Assembly (NCBI GenBank): GCA_021851405.1
Contig: JAJZDW010000024.1
Span: 1 to 57,667, forward strand
DNA: 57,667 nt
Direction: 5' to 3'
Origin: Pseudomonadota bacterium
Lineage (GTDB): Bacteria > Pseudomonadota > Gammaproteobacteria > Steroidobacterales > Steroidobacteraceae
In this document: positions 1-57,667 of the stretch, piece by piece
Layout: the number at the start of each line of letters is the position of its first letter
How positions within the stretch are numbered: position 1 is the stretch's first letter
The notes under the pieces: generated by a model
Database searches by the model: none
What the model was told of the DNA's origin: nothing
What the model saw: only the letters and a program-made list of their open reading frames with translations
Position numbers and translations under genes: made by a program

Positions 1-138
1 GCCGCGGGCACGAAAACGACGCCCGAAATCGTACCAGTGGCTGAAGGTGCCTCGCGCGAAAGCGAGGCGGCAGGTGCGTTTGTATGGCTATCTCCCAAAC
101 GCTTCACCTTAAGTAAGTGCCATTGCCCCTAGCCCGCC
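1..138. other. left-edge region downstream of fnr, no confident gene
   Basis: The first plus-strand frame is open from base 1 to a TAG at 130-132, so this could be the last 43 codons of a gene that starts outside the window. Third-position composition is only weakly coding-like and I recognise no motif, so I do not call a gene. Two stem-loops lie here. One has 7-base arms at 49-55 and 62-68. The other has 7-base arms at 77-83 and 97-103. Either could end transcripts from one or both sides. Confidence 0.3.
49..68. terminator. stem-loop downstream of fnr, possible terminator
   Basis: Perfect 7-base arms GCCTCGC (49-55) and GCGAGGC (62-68) enclose a GCGAAA loop, about 70 bases beyond the fnr stop codon. 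No T-run follows on either strand, so a role as terminator is an inference from position only. Confidence 0.3.
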
Positions 139-882
139 CTAGGCGCAGTGCGGTACGCCCGCGAGCGCCGCGAGCGCATCGGGCCGCAGCACACTGATGT
201 CGCGGGCGCGTACTCGCAGCCAGCCCTCGCGCTTGAAGGTGCCGAAGGCACGACTGACGGTCTCGAGCGTCAGGCCCAGATGGCGCGCAATGTCGGCGCG
301 ACTCATGCTCAGACGGAAATCGTAGGGTGGAAAGCCGCGCCGCGCGAGGCGTTCCGACAGATCGGCGAGAAACCGCGCGACGCGGCCGCGAGCATCGGTC
401 TCGGCCAGCTCCCCGCGCAACCGCTGCGCCTCTTCGAGTGCCTGTCCCAGCAGGCGCAGCATCTCCCGGCGCAGCCCGGGCAACTGCTCGAGCAGCTGCT
501 CGAGCTTGTGCATGGGGACGCGGCAGTAGCTGAGCGGCTCGAGCGCATTGACCTCGCAGCCGTACCGTCCCGTGGCGAACCCTTCCAGGCCCACCGCCTC
601 TCCGGGCAGTACGAACCCGTGCACCTGTTCGGTGCCCTCCAGGGTGAGGCTGAAGCGCTTCGCCGAACCGCTGCGCACGACCAGCAGCGCGTCCATGGCT
701 GTCCCGGCACGCACCAAAGCCATTCCGGGGCCGAGCTGACGGCCACGCTCGACGGCCGACTCGAGCGCACGAGCCTCCGGCGCCGGCAACTGCCCGGGCA
801 GGCAGAGCGGCTTCAGCGCGCAATTGCGGCACGACACGCCGGCATGCGCCCCGGTCTCGATTTCTTCGCTGCGGATCGTCAC
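139..882 (-). CDS. fnr: FNR/ANR-type oxygen-sensing transcription regulator
   Basis: Global anaerobic regulator of the Crp/FNR family. From the GTG at 882 the protein has 247 residues. Cysteines C18, C21 and C27 (C-X2-C-X5-C) and a fourth, C109, match the four ligands of the oxygen-labile [4Fe-4S] cluster of E. coli FNR (C20, C23, C29, C122). A cyclic-nucleotide-binding-like sensor fold is followed by a helix-turn-helix whose recognition helix contains ETVSR. The E-x-x-S-R pattern is what FNR uses to read TTGAT-N4-ATCAA. An upstream in-frame TTG at 912 is possible, but GTG places the cysteines at the usual distance from the N terminus. A perfect FNR box lies 54 bases upstream (936-949) and another before ubiD, so autoregulation and control of the neighbouring ubi genes are likely. 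Family and cluster assignment are strong; the start codon is less certain. Confidence 0.93.
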   Translation of the reverse strand: MTIRSEEIETGAHAGVSCRNCALKPLCLPGQLPAPEARALESAVERGRQLGPGMALVRAGTAMDALLVVRSGSAKRFSLTLEGTEQVHGFVLPGEAVGLEGFATGRYGCEVNALEPLSYCRVPMHKLEQLLEQLPGLRREMLRLLGQALEEAQRLRGELAETDARGRVARFLADLSERLARRGFPPYDFRLSMSRADIARHLGLTLETVSRAFGTFKREGWLRVRARDISVLRPDALAALAGVPHCA

Positions 883-935
883 GATGGGCCAGTGTAGCGC
901 GCGAGCGCGCAACCCCGGCTGCGGAATGTCAGTTC

Positions 936-949
936 TTGATCAAGATCAA
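936..949. promoter_or_regulatory. perfect FNR box between fnr and ubiT
   Basis: TTGATCAAGATCAA matches the FNR consensus TTGAT-N4-ATCAA without mismatch. Its centre (942.5) is 40.5 bases upstream of the ubiT ATG at 983 and about 60 bases upstream of the fnr GTG on the other strand. One site could therefore activate ubiT and modulate fnr. Confidence 0.85.
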
Positions 950-970
950 ATTGCAGGTGCGGCCGGCCGC

Positions 971-976
971 TACGAT
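971..976 (+). promoter_or_regulatory. candidate -10 element of ubiT
   Basis: TACGAT matches TATAAT at four of six positions. It starts 28.5 bases after the centre of the FNR box, the spacing expected of a class II FNR promoter centred near -41.5. The predicted start of transcription falls at or next to the ubiT ATG. Confidence 0.45.
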
Positions 977-982
977 GGAGGG

Positions 983-1486
983 ATGATGTCGCTCCTGCCG
1001 CGCTGCCCGCCGTCCTTCGGGCCATTCGATCCGCTCGGGGAACTGTTCGTGCGGGTGTTCAACCATGCCATGCGCGGCCAGAACCTCAGCGCAGCCCTCG
1101 CGCCGCTCGACGGCAAGCGGGTGCGGATTCAGCTCACCGACGCACCGCTGCAGCTGAACCTGCGCATTGCGGGCGACCGACTGAAGGTCGCGCCGGCGCG
1201 CGAGAGTGCGCACGTCACGATACGCGGCCGGCTGGCGGATTTCGTGCGGCTTGCGAGTCGCGCCGAAGATCCCGACACCCTCTTCTTCCAGCGGCGGCTG
1301 AGTCTCGAAGGGGAAACCGAGACCGGACTCGCCATCAAGAATGCGCTGGATGCACTCGAGTGGGACTGGCGGCGCCACTGCGAAGCAGTCCTGCCGCCAG
1401 GGGCCGCACAGGTCCTGCGCGCGCTGAGCGCGCGGCTGCCGCGACCGACACTGAGCCCGCTGCGGCGACACCGCGCACCCCGGTGA
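983..1486 (+). CDS. ubiT: UbiT, SCP2-domain protein of O2-independent ubiquinone synthesis
   Basis: A protein of 167 residues (166 if the second ATG at 986 is used) with one SCP2-type lipid-binding domain. UbiT proteins of this family bind the hydrophobic ubiquinone intermediates and work with UbiU and UbiV so that the ring can be hydroxylated without oxygen. The call rests on the SCP2 features (DPLGELFVRVFNHAM near the N terminus, then a domain with the stretch DTLFFQRRLSLEGETETGL) and on ubiV and ubiU next door. The gene converges on ubiV with only four bases between the stop codons. GGAGGG at 977-982 directly precedes the double ATG, so the usual ribosome-site spacing fits 986 better than 983. 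A perfect FNR box and a class II-like -10 precede it, pointing to anaerobic induction. It could be confused with a generic sterol-carrier protein if the context were missing. Confidence 0.87.
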   Translation: MMSLLPRCPPSFGPFDPLGELFVRVFNHAMRGQNLSAALAPLDGKRVRIQLTDAPLQLNLRIAGDRLKVAPARESAHVTIRGRLADFVRLASRAEDPDTLFFQRRLSLEGETETGLAIKNALDALEWDWRRHCEAVLPPGAAQVLRALSARLPRPTLSPLRRHRAPR

Positions 1487-1490
1487 GCAA

Positions 1491-2354
1491 TCAGCGCGTC
1501 GTCTCGAACATCGGCCCGCTGCAGTAGCCCCCCGGGAGCGCGCTCGCCGGACACTGCACGGCCTGATCGCCACGCACCGCCTGCGCAAAGGCCTCAATGA
1601 CCTCCGTGAACGGCACCGCCTCGTGCGAGTGCGGGGAGATGCGCAGCATCTGCACGCCGGCGGCCTGCAGCTCACCGATGCTGCCGAGCAGATTGCGCAC
1701 CTGAGCGGACTGTGTCTGCACGCCGTTCAGGGCGAACAGCGGCTCGTGTTCACGCGTATAGACGGTCAGTCCGTCACGCTCCTCGCCGCAGACGAAATTG
1801 CACTCGTCCTTGTTGCGCCGGCGCACGCGGGCGCTGAAACACCGTGCCGAGAACGCGAGCGGCATCCGGCCATAGGCAAACACCTCGCACTCCATGTCCT
1901 GCGGCCGCTCGGTGAGCAACTCAGCGATCGCTGCGCTATCGAGCTCGAGCGGCGGTACCCAGCGCCGCGCGCCGAGTGCTCCGAGCAGCCGCAGCGTCGG
2001 CCCATTGTAGACATTCAGGTGCGGCCCGGCGACGAACGGCCGGCCGCCGGCGAGTTGCACAGCGGACATGTCATTGGCCTCGATCGTCACACTGCCGGCC
2101 GCCAGGCGCGCAAGCGCCGCCAGCTCCGATTCCGCCTCCATCAGCGCAAGGGTGGAGAAGATGACCTCTTTACCGGCGTCGGCCAAATCCCGCCCGATCG
2201 CCTCCCAATCCTCCGGCTTCACCGCGCGGCGCTTGGAGCACACCACCTCACCGAGATACACACTGTCGATCGGCGCGCTCGCCAGCATGCGGTAGAAGGC
2301 GAACACCTGTTCGCGTTCCCAGTAGTACAACAGAGGCCCGACTGACAGCTTCAT
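1491..2354 (-). CDS. ubiV: UbiV, U32 iron-sulfur protein for anaerobic ubiquinone hydroxylation
   Basis: A U32 peptidase-family protein of 287 residues from the ATG at 2354, where the protein begins MKLSVGP as UbiV homologues do; the frame is open further upstream. UbiV pairs with UbiU to hydroxylate the ubiquinone ring under anaerobic conditions, taking oxygen from a donor other than O2. The four cluster ligands known from E. coli UbiV (C39, C180, C193, C197) are matched here by C39, C172, C185 and C189, with the same 13 and 4 residue spacing in the last three. It lies 13 bases behind ubiU in the leftward ubiD-ubiU-ubiV operon and is probably driven from the FNR-box promoter before ubiD. Despite the family name, protease activity is not expected. 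Confidence 0.92.
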   Translation of the reverse strand: MKLSVGPLLYYWEREQVFAFYRMLASAPIDSVYLGEVVCSKRRAVKPEDWEAIGRDLADAGKEVIFSTLALMEAESELAALARLAAGSVTIEANDMSAVQLAGGRPFVAGPHLNVYNGPTLRLLGALGARRWVPPLELDSAAIAELLTERPQDMECEVFAYGRMPLAFSARCFSARVRRRNKDECNFVCGEERDGLTVYTREHEPLFALNGVQTQSAQVRNLLGSIGELQAAGVQMLRISPHSHEAVPFTEVIEAFAQAVRGDQAVQCPASALPGGYCSGPMFETTR

Positions 2355-2367
2355 CGCATGGATTCCT

Positions 2368-3381
2368 TCATTGCCAGGGCCTGCTGTAGGCCCCCAGAGT
2401 CTGGGCATGACCTTCGGTGAGCCGCGCGAGCGCTGCGGCCGGTGCAACCGGTGGCCGGTAGCCCGCCGGATCGCGCCGACAGGCATCGAGCGCCGCGCGC
2501 AGCGCGCGGGTCACCTGCGCGACGTACGCCGGACTTCGCTGGCGTCCCTCGACTTTGATCGCGCGGACGCCGGCGCCGAGCAACTGCGGCAGGATCTCCA
2601 GCACGTTGAGGCTGGTCGGCTCCTCCAGTGCATGCATCACCGCGCCGAGCGTCTCGAAGCGACCCTTGCACAGAGTGGGATAGCCGGCCGCTTCGTTCGG
2701 CGCAAACTCATCGATCAGCACGCCGCTCAGCCGCGCCTGGCGGCCGGTCGGCTGCTCCTGCCAGCGCACCGCGTGTGCCGGCGAGCACACGCCGTGCGTA
2801 TTGGGCGACTCCCCGGTCACGTGCGCCGAGAGAGCGCAGCGCCCCTCCACCATGATGCACAGGCTGCCGAAGCCGAACACTTCGATTTCAATGCCGCTGC
2901 GCTCGATGACACGCTGCACCTGCGCGACGGACAACACGCGCGGCAGCACCGCGCGACGGATGCCGAAGCGTTCCTGGTAGAACTGCAGCGCCCGCCAGTT
3001 GGTCGCCGAACCCTGCACCGACAGATGGCGGCCGAGCGCCGGATGGCGCTCGGCCGCATATTCGAGCAGGCCCGCATCGGCGAGAATCAGCGCATCCGCA
3101 CCGGCGTCGGCGGCCGCATCGACCGCTGCGGTCGCCGCCGCCCAGCGTGCGGGCCGCGGATATACGTTGATGGCAACGAAGACCCGCGCGCCGCGCCGGT
3201 GCGCGTATTCGACGCCGCTTGCGGCCTCCGCGGGTGAGAAATTCAGCCCCGGAAAGTTGCGCGCATTGAGTCCGTCGCGAAAGCCGAGATAGACGGCGTC
3301 GGCGCCGTTGTCGATCGCGGCGTGCAGTGCGGGCAGGCTGCCCGCCGGGCAGACCAATTCAATTCCGTTCGGTTCAGTCAC
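2368..3381 (-). CDS. ubiU: UbiU, U32 iron-sulfur partner of UbiV
   Basis: A U32-family protein of 337 residues and the partner of UbiV in the O2-independent hydroxylation steps of ubiquinone synthesis. Cysteines C175, C182, C199 and C238 have spacings of 7, 17 and 39 residues, identical to the [4Fe-4S] ligands of E. coli UbiU (C169, C176, C193, C232). The N terminus (ELVCPAGS and VYLGF) is typical of U32 proteins. Its start overlaps the end of ubiD by eight bases and ubiV follows after 13 bases, so the three genes are probably translated from one message. The related tRNA-hydroxylation U32 proteins (TrhP/YegQ) are longer, and the cluster context favours UbiU. Confidence 0.93.
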
Positions 3382-4846
3382 GGCCGATGCACTCCTGCCA
3401 GAGCTGATCTACGCGCCGCTCGACGGCGGCATCGAGTCGGATCGGGCGTCCCCACTGGCGCGTCGTTTCCCCGGGCCATTTGTTGGTCGCATCGAGGCCG
3501 AGCTTCGAACCCAGCCCGCTTTCCGGGCTGGCGAAATCGAGGTAGTCGATCGGCGTCTTGTCGATCAGCATCGAATCGCGGGCCGGATCGACGCGCGTTG
3601 CGACCGCCCAGATCACTTCCTGCCAATTGCGCACGTCGATGTCCTCATCGGTGATGATCACGAACTTGGTGTACGTGAACTGGCGCAGATACGACCAGAC
3701 CGCCATCATGATCCGCCGCGCATGGCCGGGGTACTGCTTGTGAATGCTGACCACCGCGACGCGATAGGAACAGGCTTCCGGGGGCAGGTAGAAGTCGACG
3801 ATCTCCGGGAATACCCGGCGCAAAATCGGCACGAACACCTCATTGAGGGCCACTGCCATCACGGAGGGTTCATCGTGCGGGGAGCGACCCATGTAGCTGC
3901 CCTGATAGATCGCCCCGTCGCGCAGGTGCATCCGTTCGAGCGTGAGCACCGGGAAATTCGCTTGCGAGTTGTAGTACCCGGTGTGATCCCCGAACGGCCC
4001 TTCGAGCGCGGAGTCGCCCGGATGGATGAAGCCCTCGAGGACGATCTCAGCGCCCGCCGGCGCATCGAGCCCGGTCAGATCGCAGCGCACGAGGTTGCTG
4101 CGCTCCCCGCGCAGCAACCCGGCGAACTCGTACTCCGAGAGCGTATCCGGGATGGGCGCGGCTGCGGCGAGCAAGGTCGCCGGATCGGTACCGATGGCGA
4201 TCAGCACGGGGAAGGGTTCGTTCGGCCGGTCCGCCTGCCAGTCAGCGTAATCGCCCGCTCCCCCGCGGTGGGCCAGCCAGCGCATGATCAGCCGGTCGCG
4301 ACCGATGACCTGCTGGCGGTAGATCGCGACATTCTGGCGCGCCTTGCGCGTCCCGCGGGTCACCACCAGACCGAGCGTGATCAAGCGACCCGCGTCCTGC
4401 GGCCAGCAGCGCTGGATCGGCAGCAGCCCCAGGTCGATCTGCCCGCCGCCCAGGGTGTGCTCCTGAAATGGCGCGCGCGGCTGGCGGCGTGGCGCCACGT
4501 GCGCCAGCTGCGCAAATTGTGGCCAGCTGGAGAGTGCCTCACGCACGCTGCCCGGCCAGTGTGGCTCCTTCAGCGCCGCCAGCAGCTCCCCGAGCGCGCG
4601 CAGGGATCCGGCCCGCTCCTGTCCGAGGGCCGCCTCAATGCGCCGCGCGTGCCCGAACAGGTTGCCGAGCAACGCGTGGTGCGCGCCGACCGGCCGCTCG
4701 AACAGCAGCGCCGGGCCCTGCCGCTGCAGGGCCCGCAGGCACAACGAGGTGCTCTCGAGTTCCGGATCGACGGGTACGGGTACGCGGCGCAGGTCGCCGC
4801 GCTCTTGTAGGTGCGCGAGAAATGCGCGCAGGTCGTGATAAGCCAT
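3374..4846 (-). CDS. ubiD: UbiD, 4-hydroxy-3-polyprenylbenzoate decarboxylase
   Basis: A 490-residue decarboxylase of the UbiD family that removes the carboxyl group from the prenylated 4-hydroxybenzoate ring, using the prenylated flavin made by UbiX (no ubiX in this window). Family stretches are visible: [20 protein letters not shown] in the middle, [11 protein letters not shown] with the conserved active-site region, and the C-terminal region around DASNKWPGE-like [10 protein letters not shown]. Length matches E. coli UbiD (497). It is the first gene of the leftward operon with ubiU and ubiV. No ribosome-binding site is visible before the ATG, while a perfect FNR box lies 36 bases upstream, so the message may be short-leadered or leaderless. 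Placing a normally constitutive ubi gene under FNR together with ubiUV is notable. Confidence 0.95.
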
Positions 4847-4881
4847 CCGCGCGCACGTTAAACCGCCGCGCGTCGTCCGGG

Positions 4882-4895
4882 TTGATGCGGATCAA
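4882..4895. promoter_or_regulatory. perfect FNR box upstream of ubiD-ubiU-ubiV
   Basis: TTGATGCGGATCAA matches TTGAT-N4-ATCAA exactly. Its centre (4888.5) is 42.5 bases from the ubiD start codon. On the minus strand a TTTAAC sequence (4862-4857) could act as the -10 element. This is the second perfect box within 4 kb, both next to ubiquinone genes. Confidence 0.83.
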
Positions 4896-4900
4896 TTTCC

Positions 4901-4930
4901 GTGCGACGGCGGAGCGCTCCGCCGTCGCAC
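4901..4930 (-). terminator. strong stem-loop after the RND pump operon
   Basis: Perfect 14-base arms at 4901-4914 and 4917-4930, starting GTGCGACGG, separated by two bases. It lies eight bases past the stop of the RND permease and just upstream of the ubiD FNR box, so it probably stops read-through of the pump message into the ubi operon. There is no long T-run, but ATTT follows the stem on the minus strand. Confidence 0.7.
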
Positions 4931-4937
4931 CACGACC

Positions 4938-7900
4938 CTATTCGGTGAGCGGCTCGGCGAGTGAGCGAGTGCGCTCGCGCTCGTGGTCCGCCGCCAGCAG
5001 CAGATACACGGCCGGGACGATGAACAGCGTGAACAACGTGCCAATCGACAGTCCCGTGGCAATCACCACGCCCATCGCCCGCCGTCCGGCGGCGCCCGCA
5101 CCGGTTGCGAACACCATCGGCAGCACCCCCATGACCATCGCCGCGGTGGTCATCAGGATCGGCCGCAGTCGCACCTCCGCCGCCTCCTCGATTGCCTGCA
5201 GTTTGTTGTGCCCGGCACGCTGCAGGTCGTTGGCGAACTGCACCATCAGAATGCCGTGCTTGCTGATCAGGCCCAGCAGCGTCACCAGACCGACCTGGGT
5301 GTAGATATTGAGCGTCGTCACCCCGATGTTGATGAACAGCAGCGCGCCGAACAGCGCCGCCGGCACCGACACCAGGATCACCACCGGGTCGCGGAAGCTC
5401 TCGAACAGCGCCGCGAGCGCCAGAAACACGATAATCAGCGCAAAGCCGAACGTGACCAGGAAGCTGTTCGTGCCGGTCATGAACTGGCGGGATTCACCGG
5501 CGTAGTTCGCCGTAAAGCCGCTTGGGGCCACCGACTTCAGCGCATTGCGCAGAAACGCCAAAGCCTCTCCCTGGGAAACGGCCGGAGCACCGGCGATGGT
5601 CGCTGAGTTCAGGCGCTGAAAGTGGTTGATCGACTCCGGCACGACCTCGCGCTGCAGACTGGCCACGGTGCCGAGCTGCACGATCGCACCGCTCGGTGTG
5701 CGCAGGTGATAGTCGAGGACCTGGCTCGGGTTCAGCCGGAATCGCTGCAGCACCTGCGGGATGACCTGATACGAGCGCCCCGCGAGCTCGAAGTAGTTGA
5801 CGTAGCCGCCGCCGAGCGCCGCGCCGAGCGTCGCAGCCACGTCCTGCTGCGTCAGTCCGAGATCGGCCACCTTGTACGGATTGACGACGATCTTGTCCTG
5901 CGGCTGATCAATCTTCAGATCCGAAGCGACGAAGAAGAACAATCCGCTGGCGCGCGCCTTGTCGAGCACCTTCTGCGCCACGTCATACAGGTTGCTGATG
6001 GGCTGTGCGGTGGTGATCACGAACTGCACCGGCAGACCCTGCGCGCCGGGCAGCGAGGGGAACTGGAATGCCGCGACCTGCGCCCCGGCGATGTGATTCC
6101 AGCGCTGCTGCAGCACCTGTTGAATCGCCGTGGCATTGCGGGTGCGTTGATCCCAGGGCTTGAGCAAAACGCCGCCGAAGCCTTGACTCACCGCCGGGGA
6201 GCCGATCATCTGAAACGCCTGGCGGTATTCCGGCAGGGTGCGGGCGGCTTTGAAGATCTGCTGCGTATAGGTCTGCATCTGCTGCAGGGTCGCATCCGGC
6301 GGCCCGATCAGCTGATACAGCACCACGCCCTGGTCTTCCTGCGGCGCCAGCTGCGCCTTGGAGGTCATGAACAGATAGAAAACCCCGCCGAGCAGCACGA
6401 CGCCGAGCACGATGAGCACCGGCCAGGTGCTGAGCCAGCTCGACAGCACCCGCCGGTAAGCGCTGCGCAGCCGATTGAAGGCGCGATCGAGCAGCTTCGC
6501 GAAGCGATTGTCTTCCTGGTTGCCGCGGAAGATCCGCGAACACATCATCGGCGAGAGCGTGAGCGCGATGATGGCCGAGCAGATCACGGCGCCGACCAGC
6601 GTAAAGGCGAACTGGGTGAACAGCGCACCCGTCAGGCCCGTCTGGAAGGCAATCGGCGCGTACGCCGCGACCAGCACCACGGTCATCGCGATGATCGGAC
6701 CGTTGAGTTCGTGGGCGCCGAGAATGGCCGCATCGAGTGGCGTTTTCCCTTCCTTCATGTGGCGGTCGATGTTCTCCACCACGATGATGGCATCGTCGAC
6801 CACCAGTCCGATCGCCAGCACCAGCGCGAGCAGCGTCAGCAAATTGATCGAGTAGCCGAGCGCGAGCATGAAGATGAACGCACCGACGATCGACAATGGC
6901 ATCGCCAGCGCCGGAACGGCCGAGGCGCGCGGGCTGCCGAGGAACAGAAAAATCACGACCGTGACGATCAGCAGCGTCTCGATGAGCGTGCGCACGACAT
7001 CGACGATCGAGGCATAGATGAACGTCGTGCCGTCGAACACCACCTTCTGGGTGATCCCGTTCGGCAGCTGCCGGGCAATCACCGGCAGGGCCGCCTTGAC
7101 CCGCTTGGCCACCGTCAGCACGCTGGCGCTCGGCGCGGATTTGATCCCGATGAATACGCCCGGTCGGCCGCTGAAGCGCACCGCCGCATCGTAGTTCTGC
7201 GCCCCGAGCACCACCGTGGCCACGTCCTTCAGGTGCACGATCGCACCATTCTGATCGCGGATCACGAGGTCGCGGAATGCGCGTAGGGTATGCGGGTCGG
7301 TCGAGGCGGTGAGCTTGATGCTCACCATCTGTCCTTTGGTCTCACCGGCTGCGGACAGGTAATTGTTCGCCGCCAGGGCCTGGTAGACGTCCGCGGCGGT
7401 GACGCCATGCGCGGCCATCCGATTCGGGTCGAGCCACGCGCGCAGCGCAAACGTGCGTCCGCCCAGCACTTCTGCGTTCTGCACGCCGGGAATCGCATTG
7501 AGCTGAGGCTGCACCACGCGCAGCAGGAAATCAGTCAACGCGTTGGTGGGAACGACATTACTGAAGTACCCGATGTACATCGTGTCGGTCGTCTGGTTCT
7601 TCGCCAGCTGGATGACCGGCAGCTGCGATTGCGGCGGCAACTGATTGCGCACCGCATTCACCTGCGCGCTGATTTCGGTCAGCGCGCGGTTCGCACTGTA
7701 GTTGAGCCGCAGCGTCGCGGTGATCACCGAGCTGCCCGTGCTCGAGGAGGAGGCCATGTAATCGATGCCCTGCGCCTGGGCGATCGCGGCCTCGAGCGGC
7801 TGGGTGATGAATCCGGCCACCGTCTGTGCATCCGCACCGTAGTAATCGGTGGTGACCGTGATGACCGCGCTCTGGGTCTTCGGGTACTGCGTCACCGGCA

Positions 7901-7994
7901 GCGAGAAGATCGCGCGGATGCCGAGCACCAGCATCAGCAGACTGACGACCGCCGACAGGACCGGCCGGCGGATGAATATTTCGGTGAATTTCAC
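4938..7994 (-). CDS. RND multidrug efflux permease (HAE1 family)
   Basis: An inner-membrane proton-driven efflux protein of 1018 residues, the normal size for AcrB/MexB/MdtB-like pumps. It begins with the amphipathic stretch MKFTEIFIRRPVLS and first membrane helix. The proton-relay pair is visible in GLVVDDAIIVVENIDRH (helix 4, around residue 400), and the helix-10 lysine in SKHGILMVQFAND near the C terminus. Two large periplasmic loops lie between helices 1-2 and 7-8. The adaptor gene is 10 bases upstream in the same operon. No outer-membrane channel is encoded in this operon; the nearest is the NodT-type protein at 26711. Substrates cannot be read from the sequence. The SKHGILMVQFAND-type motif fits the MexK/VexD-like branch better than classical AcrB, but that is a judgement from memory. 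Confidence 0.95.
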   Translation of the reverse strand: MKFTEIFIRRPVLSAVVSLLMLVLGIRAIFSLPVTQYPKTQSAVITVTTDYYGADAQTVAGFITQPLEAAIAQAQGIDYMASSSSTGSSVITATLRLNYSANRALTEISAQVNAVRNQLPPQSQLPVIQLAKNQTTDTMYIGYFSNVVPTNALTDFLLRVVQPQLNAIPGVQNAEVLGGRTFALRAWLDPNRMAAHGVTAADVYQALAANNYLSAAGETKGQMVSIKLTASTDPHTLRAFRDLVIRDQNGAIVHLKDVATVVLGAQNYDAAVRFSGRPGVFIGIKSAPSASVLTVAKRVKAALPVIARQLPNGITQKVVFDGTTFIYASIVDVVRTLIETLLIVTVVIFLFLGSPRASAVPALAMPLSIVGAFIFMLALGYSINLLTLLALVLAIGLVVDDAIIVVENIDRHMKEGKTPLDAAILGAHELNGPIIAMTVVLVAAYAPIAFQTGLTGALFTQFAFTLVGAVICSAIIALTLSPMMCSRIFRGNQEDNRFAKLLDRAFNRLRSAYRRVLSSWLSTWPVLIVLGVVLLGGVFYLFMTSKAQLAPQEDQGVVLYQLIGPPDATLQQMQTYTQQIFKAARTLPEYRQAFQMIGSPAVSQGFGGVLLKPWDQRTRNATAIQQVLQQRWNHIAGAQVAAFQFPSLPGAQGLPVQFVITTAQPISNLYDVAQKVLDKARASGLFFFVASDLKIDQPQDKIVVNPYKVADLGLTQQDVAATLGAALGGGYVNYFELAGRSYQVIPQVLQRFRLNPSQVLDYHLRTPSGAIVQLGTVASLQREVVPESINHFQRLNSATIAGAPAVSQGEALAFLRNALKSVAPSGFTANYAGESRQFMTGTNSFLVTFGFALIIVFLALAALFESFRDPVVILVSVPAALFGALLFINIGVTTLNIYTQVGLVTLLGLISKHGILMVQFANDLQRAGHNKLQAIEEAAEVRLRPILMTTAAMVMGVLPMVFATGAGAAGRRAMGVVIATGLSIGTLFTLFIVPAVYLLLAADHERERTRSLAEPLTE

Positions 7995-8004
7995 GCCGGC
8001 CGCC

Positions 8005-9126
8005 TCAATGTTCCTGCGGCGCGGGGTTCGGGTTGTTCAGCGGCTGCACGCGGTTGTTGACGATGACCGGCGAACCGTTCTTCAGTTTCAGCTGGCCGCT
8101 GGTCACGACCTGATCCCCGACCTGGATCCCCTTCAGCACCGCGATCTGATCACCGCGAGTCGGGCCGAGCGTCACGAACACCTGCTCGACGGTATCGTTC
8201 GCCTTCGGCCCCGTTCCCTTGTGCACCACGAACACCGTATCGCCGTACGGGTCGTAGGTAATTGCGGTCTGCGGCAACGTCAGGTAACGCTGCTGGGTAC
8301 CGGACTGCACCGCGGTGTCCACGAACATCCCCGGGCGCAGCAGCAGGCCGGGATTGGCGATCGTGGCTTCGGCTGTGAAGTTGCGCGTCGATGGATCGAC
8401 CAGCGAATCAATCGAGGTGACCCGCCCGGAGAAGCTCTTGCCCGGAAAAGCATCCGTCGTCACACGCGTCATTTCCCCGGTGCGTACGCGCGACAAATCG
8501 CTCTGGGGCAGATTGAAATCCACGTAAATCGGGTCGAGCGACTCCAGGCTCACGATGGCCGCTCCAGGCTGCAGGTATTGGCCCAGATTGACGGTGGTGA
8601 TCCCGAGCCGACCGGCGAACGGTGCGCGCACCGTCTTCTCCGCCACCAGCGCCGCTTGCGCCGTTGCCTGCGCTTCGGCGCTCTTCCAGTTGGCTGTCGC
8701 CGCATCCAGCGTCGCTTTGCCGATGGCCTGCGCCTTGTACTGCAGGACGTCGCGCTGGTAGGTCAGGGCCGCGTAATGCGCGGCCGCCTGCAGCGAATGC
8801 AGCTGCGCGATGTCCGGCGCGGCATTCAGTTGTACGAGCACCTGTCCGGCGCGCACCGATTCGCCAGAGCGGAAATCGATGTTCTCGACCATGCCGGCGA
8901 GCTGCGTGGTGACCTCGACGCCATGGACGGCGCGCAGGCTGCCCACGGCGCTCACGTGCGGCTGCCAGAGTGAGTACTGCACCGTCATGGTGCTCACCGT
9001 CTGAGGCTGGCTGGCGTTTTTCACCATGAACTGGTGAATGAAATGCGCCTTGAGCGCGTTCCACGCCGTCACCCCGCCCAACACGAATGCCATTGCGACG
9101 AGCACGATTATCAGTCGCCGCCACAT
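8005..9126 (-). CDS. RND periplasmic adaptor subunit
   Basis: Membrane-fusion protein that links the RND permease to an outer-membrane channel. It has one N-terminal membrane anchor (MWRRLIIVLVAMAFVLGG), a barrel-sandwich/lipoyl region split by a short helical hairpin rich in Gln and Ala (about residues 95-150), then beta-barrel and membrane-proximal domains with the usual NLGQYLQPG motif. I start it at the ATG at 9126, with GGAG nine bases upstream; the frame also offers GTG at 9141 and TTG at 9150, the latter behind an AGGAGA. At 373 residues it has normal family length. The permease follows after 10 bases. No linked regulator gene is present. Confidence 0.92.
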   Translation of the reverse strand: MWRRLIIVLVAMAFVLGGVTAWNALKAHFIHQFMVKNASQPQTVSTMTVQYSLWQPHVSAVGSLRAVHGVEVTTQLAGMVENIDFRSGESVRAGQVLVQLNAAPDIAQLHSLQAAAHYAALTYQRDVLQYKAQAIGKATLDAATANWKSAEAQATAQAALVAEKTVRAPFAGRLGITTVNLGQYLQPGAAIVSLESLDPIYVDFNLPQSDLSRVRTGEMTRVTTDAFPGKSFSGRVTSIDSLVDPSTRNFTAEATIANPGLLLRPGMFVDTAVQSGTQQRYLTLPQTAITYDPYGDTVFVVHKGTGPKANDTVEQVFVTLGPTRGDQIAVLKGIQVGDQVVTSGQLKLKNGSPVIVNNRVQPLNNPNPAPQEH

Positions 9127-9270
9127 CACGCGCTTCTCCACGACTCCCAATCTCCTATGTGCTCGCGGGGGGGCAGGCGCTATCGCGACCGGCCGTCCCG
9201 AGCCGGACGTCCGGACCGCAGCATGCGTATCCGCAGGGGTAGAGCCTACTATTTTAACCGCTTCGCTGTC

Positions 9271-9349
9271 CCTTTCGGCTCGTCTCGGCGCGCCGTCCCG
9301 GGCGCTGGTCGCGCCCCTGGGAGCGCGCGACCGGAGCCGAGCCCGAAGG
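9271..9349. repeat. nested inverted repeats in the gap upstream of the RND adaptor
   Basis: Outer imperfect arms CCTTTCGGCTCG (9271-9282) and CGAGCCCGAAGG (9338-9349) enclose a perfect inner stem GGTCGCGC (9307-9314) with GCGCGACC (9325-9332). A separate hairpin follows at 9351-9373. The segment could fold into a branched RNA. It lies between the secreted-protein gene and the pump operon, both leftward. On the minus strand TAAAAT (9256-9251) just beyond could be a pump promoter -10. Confidence 0.45.
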
Positions 9350-9350
9350 C

Positions 9351-9373
9351 CGGCGCCGCCGACGGCGGCGCCG
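9351..9373 (-). terminator. GC-rich stem-loop after the IalB-like gene
   Basis: Arms CGGCGCCGCC (9351-9360) and GGCGGCGCCG (9364-9373) pair perfectly around a GAC loop, eight bases past the stop codon at 9382. Position and strength suggest a terminator for the leftward gene, although no T-run follows. Confidence 0.6.
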
Positions 9374-9381
9374 AGATCGCC

Positions 9382-9906
9382 TCAGAGTCGCAATTCGGCG
9401 ACAGGCGCCTGGCGACGACGTTCGATTTCGGCCGAGAACGATCGATTGAGCACGGCCGTCGCCTGCACTCGGCCCTGCAGCGCAAAGTGCGAAAAGACAA
9501 ATTGTCCGTTCTGCAGCGGCACGGCGAATCCGACCCCCCGGGCATGGGCGAGGCTCGCCTGGAGCTTCTTGCCGTTCATCAGCGCCAGGCCGAACGTGTG
9601 CTCCCCGATCGCGCCGACGCAGAAGATCGCAATGGGATTGGCGCCCGCCGCGGAATTGGCGAGCACGGGATAGACGTCTCCGAATTGGCACGGGGTACGC
9701 ACCGCGAGGAGCCAGCGGCAGGAGGCCGACTGGTAGTCGCAGAATTCCCCGAACAGCTCACCGCGGCGATTGACGGTCGCGGCATACGCGTAGTGGCCCC
9801 CGGTCGTCGTCGCCACTCGCCACTGCCCGAACGTGAGTCCCGCTGCCATGGCCGGACCGGTCACCAGCACCGCCAGCGCCAGGAGCATCCCCTGTATTCT
9901 TCTCAT
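9382..9906 (-). CDS. secreted protein resembling the invasion-associated locus B (IalB) family
   Basis: A protein of 174 residues with a clear signal peptide (MRRIQGMLLALAVLVTGPAMAA, cleavage after AMA). The mature part keeps the order of features I associate with IalB-type periplasmic proteins: FGQWRV near the start, a cysteine pair region CDYQSASCRWLL, and VPLQNGQFVFSHFALQGRVQA near the end. The four cysteines (CDYQSASC, TPCQFG, IFCVG) could form disulfides. I chose the ATG at 9906, which has GGAG six bases upstream; a GTG at 9918 is also in frame. It seems to be a single-gene unit, with cydC ending about 160 bases upstream. The function of this family outside Bartonella is unclear, and the family call is tentative. 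Confidence 0.6.
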   Translation of the reverse strand: MRRIQGMLLALAVLVTGPAMAAGLTFGQWRVATTTGGHYAYAATVNRRGELFGEFCDYQSASCRWLLAVRTPCQFGDVYPVLANSAAGANPIAIFCVGAIGEHTFGLALMNGKKLQASLAHARGVGFAVPLQNGQFVFSHFALQGRVQATAVLNRSFSAEIERRRQAPVAELRL

Positions 9907-10064
9907 TCTGATCTCCACGATCGGCCACGCAGTCCTGGCGCCTCAGGCCTGCACATTGCCAAGCCCACAGATGGCGCCGCTTTCGCGTGCGAGCTTCGAA
10001 TTTTGTGACTTTACTCCTTGATTTTGTCGACGCCAATGCCACAGGCGACATATTCCAGAGGCGC

Positions 10065-11783
10065 TCAGCTGCGCTCGCTCGCCAGATACTCCTCCACCGG
10101 CACCCGCGCGCGTACCCGTCCGTCCGCCAAGATCACCACCTCCTCGACCAGTTGCGCCAGGCCACTCAAACGGTGCGTGATCAGCAGCACCGTGCGCTCG
10201 CGCGCGGCGCTCGAGAGCGCCGCGTACAGACCGCGCGCCGTATGCGCATCCAGGCCTTCCGTCGGTTCATCGAGCACGAGGACCGGCGCGTCCTGCAACA
10301 GCGCCCGGGCGATCGAGATGCGTCGCGCCTCGCCCCCGGAGACCCGCGCGGCGCCTTCGCCGAGCACGGTGTCATAGCCCTGCGGCAGTGATGCGACGAA
10401 CGCATCCAACTGCGCCAAATTCACCGCACGCTCAATCTGCTCGGCGCTCGCCTGCGGCGCGGCGAGCAGCAGGTTCTCAAGCAGCGATTGATTGAATAGA
10501 ACCGTCTGCTGTGCGATCACAGCAATGCGCCGCCTGAGCGCGTCGCCGTCGAGCGCGGCGAGCGGCTGATCGCCCAACAACACGCGGCCCCGCTGTACCG
10601 GGTAGAATTTCAACAGTGCCGCGATCAGCGAACTCTTGCCCGCTCCGGACGGCCCCACCACTGCCACGCGCGCCCCCGGCGCCAGGGTCAGATCGACGTC
10701 CTCGAGCGCCCAGGGTCCCTCGTCCTCGTAGCGCAGCCCCACACCCTCGAAGACGATCGCGGGGCGCGATGGAACCGGCGTGGCCGGGCGCGGTTCGCGA
10801 AATGGCGGCGCGCGCTCCGCGAGCCCAAACACCCGCTCGGCCGAGGTCAGCGTCGCTGACCAGCGGGCGAGTGCCTCGGTGAGCGGTGCAATGAATTCAA
10901 AGCACGAGAGCACCAGCAGCGTCAGCAGCACCAACAGCGGCGGGGAAAGCCGGCCGCGGTGCACCGCCGTCAGCGCGAACAGCAGCACCCCGAGCAACGT
11001 CAGCTGTGCACACAACCCGACCAGCGCGCTGCCGAGCGCCTCGAAGAGCTCCACGCGGCTGCGGCGGGCGTCGAGTTCCGCCGCCAACGCCTCGATGCGA
11101 CGGCTATGCGCCGCAACGCCGCCCCAGGCGAGCAATTCGGCCTGCCCGAGCAGCGCATCGAGCAACAGGCCGCGCAGGGCCGCGCCGGCGAGTACGAACC
11201 GCGCGGCATCCGATGCCGCGCGCCGCTGCACCCACAGCGGGGCGAGCACACCGGCGAGCACCACACCGAGCAGCAGCACGCCGGCGGCGACCGGCAACAG
11301 CGCCAGACACACCAGCGCCGCCGCAGTCGTACTCAGCAGCGCGACGCTGCCCGGCACCAGCACCGCCAGATAGAAATGCTCGAGCGCATCGACATCGGCG
11401 CGCAGCCGCGCGAACAGCTCCGCGCTGCGCAGCGCGGACAGACGCGCCGGCGCCAGAGGGATCAGGCGGCGGAACAGCCAGACGCGCAGCCGCGACAGGC
11501 CGCGCAGCGTCGCGTCGTGAGTGATCAGCCGCTCCCCGTAGCGGCCCGCGCTGCGCACGATGGCGAACAGGCGGATGGCCGCCGCGGGTGTGTAATAGTT
11601 GATGGCGAGTCCGGCCGCGCCGGCGAGCGCCATGGCGGCGATGAACCCGCCGGACACCGCCATCAGCCCGACGGCCGCGAGCGCCGCGAGCAGCGCCAGA
11701 CCCGCCCCACCGAGCATCCAGCGGCGCTGCGGGTAGAGGAGCGAGAGCAGGCGCCTGACCGTCGAGACCGTCGATCGGCTCAT
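10065..11783 (-). CDS. cydC: CydC, subunit of the CydDC heterodimeric ABC exporter
   Basis: Half-transporter of 572 residues: six membrane helices (about residues 20-310) and a C-terminal ATPase domain with Walker A GPSGAGKSS near residue 380, signature VSGGEARRISIARALL and Walker B VLVLDEPTEGLD. CydDC exports cysteine and glutathione to the periplasm, or acts on haem according to newer work, and is needed to assemble cytochrome bd. Its start overlaps the cydD stop by four bases (ATGA), so translation is coupled. It is the last gene of the cydA-B-X-D-C operon. Confidence 0.93.
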   Translation of the reverse strand: MSRSTVSTVRRLLSLLYPQRRWMLGGAGLALLAALAAVGLMAVSGGFIAAMALAGAAGLAINYYTPAAAIRLFAIVRSAGRYGERLITHDATLRGLSRLRVWLFRRLIPLAPARLSALRSAELFARLRADVDALEHFYLAVLVPGSVALLSTTAAALVCLALLPVAAGVLLLGVVLAGVLAPLWVQRRAASDAARFVLAGAALRGLLLDALLGQAELLAWGGVAAHSRRIEALAAELDARRSRVELFEALGSALVGLCAQLTLLGVLLFALTAVHRGRLSPPLLVLLTLLVLSCFEFIAPLTEALARWSATLTSAERVFGLAERAPPFREPRPATPVPSRPAIVFEGVGLRYEDEGPWALEDVDLTLAPGARVAVVGPSGAGKSSLIAALLKFYPVQRGRVLLGDQPLAALDGDALRRRIAVIAQQTVLFNQSLLENLLLAAPQASAEQIERAVNLAQLDAFVASLPQGYDTVLGEGAARVSGGEARRISIARALLQDAPVLVLDEPTEGLDAHTARGLYAALSSAARERTVLLITHRLSGLAQLVEEVVILADGRVRARVPVEEYLASERS

Positions 11784-13549
11784 GAGAGCTCCGCCTGGAG
11801 CAGCGCGCTGAACGCCCCGCCGGTGCGCTGCAGATGCTCCGGAGGGCCCTGCTCCACGACTCGGCCGCCATCGAGCACGACGACCCAGTCGGCCGCGCGC
11901 GCCGCACTCAACCGATGCACGGCCATCAGCACCGTGCGCGAGGCGGCAGCCGCACGGATCGACGCCTGAAGCTCGCGCGCCCCGTCGCGATCGAGATGCG
12001 CCGTCGGCTCATCGAGCAGCCATACCCTCGCTCGCTCGCGCACCAGTGCGCGAGCGAGCGCCAGGCGCTGCAGCTGCCCGCCGGACAATCCGACGCCGCG
12101 CTCACCGAGCACGGTATCCTCGCCGTGCGGCAGACGCGCCAATACGGCCGCCAGCCCGCTCGTCTTGAGTGCCCGGCTCACCGCGGCGGCATCCGCCTCG
12201 CCGTTCGCCAGGAGCAGGTTCTCGCGCACCGTGCCTTCGAACACGTGGGTGCTCTGCGGCACCCAGGCAATGCCATCGCGCCACTGGCGCACATCACATT
12301 CGGTCAGATCGACGCCATCGAGGAGGATCCGACCCTGATCGGGCGCGACGAAGCCGAGCAGTAGGTTCAGCAGCGTGCTCTTGCCCGAACCGCTCGGGCC
12401 GACCAGAGCGGTAAGCTGCGCCGGCCGGATCGTGAGCGAGCACTCATGCAGACCCGCGCCGCGGCCGCGGTGCAGGTAGGTGACCCGTTCGAGACGGATC
12501 TCGGGCGGTCGGTCGCAGCGCACCGCGGTGGCGCCCGCGAAGTGCGCCGGGGCGGCGGCCGCCTCCGTCTCGAGCGTCGCGAGCTGCTCGGCCGCCGCGA
12601 CCGCATCCATGCGCGTGTGGCGCAGTGCGCCGAGACCGCGCAGCTGCAGGTAAAACTCCGGCGCCAACAGCAACACGAACAGCCCGTCGTGCAACGCCAG
12701 CTCACCCCACAGCAGCCGAAACCCGATCAACACCGCGACGATGGCGATGCTGACCATGGCAAAAAATTCGAGCACCAGGGATGACAAAAAGGCTACGCGC
12801 AGGACCTCCAGACTGAGCAGGCGATACGCCTCGCTCTCACTCTCCAGGCGCGCCGCGCAGCGCTCGGCGGCGCCGAGCTGGCGCAGCGTCACCAACCCGC
12901 CGAGCGCATCGACGAACGCCGCGCCGAGCCGCCGCAGCTGCGCGTAGCGCTGCTCGCTCGCCCGGGCGGCCGCACGCCCCACCAGCACCATGAACAGCGG
13001 GATGAGCGGCGCGGTGAGCACGAGCACCAGACCGGAGAGCCAGTCGGCCGGAAAGATGAACACGGCGAGCAGCAGCGGGACCAGCACGGCGGCGCCGGCC
13101 TGCGGCAGGTAGCGCGCAAAATACCCCAGCACAGCCTCGATACCATCGACGAGGCGTGTGAGCAGATCGCCGCTGGCGTTGCCGCGCAGCCCGAGCGGTC
13201 CGAGCGCCTGGGCCTCGTGCAGCAGCCGCGCGCGCAGCGCACCGGCGAGCTGCTGCGCGCCGTGCACGGCGCTGCGGCGCGCGCCTAAATTCAGCACGAA
13301 GCGCAGCAGCGCCAGGACGAGCAGCGCCCCGCACAGCGGCCAGAGCTGTGCGAACGAGGCGCGCTCAAACACACCCGCTGTGAGGATCGCCGCAAGCACC
13401 CACGCCTGCGCAACCAGAGACAGCGCGAGCAGTGCCGTGAACAGCCCCGTACGCAGCAGCGGCCTGCGAATGAGTCGAGCCTCCCGGCGCAGCCACTCGG
13501 CGGCGCGCCGATCGGCGGGCGGCGTGTCAGCCGCCCCGAGGGCGTTCAC
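11780..13549 (-). CDS. cydD: CydD, subunit of the CydDC heterodimeric ABC exporter
   Basis: Half-transporter of 589 residues. Six membrane helices occupy roughly residues 35-330, followed by an ATPase domain with Walker A GPSGSGKST (about residue 386), signature LSGGQLQRLALARALV and Walker B VWLLDEPTAHLD. It partners CydC for maturation of cytochrome bd. It overlaps cydX upstream and cydC downstream by four bases each (ATGA). The order cydA-B-X-D-C on one strand leaves little doubt about which ABC family this is; within the pair, CydD is named from its place before CydC and its similarity to the N-terminal half of the pair. Confidence 0.92.
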   Translation of the reverse strand: MNALGAADTPPADRRAAEWLRREARLIRRPLLRTGLFTALLALSLVAQAWVLAAILTAGVFERASFAQLWPLCGALLVLALLRFVLNLGARRSAVHGAQQLAGALRARLLHEAQALGPLGLRGNASGDLLTRLVDGIEAVLGYFARYLPQAGAAVLVPLLLAVFIFPADWLSGLVLVLTAPLIPLFMVLVGRAAARASEQRYAQLRRLGAAFVDALGGLVTLRQLGAAERCAARLESESEAYRLLSLEVLRVAFLSSLVLEFFAMVSIAIVAVLIGFRLLWGELALHDGLFVLLLAPEFYLQLRGLGALRHTRMDAVAAAEQLATLETEAAAAPAHFAGATAVRCDRPPEIRLERVTYLHRGRGAGLHECSLTIRPAQLTALVGPSGSGKSTLLNLLLGFVAPDQGRILLDGVDLTECDVRQWRDGIAWVPQSTHVFEGTVRENLLLANGEADAAAVSRALKTSGLAAVLARLPHGEDTVLGERGVGLSGGQLQRLALARALVRERARVWLLDEPTAHLDRDGARELQASIRAAAASRTVLMAVHRLSAARAADWVVVLDGGRVVEQGPPEHLQRTGGAFSALLQAELS

Positions 13550-13779
13550 TCAGCGCCGCCCGCTCCGCTGCGCCGAGGCTCGGCCGGCGGCGGACTCTGC
13601 GCCGCCTGCTCCTCGTTTGCATCGAGCATCGCCCCGCCGGCGGCACTGACCAGCACGATCATCGTGGTGCCGACCAGCCAGGCGAAATACCAGGCGCCCT
13701 CGTCGCCGAGGATGGCGGTGAGCACCGTGACCAGGAGGGCAATGACCAGAAAGAGAACGAAGTAGAGGAAACTGCGCAT
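13546..13779 (-). CDS. cydX: CydX-like small subunit with an extra N-terminal helix
   Basis: A 77-residue membrane protein between cydB and cydD. Residues 30-38 read WYFAWLVGT, the hallmark of CydX (E. coli WYFAWILGT), followed by the single CydX helix and an acidic, proline-rich tail. Unlike the 37-residue E. coli CydX, a second hydrophobic segment (about residues 3-24, SFLYFVLFLVIALLVTV) precedes the motif. CydX stabilises the haems of cytochrome bd. The ATG at 13779 has GAGGG seven bases upstream; a longer version from 13809 would overlap cydB. Its stop overlaps the cydD start (ATGA). An alternative reading is an unnamed cyd-operon protein that merely shares the WYFAW motif. Confidence 0.78.
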   Translation of the reverse strand: MRSFLYFVLFLVIALLVTVLTAILGDEGAWYFAWLVGTTMIVLVSAAGGAMLDANEEQAAQSPPPAEPRRSGAGGAE

Positions 13780-13789
13780 CGTCGTGCCC

Positions 13790-14923
13790 TCAGTAAGCGT
13801 GCTCGTCACCCGCCAGTGATTCGGGTGTCACTTTGCCGCGCATCACCCAGAACGCCCAGCTGGTGTACCAGAGGATGAGCGGCACGAAGACCGCGGTGAA
13901 GCCGATCATCCACAGCAGCGTGAGCGTGCTGGAGCTGGAATTCCACAGCGTCAGGCTCATCGATGGATCAGCACTGGAGGGCAGCATGAACGGGAACAGG
14001 GCGCTGCCGGCGGTCCCGATCACACCGACCCAGCCGAGCGCTCCGGACCACCAGCCCAGATGCGAGCGACCGGCCCGGGCGGCAAGCGCCGCGCCGATCA
14101 CGCCGGCAAAACCGACCAGGGGCACGAGCCACAGGAGCGGGTCGACGGAAAAATTGTGCAGCCACGCCCCCGGCGCGAGCGTCACGGTCTGCTGCAGCGG
14201 CGTCTGCGGCACGCCCTCACCCGGACTGCCGACCAACTGGTAGCCCGCCAGCGCATGCACCCAGATGCCACCGAGTGCGAACAGCACCAGCGCCGCCGCC
14301 GCCGCGACCTGCACCAGCCCCCGCGCGCGCTGATACATCGGCCCTTCGGCGCCGTTCATGATGGTCAGCGACCCCATCATCACCGACAACGACAGCGAGA
14401 GCACCCCGGTCATGAGGGCGAACGGATTGAGGAGCCCGAGGAAGCTGCCGGTGTAATAGGACGTCATGTCCCAGTCGAAGTGAAACGGCACGCCACGGAA
14501 CAGGTTGCCGAAGGCGGCGCCCAACACAATCATGGGCACCGCGCCGCTCACCAGCAGCACCCAGTCCCACGCGTTGCGCCAGGCGGGGTGTTCGATCCGA
14601 CTGCGGTACTCGAAACCAATCGGCCGCAGGATCATCGTCCACAGCAACAGCAGCATCACCACGTAGAACCCGGAAAATGCCGTCGCGTAGATCAGCGGAA
14701 ACGCCGCGAAAATCGCACCGCCACCCAGAATGAACCACACCTGGTTCCCGTCCCAGTGCGGCCCGATGATGTTCAGCGCGACGCGCCGTTCGACGTCCGA
14801 TCTGCCGACGTAGCGCAGGATCGTGCCCACGCCCATGTCCATGCCGACCATGACGGCCAGTCCGATCAGCAGCACCCCGAGCAGCAGCCACCAGGTGACC
14901 TGCAGGATGGCAAATGTATCCAT
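13790..14923 (-). CDS. cydB: CydB, cytochrome bd ubiquinol oxidase subunit II
   Basis: A 377-residue inner-membrane protein with about nine helices, the usual length for CydB. Family stretches include the N-terminal WWLLLGVLLIGLAVMVGMDMG and NQVWFILGGGAIFAAFPLIYA, and the conserved Trp/Asp/Glu region near GPHWDGNQVW. CydB forms the oxidase with CydA and oxidises ubiquinol while reducing O2 at high affinity. It starts three bases after the cydA stop and is followed by cydX. With the ubi genes at 1-4.8 kb, the window holds both quinone synthesis and a quinol oxidase suited to low oxygen. Confidence 0.96.
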   Translation of the reverse strand: MDTFAILQVTWWLLLGVLLIGLAVMVGMDMGVGTILRYVGRSDVERRVALNIIGPHWDGNQVWFILGGGAIFAAFPLIYATAFSGFYVVMLLLLWTMILRPIGFEYRSRIEHPAWRNAWDWVLLVSGAVPMIVLGAAFGNLFRGVPFHFDWDMTSYYTGSFLGLLNPFALMTGVLSLSLSVMMGSLTIMNGAEGPMYQRARGLVQVAAAAALVLFALGGIWVHALAGYQLVGSPGEGVPQTPLQQTVTLAPGAWLHNFSVDPLLWLVPLVGFAGVIGAALAARAGRSHLGWWSGALGWVGVIGTAGSALFPFMLPSSADPSMSLTLWNSSSSTLTLLWMIGFTAVFVPLILWYTSWAFWVMRGKVTPESLAGDEHAY

Positions 14924-14926
14924 GGT

Positions 14927-16537
14927 TCAACCCTCCACGTTGCCGCCGTAGGGCACGGCCGGCACCGGTCGTGGCGCGAGCGTCGGCGGCGGCCAGGTCC
15001 CCGCCGCGCCGTCACCGCCGGGTTCGCTCGGCCCAAGCCGGATCGCCCGGATCATCAGGTACATCTCGATGGCGATGAAAATCGAGTACAGCGTCACGAA
15101 GCCGATCAGCGAGAACACCATGTAGCCGACACTGTGCGTCGAGGCGCTCATCCAGGTCGGCAGCACCCCGTACACCGTCCAGGGCTGGCGGCCGAGTTCG
15201 GCCACCAGCCACCCGGCTTCATTGGCGAGGAATGGGACCGGAATCATCCACACGGCGACCTTGAGGAACCATCGCTTCTTCTGAATCCGGTTGCGCAGCG
15301 AATAGAGCGTCGCTAAGACGAAGAACGCCATCATCAGCAGACCCAGACCGACCATGAACCGGAACGACCAGAACACTGCCGCCACCGGCGGGATGGTGTC
15401 CTTCGCCGCTCGCTCGATCTGCGCGGGCGTCACCTCACTGAGGTGCGGCGCATAGCGCTGCACCAGAAATCCGTAGCCGAGATCCGCCCGATGTGCGTTG
15501 AACTGCGCCAGGGCCGCGGCGTCCTGCGGATCATGCGCGAGCACCTTGAGCGCCTCGACCGCCGGGATGCCGTTCTGGATCTTCTGCACCGCCTGCTGTT
15601 CGAGCGTGTCGATGCCCGGAACGGTACCACTGAGGGAGTGCGTGACCAGCAACGAGAGCACCATCGGCACGCGCACGGCACCCACGTCCTTCTGCTCGGC
15701 CTGTTCAGGAAACGCAATCAGGTTGAACGCCATGGGCGCAGGCCTTGAGTTCCACAACCCCTCCATCGCCGCCAGTTTGGTCGGTTGCGCCTTCGCATCG
15801 ACGAACCCGAGCGCATCGCCCAGGGTGACCACACCGACCGTGGCCAACACGCCGAACAACACCGCGATGCGGAAGGAGCGCTTGGCGATGTCCATGTGGC
15901 GGTTGCGCAGCATGTAGAACGCGCTGATGCCGGCGACGAACATCGCGCCGGTCACGTAACCGGCGATGCTCGTGTGCACGAACTTCGATTGCGCGTCGGG
16001 ACTGAAGATCAGTTGTTGGAAGCTGGTCAGATGCATGCGCATCGTGACCGGGTCGAATTTTGCGCCCCTCGGGTCCTGCATGAAGCCGTTGGCGACCAGG
16101 ATCCACAACGCCGAGAGGTTCGAGCCGAGTGCGACCAGCCAGGTGACCGCCAGATGCTGGCCCTTGCGCAGCCGATCCCAGCCGAAGACCATCAGACCGA
16201 CGAAGGTCGACTCCATGAAGAACGCCATCAATCCTTCGATGGCGAGCGGCGCGCCAAAGATGTCGCCGACGAAGCTCGAATAAAACGACCAGTTGGTCCC
16301 GAACTGGAATTCCATGGTGAGGCCGGTCGCGACGCCGAGCGCGAAGTTGATCATGAACAACCGGCTCCAGAACATCGCCATCCGCTTGTAAATCGGTTTG
16401 CCGGTGGTGACGTAGACGGTCTCGATCGCCGCGAGCAGAAAACTCAGGCCGAGAGTGAGCGGCACGAACAGGAAGTGATACAGCGCGGTGGCCGCAAACT
16501 GCACGCGGGAGAGATCGACAACCGTCCCGTTAATCAT
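14927..16537 (-). CDS. cydA: CydA, cytochrome bd ubiquinol oxidase subunit I
   Basis: A 536-residue haem-bearing subunit. From the ATG at 16537, with AGGAG eight bases upstream, it begins with VDLSRVQFAATALYHFLFVP, which contains the conserved early histidine. GRQPWTVYG lies in the C-terminal half, as in all CydA. A long periplasmic Q-loop (about residues 235-375) with ALAQFNAHRADLGYGFLVQRY marks the long-loop subfamily, like the E. coli enzyme and unlike the short-loop cyanide-insensitive CioA. It is the first gene of the operon. I saw no FNR-type box in the 680 bases upstream, so another regulator may control it. Confidence 0.96.
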   Translation of the reverse strand: MINGTVVDLSRVQFAATALYHFLFVPLTLGLSFLLAAIETVYVTTGKPIYKRMAMFWSRLFMINFALGVATGLTMEFQFGTNWSFYSSFVGDIFGAPLAIEGLMAFFMESTFVGLMVFGWDRLRKGQHLAVTWLVALGSNLSALWILVANGFMQDPRGAKFDPVTMRMHLTSFQQLIFSPDAQSKFVHTSIAGYVTGAMFVAGISAFYMLRNRHMDIAKRSFRIAVLFGVLATVGVVTLGDALGFVDAKAQPTKLAAMEGLWNSRPAPMAFNLIAFPEQAEQKDVGAVRVPMVLSLLVTHSLSGTVPGIDTLEQQAVQKIQNGIPAVEALKVLAHDPQDAAALAQFNAHRADLGYGFLVQRYAPHLSEVTPAQIERAAKDTIPPVAAVFWSFRFMVGLGLLMMAFFVLATLYSLRNRIQKKRWFLKVAVWMIPVPFLANEAGWLVAELGRQPWTVYGVLPTWMSASTHSVGYMVFSLIGFVTLYSIFIAIEMYLMIRAIRLGPSEPGGDGAAGTWPPPTLAPRPVPAVPYGGNVEG

Positions 16538-17223
16538 GGGCGCAACTCCTCTGAGGCATACCATCGAGGGGCAGACCGGCCGGGCGGTTCGTGTGGACGG
16601 CCGGCGTCGAATCGGTCGATCGCGGGAAAACGCACAACGCGTGCGGGAGAGTCGCCGAACGGGCACACCGGCGCAGGTCGACCGCGCCGATGCGCACACG
16701 CCTCCGCGAGCAGGAACCAGTCAGCTGCCCTGGCGCGCTCGCGGGCCTCTCGCCCAACAGCGTGTCTCGCATGACGGAAAACACGGGCCGTATTCACAAA
16801 AATACCGGCGATTTCCGCGCTGTAATGTACGCTCTGGAGCGAGCCACAAGCAAGTCGCAAGCCGGTACCAGAACCCCGTGGCCGTCGTGAATCACGCGCG
16901 ACAGGGCGGCGGCGGCCGACCGACGGGATCACCGGGCATCGCCTCGGGGGAGTCTGGATCATGCGCACGAAAGCATAGACCTGATCGATGCGAGTGATGA
17001 TGAGTAGCTCACCCAGGGGTGTTGCGGGGAATACGGATCTTCTGCGCGCGCACCGCTGGATCGGCAGTGGCGCACCGGCAAGACAGTGCGCACGGCCGCG
17101 CGCTTGAATGCGGCCGGATAATCCGTAACAATCGACGTCGTCCGGTTGTCACCTACAATCCGGCGGAGCAAGAGTCGGCCCGCAGCCCGACCCAAACGGC
17201 AGGCGCCGCAGCGCGGTCAGCTG
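16538..17223. other. long gap between the divergent cyd and ECF sigma operons
   Basis: I see no credible gene in these 686 bases. They should hold the promoters of cydA (leftward) and the ECF sigma gene (rightward). Visible candidates are a short inverted repeat GTATT (16790-16794) with AATAC (16801-16805), and a -10-like TACAAT at 17154-17159 upstream of the sigma gene. I found no perfect TTGAT-N4-ATCAA site. Confidence 0.5.
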
Positions 17224-17781
17224 ATGAACGACACGTGCACCGACCCCGAAACGCTCGAGCAGCTCCTGGCTCGCACCGCGATGCGCGATCGCGCGGCGTT
17301 CGAGCAGCTGTACCGGCAGACCTCCCCGCGACTGTTCGGTCTGTGTGTGCGCATGATGCGCGACCAGGGCGAGGCGGAGGAGGTGCTGCAGGAGGCGTTC
17401 ATCACGGTCTGGCGCCGCGCCGAGACGTACAACCCGACGCTCGCGAGCGCCAATACCTGGCTCACCACCCTGGTGCGCAACCGGATCATCGATCGGTTGC
17501 GCCAGCGCCGCGAGAACACCAGCACTGAGGCGATCGACCTCGAGCGAGTGCCCGATGAGGCGCACGGCCCGGCCGTTCGTGCCGAGGCGAGCGAGGACTA
17601 TGTGCGCCTCGAACGCTGCCTCGGCCAACTCGACGTCAAATACAGCCGCTCGGTCCGTGAAGCCTTTTTCACCGGCGCTACGTATAAGGAGCTGGCGATG
17701 CGCGCCCAGGTGCCGCTCGCCACCCTGAAGAGCTGGATCCGCCGCGCCCTGATGCAACTACGCACCTGCCTCGAGACATGA
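17224..17781 (+). CDS. ECF-type RNA polymerase sigma factor
   Basis: Alternative sigma factor of 185 residues. Region 2 (residues about 20-90) contains FEQLYRQTSPRLFGLCVRMM and GEAEEVLQEAFITVWRRAETY; region 4 (about 125-180) contains the helix-turn-helix ELAMRAQVPLATLKSWIRRAL. The start at the ATG at 17224 is chosen because upstream codons lack family similarity. The stop overlaps the start of the anti-sigma gene (ATGA), the usual arrangement for a sigma/anti-sigma pair. Because a membrane-lipid operon follows, it probably controls lipid remodelling under oxidative or envelope stress. In Rhodobacter the comparable sigma factor (RpoE with ChrR) drives CFA-synthase and photolyase genes; here the partner is of a different type. 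Confidence 0.92.
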   Translation: MNDTCTDPETLEQLLARTAMRDRAAFEQLYRQTSPRLFGLCVRMMRDQGEAEEVLQEAFITVWRRAETYNPTLASANTWLTTLVRNRIIDRLRQRRENTSTEAIDLERVPDEAHGPAVRAEASEDYVRLERCLGQLDVKYSRSVREAFFTGATYKELAMRAQVPLATLKSWIRRALMQLRTCLET

Positions 17782-18548
17782 ACACCCCGGCTGACGAATC
17801 CGCCGACGATTTGCGCTATGCCGAGTACGTACTCGGGGTGCTCGAGGCCGATGAGCGCGCCGCGGTGGAGCGGGAACTCGCCGCCAGCAGTGCTGCGGCG
17901 GCCACCGAGGCGCAGTGGCGCGAGCGGCTGCTGCCGCTCGCCGAGCAGGTGGCCCCGCAAGCCCCGCCGGAGCGACTCTGGGTGCGCATCCGCGCCGCCC
18001 TCGACTTCGACTCCGCCCGCAGCGGCCGCGGGCTCTGGGACAATCTGCGCCTGTGGCACTGGCTGACCCTCGGCAGCGGCGCGCTGCTCGCGGGCGCCTG
18101 CGCCGCCCTCGTCTTCATTCTGGTGCACCGAGCGGCCGCCCCGCCGATCCCGTTCATGGCCGCGACCATGACGGAGCACAACGGCCAGGTCGGCTGGACG
18201 GCGACCATGGACATCCGCCAGGCCCGCATGGTCGTCGTACCGGCGGCCCCGCAGACGGTTCAACCCGGCCGCACCCCGGAACTGTGGCTGGTCCCGGCCG
18301 GGGGACGGCCCATCGCCGTCGGCCTGATCTCGACTCATGCGCCGATCACGCTCGCGCTGAGTGCGAACCTCGTGGCCCGCCTCGGTCCGAGCGCGCACCT
18401 GGCGGTGTCCATCGAGCCGCCGGGCGGCTCGCCCACCGGAGAGCCCACCGGCCCGGTGGTGGCCGTCGGCGCGATAGGCGCCGCGCCGGCCGGCATCGTC
18501 CCGGCGACGGCCCAACTCCTGCGCACCGCTCCGCAGCGCCCGGCCTGA
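17778..18548 (+). CDS. RskA-type membrane anti-sigma factor
   Basis: A 256-residue protein with a cytoplasmic N-terminal sigma-binding domain (RYAEYVLGVLEADERAAVE, residues 13-32), one membrane helix at about 95-117, and a periplasmic RskA-like C-terminal domain containing ELWLVPAGGRPIAVGLI. It should hold the ECF sigma factor at the membrane until a signal leads to its release or proteolysis. No HXXXCXXC zinc motif is present, so it differs from ChrR, the zinc anti-sigma factor of comparable lipid regulons. The gene overlaps the sigma gene by four bases and is followed by a very stable hairpin. Confidence 0.88.
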   Translation: MNTPADESADDLRYAEYVLGVLEADERAAVERELAASSAAAATEAQWRERLLPLAEQVAPQAPPERLWVRIRAALDFDSARSGRGLWDNLRLWHWLTLGSGALLAGACAALVFILVHRAAAPPIPFMAATMTEHNGQVGWTATMDIRQARMVVVPAAPQTVQPGRTPELWLVPAGGRPIAVGLISTHAPITLALSANLVARLGPSAHLAVSIEPPGGSPTGEPTGPVVAVGAIGAAPAGIVPATAQLLRTAPQRPA

Positions 18549-18558
18549 GCCGCCCGTG

Positions 18559-18601
18559 GCGGCCGCCCCGTCTCGGCTGCCCGCCGAGACGGGGCGGCCG
18601 C
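18559..18601 (+). terminator. very strong stem-loop after the sigma/anti-sigma pair
   Basis: Perfect 19-base arms at 18559-18577 and 18583-18601 (starting GCGGCCGCC) around a five-base loop, ten bases after the anti-sigma stop. It probably ends the two-gene message and separates it from the lipid operon, which would then need its own promoter in 18602-18665; TATAGA at 18632-18637 is one possible -10 there. No T-run follows. Confidence 0.72.
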
Positions 18602-18665
18602 ACGCGTGCATCCAAATCTGCTCCCGCTCCGTATAGAGCATCACAGTCACTGCTGGTGCCCTGCG

Positions 18666-19634
18666 ATGAGCGTCTATCCCCTACCCGTGCCCGCCCGACC
18701 CGGCGCAAAACGCCGGCCGTTGCACCGGACGCTGCGGCAATGGTTCGATACCGAGGAGGGCGAGCGGCCGCTCGACCCGGCCACCGCTGATCGCATCGAT
18801 TGGCTGCGCGCCTCGCCGTTCATCGCGCTGCACCTGGGGTGCCTCGGGGCGCTGTGGACCGGGGTGTCCGGGACCGCGCTCACCACGGCCGTCGTGCTGT
18901 ACGCGGTGCGGATGTTCGCCATCACCGGCTTCTACCACCGGGGCTTCTCGCACCGCACCTTTCGCGCCTCCCGTCCGGTGCTGATGCTGTTTGCCGTGAT
19001 CGGCGCCGCCTGCGTGCAGCGCGGGCCGCTGTGGTGGGCAGCACACCACCGCAATCACCATCGTGACGCCGATACGCCACTCGATCCGCACTCCCCGCGG
19101 GTGCATGGCTTTCTCTGGAGCCACATGGGCTGGTTCCTCACGCGCCGGGCGTTCCGTACCGACCTGACGCGAGTCGCGGACCTCGCCCGGTACCCGGAGC
19201 TGCGCTGGCTCGACCGCTACGACATCGCCGTCCCCGTGACGCTCGCTGCGGCGCTGTACGGCCTCGGAGCTCTGCTGCAGCGCCTCGCCCCGCAGCTCGG
19301 CACCGACGGGCCGCAGCTGCTCGTGTGGGGCTTTTGCATCTCCACGGTGGCGCTCTTTCATGCGACGGTGACCATCAACTCCCTGGCGCACGGCTGGGGC
19401 ACGCGCCGGTTTAAGACCGATGACGACAGCCGCAACAACTTCCTGCTCGCGCTGCTGACCTTCGGGGAGGGCTGGCACAACAATCACCACCGCTTCCCGG
19501 GCACTGCCCGTCAGGGATTTCGCTGGTGGGAGATCGATCTGACCTGGTACGGACTGCGGCTGCTCGCCGCGCTCGGACTGATCCGCGGACTGAAACCGCT
19601 GCCCTCGCGCGTACTCGAAGCGCTCGAACGGTAA
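18666..19634 (+). CDS. membrane fatty-acid desaturase (acyl-CoA/acyl-lipid delta-9 type)
   Basis: A 322-residue integral-membrane di-iron enzyme that introduces a double bond into acyl chains. The three histidine boxes are present: HRGFSH (91-96), HHRNHH (127-132) and HNNHH (271-275), separated by hydrophobic pairs of helices. ATG at 18666 is chosen because the coding signature begins there (MSVYPLPVPA). It is the first gene of the lipid operon; the flavin oxidoreductase starts four bases after its stop. Unsaturated acyl chains are the substrate of CFA synthases, so this enzyme may feed the two methyltransferases downstream. Confidence 0.93.
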   Translation: MSVYPLPVPARPGAKRRPLHRTLRQWFDTEEGERPLDPATADRIDWLRASPFIALHLGCLGALWTGVSGTALTTAVVLYAVRMFAITGFYHRGFSHRTFRASRPVLMLFAVIGAACVQRGPLWWAAHHRNHHRDADTPLDPHSPRVHGFLWSHMGWFLTRRAFRTDLTRVADLARYPELRWLDRYDIAVPVTLAAALYGLGALLQRLAPQLGTDGPQLLVWGFCISTVALFHATVTINSLAHGWGTRRFKTDDDSRNNFLLALLTFGEGWHNNHHRFPGTARQGFRWWEIDLTWYGLRLLAALGLIRGLKPLPSRVLEALER

Positions 19635-19638
19635 GGCC

Positions 19639-20910
19639 ATGCGCATCGCGGTCATCGGTTCGGGCATCTCGGGTCTCGCCGCGAGCTGGCTGCTCGCGCA
19701 GCGCCACGAGGTGACGTTGTTCGAAGCCAACGATTACTTCGGCGGCCATACGCACACTCACTCGGTGCACCTGGCGGGCCGCGACTACGCCGTCGACTCC
19801 GGCTTCATTGTCTTCAGCCGGCGGCACTACCCGCTGTTCACCGCGCTGCTCGATGCCCTGGGGGTGGACTCGCAACCGACGAGCATGAGCTTCTCGGTGC
19901 ACAACGGCGCGAGCGGCCTGGAATACAGCGCGACGAGCCTCGATACGCTCTTCTGCCAGCGCCGCAACCTCCTCTCCCGACGCTTCCTCGGCATGATCCA
20001 CGACCTGCTGCGCTTCTACCGGGAGGCCCCCGCACTGCTCTGTGACGAGGCCGTTGGACCGACCCTCGGGGAGTATCTCGCTGCGGGCCGCTACGGCGCG
20101 ACGTTCCGCGACGAGCATCTCGTGCCGATGGCCTCGGCACTGTGGTCCTCCCCGCCGCAGCAGATCCTCTCCTTCCCGGCCCGCCATCTGGTGCAGTTCA
20201 TGGCCAACCATCAGATGCTCGCGGTGAGCGGGCGGCCCGAGTGGCGCGTCGTGCGGGGCGGTTCGGCCCGCTACGTGCAGGCGCTGAGATCTCGCTGGAA
20301 CGTACGCGAGCGCCTCGGCTGCGCGGTGCATGCGGTGCGCCGCGAGGCGGATGCGGTCCGCATCGCGCACGCCGCCGGCACCGAATCCTTCGAGCAGGTG
20401 ATCCTGGCCTGCCACAGCGACCAGGCCCTGGCGCTGCTGACGGACCCGAGCGAGGCGGAACGCTCCGTACTCGGGGCGATCCGCTACCAGATGAACGAAG
20501 CGGTGCTGCACACCGATGCGGCACTCCTGCCGCGCAACCGCAAGGCCTGGGCCGCCTGGAACGCCTACGTGCCTGGTGAGCCCGACGCGCCCTGCACGGT
20601 GAGCTACTGCATGAACCTGCTGCAGAACATCGATGCGCCCGAGCCGCTCGTCGTGACCCTGAACCGCAGCGCCGCCATCGATCCGGCTCGCGTGCTGCGC
20701 ACGATGCGCTATGCGCACCCGGTGCACACCCACGAGGCGCTCGCCGCGCAGCGGCGCCGCACGCAGATCCAGGGATTGCGGCGCACCTGGTTCGCCGGTG
20801 CCTATTGGGGCTGGGGCTTTCACGAGGACGGCATGCGCAGCGCGGCCGCCGTGGTCGAAGCGCTCGAGGGCCGCGACGCTGCGTCCCTGATGCGCAAGGT
20901 CGCCGCATGA
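19639..20910 (+). CDS. FAD-dependent oxidoreductase of the CFA gene cluster
   Basis: A 423-residue flavoprotein with an N-terminal Rossmann fold GSGISGLAASWLL followed by an acidic end to strand 2 (TLFEAND) and a C-terminal FAD motif in FAGAYWGWGFHEDG. It belongs to the amine-oxidase/phytoene-desaturase-like group that is almost always found beside DUF1365 and CFA synthase genes in proteobacteria. Its reaction is not established; oxidation or reduction of a modified acyl chain is a reasonable inference. The stop overlaps the DUF1365 start by four bases. Confidence 0.87.
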   Translation: MRIAVIGSGISGLAASWLLAQRHEVTLFEANDYFGGHTHTHSVHLAGRDYAVDSGFIVFSRRHYPLFTALLDALGVDSQPTSMSFSVHNGASGLEYSATSLDTLFCQRRNLLSRRFLGMIHDLLRFYREAPALLCDEAVGPTLGEYLAAGRYGATFRDEHLVPMASALWSSPPQQILSFPARHLVQFMANHQMLAVSGRPEWRVVRGGSARYVQALRSRWNVRERLGCAVHAVRREADAVRIAHAAGTESFEQVILACHSDQALALLTDPSEAERSVLGAIRYQMNEAVLHTDAALLPRNRKAWAAWNAYVPGEPDAPCTVSYCMNLLQNIDAPEPLVVTLNRSAAIDPARVLRTMRYAHPVHTHEALAAQRRRTQIQGLRRTWFAGAYWGWGFHEDGMRSAAAVVEALEGRDAASLMRKVAA

Positions 20911-21695
20911 GCCGCCCGCCGCCGTTCTCGAGCGCCGTGTACGAGGGCGTGGTGCGCCACTGCCGGCTGACGCCGCGCCGCCACGCGTTCAGCTATCGCA
21001 TCGCGCAGCTGTGCCTGGATCTCGATGAGCTCGACAGGGTGTTTGCCGGTCGGTGGCTGTGGTCCTGCGACCGGCGCAACGTGGCCGAATTTCGCCGCAG
21101 CGACTACCTGCAACCCGAGGCCCTCCCGCTGGCCGAGGCGGCGCGCAGCCTCGTCGAGTGTCACACCGGCGTGCGGCCCCTCGGCCCGGTGCGACTGCTG
21201 ACCCACCTGCGCTACGCCGGGTATGTCTTCAATCCGGTCAGCTTTTATTACTGCCATGACACCACCGGCGCACTGCAGGCCGTCATCGCCGACATCACCA
21301 ACACTCCGTGGAACGAACGGCACGCCTACGTGCTCGCGCTCTCGCAGGCCGAGCGGCGCGGGTTGCTGTGGCAATGGGATTTCGCCAAGGCCTTCCACGT
21401 CTCCCCCTTCCTGCCGCTCGAGCGCGATTACCGCTGGCACTTCAGCGCACCGGCCGAGCGCCTGCGCGTGCACATGAGCGTCAGCGACGGGGAGCGCGTG
21501 GAGTTCGAGGCGCACCTGGATCTGCAGCGCAGAGCGCTCACGGGCGCCTCACTGGCACGCGTGCTGTGGCGCTACCCGTTGATGGGGACCCAGGTGGTCG
21601 GCGCGATCTACTGGCAGGCGCTGCGGCTGTGGCTGAAGCGCACGCCCGTCTACGACCACCCGGATCGATCACGACGTTTACGAGGTACCGCATGA
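20907..21695 (+). CDS. DUF1365 family protein
   Basis: A 262-residue protein of a conserved family of unknown biochemical function. Recognisable family stretches are VYEGVVRHCRLTPRRHAFSY at the N terminus and FNPVSFYYCHD, NTPWNERHAYVL in the centre. The start at 20907 overlaps the previous gene and its stop overlaps the next (ATGA both times), so it is translationally coupled to both. Genes of this family sit between the flavoprotein and CFA synthase in many genomes, which ties it to acyl-chain modification. Confidence 0.9.
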   Translation: MSRPPPFSSAVYEGVVRHCRLTPRRHAFSYRIAQLCLDLDELDRVFAGRWLWSCDRRNVAEFRRSDYLQPEALPLAEAARSLVECHTGVRPLGPVRLLTHLRYAGYVFNPVSFYYCHDTTGALQAVIADITNTPWNERHAYVLALSQAERRGLLWQWDFAKAFHVSPFLPLERDYRWHFSAPAERLRVHMSVSDGERVEFEAHLDLQRRALTGASLARVLWRYPLMGTQVVGAIYWQALRLWLKRTPVYDHPDRSRRLRGTA

Positions 21696-22975
21696 CTACG
21701 GCCGTCGCCGCTCTGAACCGTCCGCACGCAACGCTATTGGAGCGGTTCCTGCGCGGGCAGCTGCTGTCGCGGTTGGCCGGGCTGCGCACCGGCCGGCTCG
21801 AGCTCGAGGACGCCTACGGCACGATCGCGCTCGGCGCGCACGACACGCTCGCCCCGCCGGTGCGTCTCCAGGTGATCGAACCGGCCTTCTATCGAGCCGT
21901 CGCCGCCGGCGGCAGCATCGGTGCCGGCGAGGCCTACATGGAGGGTCTGTGGCGCTGCTCGGCGCCGGGCCTGGAGGACTCCGATGCGCTGGTCGCGCTC
22001 GTGCAGCTCCTGGTGCGCAACCGCGAACTGCTCGACGGTCTGGAGTCCGGCTGGGCGCGCCTGGCGGGCGCCGCGCGCCGCTTCTGGCACGTCACGCGCG
22101 GCAACTCCCGGGGCGGCAGCCGGCGCAACATCGCCGCGCACTACGATCTGAGCAATGCGTTCTTCGCGCTGTTTCTCTCGCCAGACCTGATGTACTCCTC
22201 GGCGCTGTGGAGCGGCGGCGCGGATACCCTCGAGGCGGCCTCCGAGCGCAAGCTCGAGGCGGTCTGCCGCTCACTGGCGCTCAGCCGCTCCGATCACGTG
22301 CTCGAGATCGGGTCCGGCTGGGGCGGTTTCGCGCTGCATGCCGCCCGTCACTACGGCTGCCGCGTCACCACCACCACGATTTCGACCCAGCAATACGAGC
22401 TTGCGCGTGAGCGGATCCGCGCCGCCGGCCTCGAGGATCGCATCGAGTTGTGTCGGGCGGATTACCGGGATTTGACGGGACGGTACGACAAGCTCGTCTC
22501 GATCGAGATGATCGAGGCGGTGGGCGCCGATCACCTGGAGGAGTACTTCGCCACGATCAGCCGGCTGCTCAGCCCGCACGGCGCGGCGCTGGTGCAGGCG
22601 ATCACGATCGAGGATCACCGCTACCGCCAGGCGCTCGAGTCGGTGGATTTCATCAAGCGCCACGTGTTCCCCGGCAGTTTCATTCCGTCGGTGAACGCAA
22701 TGCTCGCGGCGAAAACCCAAGCGAGCGACCTCGCGCTGGTATCGCTTGAGGACTTCGGGGACTCCTATGCACGGACCCTCGAGGCGTGGCGCAAGCGCTT
22801 CATGGCTCGCCTTCCCGAGGTGCGCGCGCTTGGCTTCGATGAGCGGTTTATCCGTCTGTGGGAGTTCTACCTGGCCTACTGCGAGGGCGGCTTCCGTGAG
22901 CGGGCGCTCGGCGTGGCGCATCTGAAGCTCGTCAAACCGCAGTGGCGCCACGGCACAGACGGGCCGCTGCAGTGA
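21692..22975 (+). CDS. cfa: cyclopropane-fatty-acyl-phospholipid synthase (CFA synthase)
   Basis: An S-adenosylmethionine-dependent enzyme of 427 residues that methylenates double bonds of phospholipid acyl chains. An N-terminal lipid-binding domain (about 1-120) precedes the methyltransferase core with motif I VLEIGSGWGGFA. Residues matching the bicarbonate site of E. coli Cfa appear to be kept: Glu in SIEMIEAVG, His in ITIEDHRY, and a Tyr in WEFYLAYCEGGF. ATG at 21692 overlaps the DUF1365 stop. The upstream open frame in this phase is not coding. It is the better CFA-synthase candidate of the two in this operon. Confidence 0.93.
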   Translation: MTTAVAALNRPHATLLERFLRGQLLSRLAGLRTGRLELEDAYGTIALGAHDTLAPPVRLQVIEPAFYRAVAAGGSIGAGEAYMEGLWRCSAPGLEDSDALVALVQLLVRNRELLDGLESGWARLAGAARRFWHVTRGNSRGGSRRNIAAHYDLSNAFFALFLSPDLMYSSALWSGGADTLEAASERKLEAVCRSLALSRSDHVLEIGSGWGGFALHAARHYGCRVTTTTISTQQYELARERIRAAGLEDRIELCRADYRDLTGRYDKLVSIEMIEAVGADHLEEYFATISRLLSPHGAALVQAITIEDHRYRQALESVDFIKRHVFPGSFIPSVNAMLAAKTQASDLALVSLEDFGDSYARTLEAWRKRFMARLPEVRALGFDERFIRLWEFYLAYCEGGFRERALGVAHLKLVKPQWRHGTDGPLQ

Positions 22976-23505
22976 ACACGCTGCTCACGTTCATCGCCTA
23001 CGAGCTGGTCTGGTTCGCCGCGGTGATCGGCGCCGGCCGCGGACTCACCTGGCCTGGAGTCGGTGCCGCAGCGGTATTCATCGCCTGGCGCCTGGCGGTC
23101 TCGCGATGCCGTGCCGTCGAATTGCGTCTGTTCGCGCTCGCGCTGCTCATCGGCGCGGCGCTCGAGACCTGCTGGGTGCGCACCGGGCTGATCCGCTACG
23201 CGGCGGCCTGGCCGCTCGGCTCCTCGCCGGCCTGGCTGCTGGCGTTGTGGGCCTCGTTCGGCCTGACCATCGTGCCGCTGTTCGCCTACCTGCACACTCG
23301 CCCGTGGCTCGCCGCGGCGCTCGGCGCGCTCGGCGGCCCCGCCTCCTACTGGGCGGCCGCGCGCGGCTGGCATGCGGTGATCTTTCCGGTGCGGCCGCTA
23401 CCGACTCTGCTCGCGCTATCGCTCGGCTGGGCCGCGGCGCTGCCGCTGCTGACGGCGCTCGCGCGCCGCGGGCTGCCCGCCGCCACCGCCCGGAGCGACG
23501 CATGA
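22972..23505 (+). CDS. DUF2878 membrane protein
   Basis: A 177-residue protein with about five or six hydrophobic helices and few charged residues, matching the DUF2878 family found in this operon type. The GTG at 22972 overlaps the cfa stop (GTGA); the next gene's ATG overlaps its own stop. Its role is unknown. Location in the inner membrane within an acyl-modification operon is all that can be said. Confidence 0.82.
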   Translation: MNTLLTFIAYELVWFAAVIGAGRGLTWPGVGAAAVFIAWRLAVSRCRAVELRLFALALLIGAALETCWVRTGLIRYAAAWPLGSSPAWLLALWASFGLTIVPLFAYLHTRPWLAAALGALGGPASYWAAARGWHAVIFPVRPLPTLLALSLGWAAALPLLTALARRGLPAATARSDA

Positions 23506-24281
23506 GATCGCTCGCGGTGCTCGGCCTGCTCTGGGGGCTCTCGATGGGGGTGATGTGCGGCGGCTGGCTCTGGCAGCGCCGCCGCCGCAACGCGGGCATC
23601 GCCGATGTGCTCTGGTCTGCATTGCTTGCGCTGAGCGCCCTGGTCCTGGCGGTGAGCGGCACGGGCGCGCCGAGCGCGCGCGCGCTGCTCGCCGTACTCG
23701 GCGGCGGCTGGGCGTTGCGCCTGGCGATACACCTGGCCATGCGTGTCGGGCGTGAGGAAGAAGATGGCCGCTACCAGGCGCTGCGCGCGCGCTGGGCGGG
23801 CGATCAACGCCGTTGGTTCGGATTCTTCCAGTTCCAGGCGCTCTCGGTCCCGTTGTTCGCATTGCCGTTCGTGGCGGTCGCGGCGAACCCTGATCCGCCC
23901 GCGGGCGCACTCCTCGCCGGCGCGATGCTGTGGCTGCTCGGCGTGCTCGGCGAGGCGCTCGCCGACCGTCAGCTCGCGCGCTTTCGCGCCGACCCCGAGC
24001 ATCGCGGCCGCACCTGCCGCCGCGGGCTGTGGCGCTACTCGCGCCATCCGAACTACTTCTTCGAATGGCTGCACTGGTTCGCCTACGTGGCGTGGTCGGT
24101 GGGCTCCCCACTCGCGCCGCTCGCCTGGCTCGGTCCGATCACGATGTTCGTGTTCCTGCGCTACCTGAGCGGCGTGCCGTGGACCGAGGCACAGGCGCTG
24201 CGCTCGCGGGGCGAGGATTACCGCGATTACCAGCGCCGCACGTCGATTTTCTTCCCATGGTTTCCCCGCCGATCGCCTTGA
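23502..24281 (+). CDS. DUF1295 / steroid 5-alpha-reductase-like membrane protein
   Basis: A 259-residue integral-membrane protein with about six helices. The C-terminal half carries the typical pattern LWRYSRHPNYFFEWLHWFAY followed by SRGEDYRDYQRRTSIFFPWFP, as in DUF1295 and isoprenylcysteine-methyltransferase/steroid-reductase relatives, which bind NADPH or SAM at this site. Reduction or methyl transfer on a lipid intermediate is possible. It overlaps DUF2878 by four bases and is followed 11 bases later by the second CFA-like gene. Confidence 0.87.
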   Translation: MRSLAVLGLLWGLSMGVMCGGWLWQRRRRNAGIADVLWSALLALSALVLAVSGTGAPSARALLAVLGGGWALRLAIHLAMRVGREEEDGRYQALRARWAGDQRRWFGFFQFQALSVPLFALPFVAVAANPDPPAGALLAGAMLWLLGVLGEALADRQLARFRADPEHRGRTCRRGLWRYSRHPNYFFEWLHWFAYVAWSVGSPLAPLAWLGPITMFVFLRYLSGVPWTEAQALRSRGEDYRDYQRRTSIFFPWFPRRSP

Positions 24282-24292
24282 GGAGCCCAGAG

Positions 24293-25390
24293 ATGAGCAC
24301 CCTTGTGACCTCCCCCGTCGACCTCCCCGGCGATGAGCCGGCCCCCGGACTGCTCGGGCTCGCCGAGCGCGGGTTGCTGCCCGATGCGCTGCTGCGACTG
24401 GGGATCCGACGGCTGTGCGCGCAGCGGCTGCGCACCGAGCGCAGCGGTGGCCCTGCGGCCGAGGCCGAGCGATTCAGCACGCGCCTCGGCGCGCTGCGCC
24501 AGAGCGCCGTTGCGATCCACACCGAGGCGGCGAACACCCAGCACTACGAACTGCCAGCGGCGTTCTTCGCGCTGTGCCTCGGGCCGCGCCTGAAGTATTC
24601 GTGCGGTTACTTCACGCACGGCGAGGAGAGCCTGGCCGAGGCCGAAGAGGCGATGCTCGAGCTGTATGCACAGCGGGCGGAACTCGCCGACGGGCAGCGG
24701 ATTCTCGAACTCGGCTGCGGATGGGGCTCACTCACGCTGTGGATGGCCGAGCGCTTCCCGCACGCCCACATCACCGCGGTATCGAACTCGCACGGCCAAC
24801 GCCACCACATCGAGGCACAGTGCCGCGCACGCGCACTGACGAACGTTCAGGTGCTCACGCGCGACGTGAACACGCTCATTCTCGACACGGCGCGATTCGA
24901 TCGTTGCATCTCGGTCGAGATGTTCGAGCACGTGCGCAACTACGAGGCGCTGATGCAGCGCATCGCGGCGTGGCTGAAACCGGGCGGCAAGCTGTTCACG
25001 CACATCTTCGCCCACCGAACCCTGATGTACCCCTTCGAGACCGGTGGCGCGGACAACTGGATGGGCCGGCACTTTTTTACCGGCGGATTGATGCCCGCGG
25101 CCGACACGCTGCTGCACTTTCAGGACGATCTGCATCTGGAGCAGCGCTGGCTCATCGATGGCACGCACTACAGTCGCACCGCGAATCTGTGGCTCGCGCA
25201 CCAGGACGCGCAGCGCGACCGGGTGCTGCAGGTGCTGCGCGAGGCCTATGGCGCGAACGCTCGGCTGTGGTTCGAGCGCTGGCGGATTTTCTGGATGGCC
25301 TGTGCGGAGCTATTCGGCTACGCGCAGGGCAGTGAGTGGCTGGTGGCCCATTACCGATTTGCGCGGCCGCAGGCCGGGGAGCACCCATGA
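24293..25390 (+). CDS. second CFA-synthase-like SAM methyltransferase
   Basis: A 365-residue paralogue of the upstream CFA synthase, shorter at the N terminus. SAM motif I is ILELGCGWGSLTLWMAERFP; the catalytic-type glutamate is in SVEMFEHVRNY. Where E. coli Cfa has a bicarbonate-binding Tyr, this protein reads IFWMACAELF, so the Tyr seems to be replaced by Trp, and the local His is in IFAHRTLMYP. It may methylate rather than cyclopropanate, as UfaM does in furan-fatty-acid synthesis, but that is inference. ATG at 24293 has AGGAG nearby; the stop overlaps the lipocalin start. Confidence 0.87.
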   Translation: MSTLVTSPVDLPGDEPAPGLLGLAERGLLPDALLRLGIRRLCAQRLRTERSGGPAAEAERFSTRLGALRQSAVAIHTEAANTQHYELPAAFFALCLGPRLKYSCGYFTHGEESLAEAEEAMLELYAQRAELADGQRILELGCGWGSLTLWMAERFPHAHITAVSNSHGQRHHIEAQCRARALTNVQVLTRDVNTLILDTARFDRCISVEMFEHVRNYEALMQRIAAWLKPGGKLFTHIFAHRTLMYPFETGGADNWMGRHFFTGGLMPAADTLLHFQDDLHLEQRWLIDGTHYSRTANLWLAHQDAQRDRVLQVLREAYGANARLWFERWRIFWMACAELFGYAQGSEWLVAHYRFARPQAGEHP

Positions 25391-25965
25391 GAGGCGCGCG
25401 CGCCACGCTGATGCTGCTCCTCGCACTGAGCCTCGCGGCCTGCCGAACGCTCGCGGCCGAGAAGCCGATCCCGCCGGTGGCCCACGTGGACCTCCAGCGC
25501 TACGTCGGCCGTTGGTTTGTGATCGCGGCGATCCCGACGCATATCGAGCGCGATGACTACAATCCGGTCGAGAACTACCGCCTGGAGCCGGATGGATCGA
25601 TCTGCACCGTGTTCCGTTTCCGGCGCGGCAGTTTCACCTCCCGGCTGCACACGGTCCATTCCACCGCCACGGTGGTTCGGCACACCGGCAATGCCGAATG
25701 GCACGTGCATCTCTTCTGGTTCTTGCGCCTGCAGTACATCATCGCCTGGCTCTCGCCGCACGACACGCGGGTGATCGTGGCGCGGGATGCGCGCGACTAC
25801 GTCTGGCTCATGGCGCGTACGCCGCAGATCTCACCGCATCAGTACCAGGCGATGGTCTCGCGCGTCGCGGCCATGGGCTACCCGGTGGATCAGCTGCGCA
25901 AGAGCCCGCAGCGCTGGCCCGAGCCCACCGGCCCGCGTCCGTCGTTTGCGTCGATCTGCCGGTAA
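25387..25965 (+). CDS. blc: outer-membrane lipocalin (Blc-type lipoprotein)
   Basis: A 192-residue lipoprotein: signal sequence with lipobox LAAC (C19), then a lipocalin fold with the hallmark RYVGRWFVIAAIP, and VENYRLEPDGSICTVFRF. Blc-type lipocalins bind fatty acids or lysophospholipids and act in envelope lipid maintenance. ATG at 25387 overlaps the methyltransferase stop, making it the last gene of the lipid operon; a hairpin follows at 26002-26025. The assignment to the Blc group rests on the signature and context. Confidence 0.9.
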   Translation: MRGARATLMLLLALSLAACRTLAAEKPIPPVAHVDLQRYVGRWFVIAAIPTHIERDDYNPVENYRLEPDGSICTVFRFRRGSFTSRLHTVHSTATVVRHTGNAEWHVHLFWFLRLQYIIAWLSPHDTRVIVARDARDYVWLMARTPQISPHQYQAMVSRVAAMGYPVDQLRKSPQRWPEPTGPRPSFASICR

Positions 25966-26001
25966 GTGCAGCGCAAGCGGTGGCGTACCTGGAAGATTTG
26001 C

Positions 26002-26025
26002 GGCGCCTAGGGTAGCTTAGGCGCC
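26002..26025 (+). terminator. stem-loop at the end of the lipid operon
   Basis: Perfect arms GGCGCCTA (26002-26009) and TAGGCGCC (26018-26025) with an eight-base loop, 37 bases past the lipocalin stop and before the next gene. A terminator is likely from position, though no T-run follows. Confidence 0.6.
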
Positions 26026-26049
26026 CGAATCGTCCCTGCGGGGTGTGCC

Positions 26050-26757
26050 GTGAAGAAGACATCGCTTGCATCGTTTGGGGTCTGCCTGCTCGCCGCCGGC
26101 GTGCTGGCGGGGTGCAGTTCGCCGAATGCCGACTGGCAGAAGGCCTCGGCGCAGGGCACCGTGGCCGCCTACCGCAGCTTCATCCAGCACCACCCCGACG
26201 ACCCGCGGGTGCAGCAGGCGCGCAACCGCATCGAATCCCTGCAGGACCAGCACGCCTGGCAGAGCGCCAAGAGCGCCGGCACCGTGCAGTCCTACCAGCA
26301 GTATCTGGCGCAGTACCCGAACGGGGCGTACACGGCCGAGGCCCAGGGTGCGCTGACGAGCCTGAAGGAAGCGAGCGCCTGGCAGAGCGCCAAGAGCGCC
26401 GGGACGGTGGCCGCCTACGAGGCGTTCGTCAGCCAGTTCCCCAGTGCGACCGAAGCGAGCAAGGCGCAGGCTGCCATCGACAAGCTGGCCGGCTTCCAGG
26501 TCGAACTCGGCCGCTACCGCACGGCCAGCGCGGCAAGCACCGCGGCCCAGCAGCTGAAGACCCGCTTCGCGAGTCTGCTCACCCAGGTGCAGGTGATCGC
26601 GCCGTCCGGTACCCACAAGCTGACGACCCTGCGCTCCCAGCAAATGAGCCACGCGGCTGCACTTGCCGCCTGCGCCACGCTGCGCCGGGCGCACCAGAGC
26701 TGCTCGGTGGTCAAGATCCAGGCGAAGTCCGGCGGTCTGAGCCTCTCCGGACTGTAA
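26050..26757 (+). CDS. repeat lipoprotein with a possible C-terminal SPOR-like domain
   Basis: A 235-residue lipoprotein from a GTG start: signal with lipobox LAGC (C22), then three repeats of about 40 residues built on (A)DWQKASAQGTV or AWQSAKSAGTV followed by YxxFxxxxP, a TPR-like helical pattern. The last 75 residues (FQVELGRYRTASAASTAAQQL to VVKIQA) resemble a SPOR domain, which binds denuded peptidoglycan glycan strands. The second and third repeats share 27 identical bases, suggesting recent duplication. It follows the lipid operon but behind a hairpin, so it is probably transcribed separately. Its 3' end overlaps the outer-membrane factor gene on the other strand by 47 bases. Confidence 0.8.
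   Translation: MKKTSLASFGVCLLAAGVLAGCSSPNADWQKASAQGTVAAYRSFIQHHPDDPRVQQARNRIESLQDQHAWQSAKSAGTVQSYQQYLAQYPNGAYTAEAQGALTSLKEASAWQSAKSAGTVAAYEAFVSQFPSATEASKAQAAIDKLAGFQVELGRYRTASAASTAAQQLKTRFASLLTQVQVIAPSGTHKLTTLRSQQMSHAAALAACATLRRAHQSCSVVKIQAKSGGLSLSGL
26253..26402 (+). repeat. direct repeat inside the lipoprotein gene
   Basis: The 27 bases at 26253-26279 recur exactly at 26376-26402, 123 bases (41 codons) apart and in frame. They encode the AWQSAKSAG core of successive protein repeats. The first repeat copy (about 26130) has diverged. Confidence 0.85.
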
Positions 26758-28234
26758 CGGCGGCGTCCGATCCGGCGGCCGTCACCCGGCCGCCGGCCGC
26801 CAGCATCAGAGTGATGGTATCGAGATACTGGCGATGCTCGGCGGCCAGCAGTCCGAGTTGCGCCCGCTCGCGCTGACGCTGTGCATCGAGGACCGGCAGA
26901 AGGCCGGAGTTGCCCGCCTGGTAGCTCGCCCGTTCCAGGTGCACCCGCCGGCGCGAGAGCGCGAGCGCCCGGTGTTCCGCGGCGCGCAGTTGCGCATCGT
27001 GACGCAGCGCATCGAGCGCATCGGCCACCTGGCCGAAGGCACTGATCACCACCTGCTGGTACAGCTCGGCGCGCTCATGCAGCGCATCGAGTGCCGCGCG
27101 CCGCTCGGCATGCAGCTTTCCGCCCTCGTACAGCGGCGCGGTGAGGCCCGAGATCAACGACCAGGCGAGCGAGCTGGCATCGAACAGGTGCTGCGGCCGC
27201 AGCGCCTCTTCGCTCAGCGTTGCGCTCAGCGTGATCTGCGGATACAGCTTCGCGGTCGCGATGCCGACCGCGGCGGTCGCGGCCCGCAGCTGCGCCTCGG
27301 CGGCGAGGATGTCCGGACGGCGCTTGAGCAACCGTGACGGCAGCGCGACCGGCACCTGTGACGGCAGGCGAATCTCGCTAAGCTCGAGATCGGGACGGCG
27401 CCAGGCCGCCGGCGTGCGCCCGAGCAACACGGCGAGCGCATGCCGCGCGACGCTCAGACGCTGGTACAGCGGCGGCAGCAGCGTGGCGTCGCTGGCGAGC
27501 TGGGTCTGCGCGGTGAGGACGTCGAGGCGCGGCACGGATCCGGCGGCGACCGACGCGCGCACGAGCTTCAGGTTCACACGATCCTCGCGCAGCAGGTTGC
27601 GCACGGCGCGGATTTCGGCGTGGGCCGTGGCGATGTCGAGCGCCTCGGCGACCACCTGTCCGCTGAGCATCAGCCGCGTGGCGGCGAGTTCGCTGCGCTG
27701 ATACTGTTCGGCGGCGCGCGCCTCCTCGACGCTGCGGCGGACCTCGCCGAGATAATCGAGCTGATACGCGACGCTGACGCCACCGGCGATGTAGCTGAAC
27801 GGCGCGAACGCGTCCGGACCGAGAAATTCCGCGCCGTACTTCTGCCGCCCGGCCCCGGCATTGAAGCGGATGTGCGCAGCGCGCCCCGCGGCGCCCACCG
27901 TCACCCCTTCGCGTGACTGCTGAAGTGCCGCCTGCGCGGCCGCGACGTCATGATTGTCGGCGAGTGCGGTGCGCACCAGAGCATCGAGCTGCGGGGAGCG
28001 AAACAGCTGCCACCACGGCCCGCTCGCGCCGGCACCGAGCGCTGCGTGCTCCCGATACGCACCCACCGCGGCATGCTCGCCACGCACCTGCTCGCCCCTG
28101 GGACGATAGTGTTCACCGGCCGGCACCGTTGGGCGATGAAAGGCCGGTCCCACCGCGCAGCCGCCGAGCCCGGCCGCCGCTGCCGCGATGAGCAGGCAGC
28201 GTCCGAGGCGAACATACTTTGCGGCGCGTGCCAT
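26711..28234 (-). CDS. NodT-family outer-membrane efflux lipoprotein
   Basis: Outer-membrane channel of 507 residues with a lipoprotein signal (lipobox LGGC, around residue 26) and the family start AVGPAFHRPTVP. Two structural repeats, each with long alpha-helical segments rich in Ala, Arg and Leu, match TolC/OprM-like factors. I use the ATG at 28234 (GGAG seven bases upstream) rather than the adjacent GTG at 28237. It is the last gene of the MarR-EmrA-EmrB operon, lying directly after emrB, and should complete that pump. The RND pump at 4938-9126 lacks its own channel and could also use it. Its 3' end runs 47 bases into the convergent lipoprotein gene. Confidence 0.93.
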   Translation of the reverse strand: MARAAKYVRLGRCLLIAAAAAGLGGCAVGPAFHRPTVPAGEHYRPRGEQVRGEHAAVGAYREHAALGAGASGPWWQLFRSPQLDALVRTALADNHDVAAAQAALQQSREGVTVGAAGRAAHIRFNAGAGRQKYGAEFLGPDAFAPFSYIAGGVSVAYQLDYLGEVRRSVEEARAAEQYQRSELAATRLMLSGQVVAEALDIATAHAEIRAVRNLLREDRVNLKLVRASVAAGSVPRLDVLTAQTQLASDATLLPPLYQRLSVARHALAVLLGRTPAAWRRPDLELSEIRLPSQVPVALPSRLLKRRPDILAAEAQLRAATAAVGIATAKLYPQITLSATLSEEALRPQHLFDASSLAWSLISGLTAPLYEGGKLHAERRAALDALHERAELYQQVVISAFGQVADALDALRHDAQLRAAEHRALALSRRRVHLERASYQAGNSGLLPVLDAQRQRERAQLGLLAAEHRQYLDTITLMLAAGGRVTAAGSDAAVTVRRGSDRRTSPGS

Positions 28235-28238
28235 CACA

Positions 28239-29762
28239 CTACTCCATGACCAGCGGTTCTTCGCTTGAGCTGCGAGCGCGCCGCGGCTTCAACAGAAGCA
28301 GCAGCGGAAACAGCGAAAGCGTCATCACGAACATCAGTTTGAAATCGTCGTTGTAGGCGATCATGCGCGCCTGACGCGTCACGAGTGCGTTGAGCGCGGA
28401 CAGCCCGGCGATCGAGGTGAAGCTGAACGGGGCGTGCAGCTGGATCTGCGCCCCGTAGGGCACGATGTGCGACGCCAGCCGTTCGTGCATGACCTGGGTG
28501 TTGCGCGTCAGCAAGGCGCTGGTCGCGGCGATGCCGACGCTGCTGCCGATGTTTCGCAGCAGGTTGTACACGGCGGTGCCCTCGGAGCGCAACTTTGGCG
28601 CCAAGGTGGAAAAGGCGACCGTCGTCATGGTGACGTAGGTCAATCCGATGCCAAGACCCTGCATGAAGGTCACGCCCCAGATCAGCGACTGCGGCATCTG
28701 AGTGGAAAAATAGCTCGCCATGTTCCACAGCGACAGCGAGGCAATCGATAGACCGACACCGATGAGGAGGCGCGGGTCGAACTTCTCCATCAACCGCCCG
28801 GCGAGGAACATCGCCACGAAGCTTCCGAAGCCGCGCGGCGCCATGGCGATGCCGGTCGTGAGCACCGGATAGCCGAGCAGATCTTCCAGCAACGGCGGCA
28901 GCAGAGCAAGGGTCGCAAACAGCACCATGCTGACCACGACGATGAGGATATTGCCGGCGTTGAAATTGCGGTCGCGAAACAGGCTGGGACTGACGAACGG
29001 CTCGCGCGCCGAGAAGGTATGCACGAGGAACCAGTACAGACCGAGGACGGCAAGCCCCATCTCGACCCAGATCTCGGTCGAGCCGAACCAGTCCTTGAGC
29101 GAGCCCCGATCGAGCATGATCTGCAACGCACCGACCGCGAGACTCAGGGTGGCGAAACCGAAGAAGTCGAACGAGGACTTGCGCTTCTGCGTCTCGCGCA
29201 GGTAGGTCATGATGCCGATCGCCGAGAGGATGCCGAACGGTACGTTGATGTAGAACACCCACCGCCAGCTGTAACTGTCGGTGAGCCAGCCGCCGAGCAC
29301 CGGGGCGAGCATCGGGCCGAGCACCACGCCCTGTCCCCAGAGCGCCATCGCCCGCCCGTGTCGCTCGGGCGGATTGATATCGAGCAGCACCGCTTGGGAG
29401 AGCGGCACGAGTCCGGCACTGAATCCGCCCTGAAGCAGACGAAAGAGCACGATCTGATCGATGGTCTGCGCCATGCCGCACAGCGCCGAGGTCACCGTGA
29501 AGCCGAGCACGGAGATCAGCAACACGTTCTTGCGGCCGAACCGGCCGGCGAGCCACCCGGACAGCGGCGTGACGATCGCCGCCGCCACGATGTAGGAGGT
29601 CAACACCCAATCCATCTGATCGATCGTCGCGGACATGGAGCCGCCAATGTGCGGCAGCGCGACGTTGGCGATGGTCGTGTCGACCGATTGCAGAATCGTT
29701 GCCAAGGTCACCGCAATGGTGATCGGCACACGGTGGATCCTGTCGTGTTCAGCATCGGTCAT
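28239..29762 (-). CDS. emrB: EmrB-like DHA2-family drug exporter (MFS)
   Basis: A 507-residue inner-membrane transporter with about 14 helices, the size of EmrB/QacA proteins. Features include the DHA2 start ILQSVDTTIANVALPHIGG, the first-loop motif GWLAGRFGRKNVLL, and the helix-5 antiporter motif GVVLGPMLAPVLGGWLTD. It exports hydrophobic compounds in exchange for protons. It lies 12 bases downstream of emrA and is followed at once by the channel gene. Substrate is not predictable. Confidence 0.94.
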   Translation of the reverse strand: MTDAEHDRIHRVPITIAVTLATILQSVDTTIANVALPHIGGSMSATIDQMDWVLTSYIVAAAIVTPLSGWLAGRFGRKNVLLISVLGFTVTSALCGMAQTIDQIVLFRLLQGGFSAGLVPLSQAVLLDINPPERHGRAMALWGQGVVLGPMLAPVLGGWLTDSYSWRWVFYINVPFGILSAIGIMTYLRETQKRKSSFDFFGFATLSLAVGALQIMLDRGSLKDWFGSTEIWVEMGLAVLGLYWFLVHTFSAREPFVSPSLFRDRNFNAGNILIVVVSMVLFATLALLPPLLEDLLGYPVLTTGIAMAPRGFGSFVAMFLAGRLMEKFDPRLLIGVGLSIASLSLWNMASYFSTQMPQSLIWGVTFMQGLGIGLTYVTMTTVAFSTLAPKLRSEGTAVYNLLRNIGSSVGIAATSALLTRNTQVMHERLASHIVPYGAQIQLHAPFSFTSIAGLSALNALVTRQARMIAYNDDFKLMFVMTLSLFPLLLLLKPRRARSSSEEPLVME

Positions 29763-29774
29763 CGCGGCGGCGCT

Positions 29775-30869
29775 TCAACCTGAGGCGGACGCGGAGTGCT
29801 GGCGCGCAGCCGGCCCCGACTGAGTATCGATCGTCACCGCGGCGCTCAGCCCCGAGCGCACCGGCGGCATGCGCCCCACCAGGCGCAGCCGCACGTCGAG
29901 CCGCTGCACGACCTTGACCCAGTTGCCGGTGGCATTCTGCGGCGGCAGCACGGAGAACTGCGCGCCGGTGCCCGGGGTGATGCTGGAGACGACGGCGTGG
30001 AACGTTTCATCCGGATACGCATCCATGCTCACGGTCGCCGTGTCGCCCGGGCGGATGTGGGTGAGCTGATTTTCCTTGTAGTCCGCCTCGATCCACACGT
30101 CGCGCGTGGAGACGAGGACGAACGCCGGGGTCGCGAGCGGCAGGTAGCCGCCGACCTGCAGGTGATTCACTTCCGTCACGATGCCTTCCGTGGGGGCGCG
30201 CACCGTGGTGTAGGACAGCTTAAGCAGCGCACGATCGAGCAGCGCCTGCGCCTCGGCGACCTGGGGATGCTGGCGCACCGGCAGCGCCGGGTTGCCGCCG
30301 AGGCGGGCGAGCACGGCCTCGATCTGCTGCTGTGCGGCGCTGACCGCGGCCTGCGACTGCTGCACGGCCAAGCGGGCCCGATCGAATTGCGACGTCGAGG
30401 ACACGCCGATCTTCAGCAGCCGCTCGCGACGCAGAAGTTCGCGCCGTGCATACGCCTGACGGCTCTGGGCCGAGTTCAGCGCCGCAAGGTCGGCGCGGTA
30501 GTCCGCCTCGAGCGCGCGCACGGTCAGACGTGCGGCGGCCAACCGGGCGCGCGCCGCGGCGACCGCGATGCGCAGCCGCCGCGGATCGAGCCGGAAGAGC
30601 ACCTGCCCTTGTTTCACCCGTTCGTTGTCGTGGACATCCACCTGAACGACGCGTCCGGAAACGTCCGCACTGATCTGCACCTCGGCGGCACGCAGATACG
30701 CATCGTCGGTCGACTGGTAGCGGCCGCTCGTGAGATAGAGATACACGGCCCCGGCGACCACGATCGCCGGCACGCCCCACAGGAGCGGGCGGCGCAGACG
30801 TTCGCGCAGCGGCCGGGTCGCGGGCGTGGATGCGTGCTCGGACGGGGCGTCGCGCCCGGAATCGTTCAT
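29775..30869 (-). CDS. emrA: EmrA-like membrane fusion protein (HlyD family)
   Basis: Periplasmic adaptor of 364 residues. One N-terminal membrane helix (PLLWGVPAIVVAGAVYLYL) is followed by the lipoyl half-motif DDAYLRAAEVQISADVSGRV, a long coiled-coil hairpin (about 100-200) and a second lipoyl half with TVRAPTEGIVTEVNHLQVGGYL. The ATG at 30869 overlaps the marR stop (ATGA), which fixes the start. It connects EmrB to the NodT-type channel. Confidence 0.93.
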   Translation of the reverse strand: MNDSGRDAPSEHASTPATRPLRERLRRPLLWGVPAIVVAGAVYLYLTSGRYQSTDDAYLRAAEVQISADVSGRVVQVDVHDNERVKQGQVLFRLDPRRLRIAVAAARARLAAARLTVRALEADYRADLAALNSAQSRQAYARRELLRRERLLKIGVSSTSQFDRARLAVQQSQAAVSAAQQQIEAVLARLGGNPALPVRQHPQVAEAQALLDRALLKLSYTTVRAPTEGIVTEVNHLQVGGYLPLATPAFVLVSTRDVWIEADYKENQLTHIRPGDTATVSMDAYPDETFHAVVSSITPGTGAQFSVLPPQNATGNWVKVVQRLDVRLRLVGRMPPVRSGLSAAVTIDTQSGPAARQHSASASG

Positions 30870-31363
30870 CGGTTGGACCTCGTGGACCTGCGCCCGGCAT
30901 CGGGCGCGCAAGACTCATCGACCGGCAGCGGCGGGAGCTCCGTCAGATTCGCGTGCACACGCTCGAGTAGCCGCATCAGCTGCGCCCGCTCCTCGCTCGA
31001 GAGCCCCTGCAGCATCTCCGCGCGCGTCTCGGTGATCAGCCGCCAGATCTGCTCGAGCACGGGGAGCGCCTCGGCGGTGAGCCAGAGGGTGTGCGCGCGC
31101 CGGTCGGCCGGATCGAAGCGCCGCTGCACCCAGCCGTCGGCCTCCATGCGATCGAGGATGCGCACCAGCGTCATCGGGTCGACGTCCGAGAGTTCGGCGA
31201 GCCGCTTCTGGCTCACCCCCTCGTTGCTCTGCAGATGAATCAGCGCGCGGCACTGGGGCAGCGTCAGTGCGAGCGCCTGGGCGCGCTCCTCGAAGCGCCG
31301 CGTGTAGCGGCGGCTGACGTCCTTGAACAGGAAGCCCAATTGGCGAAATTGATCGATGGTCAT
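30866..31363 (-). CDS. MarR-family repressor of the efflux operon
   Basis: A 165-residue winged-helix regulator. The DNA-binding part reads LPQCRALIHLQSNEGVSQKRLAELSDVDPMTLVRILDRMEADGWVQRRFDPADRRAHTLWLT, in pieces the typical MarR pattern with the wing DPADRRAH. Such proteins usually repress their own operon until a phenolic or drug ligand binds. It is the first gene of marR-emrA-emrB-channel, and an AT-rich nested palindrome stands 8-50 bases before its start, giving a clear autoregulation model comparable to EmrR. Confidence 0.92.
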   Translation of the reverse strand: MTIDQFRQLGFLFKDVSRRYTRRFEERAQALALTLPQCRALIHLQSNEGVSQKRLAELSDVDPMTLVRILDRMEADGWVQRRFDPADRRAHTLWLTAEALPVLEQIWRLITETRAEMLQGLSSEERAQLMRLLERVHANLTELPPLPVDESCAPDAGRRSTRSNR

Positions 31364-31370
31364 ATGTAAA

Positions 31371-31412
31371 GAGATAATATTTTACCGCTATAATATCAAT
31401 TGATATTATCTC
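31371..31412. promoter_or_regulatory. palindromic MarR operator and promoter region
   Basis: A perfect 20-base palindrome, ATAATATCAATTGATATTAT (31390-31409), is nested with a second inverted repeat, GAGATAATAT (31371-31380) and ATATTATCTC (31403-31412). It is strikingly AT-rich in GC-rich DNA and lies between marR and the divergent DksA-like gene, so both could be controlled from it. Confidence 0.8.
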
Positions 31413-31492
31413 CCGCAATGCGCTCGCTCTGCGGCAGCCCGCTGCGCCGCGCGTAGAATGGGACGCTCGGGCAACGATTCGGAGTGCAGACG

Positions 31493-31756
31493 ATGGCCAC
31501 CGGCTGGGCCGGCGATGGCGCCGTGCAGGATCAGATTGATGCGACCGTGACCGACGCGATCGAGCGCGCCCGCGCCCGGCTCGCGCAGGGGCCGGGACTG
31601 ACGCATTGCGCGGAGTGCGGCGAGCCGATTCCGCCGCAGCGCCAGCAGGCGGTCCCCGGCGTGCGCCTGTGTCTGGCCTGCCAAAGCGCCCGCGACGAGG
31701 CGGCGGTGTTCAGCGGCTACAACCGCCGCGGCAGCAAGGACAGCCAGCTGCGCTGA
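31493..31756 (+). CDS. DksA/TraR zinc-finger protein, YbiI type
   Basis: An 87-residue protein with a C4 zinc finger, HCAECGEPIP and VRLCLACQ (pattern CXXC-X17-CXXC). The start MATGWAGDGAVQ and the end YNRRGSKDSQLR closely follow E. coli YbiI. ATG at 31493 has GGAG eight bases upstream; another ATG lies nine bases earlier. Relatives bind RNA polymerase through its secondary channel, but YbiI itself has no settled function, and the DksA coiled-coil tip acids are not obvious here. It is divergent from marR. Confidence 0.9.
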   Translation: MATGWAGDGAVQDQIDATVTDAIERARARLAQGPGLTHCAECGEPIPPQRQQAVPGVRLCLACQSARDEAAVFSGYNRRGSKDSQLR

Positions 31757-31844
31757 GCAGCTCGGGGTTCCCCGGCCGATAGCCCTGGCGTAACCTGCAC
31801 GATAATGAGCCGCACCGGTGCGGCCGCCAGTATCGGGGACGCCG

Positions 31845-34172
31845 TTGAATCCGAATGTACGTGATTTCTGTCGCTGCGCGCTGCTCGTCTGCGCCGCAGC
31901 GCTGCCCGCCCGAGCCGCCCTCGCCCAGGGCCGCCATCTGAGCACGCAGGACTACGCCCGCGCCGCGCAGTTCATGCCCTACGCAACGGCACCGCTCGTC
32001 GATGATGACGTCGAGCACGTGCACTGGCTTGCGGGCGACCGATTCTGGTTCATCGCACATGATGCCGGCGGCGATCACTACCGCATCATGGACGCGGCCA
32101 GCGGCAAGGTCGCCGCGGCATTCAACCGCATCAAGCTCGCCGCCGCACTCGGCAATGCCGTGGGCAAACCGGTCGATGCGGCCAAGCTCGGCATCACTGC
32201 CATCAAAATCGTGCACGGCCAGCTGCAAGTGACCCGCGCCGGCAAACACTTCATCTGCGATCTGAGCGGCGTCGGACACTGCACCGCCGCCGCACCGGGC
32301 GCGCACGCGCCGGGCATTCTCTCGCCGAACGGCAAATACCGTGCGTTCATCCGCCATTGGAACCTCTGGGTGCGCAACGTGCACTCCGGCAAGGAGCGCC
32401 AGCTGACGTTCGACGGAGTGAAGAACTTCGGCTATGCCACCGACAATGCCGGCTGGCTGCGCTCGAAGCGCCCCGTGCTGAACTGGTCACCGGATTCGCG
32501 CCGGATCGCCACCTACCAGCAGGATCAGCGCAAGGTCGGCGATATGTACCTGGTGAGCGCCGCGATCGGACATCCCAAGCTGCAGAAATGGAAATACCCG
32601 CTGCCCGGGGACACGCATGTCTTCATGATCGACCCGGTGATCATCGACGTGGCGAGTGGGCACGTGGTCCGGCTGCAGATGCCGCCCGAACAGCGGCTCT
32701 CGAGCCTGTGCGATGACATCAGCTGCCAGAACAATGGCCACTGGGACGACCTCGAGTGGGCCCCGGACGGCAAGACGCTGGCACTGGTGAGCACCTCGCG
32801 CAACCGCCACCATGAATGGCTCCGCGTCGCCAACGCGCGCACCGGCGCGGTGCGCACGGTATTCGAATACAGCACTGCCAAGTACTACCAGAGCGGCATC
32901 GGCGCGGTCGACTGGCGCTATCTGCCGCGGTCCCACCAGGTCCTCTGGTACAGCTCGCGCAGCGGCTGGGGCAACCTGGATCTCTACAGCCTCGAGAGCG
33001 GCAAACTCGAACGGCCGGTCACCACCGGACGCGGCGATGTCACGCAGGTGCTGCATGTGGATCGGCGCACCGGCACGGTCTGGTTCCGCGCCGTCGGCCG
33101 CATTGCGGGCATCAACCCGTACTACGAGCAACTCTGGAAGGGAACTCTCGCCGGCGGCCCCCCGAAGCTACTCACGCCGCGCGATTGCGACAATCTGATC
33201 AGCATGTCGCCGGACGGGAAGTACTTCGTCGACAGCTGCTCGACCCCGCAGCGTGCCCCGGTCACGACTCTGCGCTCGGCGGCCACGGGACGGATCATCG
33301 CGACCGTCGCACGCGCCAATCTCACGCGGCTGCGCGCCATCGGTTGGCGAGCACCGCAGCAGATCGTCGTCACGGCACGCAATGGCCACACCAAACTCTA
33401 CGGTCTGCTGTTCAAGCCGACGAACTTCGATCCGCACAAAAAATACCCGATCGTCGATTACGTGTACCCCGGACCGCAGATCGGCTCGGTGTTCACGTTC
33501 CGCTTCGAGCCTTCCGACTACGACAATCAGGCACTGGCAGAGCTCGGCTTCATCGTCATCGCCGTCGACGGCATGGGCACCCCGTACCGCTCGAGGCACT
33601 TCCAGCGCTACTGGTACGGCGACATGGGCGACAACACCCTGCCGGACCAGATCGCCGCCATCCGTCAGCTCGCACAACGTTACCCGTGGATCGATCTGGG
33701 CCGGGTCGGCATCTGGGGGCACTCCGGCGGGGGCAACGCCGCGACGGATGCGATGTTCCGTTACCCGGATTTCTTCAAAGTCGGCTGGGCCGAGAGCGGC
33801 AACCAGGACAACCGGGACTATGAGAATGACTGGGGCGAGCTTTATCAGGGGCTGCTGAAGCGCAACGCGAACGGAACGACCAACTACGACAACCAGGCCA
33901 ATGAGCTGCTGGCGGGGCATCTGCGCGGCCATCTGATGCTCACCTACGGCACGCTCGATGACAATGTGCCGCCGGAGAACACCCAGATCGTCGTCGAGGC
34001 GCTGATCAAGGCGAACCGGCCGTTCGACATGATCGCGATTCCGAACGTGCGGCACGGTTACGGCTATGCGACGCCGTACATCACGCTGCGCCGCTGGGAT
34101 TACTTCGTGCGCTATCTGGCCGGCAACACGCCGCCGAAGCATTTCGCGCTCAAGCCCTGGCCCTGGCGCTGA
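31845..34172 (+). CDS. secreted DPP-IV-like serine peptidase (S9 family)
   Basis: A prolyl-oligopeptidase-family enzyme of about 775 residues with a signal peptide (CALLVCAAALPARAALAQ), an eight-bladed propeller domain, and a C-terminal hydrolase domain. The nucleophile is in GHSGGGN (about S627), the acid in GTLDDNVPP and the histidine in NVRHGYG. It should cleave dipeptides from peptide N termini after Pro or Ala in the periplasm. I chose the TTG at 31845 with GGGGA upstream because an in-frame GTG at 31818 lies inside a palindrome and lacks a ribosome site. There are no operon partners. Confidence 0.9.
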   Translation: MNPNVRDFCRCALLVCAAALPARAALAQGRHLSTQDYARAAQFMPYATAPLVDDDVEHVHWLAGDRFWFIAHDAGGDHYRIMDAASGKVAAAFNRIKLAAALGNAVGKPVDAAKLGITAIKIVHGQLQVTRAGKHFICDLSGVGHCTAAAPGAHAPGILSPNGKYRAFIRHWNLWVRNVHSGKERQLTFDGVKNFGYATDNAGWLRSKRPVLNWSPDSRRIATYQQDQRKVGDMYLVSAAIGHPKLQKWKYPLPGDTHVFMIDPVIIDVASGHVVRLQMPPEQRLSSLCDDISCQNNGHWDDLEWAPDGKTLALVSTSRNRHHEWLRVANARTGAVRTVFEYSTAKYYQSGIGAVDWRYLPRSHQVLWYSSRSGWGNLDLYSLESGKLERPVTTGRGDVTQVLHVDRRTGTVWFRAVGRIAGINPYYEQLWKGTLAGGPPKLLTPRDCDNLISMSPDGKYFVDSCSTPQRAPVTTLRSAATGRIIATVARANLTRLRAIGWRAPQQIVVTARNGHTKLYGLLFKPTNFDPHKKYPIVDYVYPGPQIGSVFTFRFEPSDYDNQALAELGFIVIAVDGMGTPYRSRHFQRYWYGDMGDNTLPDQIAAIRQLAQRYPWIDLGRVGIWGHSGGGNAATDAMFRYPDFFKVGWAESGNQDNRDYENDWGELYQGLLKRNANGTTNYDNQANELLAGHLRGHLMLTYGTLDDNVPPENTQIVVEALIKANRPFDMIAIPNVRHGYGYATPYITLRRWDYFVRYLAGNTPPKHFALKPWPWR

Positions 34173-34182
34173 CCAGCGCTCC

Positions 34183-34932
34183 CTACGGGGCCGCCGCCGC
34201 CGCCGCCAGCAGCTCCTCGAGCGGCGTGCCGGCGGCGCGCTGCGCGGCGAGCTCGGCACGATCCCACACGCGGCGGATCCGCCCCTCGAGCAGCAGCGCA
34301 ACGCGGTCGGCATAGCGCTCGGCGATCTCCAGAGCATGGGTGGCGAGCAGCACCGCGGCCCGCCGCTCGTCAGTCAGGCGTCGCAGGTGACGCTTCAGGA
34401 GCGCCGCGCTGGCCGGATCCAGGCCATTGAACGCCTCATCGAGCACGATCAGGCGTGGCGCACCGATCAGGGCCAGAAGGGTTGCGAGCTTCTGGCGCAT
34501 ACCGAGCGAATAGGTATCCACGTACCGCTCCAGGTGTGCACTCAACGCCAGCGCCTCGGCCAGCTCGAGCACGCCGGGGTCAATCTCGCGCAGCCCCTTG
34601 GCCGCCGCGTACACCTGCAGGCACTGCCGGCCGGTGAGCAAACCCGGCAGGCGCTCCGGCGCGCACCCGTAGCCGAGGGTGCGCTTCGCTCTGGCCGCGT
34701 CCTCGAGTGGCACACCGGACAATTCGATGCGTCCGCTACGCGGGAGCAGCAGCCCGGCGGCCGCGTACAGCAACGTCGATTTACCGCTGCCGTTGGGACC
34801 GAATACGACGCACCACTCCCCGATCGCGATCTGCAGGTCGATCTCGCGCAGCACCGCGTGAGCATCGTACCCGGCCGTGAGCCCGCGGATGCTCAGAGCC
34901 GGTGCGACGGGCTGCATTTCGGTCGTACTCAT
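34183..34932 (-). CDS. ABC transporter ATP-binding protein
   Basis: A 249-residue ATPase with Walker A GPNGSGKST (about residue 43), signature YSLGMRQKLA and Walker B LIVLDEAFNGLDP. The sequence type (LTAGYDAHAVLREIDL start, short C-terminal tail) fits ABC-2-like exporters with a separate membrane protein. ATG at 34932 overlaps the stop of the membrane-protein gene. The in-frame region upstream of 34932 is not used. Substrate unknown. Confidence 0.9.
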   Translation of the reverse strand: MSTTEMQPVAPALSIRGLTAGYDAHAVLREIDLQIAIGEWCVVFGPNGSGKSTLLYAAAGLLLPRSGRIELSGVPLEDAARAKRTLGYGCAPERLPGLLTGRQCLQVYAAAKGLREIDPGVLELAEALALSAHLERYVDTYSLGMRQKLATLLALIGAPRLIVLDEAFNGLDPASAALLKRHLRRLTDERRAAVLLATHALEIAERYADRVALLLEGRIRRVWDRAELAAQRAAGTPLEELLAAAAAAP

Positions 34933-35990
34933 CGTCCCCACCGCTGCAACAACGAGGCGGCGCTCGCGCCGCTGCGCAATGCGAGCAGAGCGCCCGCCAC
35001 GGCCAGGATCAGCAGCGCGGCGAGCAAGGCCGCCGCGATCAGTCCGGCGAGGCGCAGATCGGCGGGCGTGCGCGTGACCGCGGCAATGGCCAGAAGCAGC
35101 GCGACGGCGAGCCCCTGTGCTCCGAGGACCCGGTGCGCAAGCGCCCCGGTGAAGCGCAGCGGGCTCGGCGCGTTGGGCGCAAGCCAGCGCGCAGCATTGA
35201 ACGCCGTGCGCAGGAGCGCCCGCGTCAGATTGATCAGGTGCAGCACGATCAGCCAGGCGGCGGCGGCGGCGAGCACCGTGCCACCCGACACCCCGATCGG
35301 CACGGCGAGCAGCAGCAGAATCAGACTGCGGGCGCGAATCGTCGGGCGGTCGCGAAAGTGCGCCTCCGTGACCGGCCAGGCGCCGAGCGGTAGCAGCGTC
35401 GCGCGCCTTGGCGCGCCGAGGCGCGCCAAGCGCCCCGCGGCGTAGCGCGAGCGCGGCTGGGCGCGCGCATCGCGCCCGCTGCTGCGCCCCGGGCGCACGT
35501 GGGCGGCCATGAACGCTGCGGCGAGCCCCGCGCCGAGGGCGCTCCCTGCCGCGAGACTGCCCATGAAGCGCAGCGCGATCCATGCCGGCCACTGCCCCGC
35601 GAGCGACAGATCGACGACCAGGATCGCGGCGATCACGAGCACCGCGATCGGTCCGGCGCTCGAGCGCAGCACGATCGGCACGTTGCGCGGCAGCGCGGCG
35701 AGCCAGTCGTGTTGCCGGTCATTCGTCCGGCGCGTGCCGCTGCGCAGCACGAGAACGCCTGCGAGCATCGCACTCAGCGTCACCACGAATCCTGGTGAGA
35801 GCGCGGCCAGGGCGAGCAGGGATTCGACTGCACGGATGCGTCCCAACAGTCCGAGCGCGAGGAAGGCCACGGTCAGCGCCACTGCGGCGCGCGGCCAGCG
35901 GCGCCACAGATTGCGCCACTGCAGCCGGGTGACCTCAATCGAGGGCCAGCGGGCGGTTCGGGACGCCGAGAGATCCTCCATCGGCATCAT
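34929..35990 (-). CDS. ABC transporter membrane protein, unassigned subfamily
   Basis: A 353-residue inner-membrane protein with about eight or nine hydrophobic segments separated by an arginine-rich cytoplasmic loop (about 165-200). It is the likely partner of the ATPase whose start it overlaps by four bases. I do not recognise a named family. A perfect hairpin of 10-base arms (35407-35416 and 35421-35430) falls within the Arg-rich loop coding region. The start could be any of ATGs at 35990, 35987 or 35981. Confidence 0.78.
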   Translation of the reverse strand: MMPMEDLSASRTARWPSIEVTRLQWRNLWRRWPRAAVALTVAFLALGLLGRIRAVESLLALAALSPGFVVTLSAMLAGVLVLRSGTRRTNDRQHDWLAALPRNVPIVLRSSAGPIAVLVIAAILVVDLSLAGQWPAWIALRFMGSLAAGSALGAGLAAAFMAAHVRPGRSSGRDARAQPRSRYAAGRLARLGAPRRATLLPLGAWPVTEAHFRDRPTIRARSLILLLLAVPIGVSGGTVLAAAAAWLIVLHLINLTRALLRTAFNAARWLAPNAPSPLRFTGALAHRVLGAQGLAVALLLAIAAVTRTPADLRLAGLIAAALLAALLILAVAGALLALRSGASAASLLQRWGR

Positions 35991-36142
35991 CCTCTGAATG
36001 AACTGCGCACAGGATACGCCGCGCGTGCTAGGGATGCTGCCGGCGCGCCGTACCGAACCCCATGCGGCCGAGCCCCGAGGAGCACCCCTGTGGCCACACG
36101 CCCTTCGCCTCGCTGCGCCGCATCTGCGCCGCCTGCGCCCGG

Positions 36143-37627
36143 TCAGGTGCGTTGACGAAGCGCCTCGAACCGTGCGAGCGCGCGTTTGCGGGCCTCGTCA
36201 TGCGCGACGATGGGCCGCGGATAGGTCTCACCGAGCCGCACGCCCGCCTCGGCCAGCTCGAGCGGCCGGGCGTTCCACGGCGCATGGATCGCGGGGGTCC
36301 GCAACGCAGCCAGCTCAGGCAGCCAGCGGCGCAGGTACTCGCCCTCGGGGTCGAAGCGCTCGCTCTGCGCAACGGGATTGAAGATGCGGAAATACGGCGC
36401 AGCGTCGACGCCGCAGCCGCTGACCCACTGCCAGTTGAGCGCGTTGCTCGCACGGTCCGCATCGACGAGCGTGTCCCAGAACCACGTCTCACCCCGCTGC
36501 CAAGGCACGAGCAGGTCTTTCACCAGGAAGGAGCCGACAATCATCCGCACGCGGTTGTGCATCCAGCCGGTGTGCCACAGCTGGCGCATGCCCGCATCGA
36601 CGATGGGATAGCCCGTGCGTCCTCGGCACCAGGCCTCGAACCCAGCGGCATCCTCCCGCCAACCGAACGCCTCGAACTCCTGGCGCAGCGGACGCAGCGG
36701 CAGGCTCGGGAAGTGATGCAGCGTGTAGCGCGCGAACTCCCGCCAGCCGAGCTCGCGCAGAAAGCCGTTGCCCACCAGCTCGGCGCGCCCGCCGCCCGGG
36801 GCGTTGAGCACCGTATGCCAGATCTGCCGGGCGCTGATCTCCCCGAAGCACAGATGCGGCGAGAGACGCGAGGTTCCCTCGACCGAGGGCACATCGCGGG
36901 CACCGCGGTAGCTGTCGAACTGCCGGCCGAGGAACTCGCGCAGCCGCAGGCGCGCCCCCTTCTCCCCCGGAGTCCACACCGGTGCAAAGCCGCCGTCCCA
37001 CCCCAAACTCGGCAGCAGGCCCCAGTCCTCGAGTCGCTCGCTACGCGGTGCACTCGCGCTGCCGGTGAGTCTGCGGGGCACCGGCAGCGGCGGCGCCACC
37101 TCGAGCGCGCTCAAACGGTTCCAGAACGCGGTGAACACCCGAAACGGCCCGCCGCTGCCGGTCCGCACTGCCCCGGGCTCGGCAAGCATCGCCCCGGGAA
37201 ACGACTCGAGCAGCGCGCCACATCGCTGCAGCGGCTCGGTCAGGGTCGCATCGAGCGCATCGAGGAGCGGATCATACGTGCGGTTGCAGAACACCCGCCG
37301 CGCGCCGCTCGCCACGATCACCTCGCGCAGAATCGCGGCACTCGCGCCGTGTCGCAGGCACAGCGTCACTCCGTGGGGCGCGTCCCGCGAGAGCGTGCGC
37401 AACGCCGCATCAAGCGCCGCGAGGCTGTGATGCAGCCACCAGCGCGCCGCGCCGCCGAGCGGCCGGCCCTCGGGAAGGGTCTCGTCCAGGATGTACAGCG
37501 CAACGAGGGGGCCGCCCGTGGCGAGCGCCGCGGCCAGGGCTGGATTATCGCCGAGCCGTAAGTCGTTGCGGAACCAGACGATGACGGGGCACGCTGCTGG
37601 ATCGGCGCCGCGGCGCTGCTGGGACAT
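36143..37627 (-). CDS. phrB: deoxyribodipyrimidine photolyase
   Basis: A light-driven DNA repair enzyme of 494 residues that splits cyclobutane pyrimidine dimers with reduced FAD. The N-terminal antenna-binding domain starts IVWFRNDLRLGDNPAL; the C-terminal FAD domain contains GRTGYPIVDAGMRQLWHTGWMHNRVRM and WQWVSGCGVDAAPYFRIFNP, the class I signature. ATG at 37627 is used because the upstream codons have no family similarity. It lies alone between convergent or divergent neighbours. Photolyase genes belong to the sigma-E/ChrR photo-oxidative regulon in Rhodobacter, so a link to the ECF sigma factor at 17224 is possible. Confidence 0.95.
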   Translation of the reverse strand: MSQQRRGADPAACPVIVWFRNDLRLGDNPALAAALATGGPLVALYILDETLPEGRPLGGAARWWLHHSLAALDAALRTLSRDAPHGVTLCLRHGASAAILREVIVASGARRVFCNRTYDPLLDALDATLTEPLQRCGALLESFPGAMLAEPGAVRTGSGGPFRVFTAFWNRLSALEVAPPLPVPRRLTGSASAPRSERLEDWGLLPSLGWDGGFAPVWTPGEKGARLRLREFLGRQFDSYRGARDVPSVEGTSRLSPHLCFGEISARQIWHTVLNAPGGGRAELVGNGFLRELGWREFARYTLHHFPSLPLRPLRQEFEAFGWREDAAGFEAWCRGRTGYPIVDAGMRQLWHTGWMHNRVRMIVGSFLVKDLLVPWQRGETWFWDTLVDADRASNALNWQWVSGCGVDAAPYFRIFNPVAQSERFDPEGEYLRRWLPELAALRTPAIHAPWNARPLELAEAGVRLGETYPRPIVAHDEARKRALARFEALRQRT

Positions 37628-37794
37628 GGACGGACCTCGAGACTTGCCCGGCCGAACCGGCTGCGAACCGGCGGCGCTGAGGACCCAGTGTGCAATGCCA
37701 CCCAGTGGACTGTCGAGTGACATTCCGCGCCCGCCGCCCTGATCTGTCCGAGGGTATCTCAGCTACACTTGCCGCTTAGATCAGCGAGCCCATC

Positions 37795-40179
37795 GTGTCG
37801 AAACCTATCTCTGTCGAGCCGGCGCACGCTCCCGATCCGCACGGATCGCACCCCGAGGTGCGGCAGAGCGACGTGAACGGCCTCAGCAGCCGCGAGGCGC
37901 AGCAGCGCCTGGCACAGTACGGCCCCAATGCCATGAGCGAGCAGGACACTGCGCCGTGGCGGCGGCTGCTCGCAAAGTTCTGGGCACCCGTACCGTGGAT
38001 GCTCGAAGCGGCGGTGCTCCTGCAGCTGGCGCTCGGCAAGTACGTCGAGGCGCTCGTGATCGGAGTCCTCGTACTGTTCAACGCCGTGCTGGGATTCGTG
38101 CAAGAGGCGCGCGCGCGCGCGACGCTGCAGGCGCTGAAGTCCCGCCTTGCGCTGATGGCCTCCGTGCGCCGCGACGGCGCGTGGAAGACCGTGCCGGCCG
38201 CCGAATTGGTCCCAGGCGACCTGGTCAAGCTGTCCCTCGGCGGCATCGTGCCGGCCGATGTGCGGCTGCTCGCGGGTGAAGTACTGCTCGATCAGTCGAC
38301 GCTCACCGGGGAGTCGTTGCCGGTGGAGGGCGCACCGGGACGGGATACCTACGCCGGTGCGCTGGTGCGACGAGGAGAGGCGCTCGCGCGGGTGAGCGCC
38401 ACCGGAACGCGCACGCGCTTCGGCCGCACCGCAGAACTGGTGCGCACCGCGCATGGCGTGAGTACTCAGCAGACCACCGTGCTGCGCGTGGTGCGCAACC
38501 TCGCCATCTTCAACGGTGCGGTCGTTCTCGCGCAGGTGGCCTATGCCGCGGTGCTGGGTCTGCCGACCCACGAGGTCATTTCGCTGACGCTCACGGCGAT
38601 CCTCGCCGCCATTCCGGTCGCCCTGCCCGCGACGTTCACACTGGCGAGCGCACTCGGAGCGCGCGCGCTCGCCGCGCGCGGCGTGTTGCCCACTCGCCTC
38701 TCGTCCGTAGAGGACGCGGCCACGCTCGATGTGCTGTGTTCGGACAAGACGGGCACGATCACCCAGAATACGCTGGCAGTGACCGCGGTACGGCCCGCGC
38801 CCGAGGGCGAGGAGGCCCTAGTCCTCGCTCGCGCCGCGCTCGCCAGTTCCGAGGGCGGGACGGATCCGGTCGACGTCGCAATCCGCGCCGCAGCCGCCGC
38901 ACGGCCTGCCGACACCGCCACCCGGCTCGTATCCTTCATTCCTTTCGACCCGGCACGCAAGCGTGCCGAAGCCACGGCCATCGACGCCGGCGGGCGCACC
39001 ATCCGGATCGTCAAAGGCGCCTTTGCGACTCTGCAGGCGATCGCCGTCCCCGCGGCACAGACCGTCGCGGACGCCGAATCACTCGCCGCCCAGGGCTATC
39101 GCGTGCTCGCCGTCGCCGAGGGTCCGGTGGACGGCGCGTTGCGGATGATCGGTCTGATCGCCCTCAGTGATCCGCCGCGCTCCGACGCCGCGGCGCTTAT
39201 CAAAGAATTGCGCACCATGGGGGTGGAGACGGTCATGGTCACCGGCGATGCTCCGGTGACGGCCCAGGTGGTCGCGCGCGAAGTGGGGCTCGACGGTGCG
39301 CTGTGCCCGCCCGGAGATATTCCGGCGAGTATTCGTCCGCAAGACTACGCGGTGTTCGCCGGCGTGTTTCCTGAGGACAAATTTCATATCGTGCGCGCGC
39401 TGCAGACCAGCGGGCACACGGTCGGAATGTTCGGCGACGGCGCGAACGATGCGCCCGCGCTGCGCCAAGCGCAGATGGGCATCGCAGTCTCGAGTGCGAC
39501 CGACGTGGCGAAGTCGGCTGCCGGGATCGTGTTGACCGAGCCCGGTCTTGGCGGGACCGTCAGTGCAATCCGCGAAGGGCGCATTACCTTCCAGCGCATC
39601 CTCACCTACACGCTGCGCTCGCTGACGCAGAAACTCAGCCAGATGCTGCTGCTCGTGATCGGGCTGGTGATGACCGGACACGCCATTCTCACGCCGCGGC
39701 TGATGGCCCTGTTGATGATCACGGGCGACTTCCTCGCAATGTCGGCGACCACGGATCACGTGCGTCCCTCGCCGAAGCCGAACGCGTGGCACGTCAACAA
39801 CATTACGCTGCTCGGCAGCGCTTTGGCGCTGTGCAACGTGGTGTTCTGCGCAGCAGTCCTCGCCATCGGCCGCTACCGGCTCGCGCTGAACCAGGCGCAG
39901 CTGCAGACACTCGCGTGCGTGACACTGTCCTTCACCAGCCAGGCACTCTTCTACGTCGTGCGCGAGCGGCGCCGCCTCTGGAGCTCCAGACCGAGCGATT
40001 GGATCGTGCTGTCGATGATCGCGGACATCCTGATCTTCGGCCTTCTGGGTACCCGAGGCATACTGATGCGCGCGATCCCACCGCTCCTGATCGCGGCCGT
40101 TTTCGGCGCCTCAATCCTGCTGGCCTTTGCGCTCGATAGCCTGAAAGCGGCGCTGGGAACGCATCTGAAGATGCAGTGA
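37795..40179 (+). CDS. P3A-type proton-exporting ATPase
   Basis: A 794-residue P-type ATPase from a GTG start. Motifs in order: TGES in DQSTLTGESLPVEG, the phosphorylated Asp in CSDKTGTITQNTL (about residue 317), KGAF in the nucleotide domain, and GDGANDAPAL. The membrane region carries MITGDFLAMSATTDHVRPSP, aligning with the helix-6 proton-binding Asp region of fungal and plant plasma-membrane H+-ATPases. It is shorter than eukaryotic pumps because it lacks the C-terminal regulatory tail. It would use ATP to expel protons, useful in acidic surroundings or when respiration fails. The next gene, a small membrane protein, lies 94 bases downstream. Confidence 0.92.
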   Translation: MSKPISVEPAHAPDPHGSHPEVRQSDVNGLSSREAQQRLAQYGPNAMSEQDTAPWRRLLAKFWAPVPWMLEAAVLLQLALGKYVEALVIGVLVLFNAVLGFVQEARARATLQALKSRLALMASVRRDGAWKTVPAAELVPGDLVKLSLGGIVPADVRLLAGEVLLDQSTLTGESLPVEGAPGRDTYAGALVRRGEALARVSATGTRTRFGRTAELVRTAHGVSTQQTTVLRVVRNLAIFNGAVVLAQVAYAAVLGLPTHEVISLTLTAILAAIPVALPATFTLASALGARALAARGVLPTRLSSVEDAATLDVLCSDKTGTITQNTLAVTAVRPAPEGEEALVLARAALASSEGGTDPVDVAIRAAAAARPADTATRLVSFIPFDPARKRAEATAIDAGGRTIRIVKGAFATLQAIAVPAAQTVADAESLAAQGYRVLAVAEGPVDGALRMIGLIALSDPPRSDAAALIKELRTMGVETVMVTGDAPVTAQVVAREVGLDGALCPPGDIPASIRPQDYAVFAGVFPEDKFHIVRALQTSGHTVGMFGDGANDAPALRQAQMGIAVSSATDVAKSAAGIVLTEPGLGGTVSAIREGRITFQRILTYTLRSLTQKLSQMLLLVIGLVMTGHAILTPRLMALLMITGDFLAMSATTDHVRPSPKPNAWHVNNITLLGSALALCNVVFCAAVLAIGRYRLALNQAQLQTLACVTLSFTSQALFYVVRERRRLWSSRPSDWIVLSMIADILIFGLLGTRGILMRAIPPLLIAAVFGASILLAFALDSLKAALGTHLKMQ

Positions 40180-40273
40180 GCAAGCGCGGGACTTTGCCAT
40201 AGTGACGCTCGGTTTGAGCGCGATGCCGAACCTGACCGGCGACGCGTCGATCCCTGGCGGGGAGAGTGCGCTG

Positions 40274-40621
40274 ATGAACATGCAACCGGCCGCGGAGGGC
40301 AGTTCGAACAGGCCGTTCGACCGCAATCTCGGCAACATCGCCTACGGACTGTACGCAGGGGCAATCCTCTTCCCCGTGCTGGCCGTGGCTGCGGTCATCG
40401 TCAACTACGTGAAGCGCGAGGAGGTGCGCGGCACGCTGCTCGAACCCCATTTCGAGTGGCAGATCCGCACCTTCTGGTTCTCCCTGCTGTGGCTCGTGCT
40501 CGGCGGCGCTCTGTGGCTGGTGTTCATCGGCTGGCTGGTACTCGCCGCCGGATCAATCTGGTACCTGTATCGAATCATCAAGGGGTGGCTGCGCTTGGGC
40601 GAGGGCAAACCTCCCCTGTAG
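40274..40621 (+). CDS. small membrane protein, DUF4870-like
   Basis: A 115-residue protein with three hydrophobic helices (roughly 22-42, 62-78 and 80-100) and the pattern PHFEWQIRTFWFSLLWLVLGG typical of DUF4870-like proteins. ATG at 40274 has GGGGAGAG upstream. Function unknown. It is on the same strand as the proton ATPase and could be cotranscribed. Confidence 0.8.
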   Translation: MNMQPAAEGSSNRPFDRNLGNIAYGLYAGAILFPVLAVAAVIVNYVKREEVRGTLLEPHFEWQIRTFWFSLLWLVLGGALWLVFIGWLVLAAGSIWYLYRIIKGWLRLGEGKPPL

Positions 40622-40650
40622 CGAGCCCGAGCCGCCGGCGGCCGTGACGG

Positions 40651-41487
40651 CTACAGGAGCAGGCCGAGGCCAACGCCGGTGTAGCGGGAGAACCCGCCGA
40701 GCTGACCTTGCAGGCGAACACCCTCCTCCAGGTCGACCTCGAAGTCCGGATTGACCAGATATTGCAGGCCGCCGTCGAAATCCGACCCCCAGCCCAGCCC
40801 GTACGCGGCATGCGACTGACCGTAGACCTCGCCATAGAACTGCAGTCGCGAGGTCGCCGCCCAGGTGACAACCAGATCGGGATTGACGCTCTGGAAGCGC
40901 TGCCCGCCCACTGCGGTAGGCTCGGTCTGCGAGGTCACGCCCAGCATCAACGACACCCCGATCGGTCCGTTGCCGTAACTGACGATGCCGTTGAGCGCGC
41001 CGCCCACCCCGTGACTGCCGAACGTGCTATCCCCCGAGGGTAGCGTGGCCAGCGCTTCGCCCGTCCACTGCCAGTGCTGGGTGTACCCAAACGAGTGTTT
41101 GATGCCGACGGTCGTCGGACCAAAGCCTCCGATCGTATGGGCTGCGCCCTGAGGTCCGGCGTTCAACGACTGATATTGGTAGCCCGGCGGCAGCCACACG
41201 AACTCCGAATTGCCCGGCAGACCCCAGCGCAGTTCGAGATTAGGCAGCGTGTCGATCTGTCCACCCGGAATGCCGTAGATGTTCCCGGCGGTCGCGCCCG
41301 CTTCGATGACGGTCATTCCCTCGGGCACCACACAGCTCGAATCACCCACCGTCGGTCTGTCGAGCAGGCTGAGAAGCGCAGACGATCCACTGCACTGCGG
41401 CGGCGGTGCGCCAGCCCGCGCCACCGACCAGCAGGCCGGTGCCGTGGCAGCAATCGCCAACACCATCAAACGCTTCGATTTGTTCAA
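40651..41487 (-). CDS. predicted outer-membrane beta-barrel protein (phenol-MetA type)
   Basis: A 278-residue protein that I start at the TTG at 41487, which has GGAGG five bases upstream and gives a signal peptide (NKSKRLMVLAIAATAPACW to ARAG). The mature part alternates polar and hydrophobic residues with many Gly and aromatic residues (FGPTTVGIKHSFGYTQHWQWTGEAL), as in the Phenol_MetA_deg-type transporters, and ends in a hydrophobic strand. It may form a barrel for small hydrophobic molecules. Two cysteines near the N terminus (QCSGSS, SSCVVPEG) may pair. The function is not established. Confidence 0.7.
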   Translation of the reverse strand: MNKSKRLMVLAIAATAPACWSVARAGAPPPQCSGSSALLSLLDRPTVGDSSCVVPEGMTVIEAGATAGNIYGIPGGQIDTLPNLELRWGLPGNSEFVWLPPGYQYQSLNAGPQGAAHTIGGFGPTTVGIKHSFGYTQHWQWTGEALATLPSGDSTFGSHGVGGALNGIVSYGNGPIGVSLMLGVTSQTEPTAVGGQRFQSVNPDLVVTWAATSRLQFYGEVYGQSHAAYGLGWGSDFDGGLQYLVNPDFEVDLEEGVRLQGQLGGFSRYTGVGLGLLL

Positions 41488-42161
41488 TCGTCCTCCCACG
41501 GGATTGGATTTCTTGCGCAGACGGAGACGCGTGCGATACCCAGCGGGGACCGCAGCTGCGAGGCCGAGCGCGGGAAGACGGGCCGCAGCACACCGGCGCG
41601 CCGCCCGTCTCACGCCATTGTAGCGGCTCGCGACCGAATCATCATCCGTTCCCAACGTTCCCCACACGAGGTGCGCCGTCGTCCGACTTACGGGCTTTGA
41701 CCGGAAACTCCCTCATAAGTTGCACTCCCGCAAGATCCGGCCGCTTCGAGCGGCTGCGCGGTTCATCCCGCGCTCGCCCTCCGATCTATAAGGACCCCAA
41801 CAGTACTCCGAGACTCGAACTCCCCGAGCTATACACCGCTCATTGCCGTCCATCCGGCCGGTCGCCGATTGCCGACGCCCCGCCGAGCCGCATCCGAGCC
41901 CGGGCCTGTGCATCATTGCCGCCCCAGAGCTCGCCGCACCGTGCCGGGCCGCGGGCGGCGTGCCTCGCGCCGCTCGTCACGAGCGCGCGCAGTGACGAGC
42001 CTCACCGGCACGGACTTGCTGTCAGGCCCGCGCTGGAATTTCGCTCCCGGAAATGGGGCTATAATCGTGGCCGGCACGAGAGAACCGAAGGCAGAGGCCC
42101 GTCCATGACAGCGCACGTCAGCCCGCCCGGCGATTCAACCCACGCGCCCTGAGCACGCGGC
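41488..42161. other. gap before the hybrid kinase, promoter and possible leader peptide
   Basis: No convincing gene in 674 bases. A consensus TATAAT at 42060-42065 could be the kinase -10; I see no good -35 at the right distance. Between it and the kinase start, ATG at 42105 opens a 15-codon frame that ends at 42152, ten bases before the kinase ATG at 42162. It has an AAGGCAGAGG stretch upstream and could be a leader peptide. The rest shows nothing I can interpret. Confidence 0.45.
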
Positions 42162-45100
42162 ATGCCCGTCAACCCACCCGACGGACCGGCACCGGCGCTC
42201 GACTACGAGCTGCTGTTCCAGGAAAGCCCCGACGTTCTGCTGGTGCTCCTGCCGGATGCGCCCCGCTTCACGATGGTCGCCGCTACCAACGCGCGCCTCG
42301 CAGCAACTCATACGACGCGGGAAATTCTCGGCCGCGGACTGTTCGACGTGTTCCCCGACAATCCCGCCGACCCCGGGGCTACCGGAACGAGCAATTTGCG
42401 CGATTCGCTCCAACGCGTGCTGCGAACCCGTCGTGCCGATACGATGGCGGTACAGAAATACGATATCCGTAACTCCAACGGCTCGTTCGAGACGAAGTAT
42501 TGGAGTCCGAAAAATCTGCCCGTGCTGTCGAGTTCCGGAGACGTACTCTACATCCTGCACAGAGTCGAAGAAGTCACCGAACTCGTTCGCGCCAGTGAAA
42601 TCGGCCAGACGCTGCGCGACCGCACCCGCAAGATGGAGCACGAAGTCATCCGTCGCAGCGGCGAACTCGCCACGGCCATCGCCGAACTGCGCGAGGCCAA
42701 TCGTAAGCTGGCCGAACTCGACGCGGCCAAAACTGACTTCTTCGCGAACATCAGCCACGAATTTCGCACGCCGCTCACTCTCATGCTCGGTCTGCTCGAA
42801 GAAGAGCTGGCCGAACCTGCGTCCCTGGCGCAGCCCAGACGGGACCGTCTGCGCGCCGCGCACCGCAACAGCCTTCGGTTGCTGCGACTGGTCAATTCTC
42901 TCCTGGACTTCGCGCGCATCGAGGCCGGCCGCGCCCAGGTCCATTTCCAAGCGACCGACCTCGCCAGCCTCACCGCCGAACTCGTCAGCCACTTCGAGTC
43001 CGCCGTGGCGCGCAGCCGCCTCACGCTGACGATCGACTGTCCGACGCTGCCGGAACGGATCTATGTGGACCGGGAAATGTGGGAGAAGATCGTTCTGAAT
43101 CTCCTCTCCAACGCCCTGAAGCACACTTTTGAGGGCGGCATTTCCGTGCGTCTGACCTGGCTCGGTGAGTCCGTCCGGCTGACCGTGCAGGACACCGGTG
43201 TCGGCATCGCGCCGGAAGAGTTGCCGCGACTGTTCGAGCGGTTCTATCGCATCAAGGGTGCTGCATCGAGAACCCATGAGGGCACCGGCATCGGCCTGTC
43301 ACTGGTGCGGGAACTGGTTCGGCTGCACGGCGGGGAAATCCGGGTGGAAAGCACTGTCGGTGAGGGCAGTCGCTTTCACGTCACGGTGCGGTCCGGCACC
43401 GGGCATCTGCCGGCCGAACGGATCGAGGCGGACTCCGCGACGGCGAGCATCGGTCTGAGCACCTCTGCCCAGGTGCAAGAAGCATTGCGCTGGGTCGCCG
43501 AGCTGCCGGCGCGGGACGGGCCGTCCGCCGGCTCTCCTGCGGCGCCGCGCCGCGATGCCGCAGCGGGCATCGGTCCCGAGGCGCCCGTCCGAGCGCGCAT
43601 TCTCTGGGCAGAGGACAATGCAGACATGCGAGAGTATGTCGCGCGCCTGCTCGGCAGCGAGTTTGACGTCGTGCCTGCCTCAGACGGTCAAATGGCACTC
43701 GAACGAGCACTCGCCGACCCTCCGGACCTCGTTCTCTCGGACGTCATGATGCCGAGACTGGACGGATTCGGTCTGTTGCGCGCCATTCGGGCCGACGTGC
43801 GAACGCAGCAAATTCCGGTGATCTTGCTGTCGGCCCGCGCTGGAGAAGAATCAGCCGTCGGCGGACTCGATGCTGGCGCCGACGATTACCTGATGAAGCC
43901 GTTCACGGCGCGTGAGCTACTCGCACGAGTGCGTGCCAGCGTACAATTGTCCCGCCATCGGCGCGATTTTGAGAAGGAGCTCGAGCGGCGCATCCACGAG
44001 CGAACCGCACAGCTCGCGGCGAGCATCCAGTCTCTCTCGACGGAAATCGCCCGGCGCGAAGTCAGCGAGATGAAACTCGAAGCGCAACTTCGTCACCTGA
44101 GTCTTCTGGACCATATCACGCGAGCGGTCGCTGAACGACAGGACCTGCAGAGCATCATTCGCGTCGTAGTGCGCAGCGTCGAGCAGAACCTTCCAACAGA
44201 CATCTGCAGAGTGGTCCTGAAGGACGAGCAGTCGAGTCTCATTCGCATCCCGGATGAACTCGTGTATTTCGCAGATGTGACGCAAACAAGCGCGCCGCTG
44301 CCCTACGACCTCACCGACACGCGGATACGAGCGCTCGTCGCAGCACCGCTACGCTTCGACGACGAAGTCCTCGGCGTCCTTACGGCCGGACGGCAGTCAC
44401 CCAATGGATTCAGCAACGACGAGTGCGAGTTTCTGCGCCAACTGAGCGAACACGTCGCTTTGGCTGTGCACCAGAGCGAGCTACACGCCTCCCTGCAGCG
44501 CGCTTACAATGAATTGCGGCTCAGTCAGCAGACTGTGCTCCAGCAGGAGCGCTTGAGCGCGCTTGGCCAGATGGCGAGCGGAATCGCGCATGACATCAAT
44601 AACGCCATCAGTCCGGTGACGTTGTATTTGGACACGCTTCTGGAGTCCGAATCAAATCTGACTCCCAGAGCTCGCCAATATCTTCCGATTGTCCTGCGTG
44701 CGATCGACGACGTATCGGCAACGGTGTCGCGAATGCGAGAATTCTACCGGCCGCGAGACGAGCAGACTGCGCTCGCGCCCGTGGATCTCAACGAACTCAC
44801 CGAGCAAGTCATCGAGCTCACCAAAGCACGCTGGAGCGACATGCCGCAGCAGCGCGGCATCGTGATCGAGGTGGTGCGGGAATTTCAGCCGAACCTTCCT
44901 CGGGTGCCTGCCGTCGAGAATGAAATCCGCGAAGCACTGACTAATCTTGTTTTCAATGCCGTCGATGCGATGCCGTTGGGCGGGCGTCTGACACTAGCCA
45001 CTCGTACCGTGGACGATGGCGTCGAGCTCGCCGTTGCGGACAACGGGGTTGGTATGGACGAGCAGACGCGCCGCAAGTGCCTCGAGCCGTTCTTCACCAC

Positions 45101-45653
45101 CAAAGGAGAGCGCGGCACCGGGTTGGGCCTTGCGATGGTGTACGGAGTCGTACGAAGACACGCCGCCACTCTCAACGTGGAGAGCGCGCCCGGCGAGGGT
45201 ACGCGTTTCGTGCTGACGTTCCCGCAGACTCGCCCCGGGCAGCAGCCCGTCCCGCCACGCGATGAGTCGCCGAGCCCGGTGATCGCGCCAATGCGCATTC
45301 TGCTCATCGATGACGATCCTCTGGTGCTCGCGCCATTGAAGGAGATCCTCGAATCGGATGGACACGAAGTCCTCGCCACAGATGACCCGCGTCGCGGCAT
45401 CGACGCTTTTCTCGCAGATCAGGCAAGCAGACCGTTCCAGGTCGTCATCACGGATCTGGGAATGCCGCACCTGGACGGCCGCGCGGTCGCCCGAGCGATC
45501 AAGCGGGTGTCGGCGAATACTCCGGTCATCCTACTGACCGGCTGGGGTCGCCGTTTGGATGCCGAAGCACAGCCGGCGGCGGACATCGATCACGTGCTCG
45601 GTAAGCCGCCAAGGGTACGTGAACTGCGTGCCGTACTCGCGCGCTGCCAATGA
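42162..45653 (+). CDS. hybrid histidine kinase with two kinase cores and two receivers
   Basis: A 1163-residue signalling protein with no clear membrane helix. Domains in order: an N-terminal PAS-like sensor (1-150); coiled coil; HisKA with NISHEFRTP (H199) and a first ATPase domain (LLSNALKH, DTGVGIAPEELPRLFERFYR, GTGIGLSLVRELV); receiver 1 with the Asp in LVLSDVMMPRLDG (D527); coiled coil; GAF domain (about 640-780); second HisKA with SGIAHDINN (H810) and second ATPase domain (NLVFNAVDAMP, GTGLGLAMVYG); receiver 2 with ITDLGMPHLDG (D1098). All phospho-sites are present. No separate response regulator with a DNA-binding domain is next door. The output is therefore unknown. Confidence 0.92.
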   Translation: MPVNPPDGPAPALDYELLFQESPDVLLVLLPDAPRFTMVAATNARLAATHTTREILGRGLFDVFPDNPADPGATGTSNLRDSLQRVLRTRRADTMAVQKYDIRNSNGSFETKYWSPKNLPVLSSSGDVLYILHRVEEVTELVRASEIGQTLRDRTRKMEHEVIRRSGELATAIAELREANRKLAELDAAKTDFFANISHEFRTPLTLMLGLLEEELAEPASLAQPRRDRLRAAHRNSLRLLRLVNSLLDFARIEAGRAQVHFQATDLASLTAELVSHFESAVARSRLTLTIDCPTLPERIYVDREMWEKIVLNLLSNALKHTFEGGISVRLTWLGESVRLTVQDTGVGIAPEELPRLFERFYRIKGAASRTHEGTGIGLSLVRELVRLHGGEIRVESTVGEGSRFHVTVRSGTGHLPAERIEADSATASIGLSTSAQVQEALRWVAELPARDGPSAGSPAAPRRDAAAGIGPEAPVRARILWAEDNADMREYVARLLGSEFDVVPASDGQMALERALADPPDLVLSDVMMPRLDGFGLLRAIRADVRTQQIPVILLSARAGEESAVGGLDAGADDYLMKPFTARELLARVRASVQLSRHRRDFEKELERRIHERTAQLAASIQSLSTEIARREVSEMKLEAQLRHLSLLDHITRAVAERQDLQSIIRVVVRSVEQNLPTDICRVVLKDEQSSLIRIPDELVYFADVTQTSAPLPYDLTDTRIRALVAAPLRFDDEVLGVLTAGRQSPNGFSNDECEFLRQLSEHVALAVHQSELHASLQRAYNELRLSQQTVLQQERLSALGQMASGIAHDINNAISPVTLYLDTLLESESNLTPRARQYLPIVLRAIDDVSATVSRMREFYRPRDEQTALAPVDLNELTEQVIELTKARWSDMPQQRGIVIEVVREFQPNLPRVPAVENEIREALTNLVFNAVDAMPLGGRLTLATRTVDDGVELAVADNGVGMDEQTRRKCLEPFFTTKGERGTGLGLAMVYGVVRRHAATLNVESAPGEGTRFVLTFPQTRPGQQPVPPRDESPSPVIAPMRILLIDDDPLVLAPLKEILESDGHEVLATDDPRRGIDAFLADQASRPFQVVITDLGMPHLDGRAVARAIKRVSANTPVILLTGWGRRLDAEAQPAADIDHVLGKPPRVRELRAVLARCQ

Positions 45654-45780
45654 GCCCATCGCACTGACGTACCGGCGCGGTGTGCAGAGACTGCTGTGCA
45701 CCCGCTGCGTCGTGCCTCGATCGCCAAGGGATTCGAGACAGACGCGTTTCGCCCCCGCATTGCGTGGCGTCGTCCCGCGC

Positions 45781-47121
45781 TCAGGGTTTAGGCGGGTCGA
45801 CCGTCAACGTTTTCGCAGGTAGGTCGGAGTTCGCGCGATGCGCCGAGGCGCTCCGGGAGCAGTGAGAAGAGTCACATGAGCCCGCATTGTGTGCCGTCCG
45901 AGCCGGCTGGGGCAGCGTATCGATGGCTGCGAGCGCCTTCTTCTGTGCTGGCGTCAGCACTCCAGCGTAGAACTTGTGGAACTGCGCATTGGTGGCCGGA
46001 AGGTCTTTCTTGCCGTTCCAGGTGGACCCGGCCGGCAACCGATTCTGCACCCGGCGCGCCTGTGCCAGTACCGCGCCGAGCCCCGGCTCCTCGCGGCCCG
46101 AGACCGGTACCGGTATGCCACGTGGATTTTTGACTAATTCCGCGACCCTATGCCAGTTGATTTTCTGGTGGTGCCGCCACAATTCGACCCGCTCGGCATG
46201 GGTAAGCAGTGTCGGAACGAGACGCCGCCAGTCCTTTCTCCAGGGGCGCTTGTCCCCCTTCAATGGCCCATAGGCCACCATGTAGAGCCGGCCGCTCTTC
46301 CACCCGAACAGGTACGGCTGATCGACGACACGCACCTCGGTGCCATTCGGCACCATGTAGAAGAGCTGTTTGATGTCCTCCGGGAACAGGTGAACACAGC
46401 CGTGGCTCACCCGCCAGCCCACGCTGACCGGCTTATTGGTCCCGTGGATCAGGTATCCCGGCCAACCGAGGTGCAGCGCGTAGTTGCCGAGAGGATTCTC
46501 CGGACCGGGACCGACCACTTTCGGCAGCGGCGCACCTTCCTTCGCGTGCTCGAGCAAAATCGACGGTGGCACGATCCAGACTGGGTCCTTCTCGTGCGAA
46601 ATGACATGCGTCACGCCTTGGGGCGTGACGAACCCGCGCCGACCGATGCCGACCGGGTGAGTAAAGACGACCTGAGGCTCTCCGCGCTTGTGCGCAGGGT
46701 AATAGAAGAGCCGCAGCGCGGCGAGATTGACCACGATGCCCCGATGCGGCGCGTCCGGAAGAATAAACTGCGTCGGCAACACCACTGCTGCGCCTACGGG
46801 CGGAATCCAGGCACTGACGCCAGGATTGGCCCGCGTCATCTCGAGATATCCGACATTGAAGCGGCGACCGATGTCGGTCAGGGTCTGCCCCTTCAGAACC
46901 TTCACCACCTGTACGGCGCCTACCATGTCCTGACCCGGCGCGAGATCGAACTTCTCGGTCTGGATCGGCAACGGCAAGGGTGGCGGCGGCGGCGGAACCA
47001 CTTTCGCGGGCGCAGGCGGGGGCGGCGGAGGTGGCCGCAGCGGCGGCCCCATCAGTGCGCAGGCGCTCGCCGTGAGCGCGACGCTGGCGGCCAGTACGAG
47101 ACGGATAGACGAGGTTCTCAT
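45781..47121 (-). CDS. LysM-like L,D-transpeptidase lipoprotein (YkuD family)
   Basis: A 446-residue periplasmic enzyme that forms 3-3 peptidoglycan crosslinks or attaches proteins to the wall. The signal ends in a lipobox-like TASAC (C21), then a proline-rich linker (about 25-52), a LysM-like segment (VVKVLKGQTLTDIGRRFNVGYLEMTRANPG), and the YkuD domain with catalytic SHGCVHLFPED (C242). About 180 residues follow the catalytic centre, more than in E. coli LdtA-D (about 300-330 in total), with no domain I recognise. It converges with the hybrid kinase. Confidence 0.92.
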   Translation of the reverse strand: MRTSSIRLVLAASVALTASACALMGPPLRPPPPPPPAPAKVVPPPPPPLPLPIQTEKFDLAPGQDMVGAVQVVKVLKGQTLTDIGRRFNVGYLEMTRANPGVSAWIPPVGAAVVLPTQFILPDAPHRGIVVNLAALRLFYYPAHKRGEPQVVFTHPVGIGRRGFVTPQGVTHVISHEKDPVWIVPPSILLEHAKEGAPLPKVVGPGPENPLGNYALHLGWPGYLIHGTNKPVSVGWRVSHGCVHLFPEDIKQLFYMVPNGTEVRVVDQPYLFGWKSGRLYMVAYGPLKGDKRPWRKDWRRLVPTLLTHAERVELWRHHQKINWHRVAELVKNPRGIPVPVSGREEPGLGAVLAQARRVQNRLPAGSTWNGKKDLPATNAQFHKFYAGVLTPAQKKALAAIDTLPQPARTAHNAGSCDSSHCSRSASAHRANSDLPAKTLTVDPPKP

Positions 47122-47551
47122 CGGTGGATTATGGCACCCCGAGTCGCGACCGACCCGGCCTGTCGGCGATTCGCTACAGCCGGGGGCTCACAGCCATTGC
47201 CGCGTCGGGAGATCTGAAAATACCTGAGGTTGGAACTGCCGAATTTTGACCCTACCGGATCTATCCTGAATAGAGCCTGACTGCACCGCACAGTTCAACT
47301 CGAAGTCGAACGGAACGTCTGGGGCCCACCGCACGACGTCCCGGCCACGGTCGGCGCGCCGATGGATCCGCGGCGGCCGTCGTCTGAGGCAGGCCCTCCC
47401 GCGCTGGTGACCGGATGCCGATCGCCACTCGCCCGCTCTCGCCCCTCCCTCGGTCACGAACGGTGATCACCGCCCCCCCAATACGGCGTCGGCGGCTTTG
47501 CATCTTGACGCACGACTTGCGGTTTTTCGCGCACGTGCCCAGGATGTGAGC
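47122..47551. other. divergent gap between the transpeptidase and beta-helix genes
   Basis: These 430 bases should hold two divergent promoters. TTGACC at about 47245-47250 followed 17 bases later by AATAGA is a weak rightward candidate, and the short repeat CTAT/ATAG lies in it. I see no gene or strong palindrome. Confidence 0.4.
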
Positions 47552-48808
47552 ATGCTCTGGCGTAACCGACGGGCCTTCTCGGCGACACCGCCCCCTCCGT
47601 CTGCGCGTTCCGCTGCGCACCGACAATTCCACGCCAGAAGCATCGCAGCGCTTTGCGCCGCGGCGCTTCTGTCAGCGAGCTGCTCAGCGCCGCCTCGCCA
47701 GCGCATCGTGCGGGTCCACAGTACCGCCGGCCTGGAACGAGCGGTCGTGACTGCAAACCGCTGGGGCGGGCACGTGGTCATCCGACTCGCCCCTGGGACG
47801 TACACGCTGAATGAGACTCTCGTCGTCACTGCGCCACGGGTGACACTCCAAGGACCACTCGGTACGCGCAGGCAAGTCATCATCCAAGGCGATGGCATGA
47901 GTCCTACCGCACGGATCGGCAATCTCATTCGGGTTTCGGGCTCACATTTTACGCTGAGCAGCATGACGCTACGGCGCAGCCGCTGGCACCTGATCCAGAT
48001 CGCCGGCGAGGATGGCGCCCAGTCGCCCGTCATCCGCGAGTGCGTCCTGGAGAACGCCTACGAGCAGTTGATCAAGGTGAGCGACAGTCCTGCGCGGCCC
48101 GGCAACACCGCCAATAATGGGATTGTGGAGCACTGCCTCTTCGAGTACACGGCGGGCATCGGCCCGGAGTACTACATCGGCGGTATCGATGCCCATGGCG
48201 CCAAACACTGGATCGTTCGTGACAACGTCTTTCGCAATATTGCCAGCCCATCGCGTGCGGTGGCGGAATTCGCAGTGCACTTCTGGGACGGCTCGGCCGA
48301 CGATCTGGTGGAGCGCAATCTCATCGTCAATTGCGACCGCGGCATCGGCTTCGGGCTGGACGGAAAACCCAATCTCGGCGGCGTGATCCGCAACAACATG
48401 ATTTATCACGCCGCTGGCGCAGGTCCGTTCGCCGACACCGGCATTGCGCTCACCGACAGCCCCGGCACGCAGGTGTACAACAACACAATCCTGCTGCAGA
48501 GCAAATATCCGCGCGCCATCGAATATCGATTCCCCGTCACTCGCAATGTCTTCATCGCCAACAATCTCACGAACCGGGCAATCGCATCGCGCAACGGCGG
48601 ACGCGCTACGGTAACTCACAACGTCACCGATGCGAGGTCACAATGGTTCGTGAACGCCGCGGCCGGCAATCTACGCCTCAGCTCCCCGATACCACAGGTC
48701 GTGGGCAAAGGCGTGATGATCGCGGCGCTGAAGGACGACTTCAGCGGCAATGCCCGTCCCCTTGAGACGGATCCGGATATCGGGGCCGATCAGTGGCCGG
48801 CGCCGTGA
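47552..48808 (+). CDS. predicted beta-helix lipoprotein
   Basis: A 418-residue protein beginning with a long N-terminal region and a lipoprotein-type signal ending LLSASC. The body contains repeats of the parallel beta-helix kind (VIRECVLENAYEQLIKV, GIVEHCLFEYTAGIG, WIVRDNVFRNIASPS, LVERNLIVNCDRGIG, GVIRNNMIYHAAGA), about 22-28 residues each. Such proteins bind or cleave polysaccharides, or act as passive surface proteins; no lyase active site is evident. ATG at 47552 has AGGATG close upstream. It is close to the transpeptidase, so a wall or capsule role is possible but not shown. Confidence 0.8.
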   Translation: MLWRNRRAFSATPPPPSARSAAHRQFHARSIAALCAAALLSASCSAPPRQRIVRVHSTAGLERAVVTANRWGGHVVIRLAPGTYTLNETLVVTAPRVTLQGPLGTRRQVIIQGDGMSPTARIGNLIRVSGSHFTLSSMTLRRSRWHLIQIAGEDGAQSPVIRECVLENAYEQLIKVSDSPARPGNTANNGIVEHCLFEYTAGIGPEYYIGGIDAHGAKHWIVRDNVFRNIASPSRAVAEFAVHFWDGSADDLVERNLIVNCDRGIGFGLDGKPNLGGVIRNNMIYHAAGAGPFADTGIALTDSPGTQVYNNTILLQSKYPRAIEYRFPVTRNVFIANNLTNRAIASRNGGRATVTHNVTDARSQWFVNAAAGNLRLSSPIPQVVGKGVMIAALKDDFSGNARPLETDPDIGADQWPAP

Positions 48809-48904
48809 GCCGGCACAGCCAAGACCTGAAGCTCTGAACCATCGACGCCGGAGCGCCACAGCCGCCTGACGGACCGCGAAACATACGCCTCGCCTACCGA
48901 CGCC

Positions 48905-50176
48905 TCAGGCGGTGCAGATCTCCCGCAGCAGGGCCGCAAAGCGTTCAATCTCCTCGAGCGTGTTGTAGTGCACCAGCGAAACGCGCACCGCGCCGCTGTC
49001 GACGTCCAAGCCCAGCCGCCGCATCAACCGAGGTGCATACATATGACCGTCGCGAATGCCGATGCCCCCGGCGGCGGCGGCCTTCACCACCTCCGCTGGT
49101 TCGACACTCGGAAGATTGAAGCATACCGTCGGCACCCGCGCGCCGACCTGAGCGGGATCTGCAGTTCCGTAAACATCCGCACCCAGCCGCTCGAGCATCT
49201 GCAGTAAGGCAAACGAGAGCGTCTGCTCGTACGCTTGAATCGCGACCATCGCCGTTACGCAATTCTCCCGTATGGCGTCGTGCGCGCTGACCGCTTCAGC
49301 TCCCGCCAGCCGGCGCCCAAGATCCGCCAAATAGTCCACTGCGGCCGCCATCCCCGCGACGTTCTCATAGATGAACGTACCGGCCTCGACCTTTCCCGGA
49401 GGCACATCCGGAATGAATTCCTCGCGAAATGTCGGCAGTGCCGCGAGCGCGGAATACCGGCCCCAGAGAAATCCCATGTGGGGCGCAAATATCTTGTAGC
49501 CTGAACACACCAAGTAATCACATCCCAGCGCGCGCACGTCAATCGGACCGTGCGGTCCGTAGTGCACTGCATCGACGAACACCTCTGCGCCGACCGAGTG
49601 GGCGAGCCGCGACACGCCGCTCACATCCACAATGCTGCCAAGTGCGTTTGAGGCCAGCGTACAGGCCACCAACCGAGTTTTCGCACTCAGTAGCTGATCG
49701 AGATCCTCCAGATGCAGTCGCCCGTCAGTGCGCGCACTCCACCATCTGATGCGGGCACCCACACTCTGCAGAGCGCACCAGGTAGCGATGTTCGCCTCGT
49801 GATCTAGGTCGGTCACGACGATCTCCTCGCGACCCTGCAGCGTCTGACCGACCGCGAGGCTGATCGTCCGGATGAACGAGGTCGCGTTCATCCCGAAGCC
49901 GATCTCCTCGGGACTCCATGCATTGAGGAAAGCGGCAACTCGCACGCGAGCACGCGCGATCATGTCATCGACGGCCACGCTCTGGGCGTATCGACCTCCG
50001 CGCTGAACGTTGTGTTCGAGAAGATGGGTGTTGACGGCGTCCAGCACTCTCTGAGGAATCTGCGCGCCAGCGGCATTATCGAAATAAATGAACCGCCCGA
50101 CAGGACGCAGGGCCGGAAACTCGCTGCGCAGCGCAAGAACGGGAAATTCCGGGCCACGTTTCGCGTGAGTCGTCAT
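48905..50176 (-). CDS. class-V PLP enzyme of the VC1184 (TIGR01976-like) group
   Basis: A 423-residue fold-type I enzyme. PLP binding is indicated by SGYK (K228) and the preceding VDAVHYGPHGPI Asp region. The C terminus, GIRDGHMYAPRLMRRLG and VRVSLVHYNTLEEIE, matches the VC1184-type subfamily often named cysteine desulfurase. However, the SufS/CsdA catalytic cysteine (in the family RAGHHCAQP) is replaced here: the equivalent stretch is GHMYAP, with no Cys. A desulfurase mechanism is therefore unlikely; aminotransferase, racemase/epimerase or C-S/C-N lyase activity is more plausible. It is the last gene of the leftward TBDR cluster, 122 bases after its neighbour. Confidence 0.85.
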   Translation of the reverse strand: MTTHAKRGPEFPVLALRSEFPALRPVGRFIYFDNAAGAQIPQRVLDAVNTHLLEHNVQRGGRYAQSVAVDDMIARARVRVAAFLNAWSPEEIGFGMNATSFIRTISLAVGQTLQGREEIVVTDLDHEANIATWCALQSVGARIRWWSARTDGRLHLEDLDQLLSAKTRLVACTLASNALGSIVDVSGVSRLAHSVGAEVFVDAVHYGPHGPIDVRALGCDYLVCSGYKIFAPHMGFLWGRYSALAALPTFREEFIPDVPPGKVEAGTFIYENVAGMAAAVDYLADLGRRLAGAEAVSAHDAIRENCVTAMVAIQAYEQTLSFALLQMLERLGADVYGTADPAQVGARVPTVCFNLPSVEPAEVVKAAAAGGIGIRDGHMYAPRLMRRLGLDVDSGAVRVSLVHYNTLEEIERFAALLREICTA

Positions 50177-50298
50177 GATTCTGCCCCAATTCGGCCGTAC
50201 CGTGCGCCCATGAGTGTTTAGCTGCCTCTTAAACGCCGACCAGACCGTTACGAACAGGAAATTTAGATCTTTTGTCCTAACGCAACGGTCGTCCGATG

Positions 50299-51456
50299 TT
50301 AAGGAGTTTCCGGCGCGAATTGACCGCGCAAGCGTTCAAGCTCGGCGACGAACCGATCAATGTCCGATTCAGTGTTATAGAAGTGACAGGTCACACGAAT
50401 ATTGTTGTCGCGGAATGACGTCACAATATCCGCCGCCGTGAGGTGCTCAAAGAGTTCCGCGGTGTTGCGCGCGGGTACGGCCACCATCGGACCGCGTCGC
50501 GCATCATCAAGCGGCGTCACCGCAGACCAACCGATGTCGATGAGCTGCCGCAAGCAATATCTCGTGAGCGCGCGCACACGTGCCTCTATTTGCCGGGGAT
50601 CTGCTTCCAGAACAATCTTAAGACCAGCCTCGGCGGCGTAGCAATTCACCACTGCAGGTGTTCCCGCTTCGAACCGGCGGGCACTCTCCGAGGGACGATT
50701 GGCGAAGATGTCCATGGCGGCGATATTCTGTTGCGCAAACCATCCGCTGTGGGTCGGCACCAGTTCACGGATCCATCGGTCTCGGACATACAGAAAGCCA
50801 ATCCCGGCGGTTCCAAGGAGATACTTGAGCATGCCGCCGACGATGAAGTCGACTCCGAGCGCGCGAGCATCGACCTGCAGAGCACCAATCGCCTGGTAAG
50901 TATCAAGCAGAACGCGTGCACCGCGAGCATGTGCGATCTTCACAATGCCGGGAATATCGAGACGGGCGCCGTTGCGAAAGCAGACGTGGGTCACCGCCAC
51001 GAGCAGGGTATGTTCATCGATCGTCCGCTCGAAGTGTTCGAGCGGTATATATCCGTCCGCGGCGCGCGGCACATGAACCACCCGAGCACCGCGACGCTCC
51101 TGGGCGTGCCAGATCTGTGCATTGGTCGGGAACTCGAAATCGCTAACCACGACCTTGTTGCGCGTACCGCTGAAATCGAGCGCGCTGGCAAGCGCATTGA
51201 TGCCCGCGGATGCGGACGCCGTGATCGCGACTTCGTCCGACGTCACACCGAGCAGCTGCGCCATCAGGGCGCGAACTGACTCGTTCTTCGTGATCCACAC
51301 ATCCCAGTTGGCGCCCACGGCGAGCCGGTCATCCATGTAATTGTTAACTGCGTCGCGCACCGTATCGGCAAGCGCACAATATGACCCACTGTTCAAATAG
51401 GTCTTACGCTCCAGGACCGGGAACCGGCGCCGCAATGCTTCGAAATCGGTCGTCAC
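50299..51456 (-). CDS. class-V PLP enzyme, aminotransferase/epimerase-like
   Basis: A 385-residue fold-type I enzyme. The PLP-lysine is in GGMLKYLLGTAG (K211), preceded by LLDTYQAIGALQVD with the ring-binding Asp. The start FEALRRRFPVLERKTYLNSGSY is typical of class-V proteins of the isopenicillin-N-epimerase and SufS branch. No Cys lies in the C-terminal loop (NNIRVTCHFYNTESDID has a Cys in a different setting), so I do not call it a desulfurase. It lies 82 bases after the permease gene in the same direction, and a second class-V enzyme follows. Substrate unknown; the pairing suggests consecutive steps on one amino-acid-like compound. Confidence 0.83.
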   Translation of the reverse strand: MTTDFEALRRRFPVLERKTYLNSGSYCALADTVRDAVNNYMDDRLAVGANWDVWITKNESVRALMAQLLGVTSDEVAITASASAGINALASALDFSGTRNKVVVSDFEFPTNAQIWHAQERRGARVVHVPRAADGYIPLEHFERTIDEHTLLVAVTHVCFRNGARLDIPGIVKIAHARGARVLLDTYQAIGALQVDARALGVDFIVGGMLKYLLGTAGIGFLYVRDRWIRELVPTHSGWFAQQNIAAMDIFANRPSESARRFEAGTPAVVNCYAAEAGLKIVLEADPRQIEARVRALTRYCLRQLIDIGWSAVTPLDDARRGPMVAVPARNTAELFEHLTAADIVTSFRDNNIRVTCHFYNTESDIDRFVAELERLRGQFAPETP

Positions 51457-51538
51457 CTTGCTACCTCAACTGATTAATCCGATGTAATCCTGCGGATACT
51501 CGCTCCGGCGCACCCGACTCATCCTGTGCGCGATGAAC

Positions 51539-52939
51539 TCAGGCCCGCGCTGCCTTAGCAATGCGCGCGCGATGGCGCATGCGCCAGAGAAAGTACGCGC
51601 TTGAGATCAGGATCACCCACGGAACCCCATACACCCAGGACAGACTCAGGCTGGGCGTAAATCCCATCGTGACCAGTATGGCCGCGAGCATGGCGAGCCC
51701 AGCGTACTGCATCCAGGGGAAGAACGGCATCCGCACCGGCAGATCCGCGGTCCGATTGCGGCGGCGGAAACTCAAATGGCAGACCAGAATGAACATCCAC
51801 ACCAGAATCGCCGCAAAGAGCGCGACGCCGAACAGGTCCGCGTACGCATTCGGGGTAAAAATTGACACTGCCGCGGAGATCAAGACACAAACGCCGGAAA
51901 CCACGATGGCCGTCACCGGACTTCCACGCTCGGATAGTTTGCCGAGTTGTCGCGGCGCGTACCCGCCGCGCGAAAGTGAGAAGAGCATGCGCGCACAGAG
52001 ATACACATTGGTATTCATGCTCGAGAGTGCGGCGCTGATGACCACGAAGTTCATGACGCCGGCGGCATCCCGGATACCAGAATGCTTGAACACCGTTACG
52101 AACGGGCTTTGCGCGACCACCGCAACACCTGTGTCGGTCCACGGAATTGTCGCGACGATCACGGTGATCGCAAGTACGTAAAAGAGGAACAGTCGCAGCA
52201 CCATCGTGCGCAACGCGGCCGGTATCGCGACTCTGGGATTCTTCGTCTCCCCGGAAGTGACCGCGATGACTTCAATGCCGTTGAAGGAGAAGATTCCGAC
52301 CGTGACTGCCATCCACAGGCCGGCCAGACCTTTCGGCAGGAAGCCTCCAGGTAGGCCGACCAGATTGTGTGCTCCCACCGCGAGACGACCGATACCGAAA
52401 ATACTGGTCACTCCGAGGGTGATGAACAGCACGATCGCCACGACTTTGATCAGAGCGAACCAAAATTCAACGGTACCGAAGTTTCCCACCGATCTGGAAT
52501 TGAAGTAGAGCATCACGAGGCAGAAGCTGATCGCCCACACCCCGACTGGCACATGCGGGAACCAGTACTGCATGTAGAGTCCGGCGGCGACAGACTCGCC
52601 GCCGATGGCGATGACCTGTGAGATCCAATACGTGTAGCGGACGACGAATCCAGCCCACGGATTCAAATAGGTCTCCGCATAGATTCCGAAGGAGCCGGCG
52701 GCCGGATGCACGACCGCCATCTCCGAAAGACTGAAGACCATGACCAGTGCGACGAAGCCAGCGAGCATGTAGCTCACGATAACCGCGGGCCCCGCATACC
52801 CGACTGCGAGCCCGCTGCCCATGAACAGCCCGGTGCCGATTGCACCGCCGAGGCCGATCATCACGACCTGCGCCTTACTCAGGCCGCGGTGCAGTCCACC
52901 TTCACGCTGACCGAGAACCTCCTGATGCGACTGCTCCAC
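51539..52939 (-). CDS. amino-acid permease (APC superfamily, AAT family)
   Basis: A 466-residue inner-membrane transporter with 12 helices. Helix 1 reads IGLGGAIGTGLFMGSGLAVGYAGP, the substrate-binding signature of GABA/proline/lysine-type amino-acid permeases, and a long family stretch VHPAAGSFGIYAETYLNPWAGF follows. It starts six bases after the TonB-dependent receptor stop, implying translation coupling and shared function: the receptor brings a compound across the outer membrane and this protein takes it, or a product, across the inner membrane. The substrate is probably an amino acid or derivative. Confidence 0.92.
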   Translation of the reverse strand: MEQSHQEVLGQREGGLHRGLSKAQVVMIGLGGAIGTGLFMGSGLAVGYAGPAVIVSYMLAGFVALVMVFSLSEMAVVHPAAGSFGIYAETYLNPWAGFVVRYTYWISQVIAIGGESVAAGLYMQYWFPHVPVGVWAISFCLVMLYFNSRSVGNFGTVEFWFALIKVVAIVLFITLGVTSIFGIGRLAVGAHNLVGLPGGFLPKGLAGLWMAVTVGIFSFNGIEVIAVTSGETKNPRVAIPAALRTMVLRLFLFYVLAITVIVATIPWTDTGVAVVAQSPFVTVFKHSGIRDAAGVMNFVVISAALSSMNTNVYLCARMLFSLSRGGYAPRQLGKLSERGSPVTAIVVSGVCVLISAAVSIFTPNAYADLFGVALFAAILVWMFILVCHLSFRRRNRTADLPVRMPFFPWMQYAGLAMLAAILVTMGFTPSLSLSWVYGVPWVILISSAYFLWRMRHRARIAKAARA

Positions 52940-52945
52940 GAGGCC

Positions 52946-55333
52946 TCAGAAGCGGCGCGTGATCGTGATGCCGATAGTTCGCGGCTGCACGGTCAGGAGC
53001 GCATGCGGGTCCTGGGTTGAATTGATCGCGGAAACCTGTGCGCGATCGTTGGTGGCATTGTGCACGAAAAGCGTTACCGACCAGTGATGGTAAATGACGC
53101 CAGCCCGCAGATCCCATAGCGTATACGCCTTCAACGGGAGATTGAACGGGTCGGACGCGAAATACGAGTCTACCGCTCCGCGATAGCTCACATTCGTACC
53201 CAGACTACCGATCCAATCGCCAACCAGCGGTCGGGTGTAGTCGAGTTGGACGTTGAACTGGAACTCTGGCACGTTTGGGATCCGGTCGCCCGTCAGGCCG
53301 AGGGTGGGATTGAGCTGCTTCTGCTGTGCGCTTGCGCCCTGCAGCAGATAGGCATTCTGGTAAGAACCGGCGACGGTCGTGGTCAGGTAGCGCACCGGGC
53401 GCGCCTTGACTTGGAACTCAACGCCCTTCACTTGCGCCTTGCCAGCGTTCCCTTGGTACACGAACGCGCCGTCCGGCGTAGTCAGCTGCACCTGGATATT
53501 GTTCCAATGGATCAAATACCCGTCGAGCTGATATTCAAGGTAACCGTTTAGCAATCGACCCTTGAGCCCGAGCTCATAACTGATGAGCGAGTCTGGCGAA
53601 TACGCCTTCGGCACCGGCTCAAACGGTTCGCTCAGGGCGTTCAGACCACCGCTTCGAAACCCGGTCGCGACAGTGCCATACAGCAGCGCTGCAGATCCGA
53701 ATTTGTAGCTGAGGTCACCCATCCAGGTCACTTTGTTGAAGGTCTCATTGGGATCAAATACGGGCACGTCGCTCGGCGTTCCGGGTGGAAACCCGCCGAA
53801 CGGATGCGTCTGCACCTGTACCCCGGAAAGGTTCTCGGTGTAATAGCGGGCGCCGGCCTCTGCCGTCCAACGGTGTGTGATCTTCCAGGTCGCCTGACCG
53901 AAGCCGGCCCATTGTACCGTCTCGCGATGATCGGTACGCCCAAAGAACGTATTACCCACTCCCGGATAATTGAGCGCGTCGGCGCTGTTCGCGCTGCTGA
54001 ACGGACCGGTCACCAGTCCCAACGCGTCTGTCGTAATCACCTGTGCAGCGAAATTGGTAGCGGTCTGCTGCCGGAACGCTCCGACTACAAAGTTAACCGG
54101 AGAATTGAGAGTAGTCGCGAATCGAACCTCGGTGGAATTCGATTTGCGCTTCAGCGGCTCGAGCGTTTCCGCCGGGACCGGAACGCCGAACGATACGAGG
54201 ATGGGGGTCGAATCGAAGGAGAAGCTCGTATCTCGGTTGAATTGATTCGTCGTGGCGGTGAGTTTGCCCAGTCGCGTGGTCCACTTCACCGTTGCGCCGA
54301 AAACCTTGATGTTATCTTTCCACGGACTTTGCGTCACATCGGTATTGCACAAATCACAGCCCGTCACCGGTGGAATCGTGCCGCCGGCGAATCCCTGAAT
54401 GCCGGGCGGCGTCCAACGTGATGAGCCGCCGGAACGTTCGCTTTGGGCCGTGTAATTCAGATCCACGACGAGATTGCGACTGGGACGATAACGCAGGATG
54501 GCCCGTCCGCCGCCAACATCGTCGTAATTCACGCCTTTTAGGAATCCGAGCGGTTGGATCGGCGTACTCACACCGTTGACCAGGGCCGTGACGCCACTGC
54601 CGACGCGAATTTGGTTCACGTAGCCGCTGTCATATAGCTTCCAGCCCACCAAGCGCAGGGCGAGGACATTCTTGACGATCGGCAGGTTGAGCATGCCGTT
54701 GACGTTGTAATTGTTACCGGCGTGCTGCGTTTGGGAGTCTTCGATCGACACGTAGCCCTTGGTGCGACTCAAGTTCGGCTTGTTCGGAATGAAGCGGATC
54801 GTGCCGCTCATCGAACTTGCGCCGTAGAGCGTGCCTTGCGGGCCTCGAAGCACCTCAATGCGGTTGATGTCATACAGCCGGATGTCCGGCTGAAATCCGC
54901 CACCGTCGTTGCTGTTCCCCTGAGTGATCACCGCCTCGCCGTAGTAGACGCCCACGGTGGACGCCCCGGTCGAATCGATGCCGCGGATGATGTATCGCCG
55001 GTCACCCGGCCCCAGGGTCTGTACCGCAAGACCTGGAATCTGCCCAGCGACGCTCATGATGCCTGTTGCGTCCTCGCGCTGCAGCGTCGCCCCGGTAATC
55101 GCCTGGATAGACGCCGGTACGTTGATGATGTTCGCCGCACCGAGTTTGGTGGCAGTCACAACCACCTCACGCAACATGCCGGTGCGGATCACCGAGCTGG
55201 CGTAGCTCGAAGTTTGGGCAGCAGTCTTTGCCGAGCTCGCGCTCGCGGCAGTGACCGATTGCGATCCGAGCGCGGCGAGGGCAACGCTCGAGGCTACGGC
55301 GAGAGCGATCTCGTTGCGGGCAGCTTTTGACAC
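52946..55333 (-). CDS. TonB-dependent outer-membrane receptor
   Basis: A 795-residue receptor from a GTG start, with a signal peptide-like N terminus and a TonB-box-like LREVVVTATK. The plug domain (about 55-170) includes PDIRLYDINRIEVLRGPQGTLYGASSMSGTIRFIP; the remainder is a 22-strand barrel pattern ending in the C-terminal RRF. The type (large oxide-like barrel with GPQGTLYG) is that of Xanthomonas/Caulobacter scavenging receptors rather than classical siderophore receptors, and no iron genes lie nearby. It lies 56 bases behind the cupin gene and directly before the amino-acid permease. Confidence 0.93.
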   Translation of the reverse strand: MSKAARNEIALAVASSVALAALGSQSVTAASASSAKTAAQTSSYASSVIRTGMLREVVVTATKLGAANIINVPASIQAITGATLQREDATGIMSVAGQIPGLAVQTLGPGDRRYIIRGIDSTGASTVGVYYGEAVITQGNSNDGGGFQPDIRLYDINRIEVLRGPQGTLYGASSMSGTIRFIPNKPNLSRTKGYVSIEDSQTQHAGNNYNVNGMLNLPIVKNVLALRLVGWKLYDSGYVNQIRVGSGVTALVNGVSTPIQPLGFLKGVNYDDVGGGRAILRYRPSRNLVVDLNYTAQSERSGGSSRWTPPGIQGFAGGTIPPVTGCDLCNTDVTQSPWKDNIKVFGATVKWTTRLGKLTATTNQFNRDTSFSFDSTPILVSFGVPVPAETLEPLKRKSNSTEVRFATTLNSPVNFVVGAFRQQTATNFAAQVITTDALGLVTGPFSSANSADALNYPGVGNTFFGRTDHRETVQWAGFGQATWKITHRWTAEAGARYYTENLSGVQVQTHPFGGFPPGTPSDVPVFDPNETFNKVTWMGDLSYKFGSAALLYGTVATGFRSGGLNALSEPFEPVPKAYSPDSLISYELGLKGRLLNGYLEYQLDGYLIHWNNIQVQLTTPDGAFVYQGNAGKAQVKGVEFQVKARPVRYLTTTVAGSYQNAYLLQGASAQQKQLNPTLGLTGDRIPNVPEFQFNVQLDYTRPLVGDWIGSLGTNVSYRGAVDSYFASDPFNLPLKAYTLWDLRAGVIYHHWSVTLFVHNATNDRAQVSAINSTQDPHALLTVQPRTIGITITRRF

Positions 55334-55389
55334 GATTTAACCCCAGTGACTCATTTGTTATTGACGCCGTAGCACTGCTGCGGCGCCTG

Positions 55390-56448
55390 TCAGTCGTAAT
55401 AATTGATGCTTGGATTGTCGCCCGGGCATATGACCCCGACGACGAGCATGCCCTCGGCGTCGATCGCCTCGAGCGAGTGCAATTGCTTGCGTGGCAGAAA
55501 GATGACGTCTCCCGTGGCGACTCTGGCCTTGCGTGAGTCCGTCCACATCCATCCGCGGCCGGCGAGCACGATGATCGTTTCCTCGTAGAGGTGCCGATGC
55601 GGCGCCGCTTTGGAACGCGGAATGTGGCCGATGAACTGGGTCACCACCCGTGAACCGATCCGTTTGTCGACCAGAAGCTGAAAATAGCGAGGACCCATGG
55701 CGGTGCGCTGCGCAGCGTCGACTCTGACAATGCGCTGTGGATATGTGTCGTCAAAGTTTCCCGAAGCTTCGCCTAGCCAGGTCAGCTCCGTGGGCGGCGA
55801 GGCGAGCAGATAGACCTGGAGCGTCCGACCGTCGCGCGGCACGAGCTGGAGAGTTTCACCCGGTCGCAGGTACGCGCCGTCCGTCGCCTCAACCGCAAAA
55901 CGTCGTCCGCCGATGATGAGTTCGCCGCTGCCGGCCCCCACCAGAATTATGGCATCACTGTCACCGACGCCGAGCGGTGGCGTCTGGCCACCCACGGCTT
56001 CAAGCAGGTACTGACTCTGATACTGCGCGCCGAGTTCTGGTCCCACGATTCGGCTGTAGCGCAACGTTCCGTTGCTATCGCTGGATGCCGCATCCGGGCA
56101 AAAGACGTAACAGCCGCCGTCCAAGCGGCGCCTCGGGCCGTCCATATCGAGCACCGCTACAATCGCGCGATTTGAAGGGCTTTCCGGGTCATCGAGTGGA
56201 GAACCGCCCGGCAGGTTGGTATGCGCGCCGTCGCAAAACGGCGCACCGCTGGTGTGCTTGCAACCGCACAGCAGCACCTCCTCGGTTCGCTCGGCGACGA
56301 AGTGGCGCGGCTCGAATCCGCTCCCTTTGTGCGAGCCATCGCAGAAGGGCTGCCTCTGCGACCGTCCACAGGAACACCACAGGTAGGTTCGGCCGGCTTG
56401 CAGCGTCGTCAGATACGGCTTTGGGTGCGCAACCCATGGGGCGTTCAT
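55390..56448 (-). CDS. fusion of two CDGSH iron-sulfur motifs and a bicupin
   Basis: A 352-residue protein with an unusual architecture. Two CDGSH [2Fe-2S] motifs open it: C25, C27, C36, H40 (CSCGRSQRQPFCDGSH) and C61, C63, C72, H76 (CGCKHTSGAPFCDGAH). The rest is a bicupin. The first cupin (about 135-220) lacks metal-binding histidines. The second (about 255-345) has H284, H286, E290 and H324, a metal-binding cupin pattern with PRKQLH in place of the second motif glycine. It could couple electron transfer from the iron-sulfur centres to a metal-dependent oxygenase or hydrolase; that is inference. It heads the leftward gene set with the receptor, permease and two PLP enzymes. No ribosome site precedes the ATG. 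TetR gene lies 80 bases upstream. Confidence 0.9.
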   Translation of the reverse strand: MNAPWVAHPKPYLTTLQAGRTYLWCSCGRSQRQPFCDGSHKGSGFEPRHFVAERTEEVLLCGCKHTSGAPFCDGAHTNLPGGSPLDDPESPSNRAIVAVLDMDGPRRRLDGGCYVFCPDAASSDSNGTLRYSRIVGPELGAQYQSQYLLEAVGGQTPPLGVGDSDAIILVGAGSGELIIGGRRFAVEATDGAYLRPGETLQLVPRDGRTLQVYLLASPPTELTWLGEASGNFDDTYPQRIVRVDAAQRTAMGPRYFQLLVDKRIGSRVVTQFIGHIPRSKAAPHRHLYEETIIVLAGRGWMWTDSRKARVATGDVIFLPRKQLHSLEAIDAEGMLVVGVICPGDNPSINYYD

Positions 56449-56472
56449 GAATCTATACTGTTACCAACGGGT

Positions 56473-56489
56473 CCGCTGTTGTACAGCGG
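56473..56489. promoter_or_regulatory. 17-base palindrome before the CDGSH-bicupin gene
   Basis: CCGCTGT (56473-56479) and ACAGCGG (56483-56489) pair perfectly around TGT, 24 bases before the start codon. On the minus strand TATAGA (56458-56453 region) between it and the ATG resembles a -10. It may be an operator for the neighbouring TetR protein, or a terminator for tetR, whose stop is 39 bases away. Confidence 0.5.
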
Positions 56490-56528
56490 GGCTTTAGGCT
56501 GACCGGCCTAATGCGCGCGTCTCTTGGA

Positions 56529-57200
56529 TCAAGCGCTCATGCGCTGCTGGAGTTCAACTGGTGGCACCAGCCGCTCAATCGCGCAGCACGCCTGCTCGGT
56601 GATGTGTTGCGGGTCCTCGCAAAGACACGGACTAAGTATTTCCAGGATTCCGTGGTAACCGTCCTGTATCGCGGCGAGCGTGATCTCCCGCTCCTGGTAT
56701 TCCAGGTAGTTGACCCAGTTTTCCGAGAAGATCCAGCTCACCTCGACGATCGAGCGCAATCGGCGCGGATCTGCCGGCAGCTGCATCAGTCCACGCAACG
56801 CCAATGCCTGCATGAATTGCTCGATGACTTGAAGTCGCCGTTCTCGGTTCGCGACGTAGCGCTGGCGCAGTTGGGGATCCTGGCGCAGCAACCCGGCAAG
56901 CTCGCGGTAAAAAAAACGGTATTTGACGATCAGCTGCAACTGGCGCACGAACATCGCCGCCATATGCTCGAGGGTCGGGGCAAGATGATCTCGGTACCAG
57001 CCAGCGTTCATCTCATCGACTGCACAGTGATACAGAGCGAAGATGACGTCTCGCTTGTTCGGAAAGTGATACTGCAGGTTGCCCTTGCTGATGCCGCAGC
57101 GCTCGGCGATGCGGCTCGCCGACACCCCTGCGGTGCCCTCGGCATTGAACAGCTCGAGCGCGGCCTGAAGAATCCGCTGTTGCGTTGATCGTGTGGCCAT
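56529..57200 (-). CDS. TetR-family regulator of the receptor/PLP cluster
   Basis: A 223-residue regulator. The helix-turn-helix at residues 8-55 includes QQRILQAALELFNAEGTAGVSASRIAERCGISKGNLQYHFPNKRDVI, a RutR/YcdC-like pattern with GNLQYHFPNK, and the ligand domain has many Arg and Leu residues with TetR_C-type WVNYLEYQEREITL. It lies upstream and in the same direction as the CDGSH-bicupin gene and divergent from the acyl-CoA dehydrogenase, so it may control either or both. A direct repeat in its promoter may be its site. Confidence 0.92.
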   Translation of the reverse strand: MATRSTQQRILQAALELFNAEGTAGVSASRIAERCGISKGNLQYHFPNKRDVIFALYHCAVDEMNAGWYRDHLAPTLEHMAAMFVRQLQLIVKYRFFYRELAGLLRQDPQLRQRYVANRERRLQVIEQFMQALALRGLMQLPADPRRLRSIVEVSWIFSENWVNYLEYQEREITLAAIQDGYHGILEILSPCLCEDPQHITEQACCAIERLVPPVELQQRMSA

Positions 57201-57306
57201 GACCGTCTACTCGCGAAGCTAATGGACCGAGTCCCCTCGTGAGTCGCCGCTCTTGAGCGGTGGTGCGAACTGCGCAATCCCCCGATACGCGCGTCTGCTC
57301 GGACTA

Positions 57307-57338
57307 TAGATAATTGACATCTCAAGTAAAAGTCAAGT
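57307..57338 (-). promoter_or_regulatory. tetR promoter with a direct repeat in it
   Basis: On the minus strand a -35-like TTGACT (57336-57331) and a -10-like TATCTA (57312-57307) are 18 bases apart. TCAAGT occurs twice on the plus strand, at 57322-57327 and 57333-57338, exactly 11 bases apart (about one helix turn), in and beside the promoter. Autoregulation by TetR is the likely reading. Confidence 0.5.
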
Positions 57339-57396
57339 GAAGGTCGCGCCCCGGTGCTCCGACCATCCGCTGAACGTCGATCCGGTCGTCTATTGC

Positions 57397-57425
57397 TTGA
57401 GGGTTAAAGCATTTAATCCTATAGT
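57397..57425 (+). promoter_or_regulatory. sigma-70-type promoter of the acyl-CoA dehydrogenase gene
   Basis: TTGAGG (57397-57402) and TATAGT (57420-57425) are separated by 17 bases. The spacer holds an inverted repeat TTAAA (57404-57408) and TTTAA (57412-57416), a possible operator. The start codon is 66 bases after the -10. Confidence 0.65.
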
Positions 57426-57491
57426 CGGCCGGTCCCGCCGCGGCATCTGCGAGTGTTCGCCGGCCGGCGCTTTCCCCGGGGAGTCCATCAC

Positions 57492-57667
57492 GTGCCGTCA
57501 CGATTCGTAGATCCGCTGGACCTGTTCGACGTCCGCAGCGCGCTCACCGAAGAGGAGCGCATGGTGCAGGAGTCGGTACGGCGGCTCGTGGATGAGCGCG
57601 TGCTGCCGATCATCCGCGAATGCTTCGAGGAGCACCGCTTCCCGCGCGAGCTCGTCCCCGAGCTCGC
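57492..57667 (+). CDS. acyl-CoA dehydrogenase, N-terminal fragment
   Basis: Partial gene running off the right edge; 58 codons are visible from the GTG at 57492. They read LDLFDVRSALTEEERMV followed by SVRRLVDERVLPIIRECFEE and FPRELVPEL, the usual start of a glutaryl-CoA-dehydrogenase-like acyl-CoA dehydrogenase, which oxidises a short acyl-CoA with FAD and passes electrons to the electron-transfer flavoprotein. Catalytic residues are outside the window. It is divergent from tetR, behind a well-spaced promoter at 57397-57425. The family is clear; the exact substrate is not. Confidence 0.85.
   Translation, partial: MPSRFVDPLDLFDVRSALTEEERMVQESVRRLVDERVLPIIRECFEEHRFPRELVPEL

Follow-up and report, generated by a model that had tools for sequence, protein, structure and literature searches.

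A conserved CDGSH-bicupin and PLP-enzyme gene set linked to isatin degradation genes, with a possible role in isatin formation from a tryptophan-like substrate

Background

Aerobic tryptophan breakdown is usually drawn via kynurenine, or via indole-pyruvate and indole-acetate. The iad locus of Variovorax and Bradyrhizobium encodes the aerobic degradation of indole-3-acetate; in the excerpted description, its lower route runs through isatin, isatinic acid and anthranilic acid, IadA/IadB are subunits of the IorA/IorB type, and the regulators belong to the MarR family (PMC9613470). Among enzymes dependent on PLP, FGM3 splits the Cβ-Cγ bond of 4-hydroxy-arginine, yielding L-alanine (PMC10967133, excerpt).

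Organisation and conservation of the gene set

The window, i.e. the whole stretch of 57,667 nucleotides that was analysed, is one whole contig (G000:C42). A frame check confirmed the six same-strand genes of a preliminary description, all on the minus strand between positions 48905 and 57200 and closely spaced (Table 1). From the 5' end, these encode a TetR-family regulator, a CDGSH-bicupin, a TonB-dependent receptor (TBDR), an amino-acid permease, and two class-V PLP enzymes, PLP2 and PLP1, with gaps of 80, 56, 6, 82, and 122 bases, the six-base receptor-permease gap being as described before. Similarly, the earlier domain calls (two zf-CDGSH and a C-terminal cupin, Plug and TBDR barrel, AA_permease, two class-V PLP enzymes, and TetR) hold. 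The contig extends 467 bases beyond TetR on the upstream side, so that the neighbour there, the start of an acyl-CoA-dehydrogenase-like frame, is only partly visible. When the region upstream of TetR was compared by eye in 12 loci, a block similar to the candidate operator or promoter of Table 1 was seen in L035 and L036, whereas L033, L034, L037, L038, and L039 showed a fainter resemblance and the other five (L040, L042, L043, L046, and L057) showed none; the operator search yielded no exact palindrome common to the loci, only this eye-read similarity. Promoter and terminator scans of the window were at or below chance, a promoter-like match at 57330-57303 included.

Table 1 Features of the six-gene set in the window
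Feature	Position	Strand	Evidence
TetR-family regulator, first gene	56529..57200	-	Pfam TetR_N 8.5e-14, PF13972 4.7e-22
CDGSH-bicupin, 352 aa	55390..56448	-	Two CDGSH [2Fe-2S] motifs and two-barrel cupin
First CDGSH ligand stretch, C25-H40	56329..56376	-	Pfam PF09360; invariant 46/46
Second CDGSH ligand stretch, C61-H76	56221..56268	-	Pfam PF09360; invariant 46/46
C-terminal cupin metal site, H284 H286 E290 H324	55477..55599	-	Cupin_2 4.2e-13; invariant 46/46
TonB-dependent outer-membrane receptor, 795 aa	52946..55333	-	Plug 7e-14, barrel 2.8e-35
APC-family amino-acid permease, 466 aa	51539..52939	-	AA_permease 6.5e-100
PLP2, class-V PLP enzyme, kynureninase-like, proposed isatin-forming lyase	50299..51456	-	
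PLP1, class-V PLP enzyme of TIGR01976	48905..50176	-	Closest solved relative FGM3 (Cβ-Cγ lyase)
Candidate operator/promoter block upstream of TetR, TTGAC-N13-GTCAA inverted repeat	57314..57336	-	Read by eye

Loci reaching up to 10 kb on each side of CDGSH-bicupin genes were compared in named genomes; 27 of the 29 fetched were used, L060 and L061 matching only the CDGSH part, and several were cut by contig ends. All six genes were present in nine loci, two further ones (L036 and L039) stopping at a contig end inside the permease, and the core pair of CDGSH-bicupin and PLP2 was retrieved in 21, sphingomonads included. A transporter of either family occurred in 24 loci (APC in 14, SNF in 10 others), a TBDR with 35% identity or more in 14, and TetR and PLP1 in 12 each. 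The six genes are a conserved unit, beyond chance, in line with the uptake-and-processing unit proposed earlier, plausibly for one amino-acid-like compound. Occurrence of CDGSH-bicupin genes without these neighbours, which had been named as evidence against such a unit, was found in part: the core and a transporter are mostly kept, but the full set is often incomplete, and a PLP2-like match (E 1e-70) was absent from the genome in 13 of the 32 CDGSH-bicupin carriers of the order. Genomes counted as carriers when their match reached E 2e-44 (partial in G023, G075, G088, and G162), leaving out a fragment in G057 and many matches of about 80 residues that resemble stand-alone CDGSH proteins; thresholds were E 1e-70 or better for PLP2, 1e-40 or better for isatin hydrolase, and 0.001 for PrnB. 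Named-locus and genome samples overlap (L033 is G161, L034 is G079, and L035 is G247). No PLP2 or PrnB match was found in G277, the CDGSH locus of which is cut by a contig end.

Association with isatin and PrnB genes

Isatin hydrolase was found in 26 of the 32 carriers versus 13 of the 264 non-carriers of the order, and in 18 of 24 when eight carriers of one genus, with a hydrolase that looks indole-acetate-type, were left out; these counts ignore phylogeny and genome size, the comparison within the window's genus (10 of 10 carriers versus none of 12 non-carriers) being fairer. Similarly, the family of the sphingomonad carrier G300 contained it in four of four carriers versus 14 of 145 others, and all 11 searched genomes of named loci did too (one match partial), two of them (G299 and G300) also belonging to the 149 family genomes. 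Six of the 32 carriers lacked it, four of these being at least 91% complete.

The association extends to gene order. Five named loci of the set or its core (L035, L038, L039, L057, and L055) contain isatin hydrolase, IorA, and IorB together with a monooxygenase/OYE fusion, i.e. aminobenzoyl-CoA-monooxygenase-like and IorAB-like enzymes, and no Rieske motif. In L073 and L075, same-strand runs that include PLP2 end with the CDGSH gene and, directly behind it at gaps of 27 and 62 bases, respectively, isatin hydrolase. The isatin clusters of L153 and L154 themselves contain PLP2; among genomes with PLP2 in an isatin cluster, G105 has no CDGSH-bicupin and no PrnB match. The IorAB-linked cyclase-family gene of L035 is an isatin hydrolase (PDB 5nmp, E 2.9e-103) and not a plain kynurenine formamidase (2.4e-07). 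The window's own genome contains, on another contig (G000:C16, locus L137), a cluster of IorB, IorA, and isatin hydrolase with the fusion enzyme. Hence, of two iad features looked for, isatin hydrolase with IorA/IorB was found in the genome and a Rieske-type oxygenase in the same cluster was not: no Rieske motif occurred among the proteins predicted in L137, where 14 of the contig's 18.5 kb were read, or in the window, in a pattern scan that, like the gene calls, may miss some. This suggests that a source other than an adjoining indole-acetate dioxygenase may supply isatin.

Two kinds of isatin locus exist, which rules out isatin hydrolase as proof of one pathway everywhere. Indeed, a Rieske motif was present in six of the 20 fetched isatin loci (L138, L139, L148, L149, L151, and L152), which look like indole-acetate clusters; L145, for which the gene caller gave no genes, carries no weight. 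Eight genomes of one other genus possess the CDGSH protein and isatin hydrolase with no PLP2-like or PrnB match, and the two examined (L138 and L139) have their isatin hydrolase in such a Rieske, indole-acetate-type cluster; the CDGSH protein there would therefore do something else or act on another indole. In L052, one of the CDGSH loci, a Rieske-like protein is encoded at 1702-2739, with roughly 7 kb between it and the CDGSH gene.

A further partner gene, matching PF08933 and SO4414 (E 1.7e-136), codes for a PrnB-family haem enzyme, which we take to belong to the tryptophan dioxygenase superfamily. It lies elsewhere in the window's genome, outside the window, and within the locus in seven of the 27 named loci; it was present in seven of 13 carriers from named loci or the G300 family versus one of 31 other genomes. 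As only 19 of the 32 carriers of the order have PrnB, it is not an obligate partner. PrnB (33 matches, one of which, in G255, is a 104-residue fragment) and PLP2 co-occur in 25 genomes, nine of them with no isatin hydrolase match; G114, G130, and G142, of the window's genus, have both genes and neither isatin hydrolase nor CDGSH-bicupin. The product of the PLP2 and PrnB pair therefore need not be isatin.

Functional assignment of the CDGSH-bicupin and PLP enzymes

Both CDGSH motifs of the bicupin carry the 3Cys-1His ligands of NEET proteins (C25, C27, C36, H40 and C61, C63, C72, H76), score over the PF09360 cut-off, and are invariant, like the HxH...E...H cupin ligands, in the 46 aligned sequences, the window included. 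The earlier designation as a bicupin fits the AlphaFold model, a two-barrel cupin (pLDDT 85.5), but Pfam detects the C-terminal cupin only. Among 2270 relatives found by sequence, both domains were present in the 120 matches listed, and a literature search on CDGSH with cupin or with kynureninase returned nothing relevant. The metal ligands and fold indicate that the protein may be a metal-dependent oxygenase; the fold cannot name its reaction, because oxygenases (quercetinase, salicylate dioxygenase), oxalate decarboxylase, and storage (seed) globulins tie at equal Z.

PLP2 scored 98.1 bits (97.5 in the genome search) against the kynureninase model TIGR01814, with a cut-off of 246.4. Its K211, W239, and R349, at the PLP-lysine, Trp, and Arg positions of kynureninase, were kept in all 38 PLP2 sequences, versus K in 11, W in 11, and R in 12 of 14 kynureninase frames, three of the 14 being misread. 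The residue before the lysine was L in 33, M in three, and V in two PLP2 sequences; Tyr, found there in 11 of the 14 kynureninase frames (the other three misread), occurred in none. Score, signature, and an above-cut-off copy elsewhere in the genome rule out PLP2 as the canonical kynureninase. In fold searches, kynureninase and desulfurases tied, and the Foldseek matches were uninformative, desulfurases filling the best 50 listed, without FGM3. PLP1 belongs to the VC1184-type family TIGR01976 (499.2 bits, cut-off 352.35; PLP2 92.4) and is closest in the PDB to FGM3 (9x4u, E 9e-60), with a match to UstD as well (7mkv, 9e-39). It is thus a candidate FGM3-type retro-aldol Cβ-Cγ lyase.

Proposed pathway and alternatives

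The genetic links to isatin hydrolase, IorAB, and the PrnB-family haem enzyme point to tryptophan or oxidised tryptophan as the compound, which had earlier been called unknown, and we consider it probable (roughly 0.65) that the set feeds an isatin route from a tryptophan-like substrate. The following mechanism, in which the set would provide the upper half of a catabolic route from tryptophan or oxidised tryptophan to isatin, is tentative, at somewhat under even odds. The TBDR and permease, judged by their families, would import the amino acid, the indole ring of which would be oxidised at C2/C3 to dioxindolyl-L-alanine (3-hydroxy-2-oxindolylalanine). The main candidate catalyst is the CDGSH-bicupin, with the C-terminal cupin as metal site and the two [2Fe-2S] centres of the same chain passing electrons, and the PrnB-family enzyme may perform one oxygenation. 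PLP2 and/or PLP1 would then cleave this γ-hydroxy amino acid between Cβ and Cγ in a retro-aldol reaction to L-alanine and the ketone isatin, a reaction like that of FGM3, and one that runs opposite to the aldol chemistry proposed for UstD and kynureninase. Finally, isatin hydrolase would convert isatin into isatinate, IorAB, a 2-oxoacid oxidoreductase, would presumably convert isatinate into 2-aminobenzoyl-CoA, and the FAD-monooxygenase/OYE fusion would begin ring breakdown; the window's genome carries the genes for this last stage, and in other genomes these genes are linked to the set. Several findings count against this scheme: the window's genome already has a canonical tryptophan dioxygenase and a kynureninase, its isatin cluster and the set are on different contigs, and PLP2 lacks the Tyr that precedes the PLP lysine in kynureninases, as do the exceptions given above (carriers without isatin hydrolase, carriers with it but without PLP2 or PrnB, isatin hydrolase without CDGSH, PLP2 and PrnB without isatin hydrolase, and G105).

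A second kynurenine-type route is unlikely. Here, the PrnB-family enzyme would form formylkynurenine or kynurenine and PLP2, as a divergent kynureninase, anthranilate and alanine, the CDGSH-bicupin being accessory or acting later and the isatin genes belonging to an indole pathway of their own, one often present in the same degraders. However, PLP2 lies far under the kynureninase cut-off and lacks the Tyr in 38 of 38 sequences, all 14 genomes searched also have a kynureninase above the TIGR01814 cut-off, and both the position of PLP2 in isatin clusters (L153, L154) and in runs with CDGSH and isatin hydrolase (L073, L075) and the perfect within-genus profile of CDGSH and isatin hydrolase speak against this route. 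Quite improbable is another indolic or aromatic substrate, such as oxidised tryptophan residues in peptides, a relative of indole-acetate, or a substituted indole amino acid, with isatin or a substituted isatin arising through differently ordered steps and a non-amino-acid indole as the substrate of the CDGSH-bicupin. In its favour are the genomes that have CDGSH and isatin hydrolase without PLP2, the TonB receptor, which hints at a compound bigger or less abundant than free tryptophan, and the conversion of indole-acetate via dioxindole-acetate and dioxindole into isatin in iad loci (PMC9613470, excerpt). Pointing away from it are the two PLP enzymes, suggesting an amino-acid substrate, the presence of an amino-acid permease or an SNF transporter at 24 of the 27 loci, and the set-linked isatin clusters, in which no Rieske motif was found.

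Sulphur compounds had been listed among the candidate substrates, and PLP1 and PLP2 do match desulfurase models and chains of the SufS type, as expected if they were desulfurase-like lyases of a sulphur or selenium amino-acid system in which the CDGSH protein receives or senses Fe-S. Yet both lie far beneath every desulfurase cut-off listed (for SufS, TIGR01979, 226 and 144.6 bits versus 475.1), and PLP1 orthologues have Tyr (13 of 13) at what is presumably the position of the SufS catalytic Cys. With isatin genes recurring among the classified neighbours, such a system is highly improbable and was rejected on the cut-offs and the missing cysteine.

If the proposed isatin route is true, an operon reaching isatin straight from an amino acid would be a new branch of tryptophan breakdown, account for isatin hydrolases without an adjoining indole-acetate oxygenase, and offer a testable function for CDGSH-cupin fusions. 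The farther-reaching idea that the CDGSH-bicupin founds a new oxygenase family, a cupin with its own NEET-type [2Fe-2S] electron supply that hydroxylates the oxindole/indole ring of tryptophan and, with a kynureninase-like PLP retro-aldolase, gives an aerobic tryptophan route via dioxindolylalanine and isatin, bypassing kynurenine, is rather doubtful. The proposed route would also supply natural catalysts for reversible aldol reactions of isatins, for which promiscuous enzymes have been used (PMC13397446, excerpt).

Comparison with known systems

PLP2 shares with kynureninase (TIGR01814, 1qz9) the fold, the PLP lysine, and the Trp239 and Arg349 positions, whereas its score lies under the cut-off and the Tyr before the lysine is missing. 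FGM3 (a lyase) and UstD (an aldolase) are class-V PLP enzymes like PLP1, and both handle γ-hydroxy amino acids; FGM3 belongs to fungal secondary metabolism, which UstD presumably serves too, unlike the bacterial PLP1 set. Among the best 50 fold matches listed for the CDGSH-bicupin, cupin dioxygenases (quercetinase, salicylate 1,2-dioxygenase) and other bicupins included, none is titled a CDGSH protein. The isatin hydrolase (PDB 5nmp, 5nna, 4j0n) of the window's genome is 89% identical to that of L035. As far as the excerpt on iad goes, its lower route via isatin, with IorA/IorB-type subunits, is common to the set-linked isatin clusters, whereas its upper part has a COG4638 oxygenase subunit, which we take to be of the Rieske type, acting on indole acetate, and those clusters carry no Rieske motif. 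Unlike this upper part, the set described here comprises a TBDR, an amino-acid permease, a CDGSH-bicupin, and two PLP enzymes.

Gene set in the window and its conservation

The six genes, which the preliminary description had placed on one strand, were indeed all found on the minus strand (48905-57200), and family searches upheld every one of their labels. From the TetR gene to the PLP1 gene, the intergenic gaps are 80, 56, 6, 82, and 122 bases, the third being the six-base spacing between receptor and permease that had been described. The window represents one entire contig (C42) of a 3.5 Mb draft genome (G000). Homologues of the CDGSH-bicupin protein include, among the matches listed, two Steroidobacteraceae-named proteins.

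Genes of the set in the window
Gene	Position	Strand	Basis
TetR	56529-57200	minus	family search
CDGSH-bicupin	55390-56448	minus	family search
TonB-dependent receptor (TBDR)	52946-55333	minus	family search
APC permease	51539-52939	minus	family search
PLP2 (class-V PLP enzyme)	50299-51456	minus	family search
PLP1 (class-V PLP enzyme)	48905-50176	minus	family search

Beside the TetR gene, the contig end cuts an acyl-CoA-dehydrogenase-like gene start (57453-57667, plus strand; by eye), a homologue of which occurs in locus L040 (2-256); a full acyl-CoA-dehydrogenase-like gene is present in L041 (8541-9701; by eye and Pfam). Elsewhere in the window, two U32-peptidase genes adjoin a UbiD-family decarboxylase gene (1491-4846), unrelated to the set, and consecutive HlyD, MFS, and outer-membrane efflux genes (26711-30911) form a tripartite drug-efflux-type operon, whose HlyD and OEP parts have homologues upstream of the L045 CDGSH gene.

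Six short peptide patterns from the window's own CDGSH protein, searched for in genomes chosen as one for each GTDB species, yielded 29 loci, 27 with a CDGSH-bicupin gene, a sample biased to close relatives. Within at most 10 kb of this gene, some loci being cut by contig ends, PLP2 was found in 21/27 loci, APC permease and TBDR (at least 35% identity) in 14 each, TetR and PLP1 in 12 each, a sodium:neurotransmitter-type (SNF) transporter in 10, IorB in 9, IorA in 8, the haem enzyme PrnB and a second cyclase-family protein in 7 each, and isatin hydrolase and a monooxygenase/old-yellow-enzyme (OYE) fusion in 5 each. The conserved co-occurrence, earlier proposed as a check, stood for PLP2 and in part for the complete set, which occurred in nine of the 27 loci (L033, L034, L035, L037, L038, L040, L042, L043, and L057). 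Nine sphingomonad loci have an SNF transporter where others have the permease, with MarR and VOC proteins encoded nearby where TetR would be. Rhizorhabdus histidinilytica and Novosphingobium sediminicola, both cultivated environmental carriers, have this SNF version. As CDGSH-bicupin and PLP2 are kept while unrelated transporters are swapped, this suggests that the set handles one substrate class. A tryptophan transporter of bacteria belongs to the SNF family. The set is a real, conserved catabolic operon.

Phylogenetic profiles

Among 296 genomes of the order, 32 contained CDGSH-bicupin, 39 isatin hydrolase, 34 a PLP2-like protein, and 33 PrnB. Isatin hydrolase was found in 26/32 CDGSH carriers versus 13/264 others (Fisher 3.8e-22; this and the following p-values are uncorrected for relatedness), and in 18/24 carriers once the eight of another genus (g30) were excluded. 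Better controls are the split within the window's genus (22 genomes), with isatin hydrolase in 10/10 carriers versus 0/12 others (1.5e-6), and the sphingomonads, with 4/4 versus 14/145 (1.6e-4) among 149 genomes of the family of Rhizorhabdus G300, the Sphingomonadaceae. Similarly, it was present in all 11 genomes of loci L047, L049-L056, L058, and L059 (one match partial; G299 and G300 are counted both here and in the 149). PLP2 occurred in 19/32 carriers versus 15/264 others, and PrnB in 19/32 versus 14/264. PrnB was found in 25/34 PLP2 genomes versus 8/262 others, the association of isatin hydrolase with PLP2 being weaker (18/34 versus 21/262). Canonical tryptophan dioxygenase, present in 177/296 genomes, is too common to serve as a marker.

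PLP enzymes and first oxidation

The gene set would require a step in which dioxindolylalanine is cleaved into isatin and alanine, the reverse of an aldol reaction of the kind put forward for UstD and kynureninase; PLP1 and PLP2 are both candidates for it. PLP1 passed the TIGR01976 cut-off (499.2 against 352.35), and PLP2 passed no NCBIfam cut-off among the best 25 of 30 rows. The best solved relative of PLP1 is FGM3 (E 9e-60), described as cleaving the Cβ-Cγ bond of 4-hydroxy-arginine with release of L-alanine (PMC10967133). Both have a tyrosine before the lysine, and 12 of 13 PLP1 orthologues match the pattern SGYK. K211, W239, and R349 are kept in all 38 PLP2 sequences, the residue before the lysine being L, M, or V, whereas it is tyrosine in kynureninases; a kynureninase above cut-off was present in 14/14 genomes searched. 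PLP1 orthologues with 63% identity or more occurred in 10/33 CDGSH carriers versus 0/16 non-carriers; with distant matches (38-40%) added, 19/49 genomes had a match, two of them non-carriers. Hence, of the two enzymes, PLP2 is the more common and PLP1 is optional.

PrnB-family genes closely resemble SO4414. They form trios with PLP2 and CDGSH-bicupin in L093 and L094, and pairs with PLP2 without CDGSH-bicupin in L084-L088; the window's genome has one such gene, on contig C58 (L082). G267, with its PLP2-CDGSH-isatin hydrolase run, gave no PrnB match, and neither did 6/11 sphingomonad carriers. Therefore, the CDGSH-bicupin protein, if an oxygenase, must be able to work without PrnB.

In L087 and L088, from the window's genus, PrnB, APC permease, PLP2, and a 90-aa protein, by eye an Lrp-type ligand-binding domain, are encoded on one strand; both genomes have this PLP2 system without CDGSH-bicupin, and no isatin hydrolase match was found in them.

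Isatin genes linked to the set

In L035, L038, L039, L055, and L057, the locus that holds the set, or CDGSH-bicupin and PLP2, also has a run of genes for a cyclase-family protein, for IorA, and for IorB; as recurrent neighbours, these genes give a clue to the substrate. The L035 cyclase protein matched isatin hydrolase (PDB 5nmp) with an E value of 2.9e-103, versus merely 2.4e-07 for kynurenine formamidase. The IorB-like protein scored above the NF006179 cut-off and the IorA-like one, with 274 bits, under that of TIGR03336. Opposite this run lies an FAD-monooxygenase fused to an OYE domain, in L038 above the cut-off of NF006101 (salicylyl-CoA 5-hydroxylase/oxidoreductase); 2-aminobenzoyl-CoA monooxygenase/reductase shares this architecture. 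A 2-aminobenzoyl-CoA cluster is described in a review as important for indole degradation (PMC6221969).

Furthermore, PLP2, ornithine-cyclodeaminase-like, threonine-dehydratase-like, MarR, TBDR, CDGSH-bicupin, and isatin hydrolase genes are consecutive on one strand in G223 (L073), and G267 (L075) has the same run minus TBDR, the last two genes being 27 and 62 bases apart, respectively. The ornithine-cyclodeaminase-like and threonine-dehydratase-like enzymes (L073, 13469-15422; L075, 4669-8860) could handle alanine or an imine. In G121 (L153) and G105 (L154), the isatin cluster has PLP2 and an SNF transporter at its edge. Contig C16 of the window's genome (L137) contains IorB-IorA-isatin hydrolase / monooxygenase-OYE-SDR-MarR-enoyl-CoA hydratase-acyl-CoA dehydrogenase genes. 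A motif scan found Rieske proteins in L138, L139, L148, L149, L151, and L152, all resembling clusters of the indole-acetate type, and also in L052; it found none in L137 (14 of 18.5 kb read) or in the isatin-linked L035, L038, L039, L055, L057, L073, L075, L153, and L154.

The second cyclase-family protein (L033, 16457-17281; L037, 8957-9961; L047, 8805-9776) distantly resembles isatin hydrolase, with E values of roughly 1e-16 to 1e-15 for the L037 copy. It is possibly a periplasmic amidase, given an apparent signal peptide (by eye) on the L037 and L047 copies.

Exceptions and proposed pathway

Eight g30 genomes with CDGSH-bicupin and isatin hydrolase gave neither PLP2 nor PrnB matches, and the neighbours in their CDGSH loci L077 and L081 encode, by eye, a sulfatase, an aminotransferase, a carboxylesterase, and amidohydrolases. 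An isatin hydrolase match was absent from 9/25 genomes with PLP2 and PrnB, three of which (G114, G130, and G142) belong to the window's genus and lack CDGSH-bicupin, and from 6/32 carriers of the order; in G105, PLP2 adjoins the isatin cluster and CDGSH-bicupin was not found. These exceptions indicate that the modules are separable and put the probability of the exact mechanism below one half.

A sulfatase-like gene lies near CDGSH-bicupin in L074, L077, L079, and L081, the last three also having aminotransferase and amidohydrolase genes nearby; these loci possibly serve a different indolic compound, for example a sulfate ester.

Among open-licence papers, nothing related was found on CDGSH with cupin or kynureninase, on PrnB with kynureninase, on SO4414, or on oxindolylalanine with isatin in bacteria, and none on dioxindolylalanine concerned bacterial catabolism by its title. 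One protein of the set may represent a new enzyme family. In the most likely reading, the operon provides the upper part of a tryptophan pathway that forms isatin and is connected to a lower pathway familiar from indole-acetate degraders, whose iad route is described as passing via dioxindole, isatin, isatinic acid, and anthranilic acid, with IorA/IorB among the genes of the iad loci (PMC9613470).
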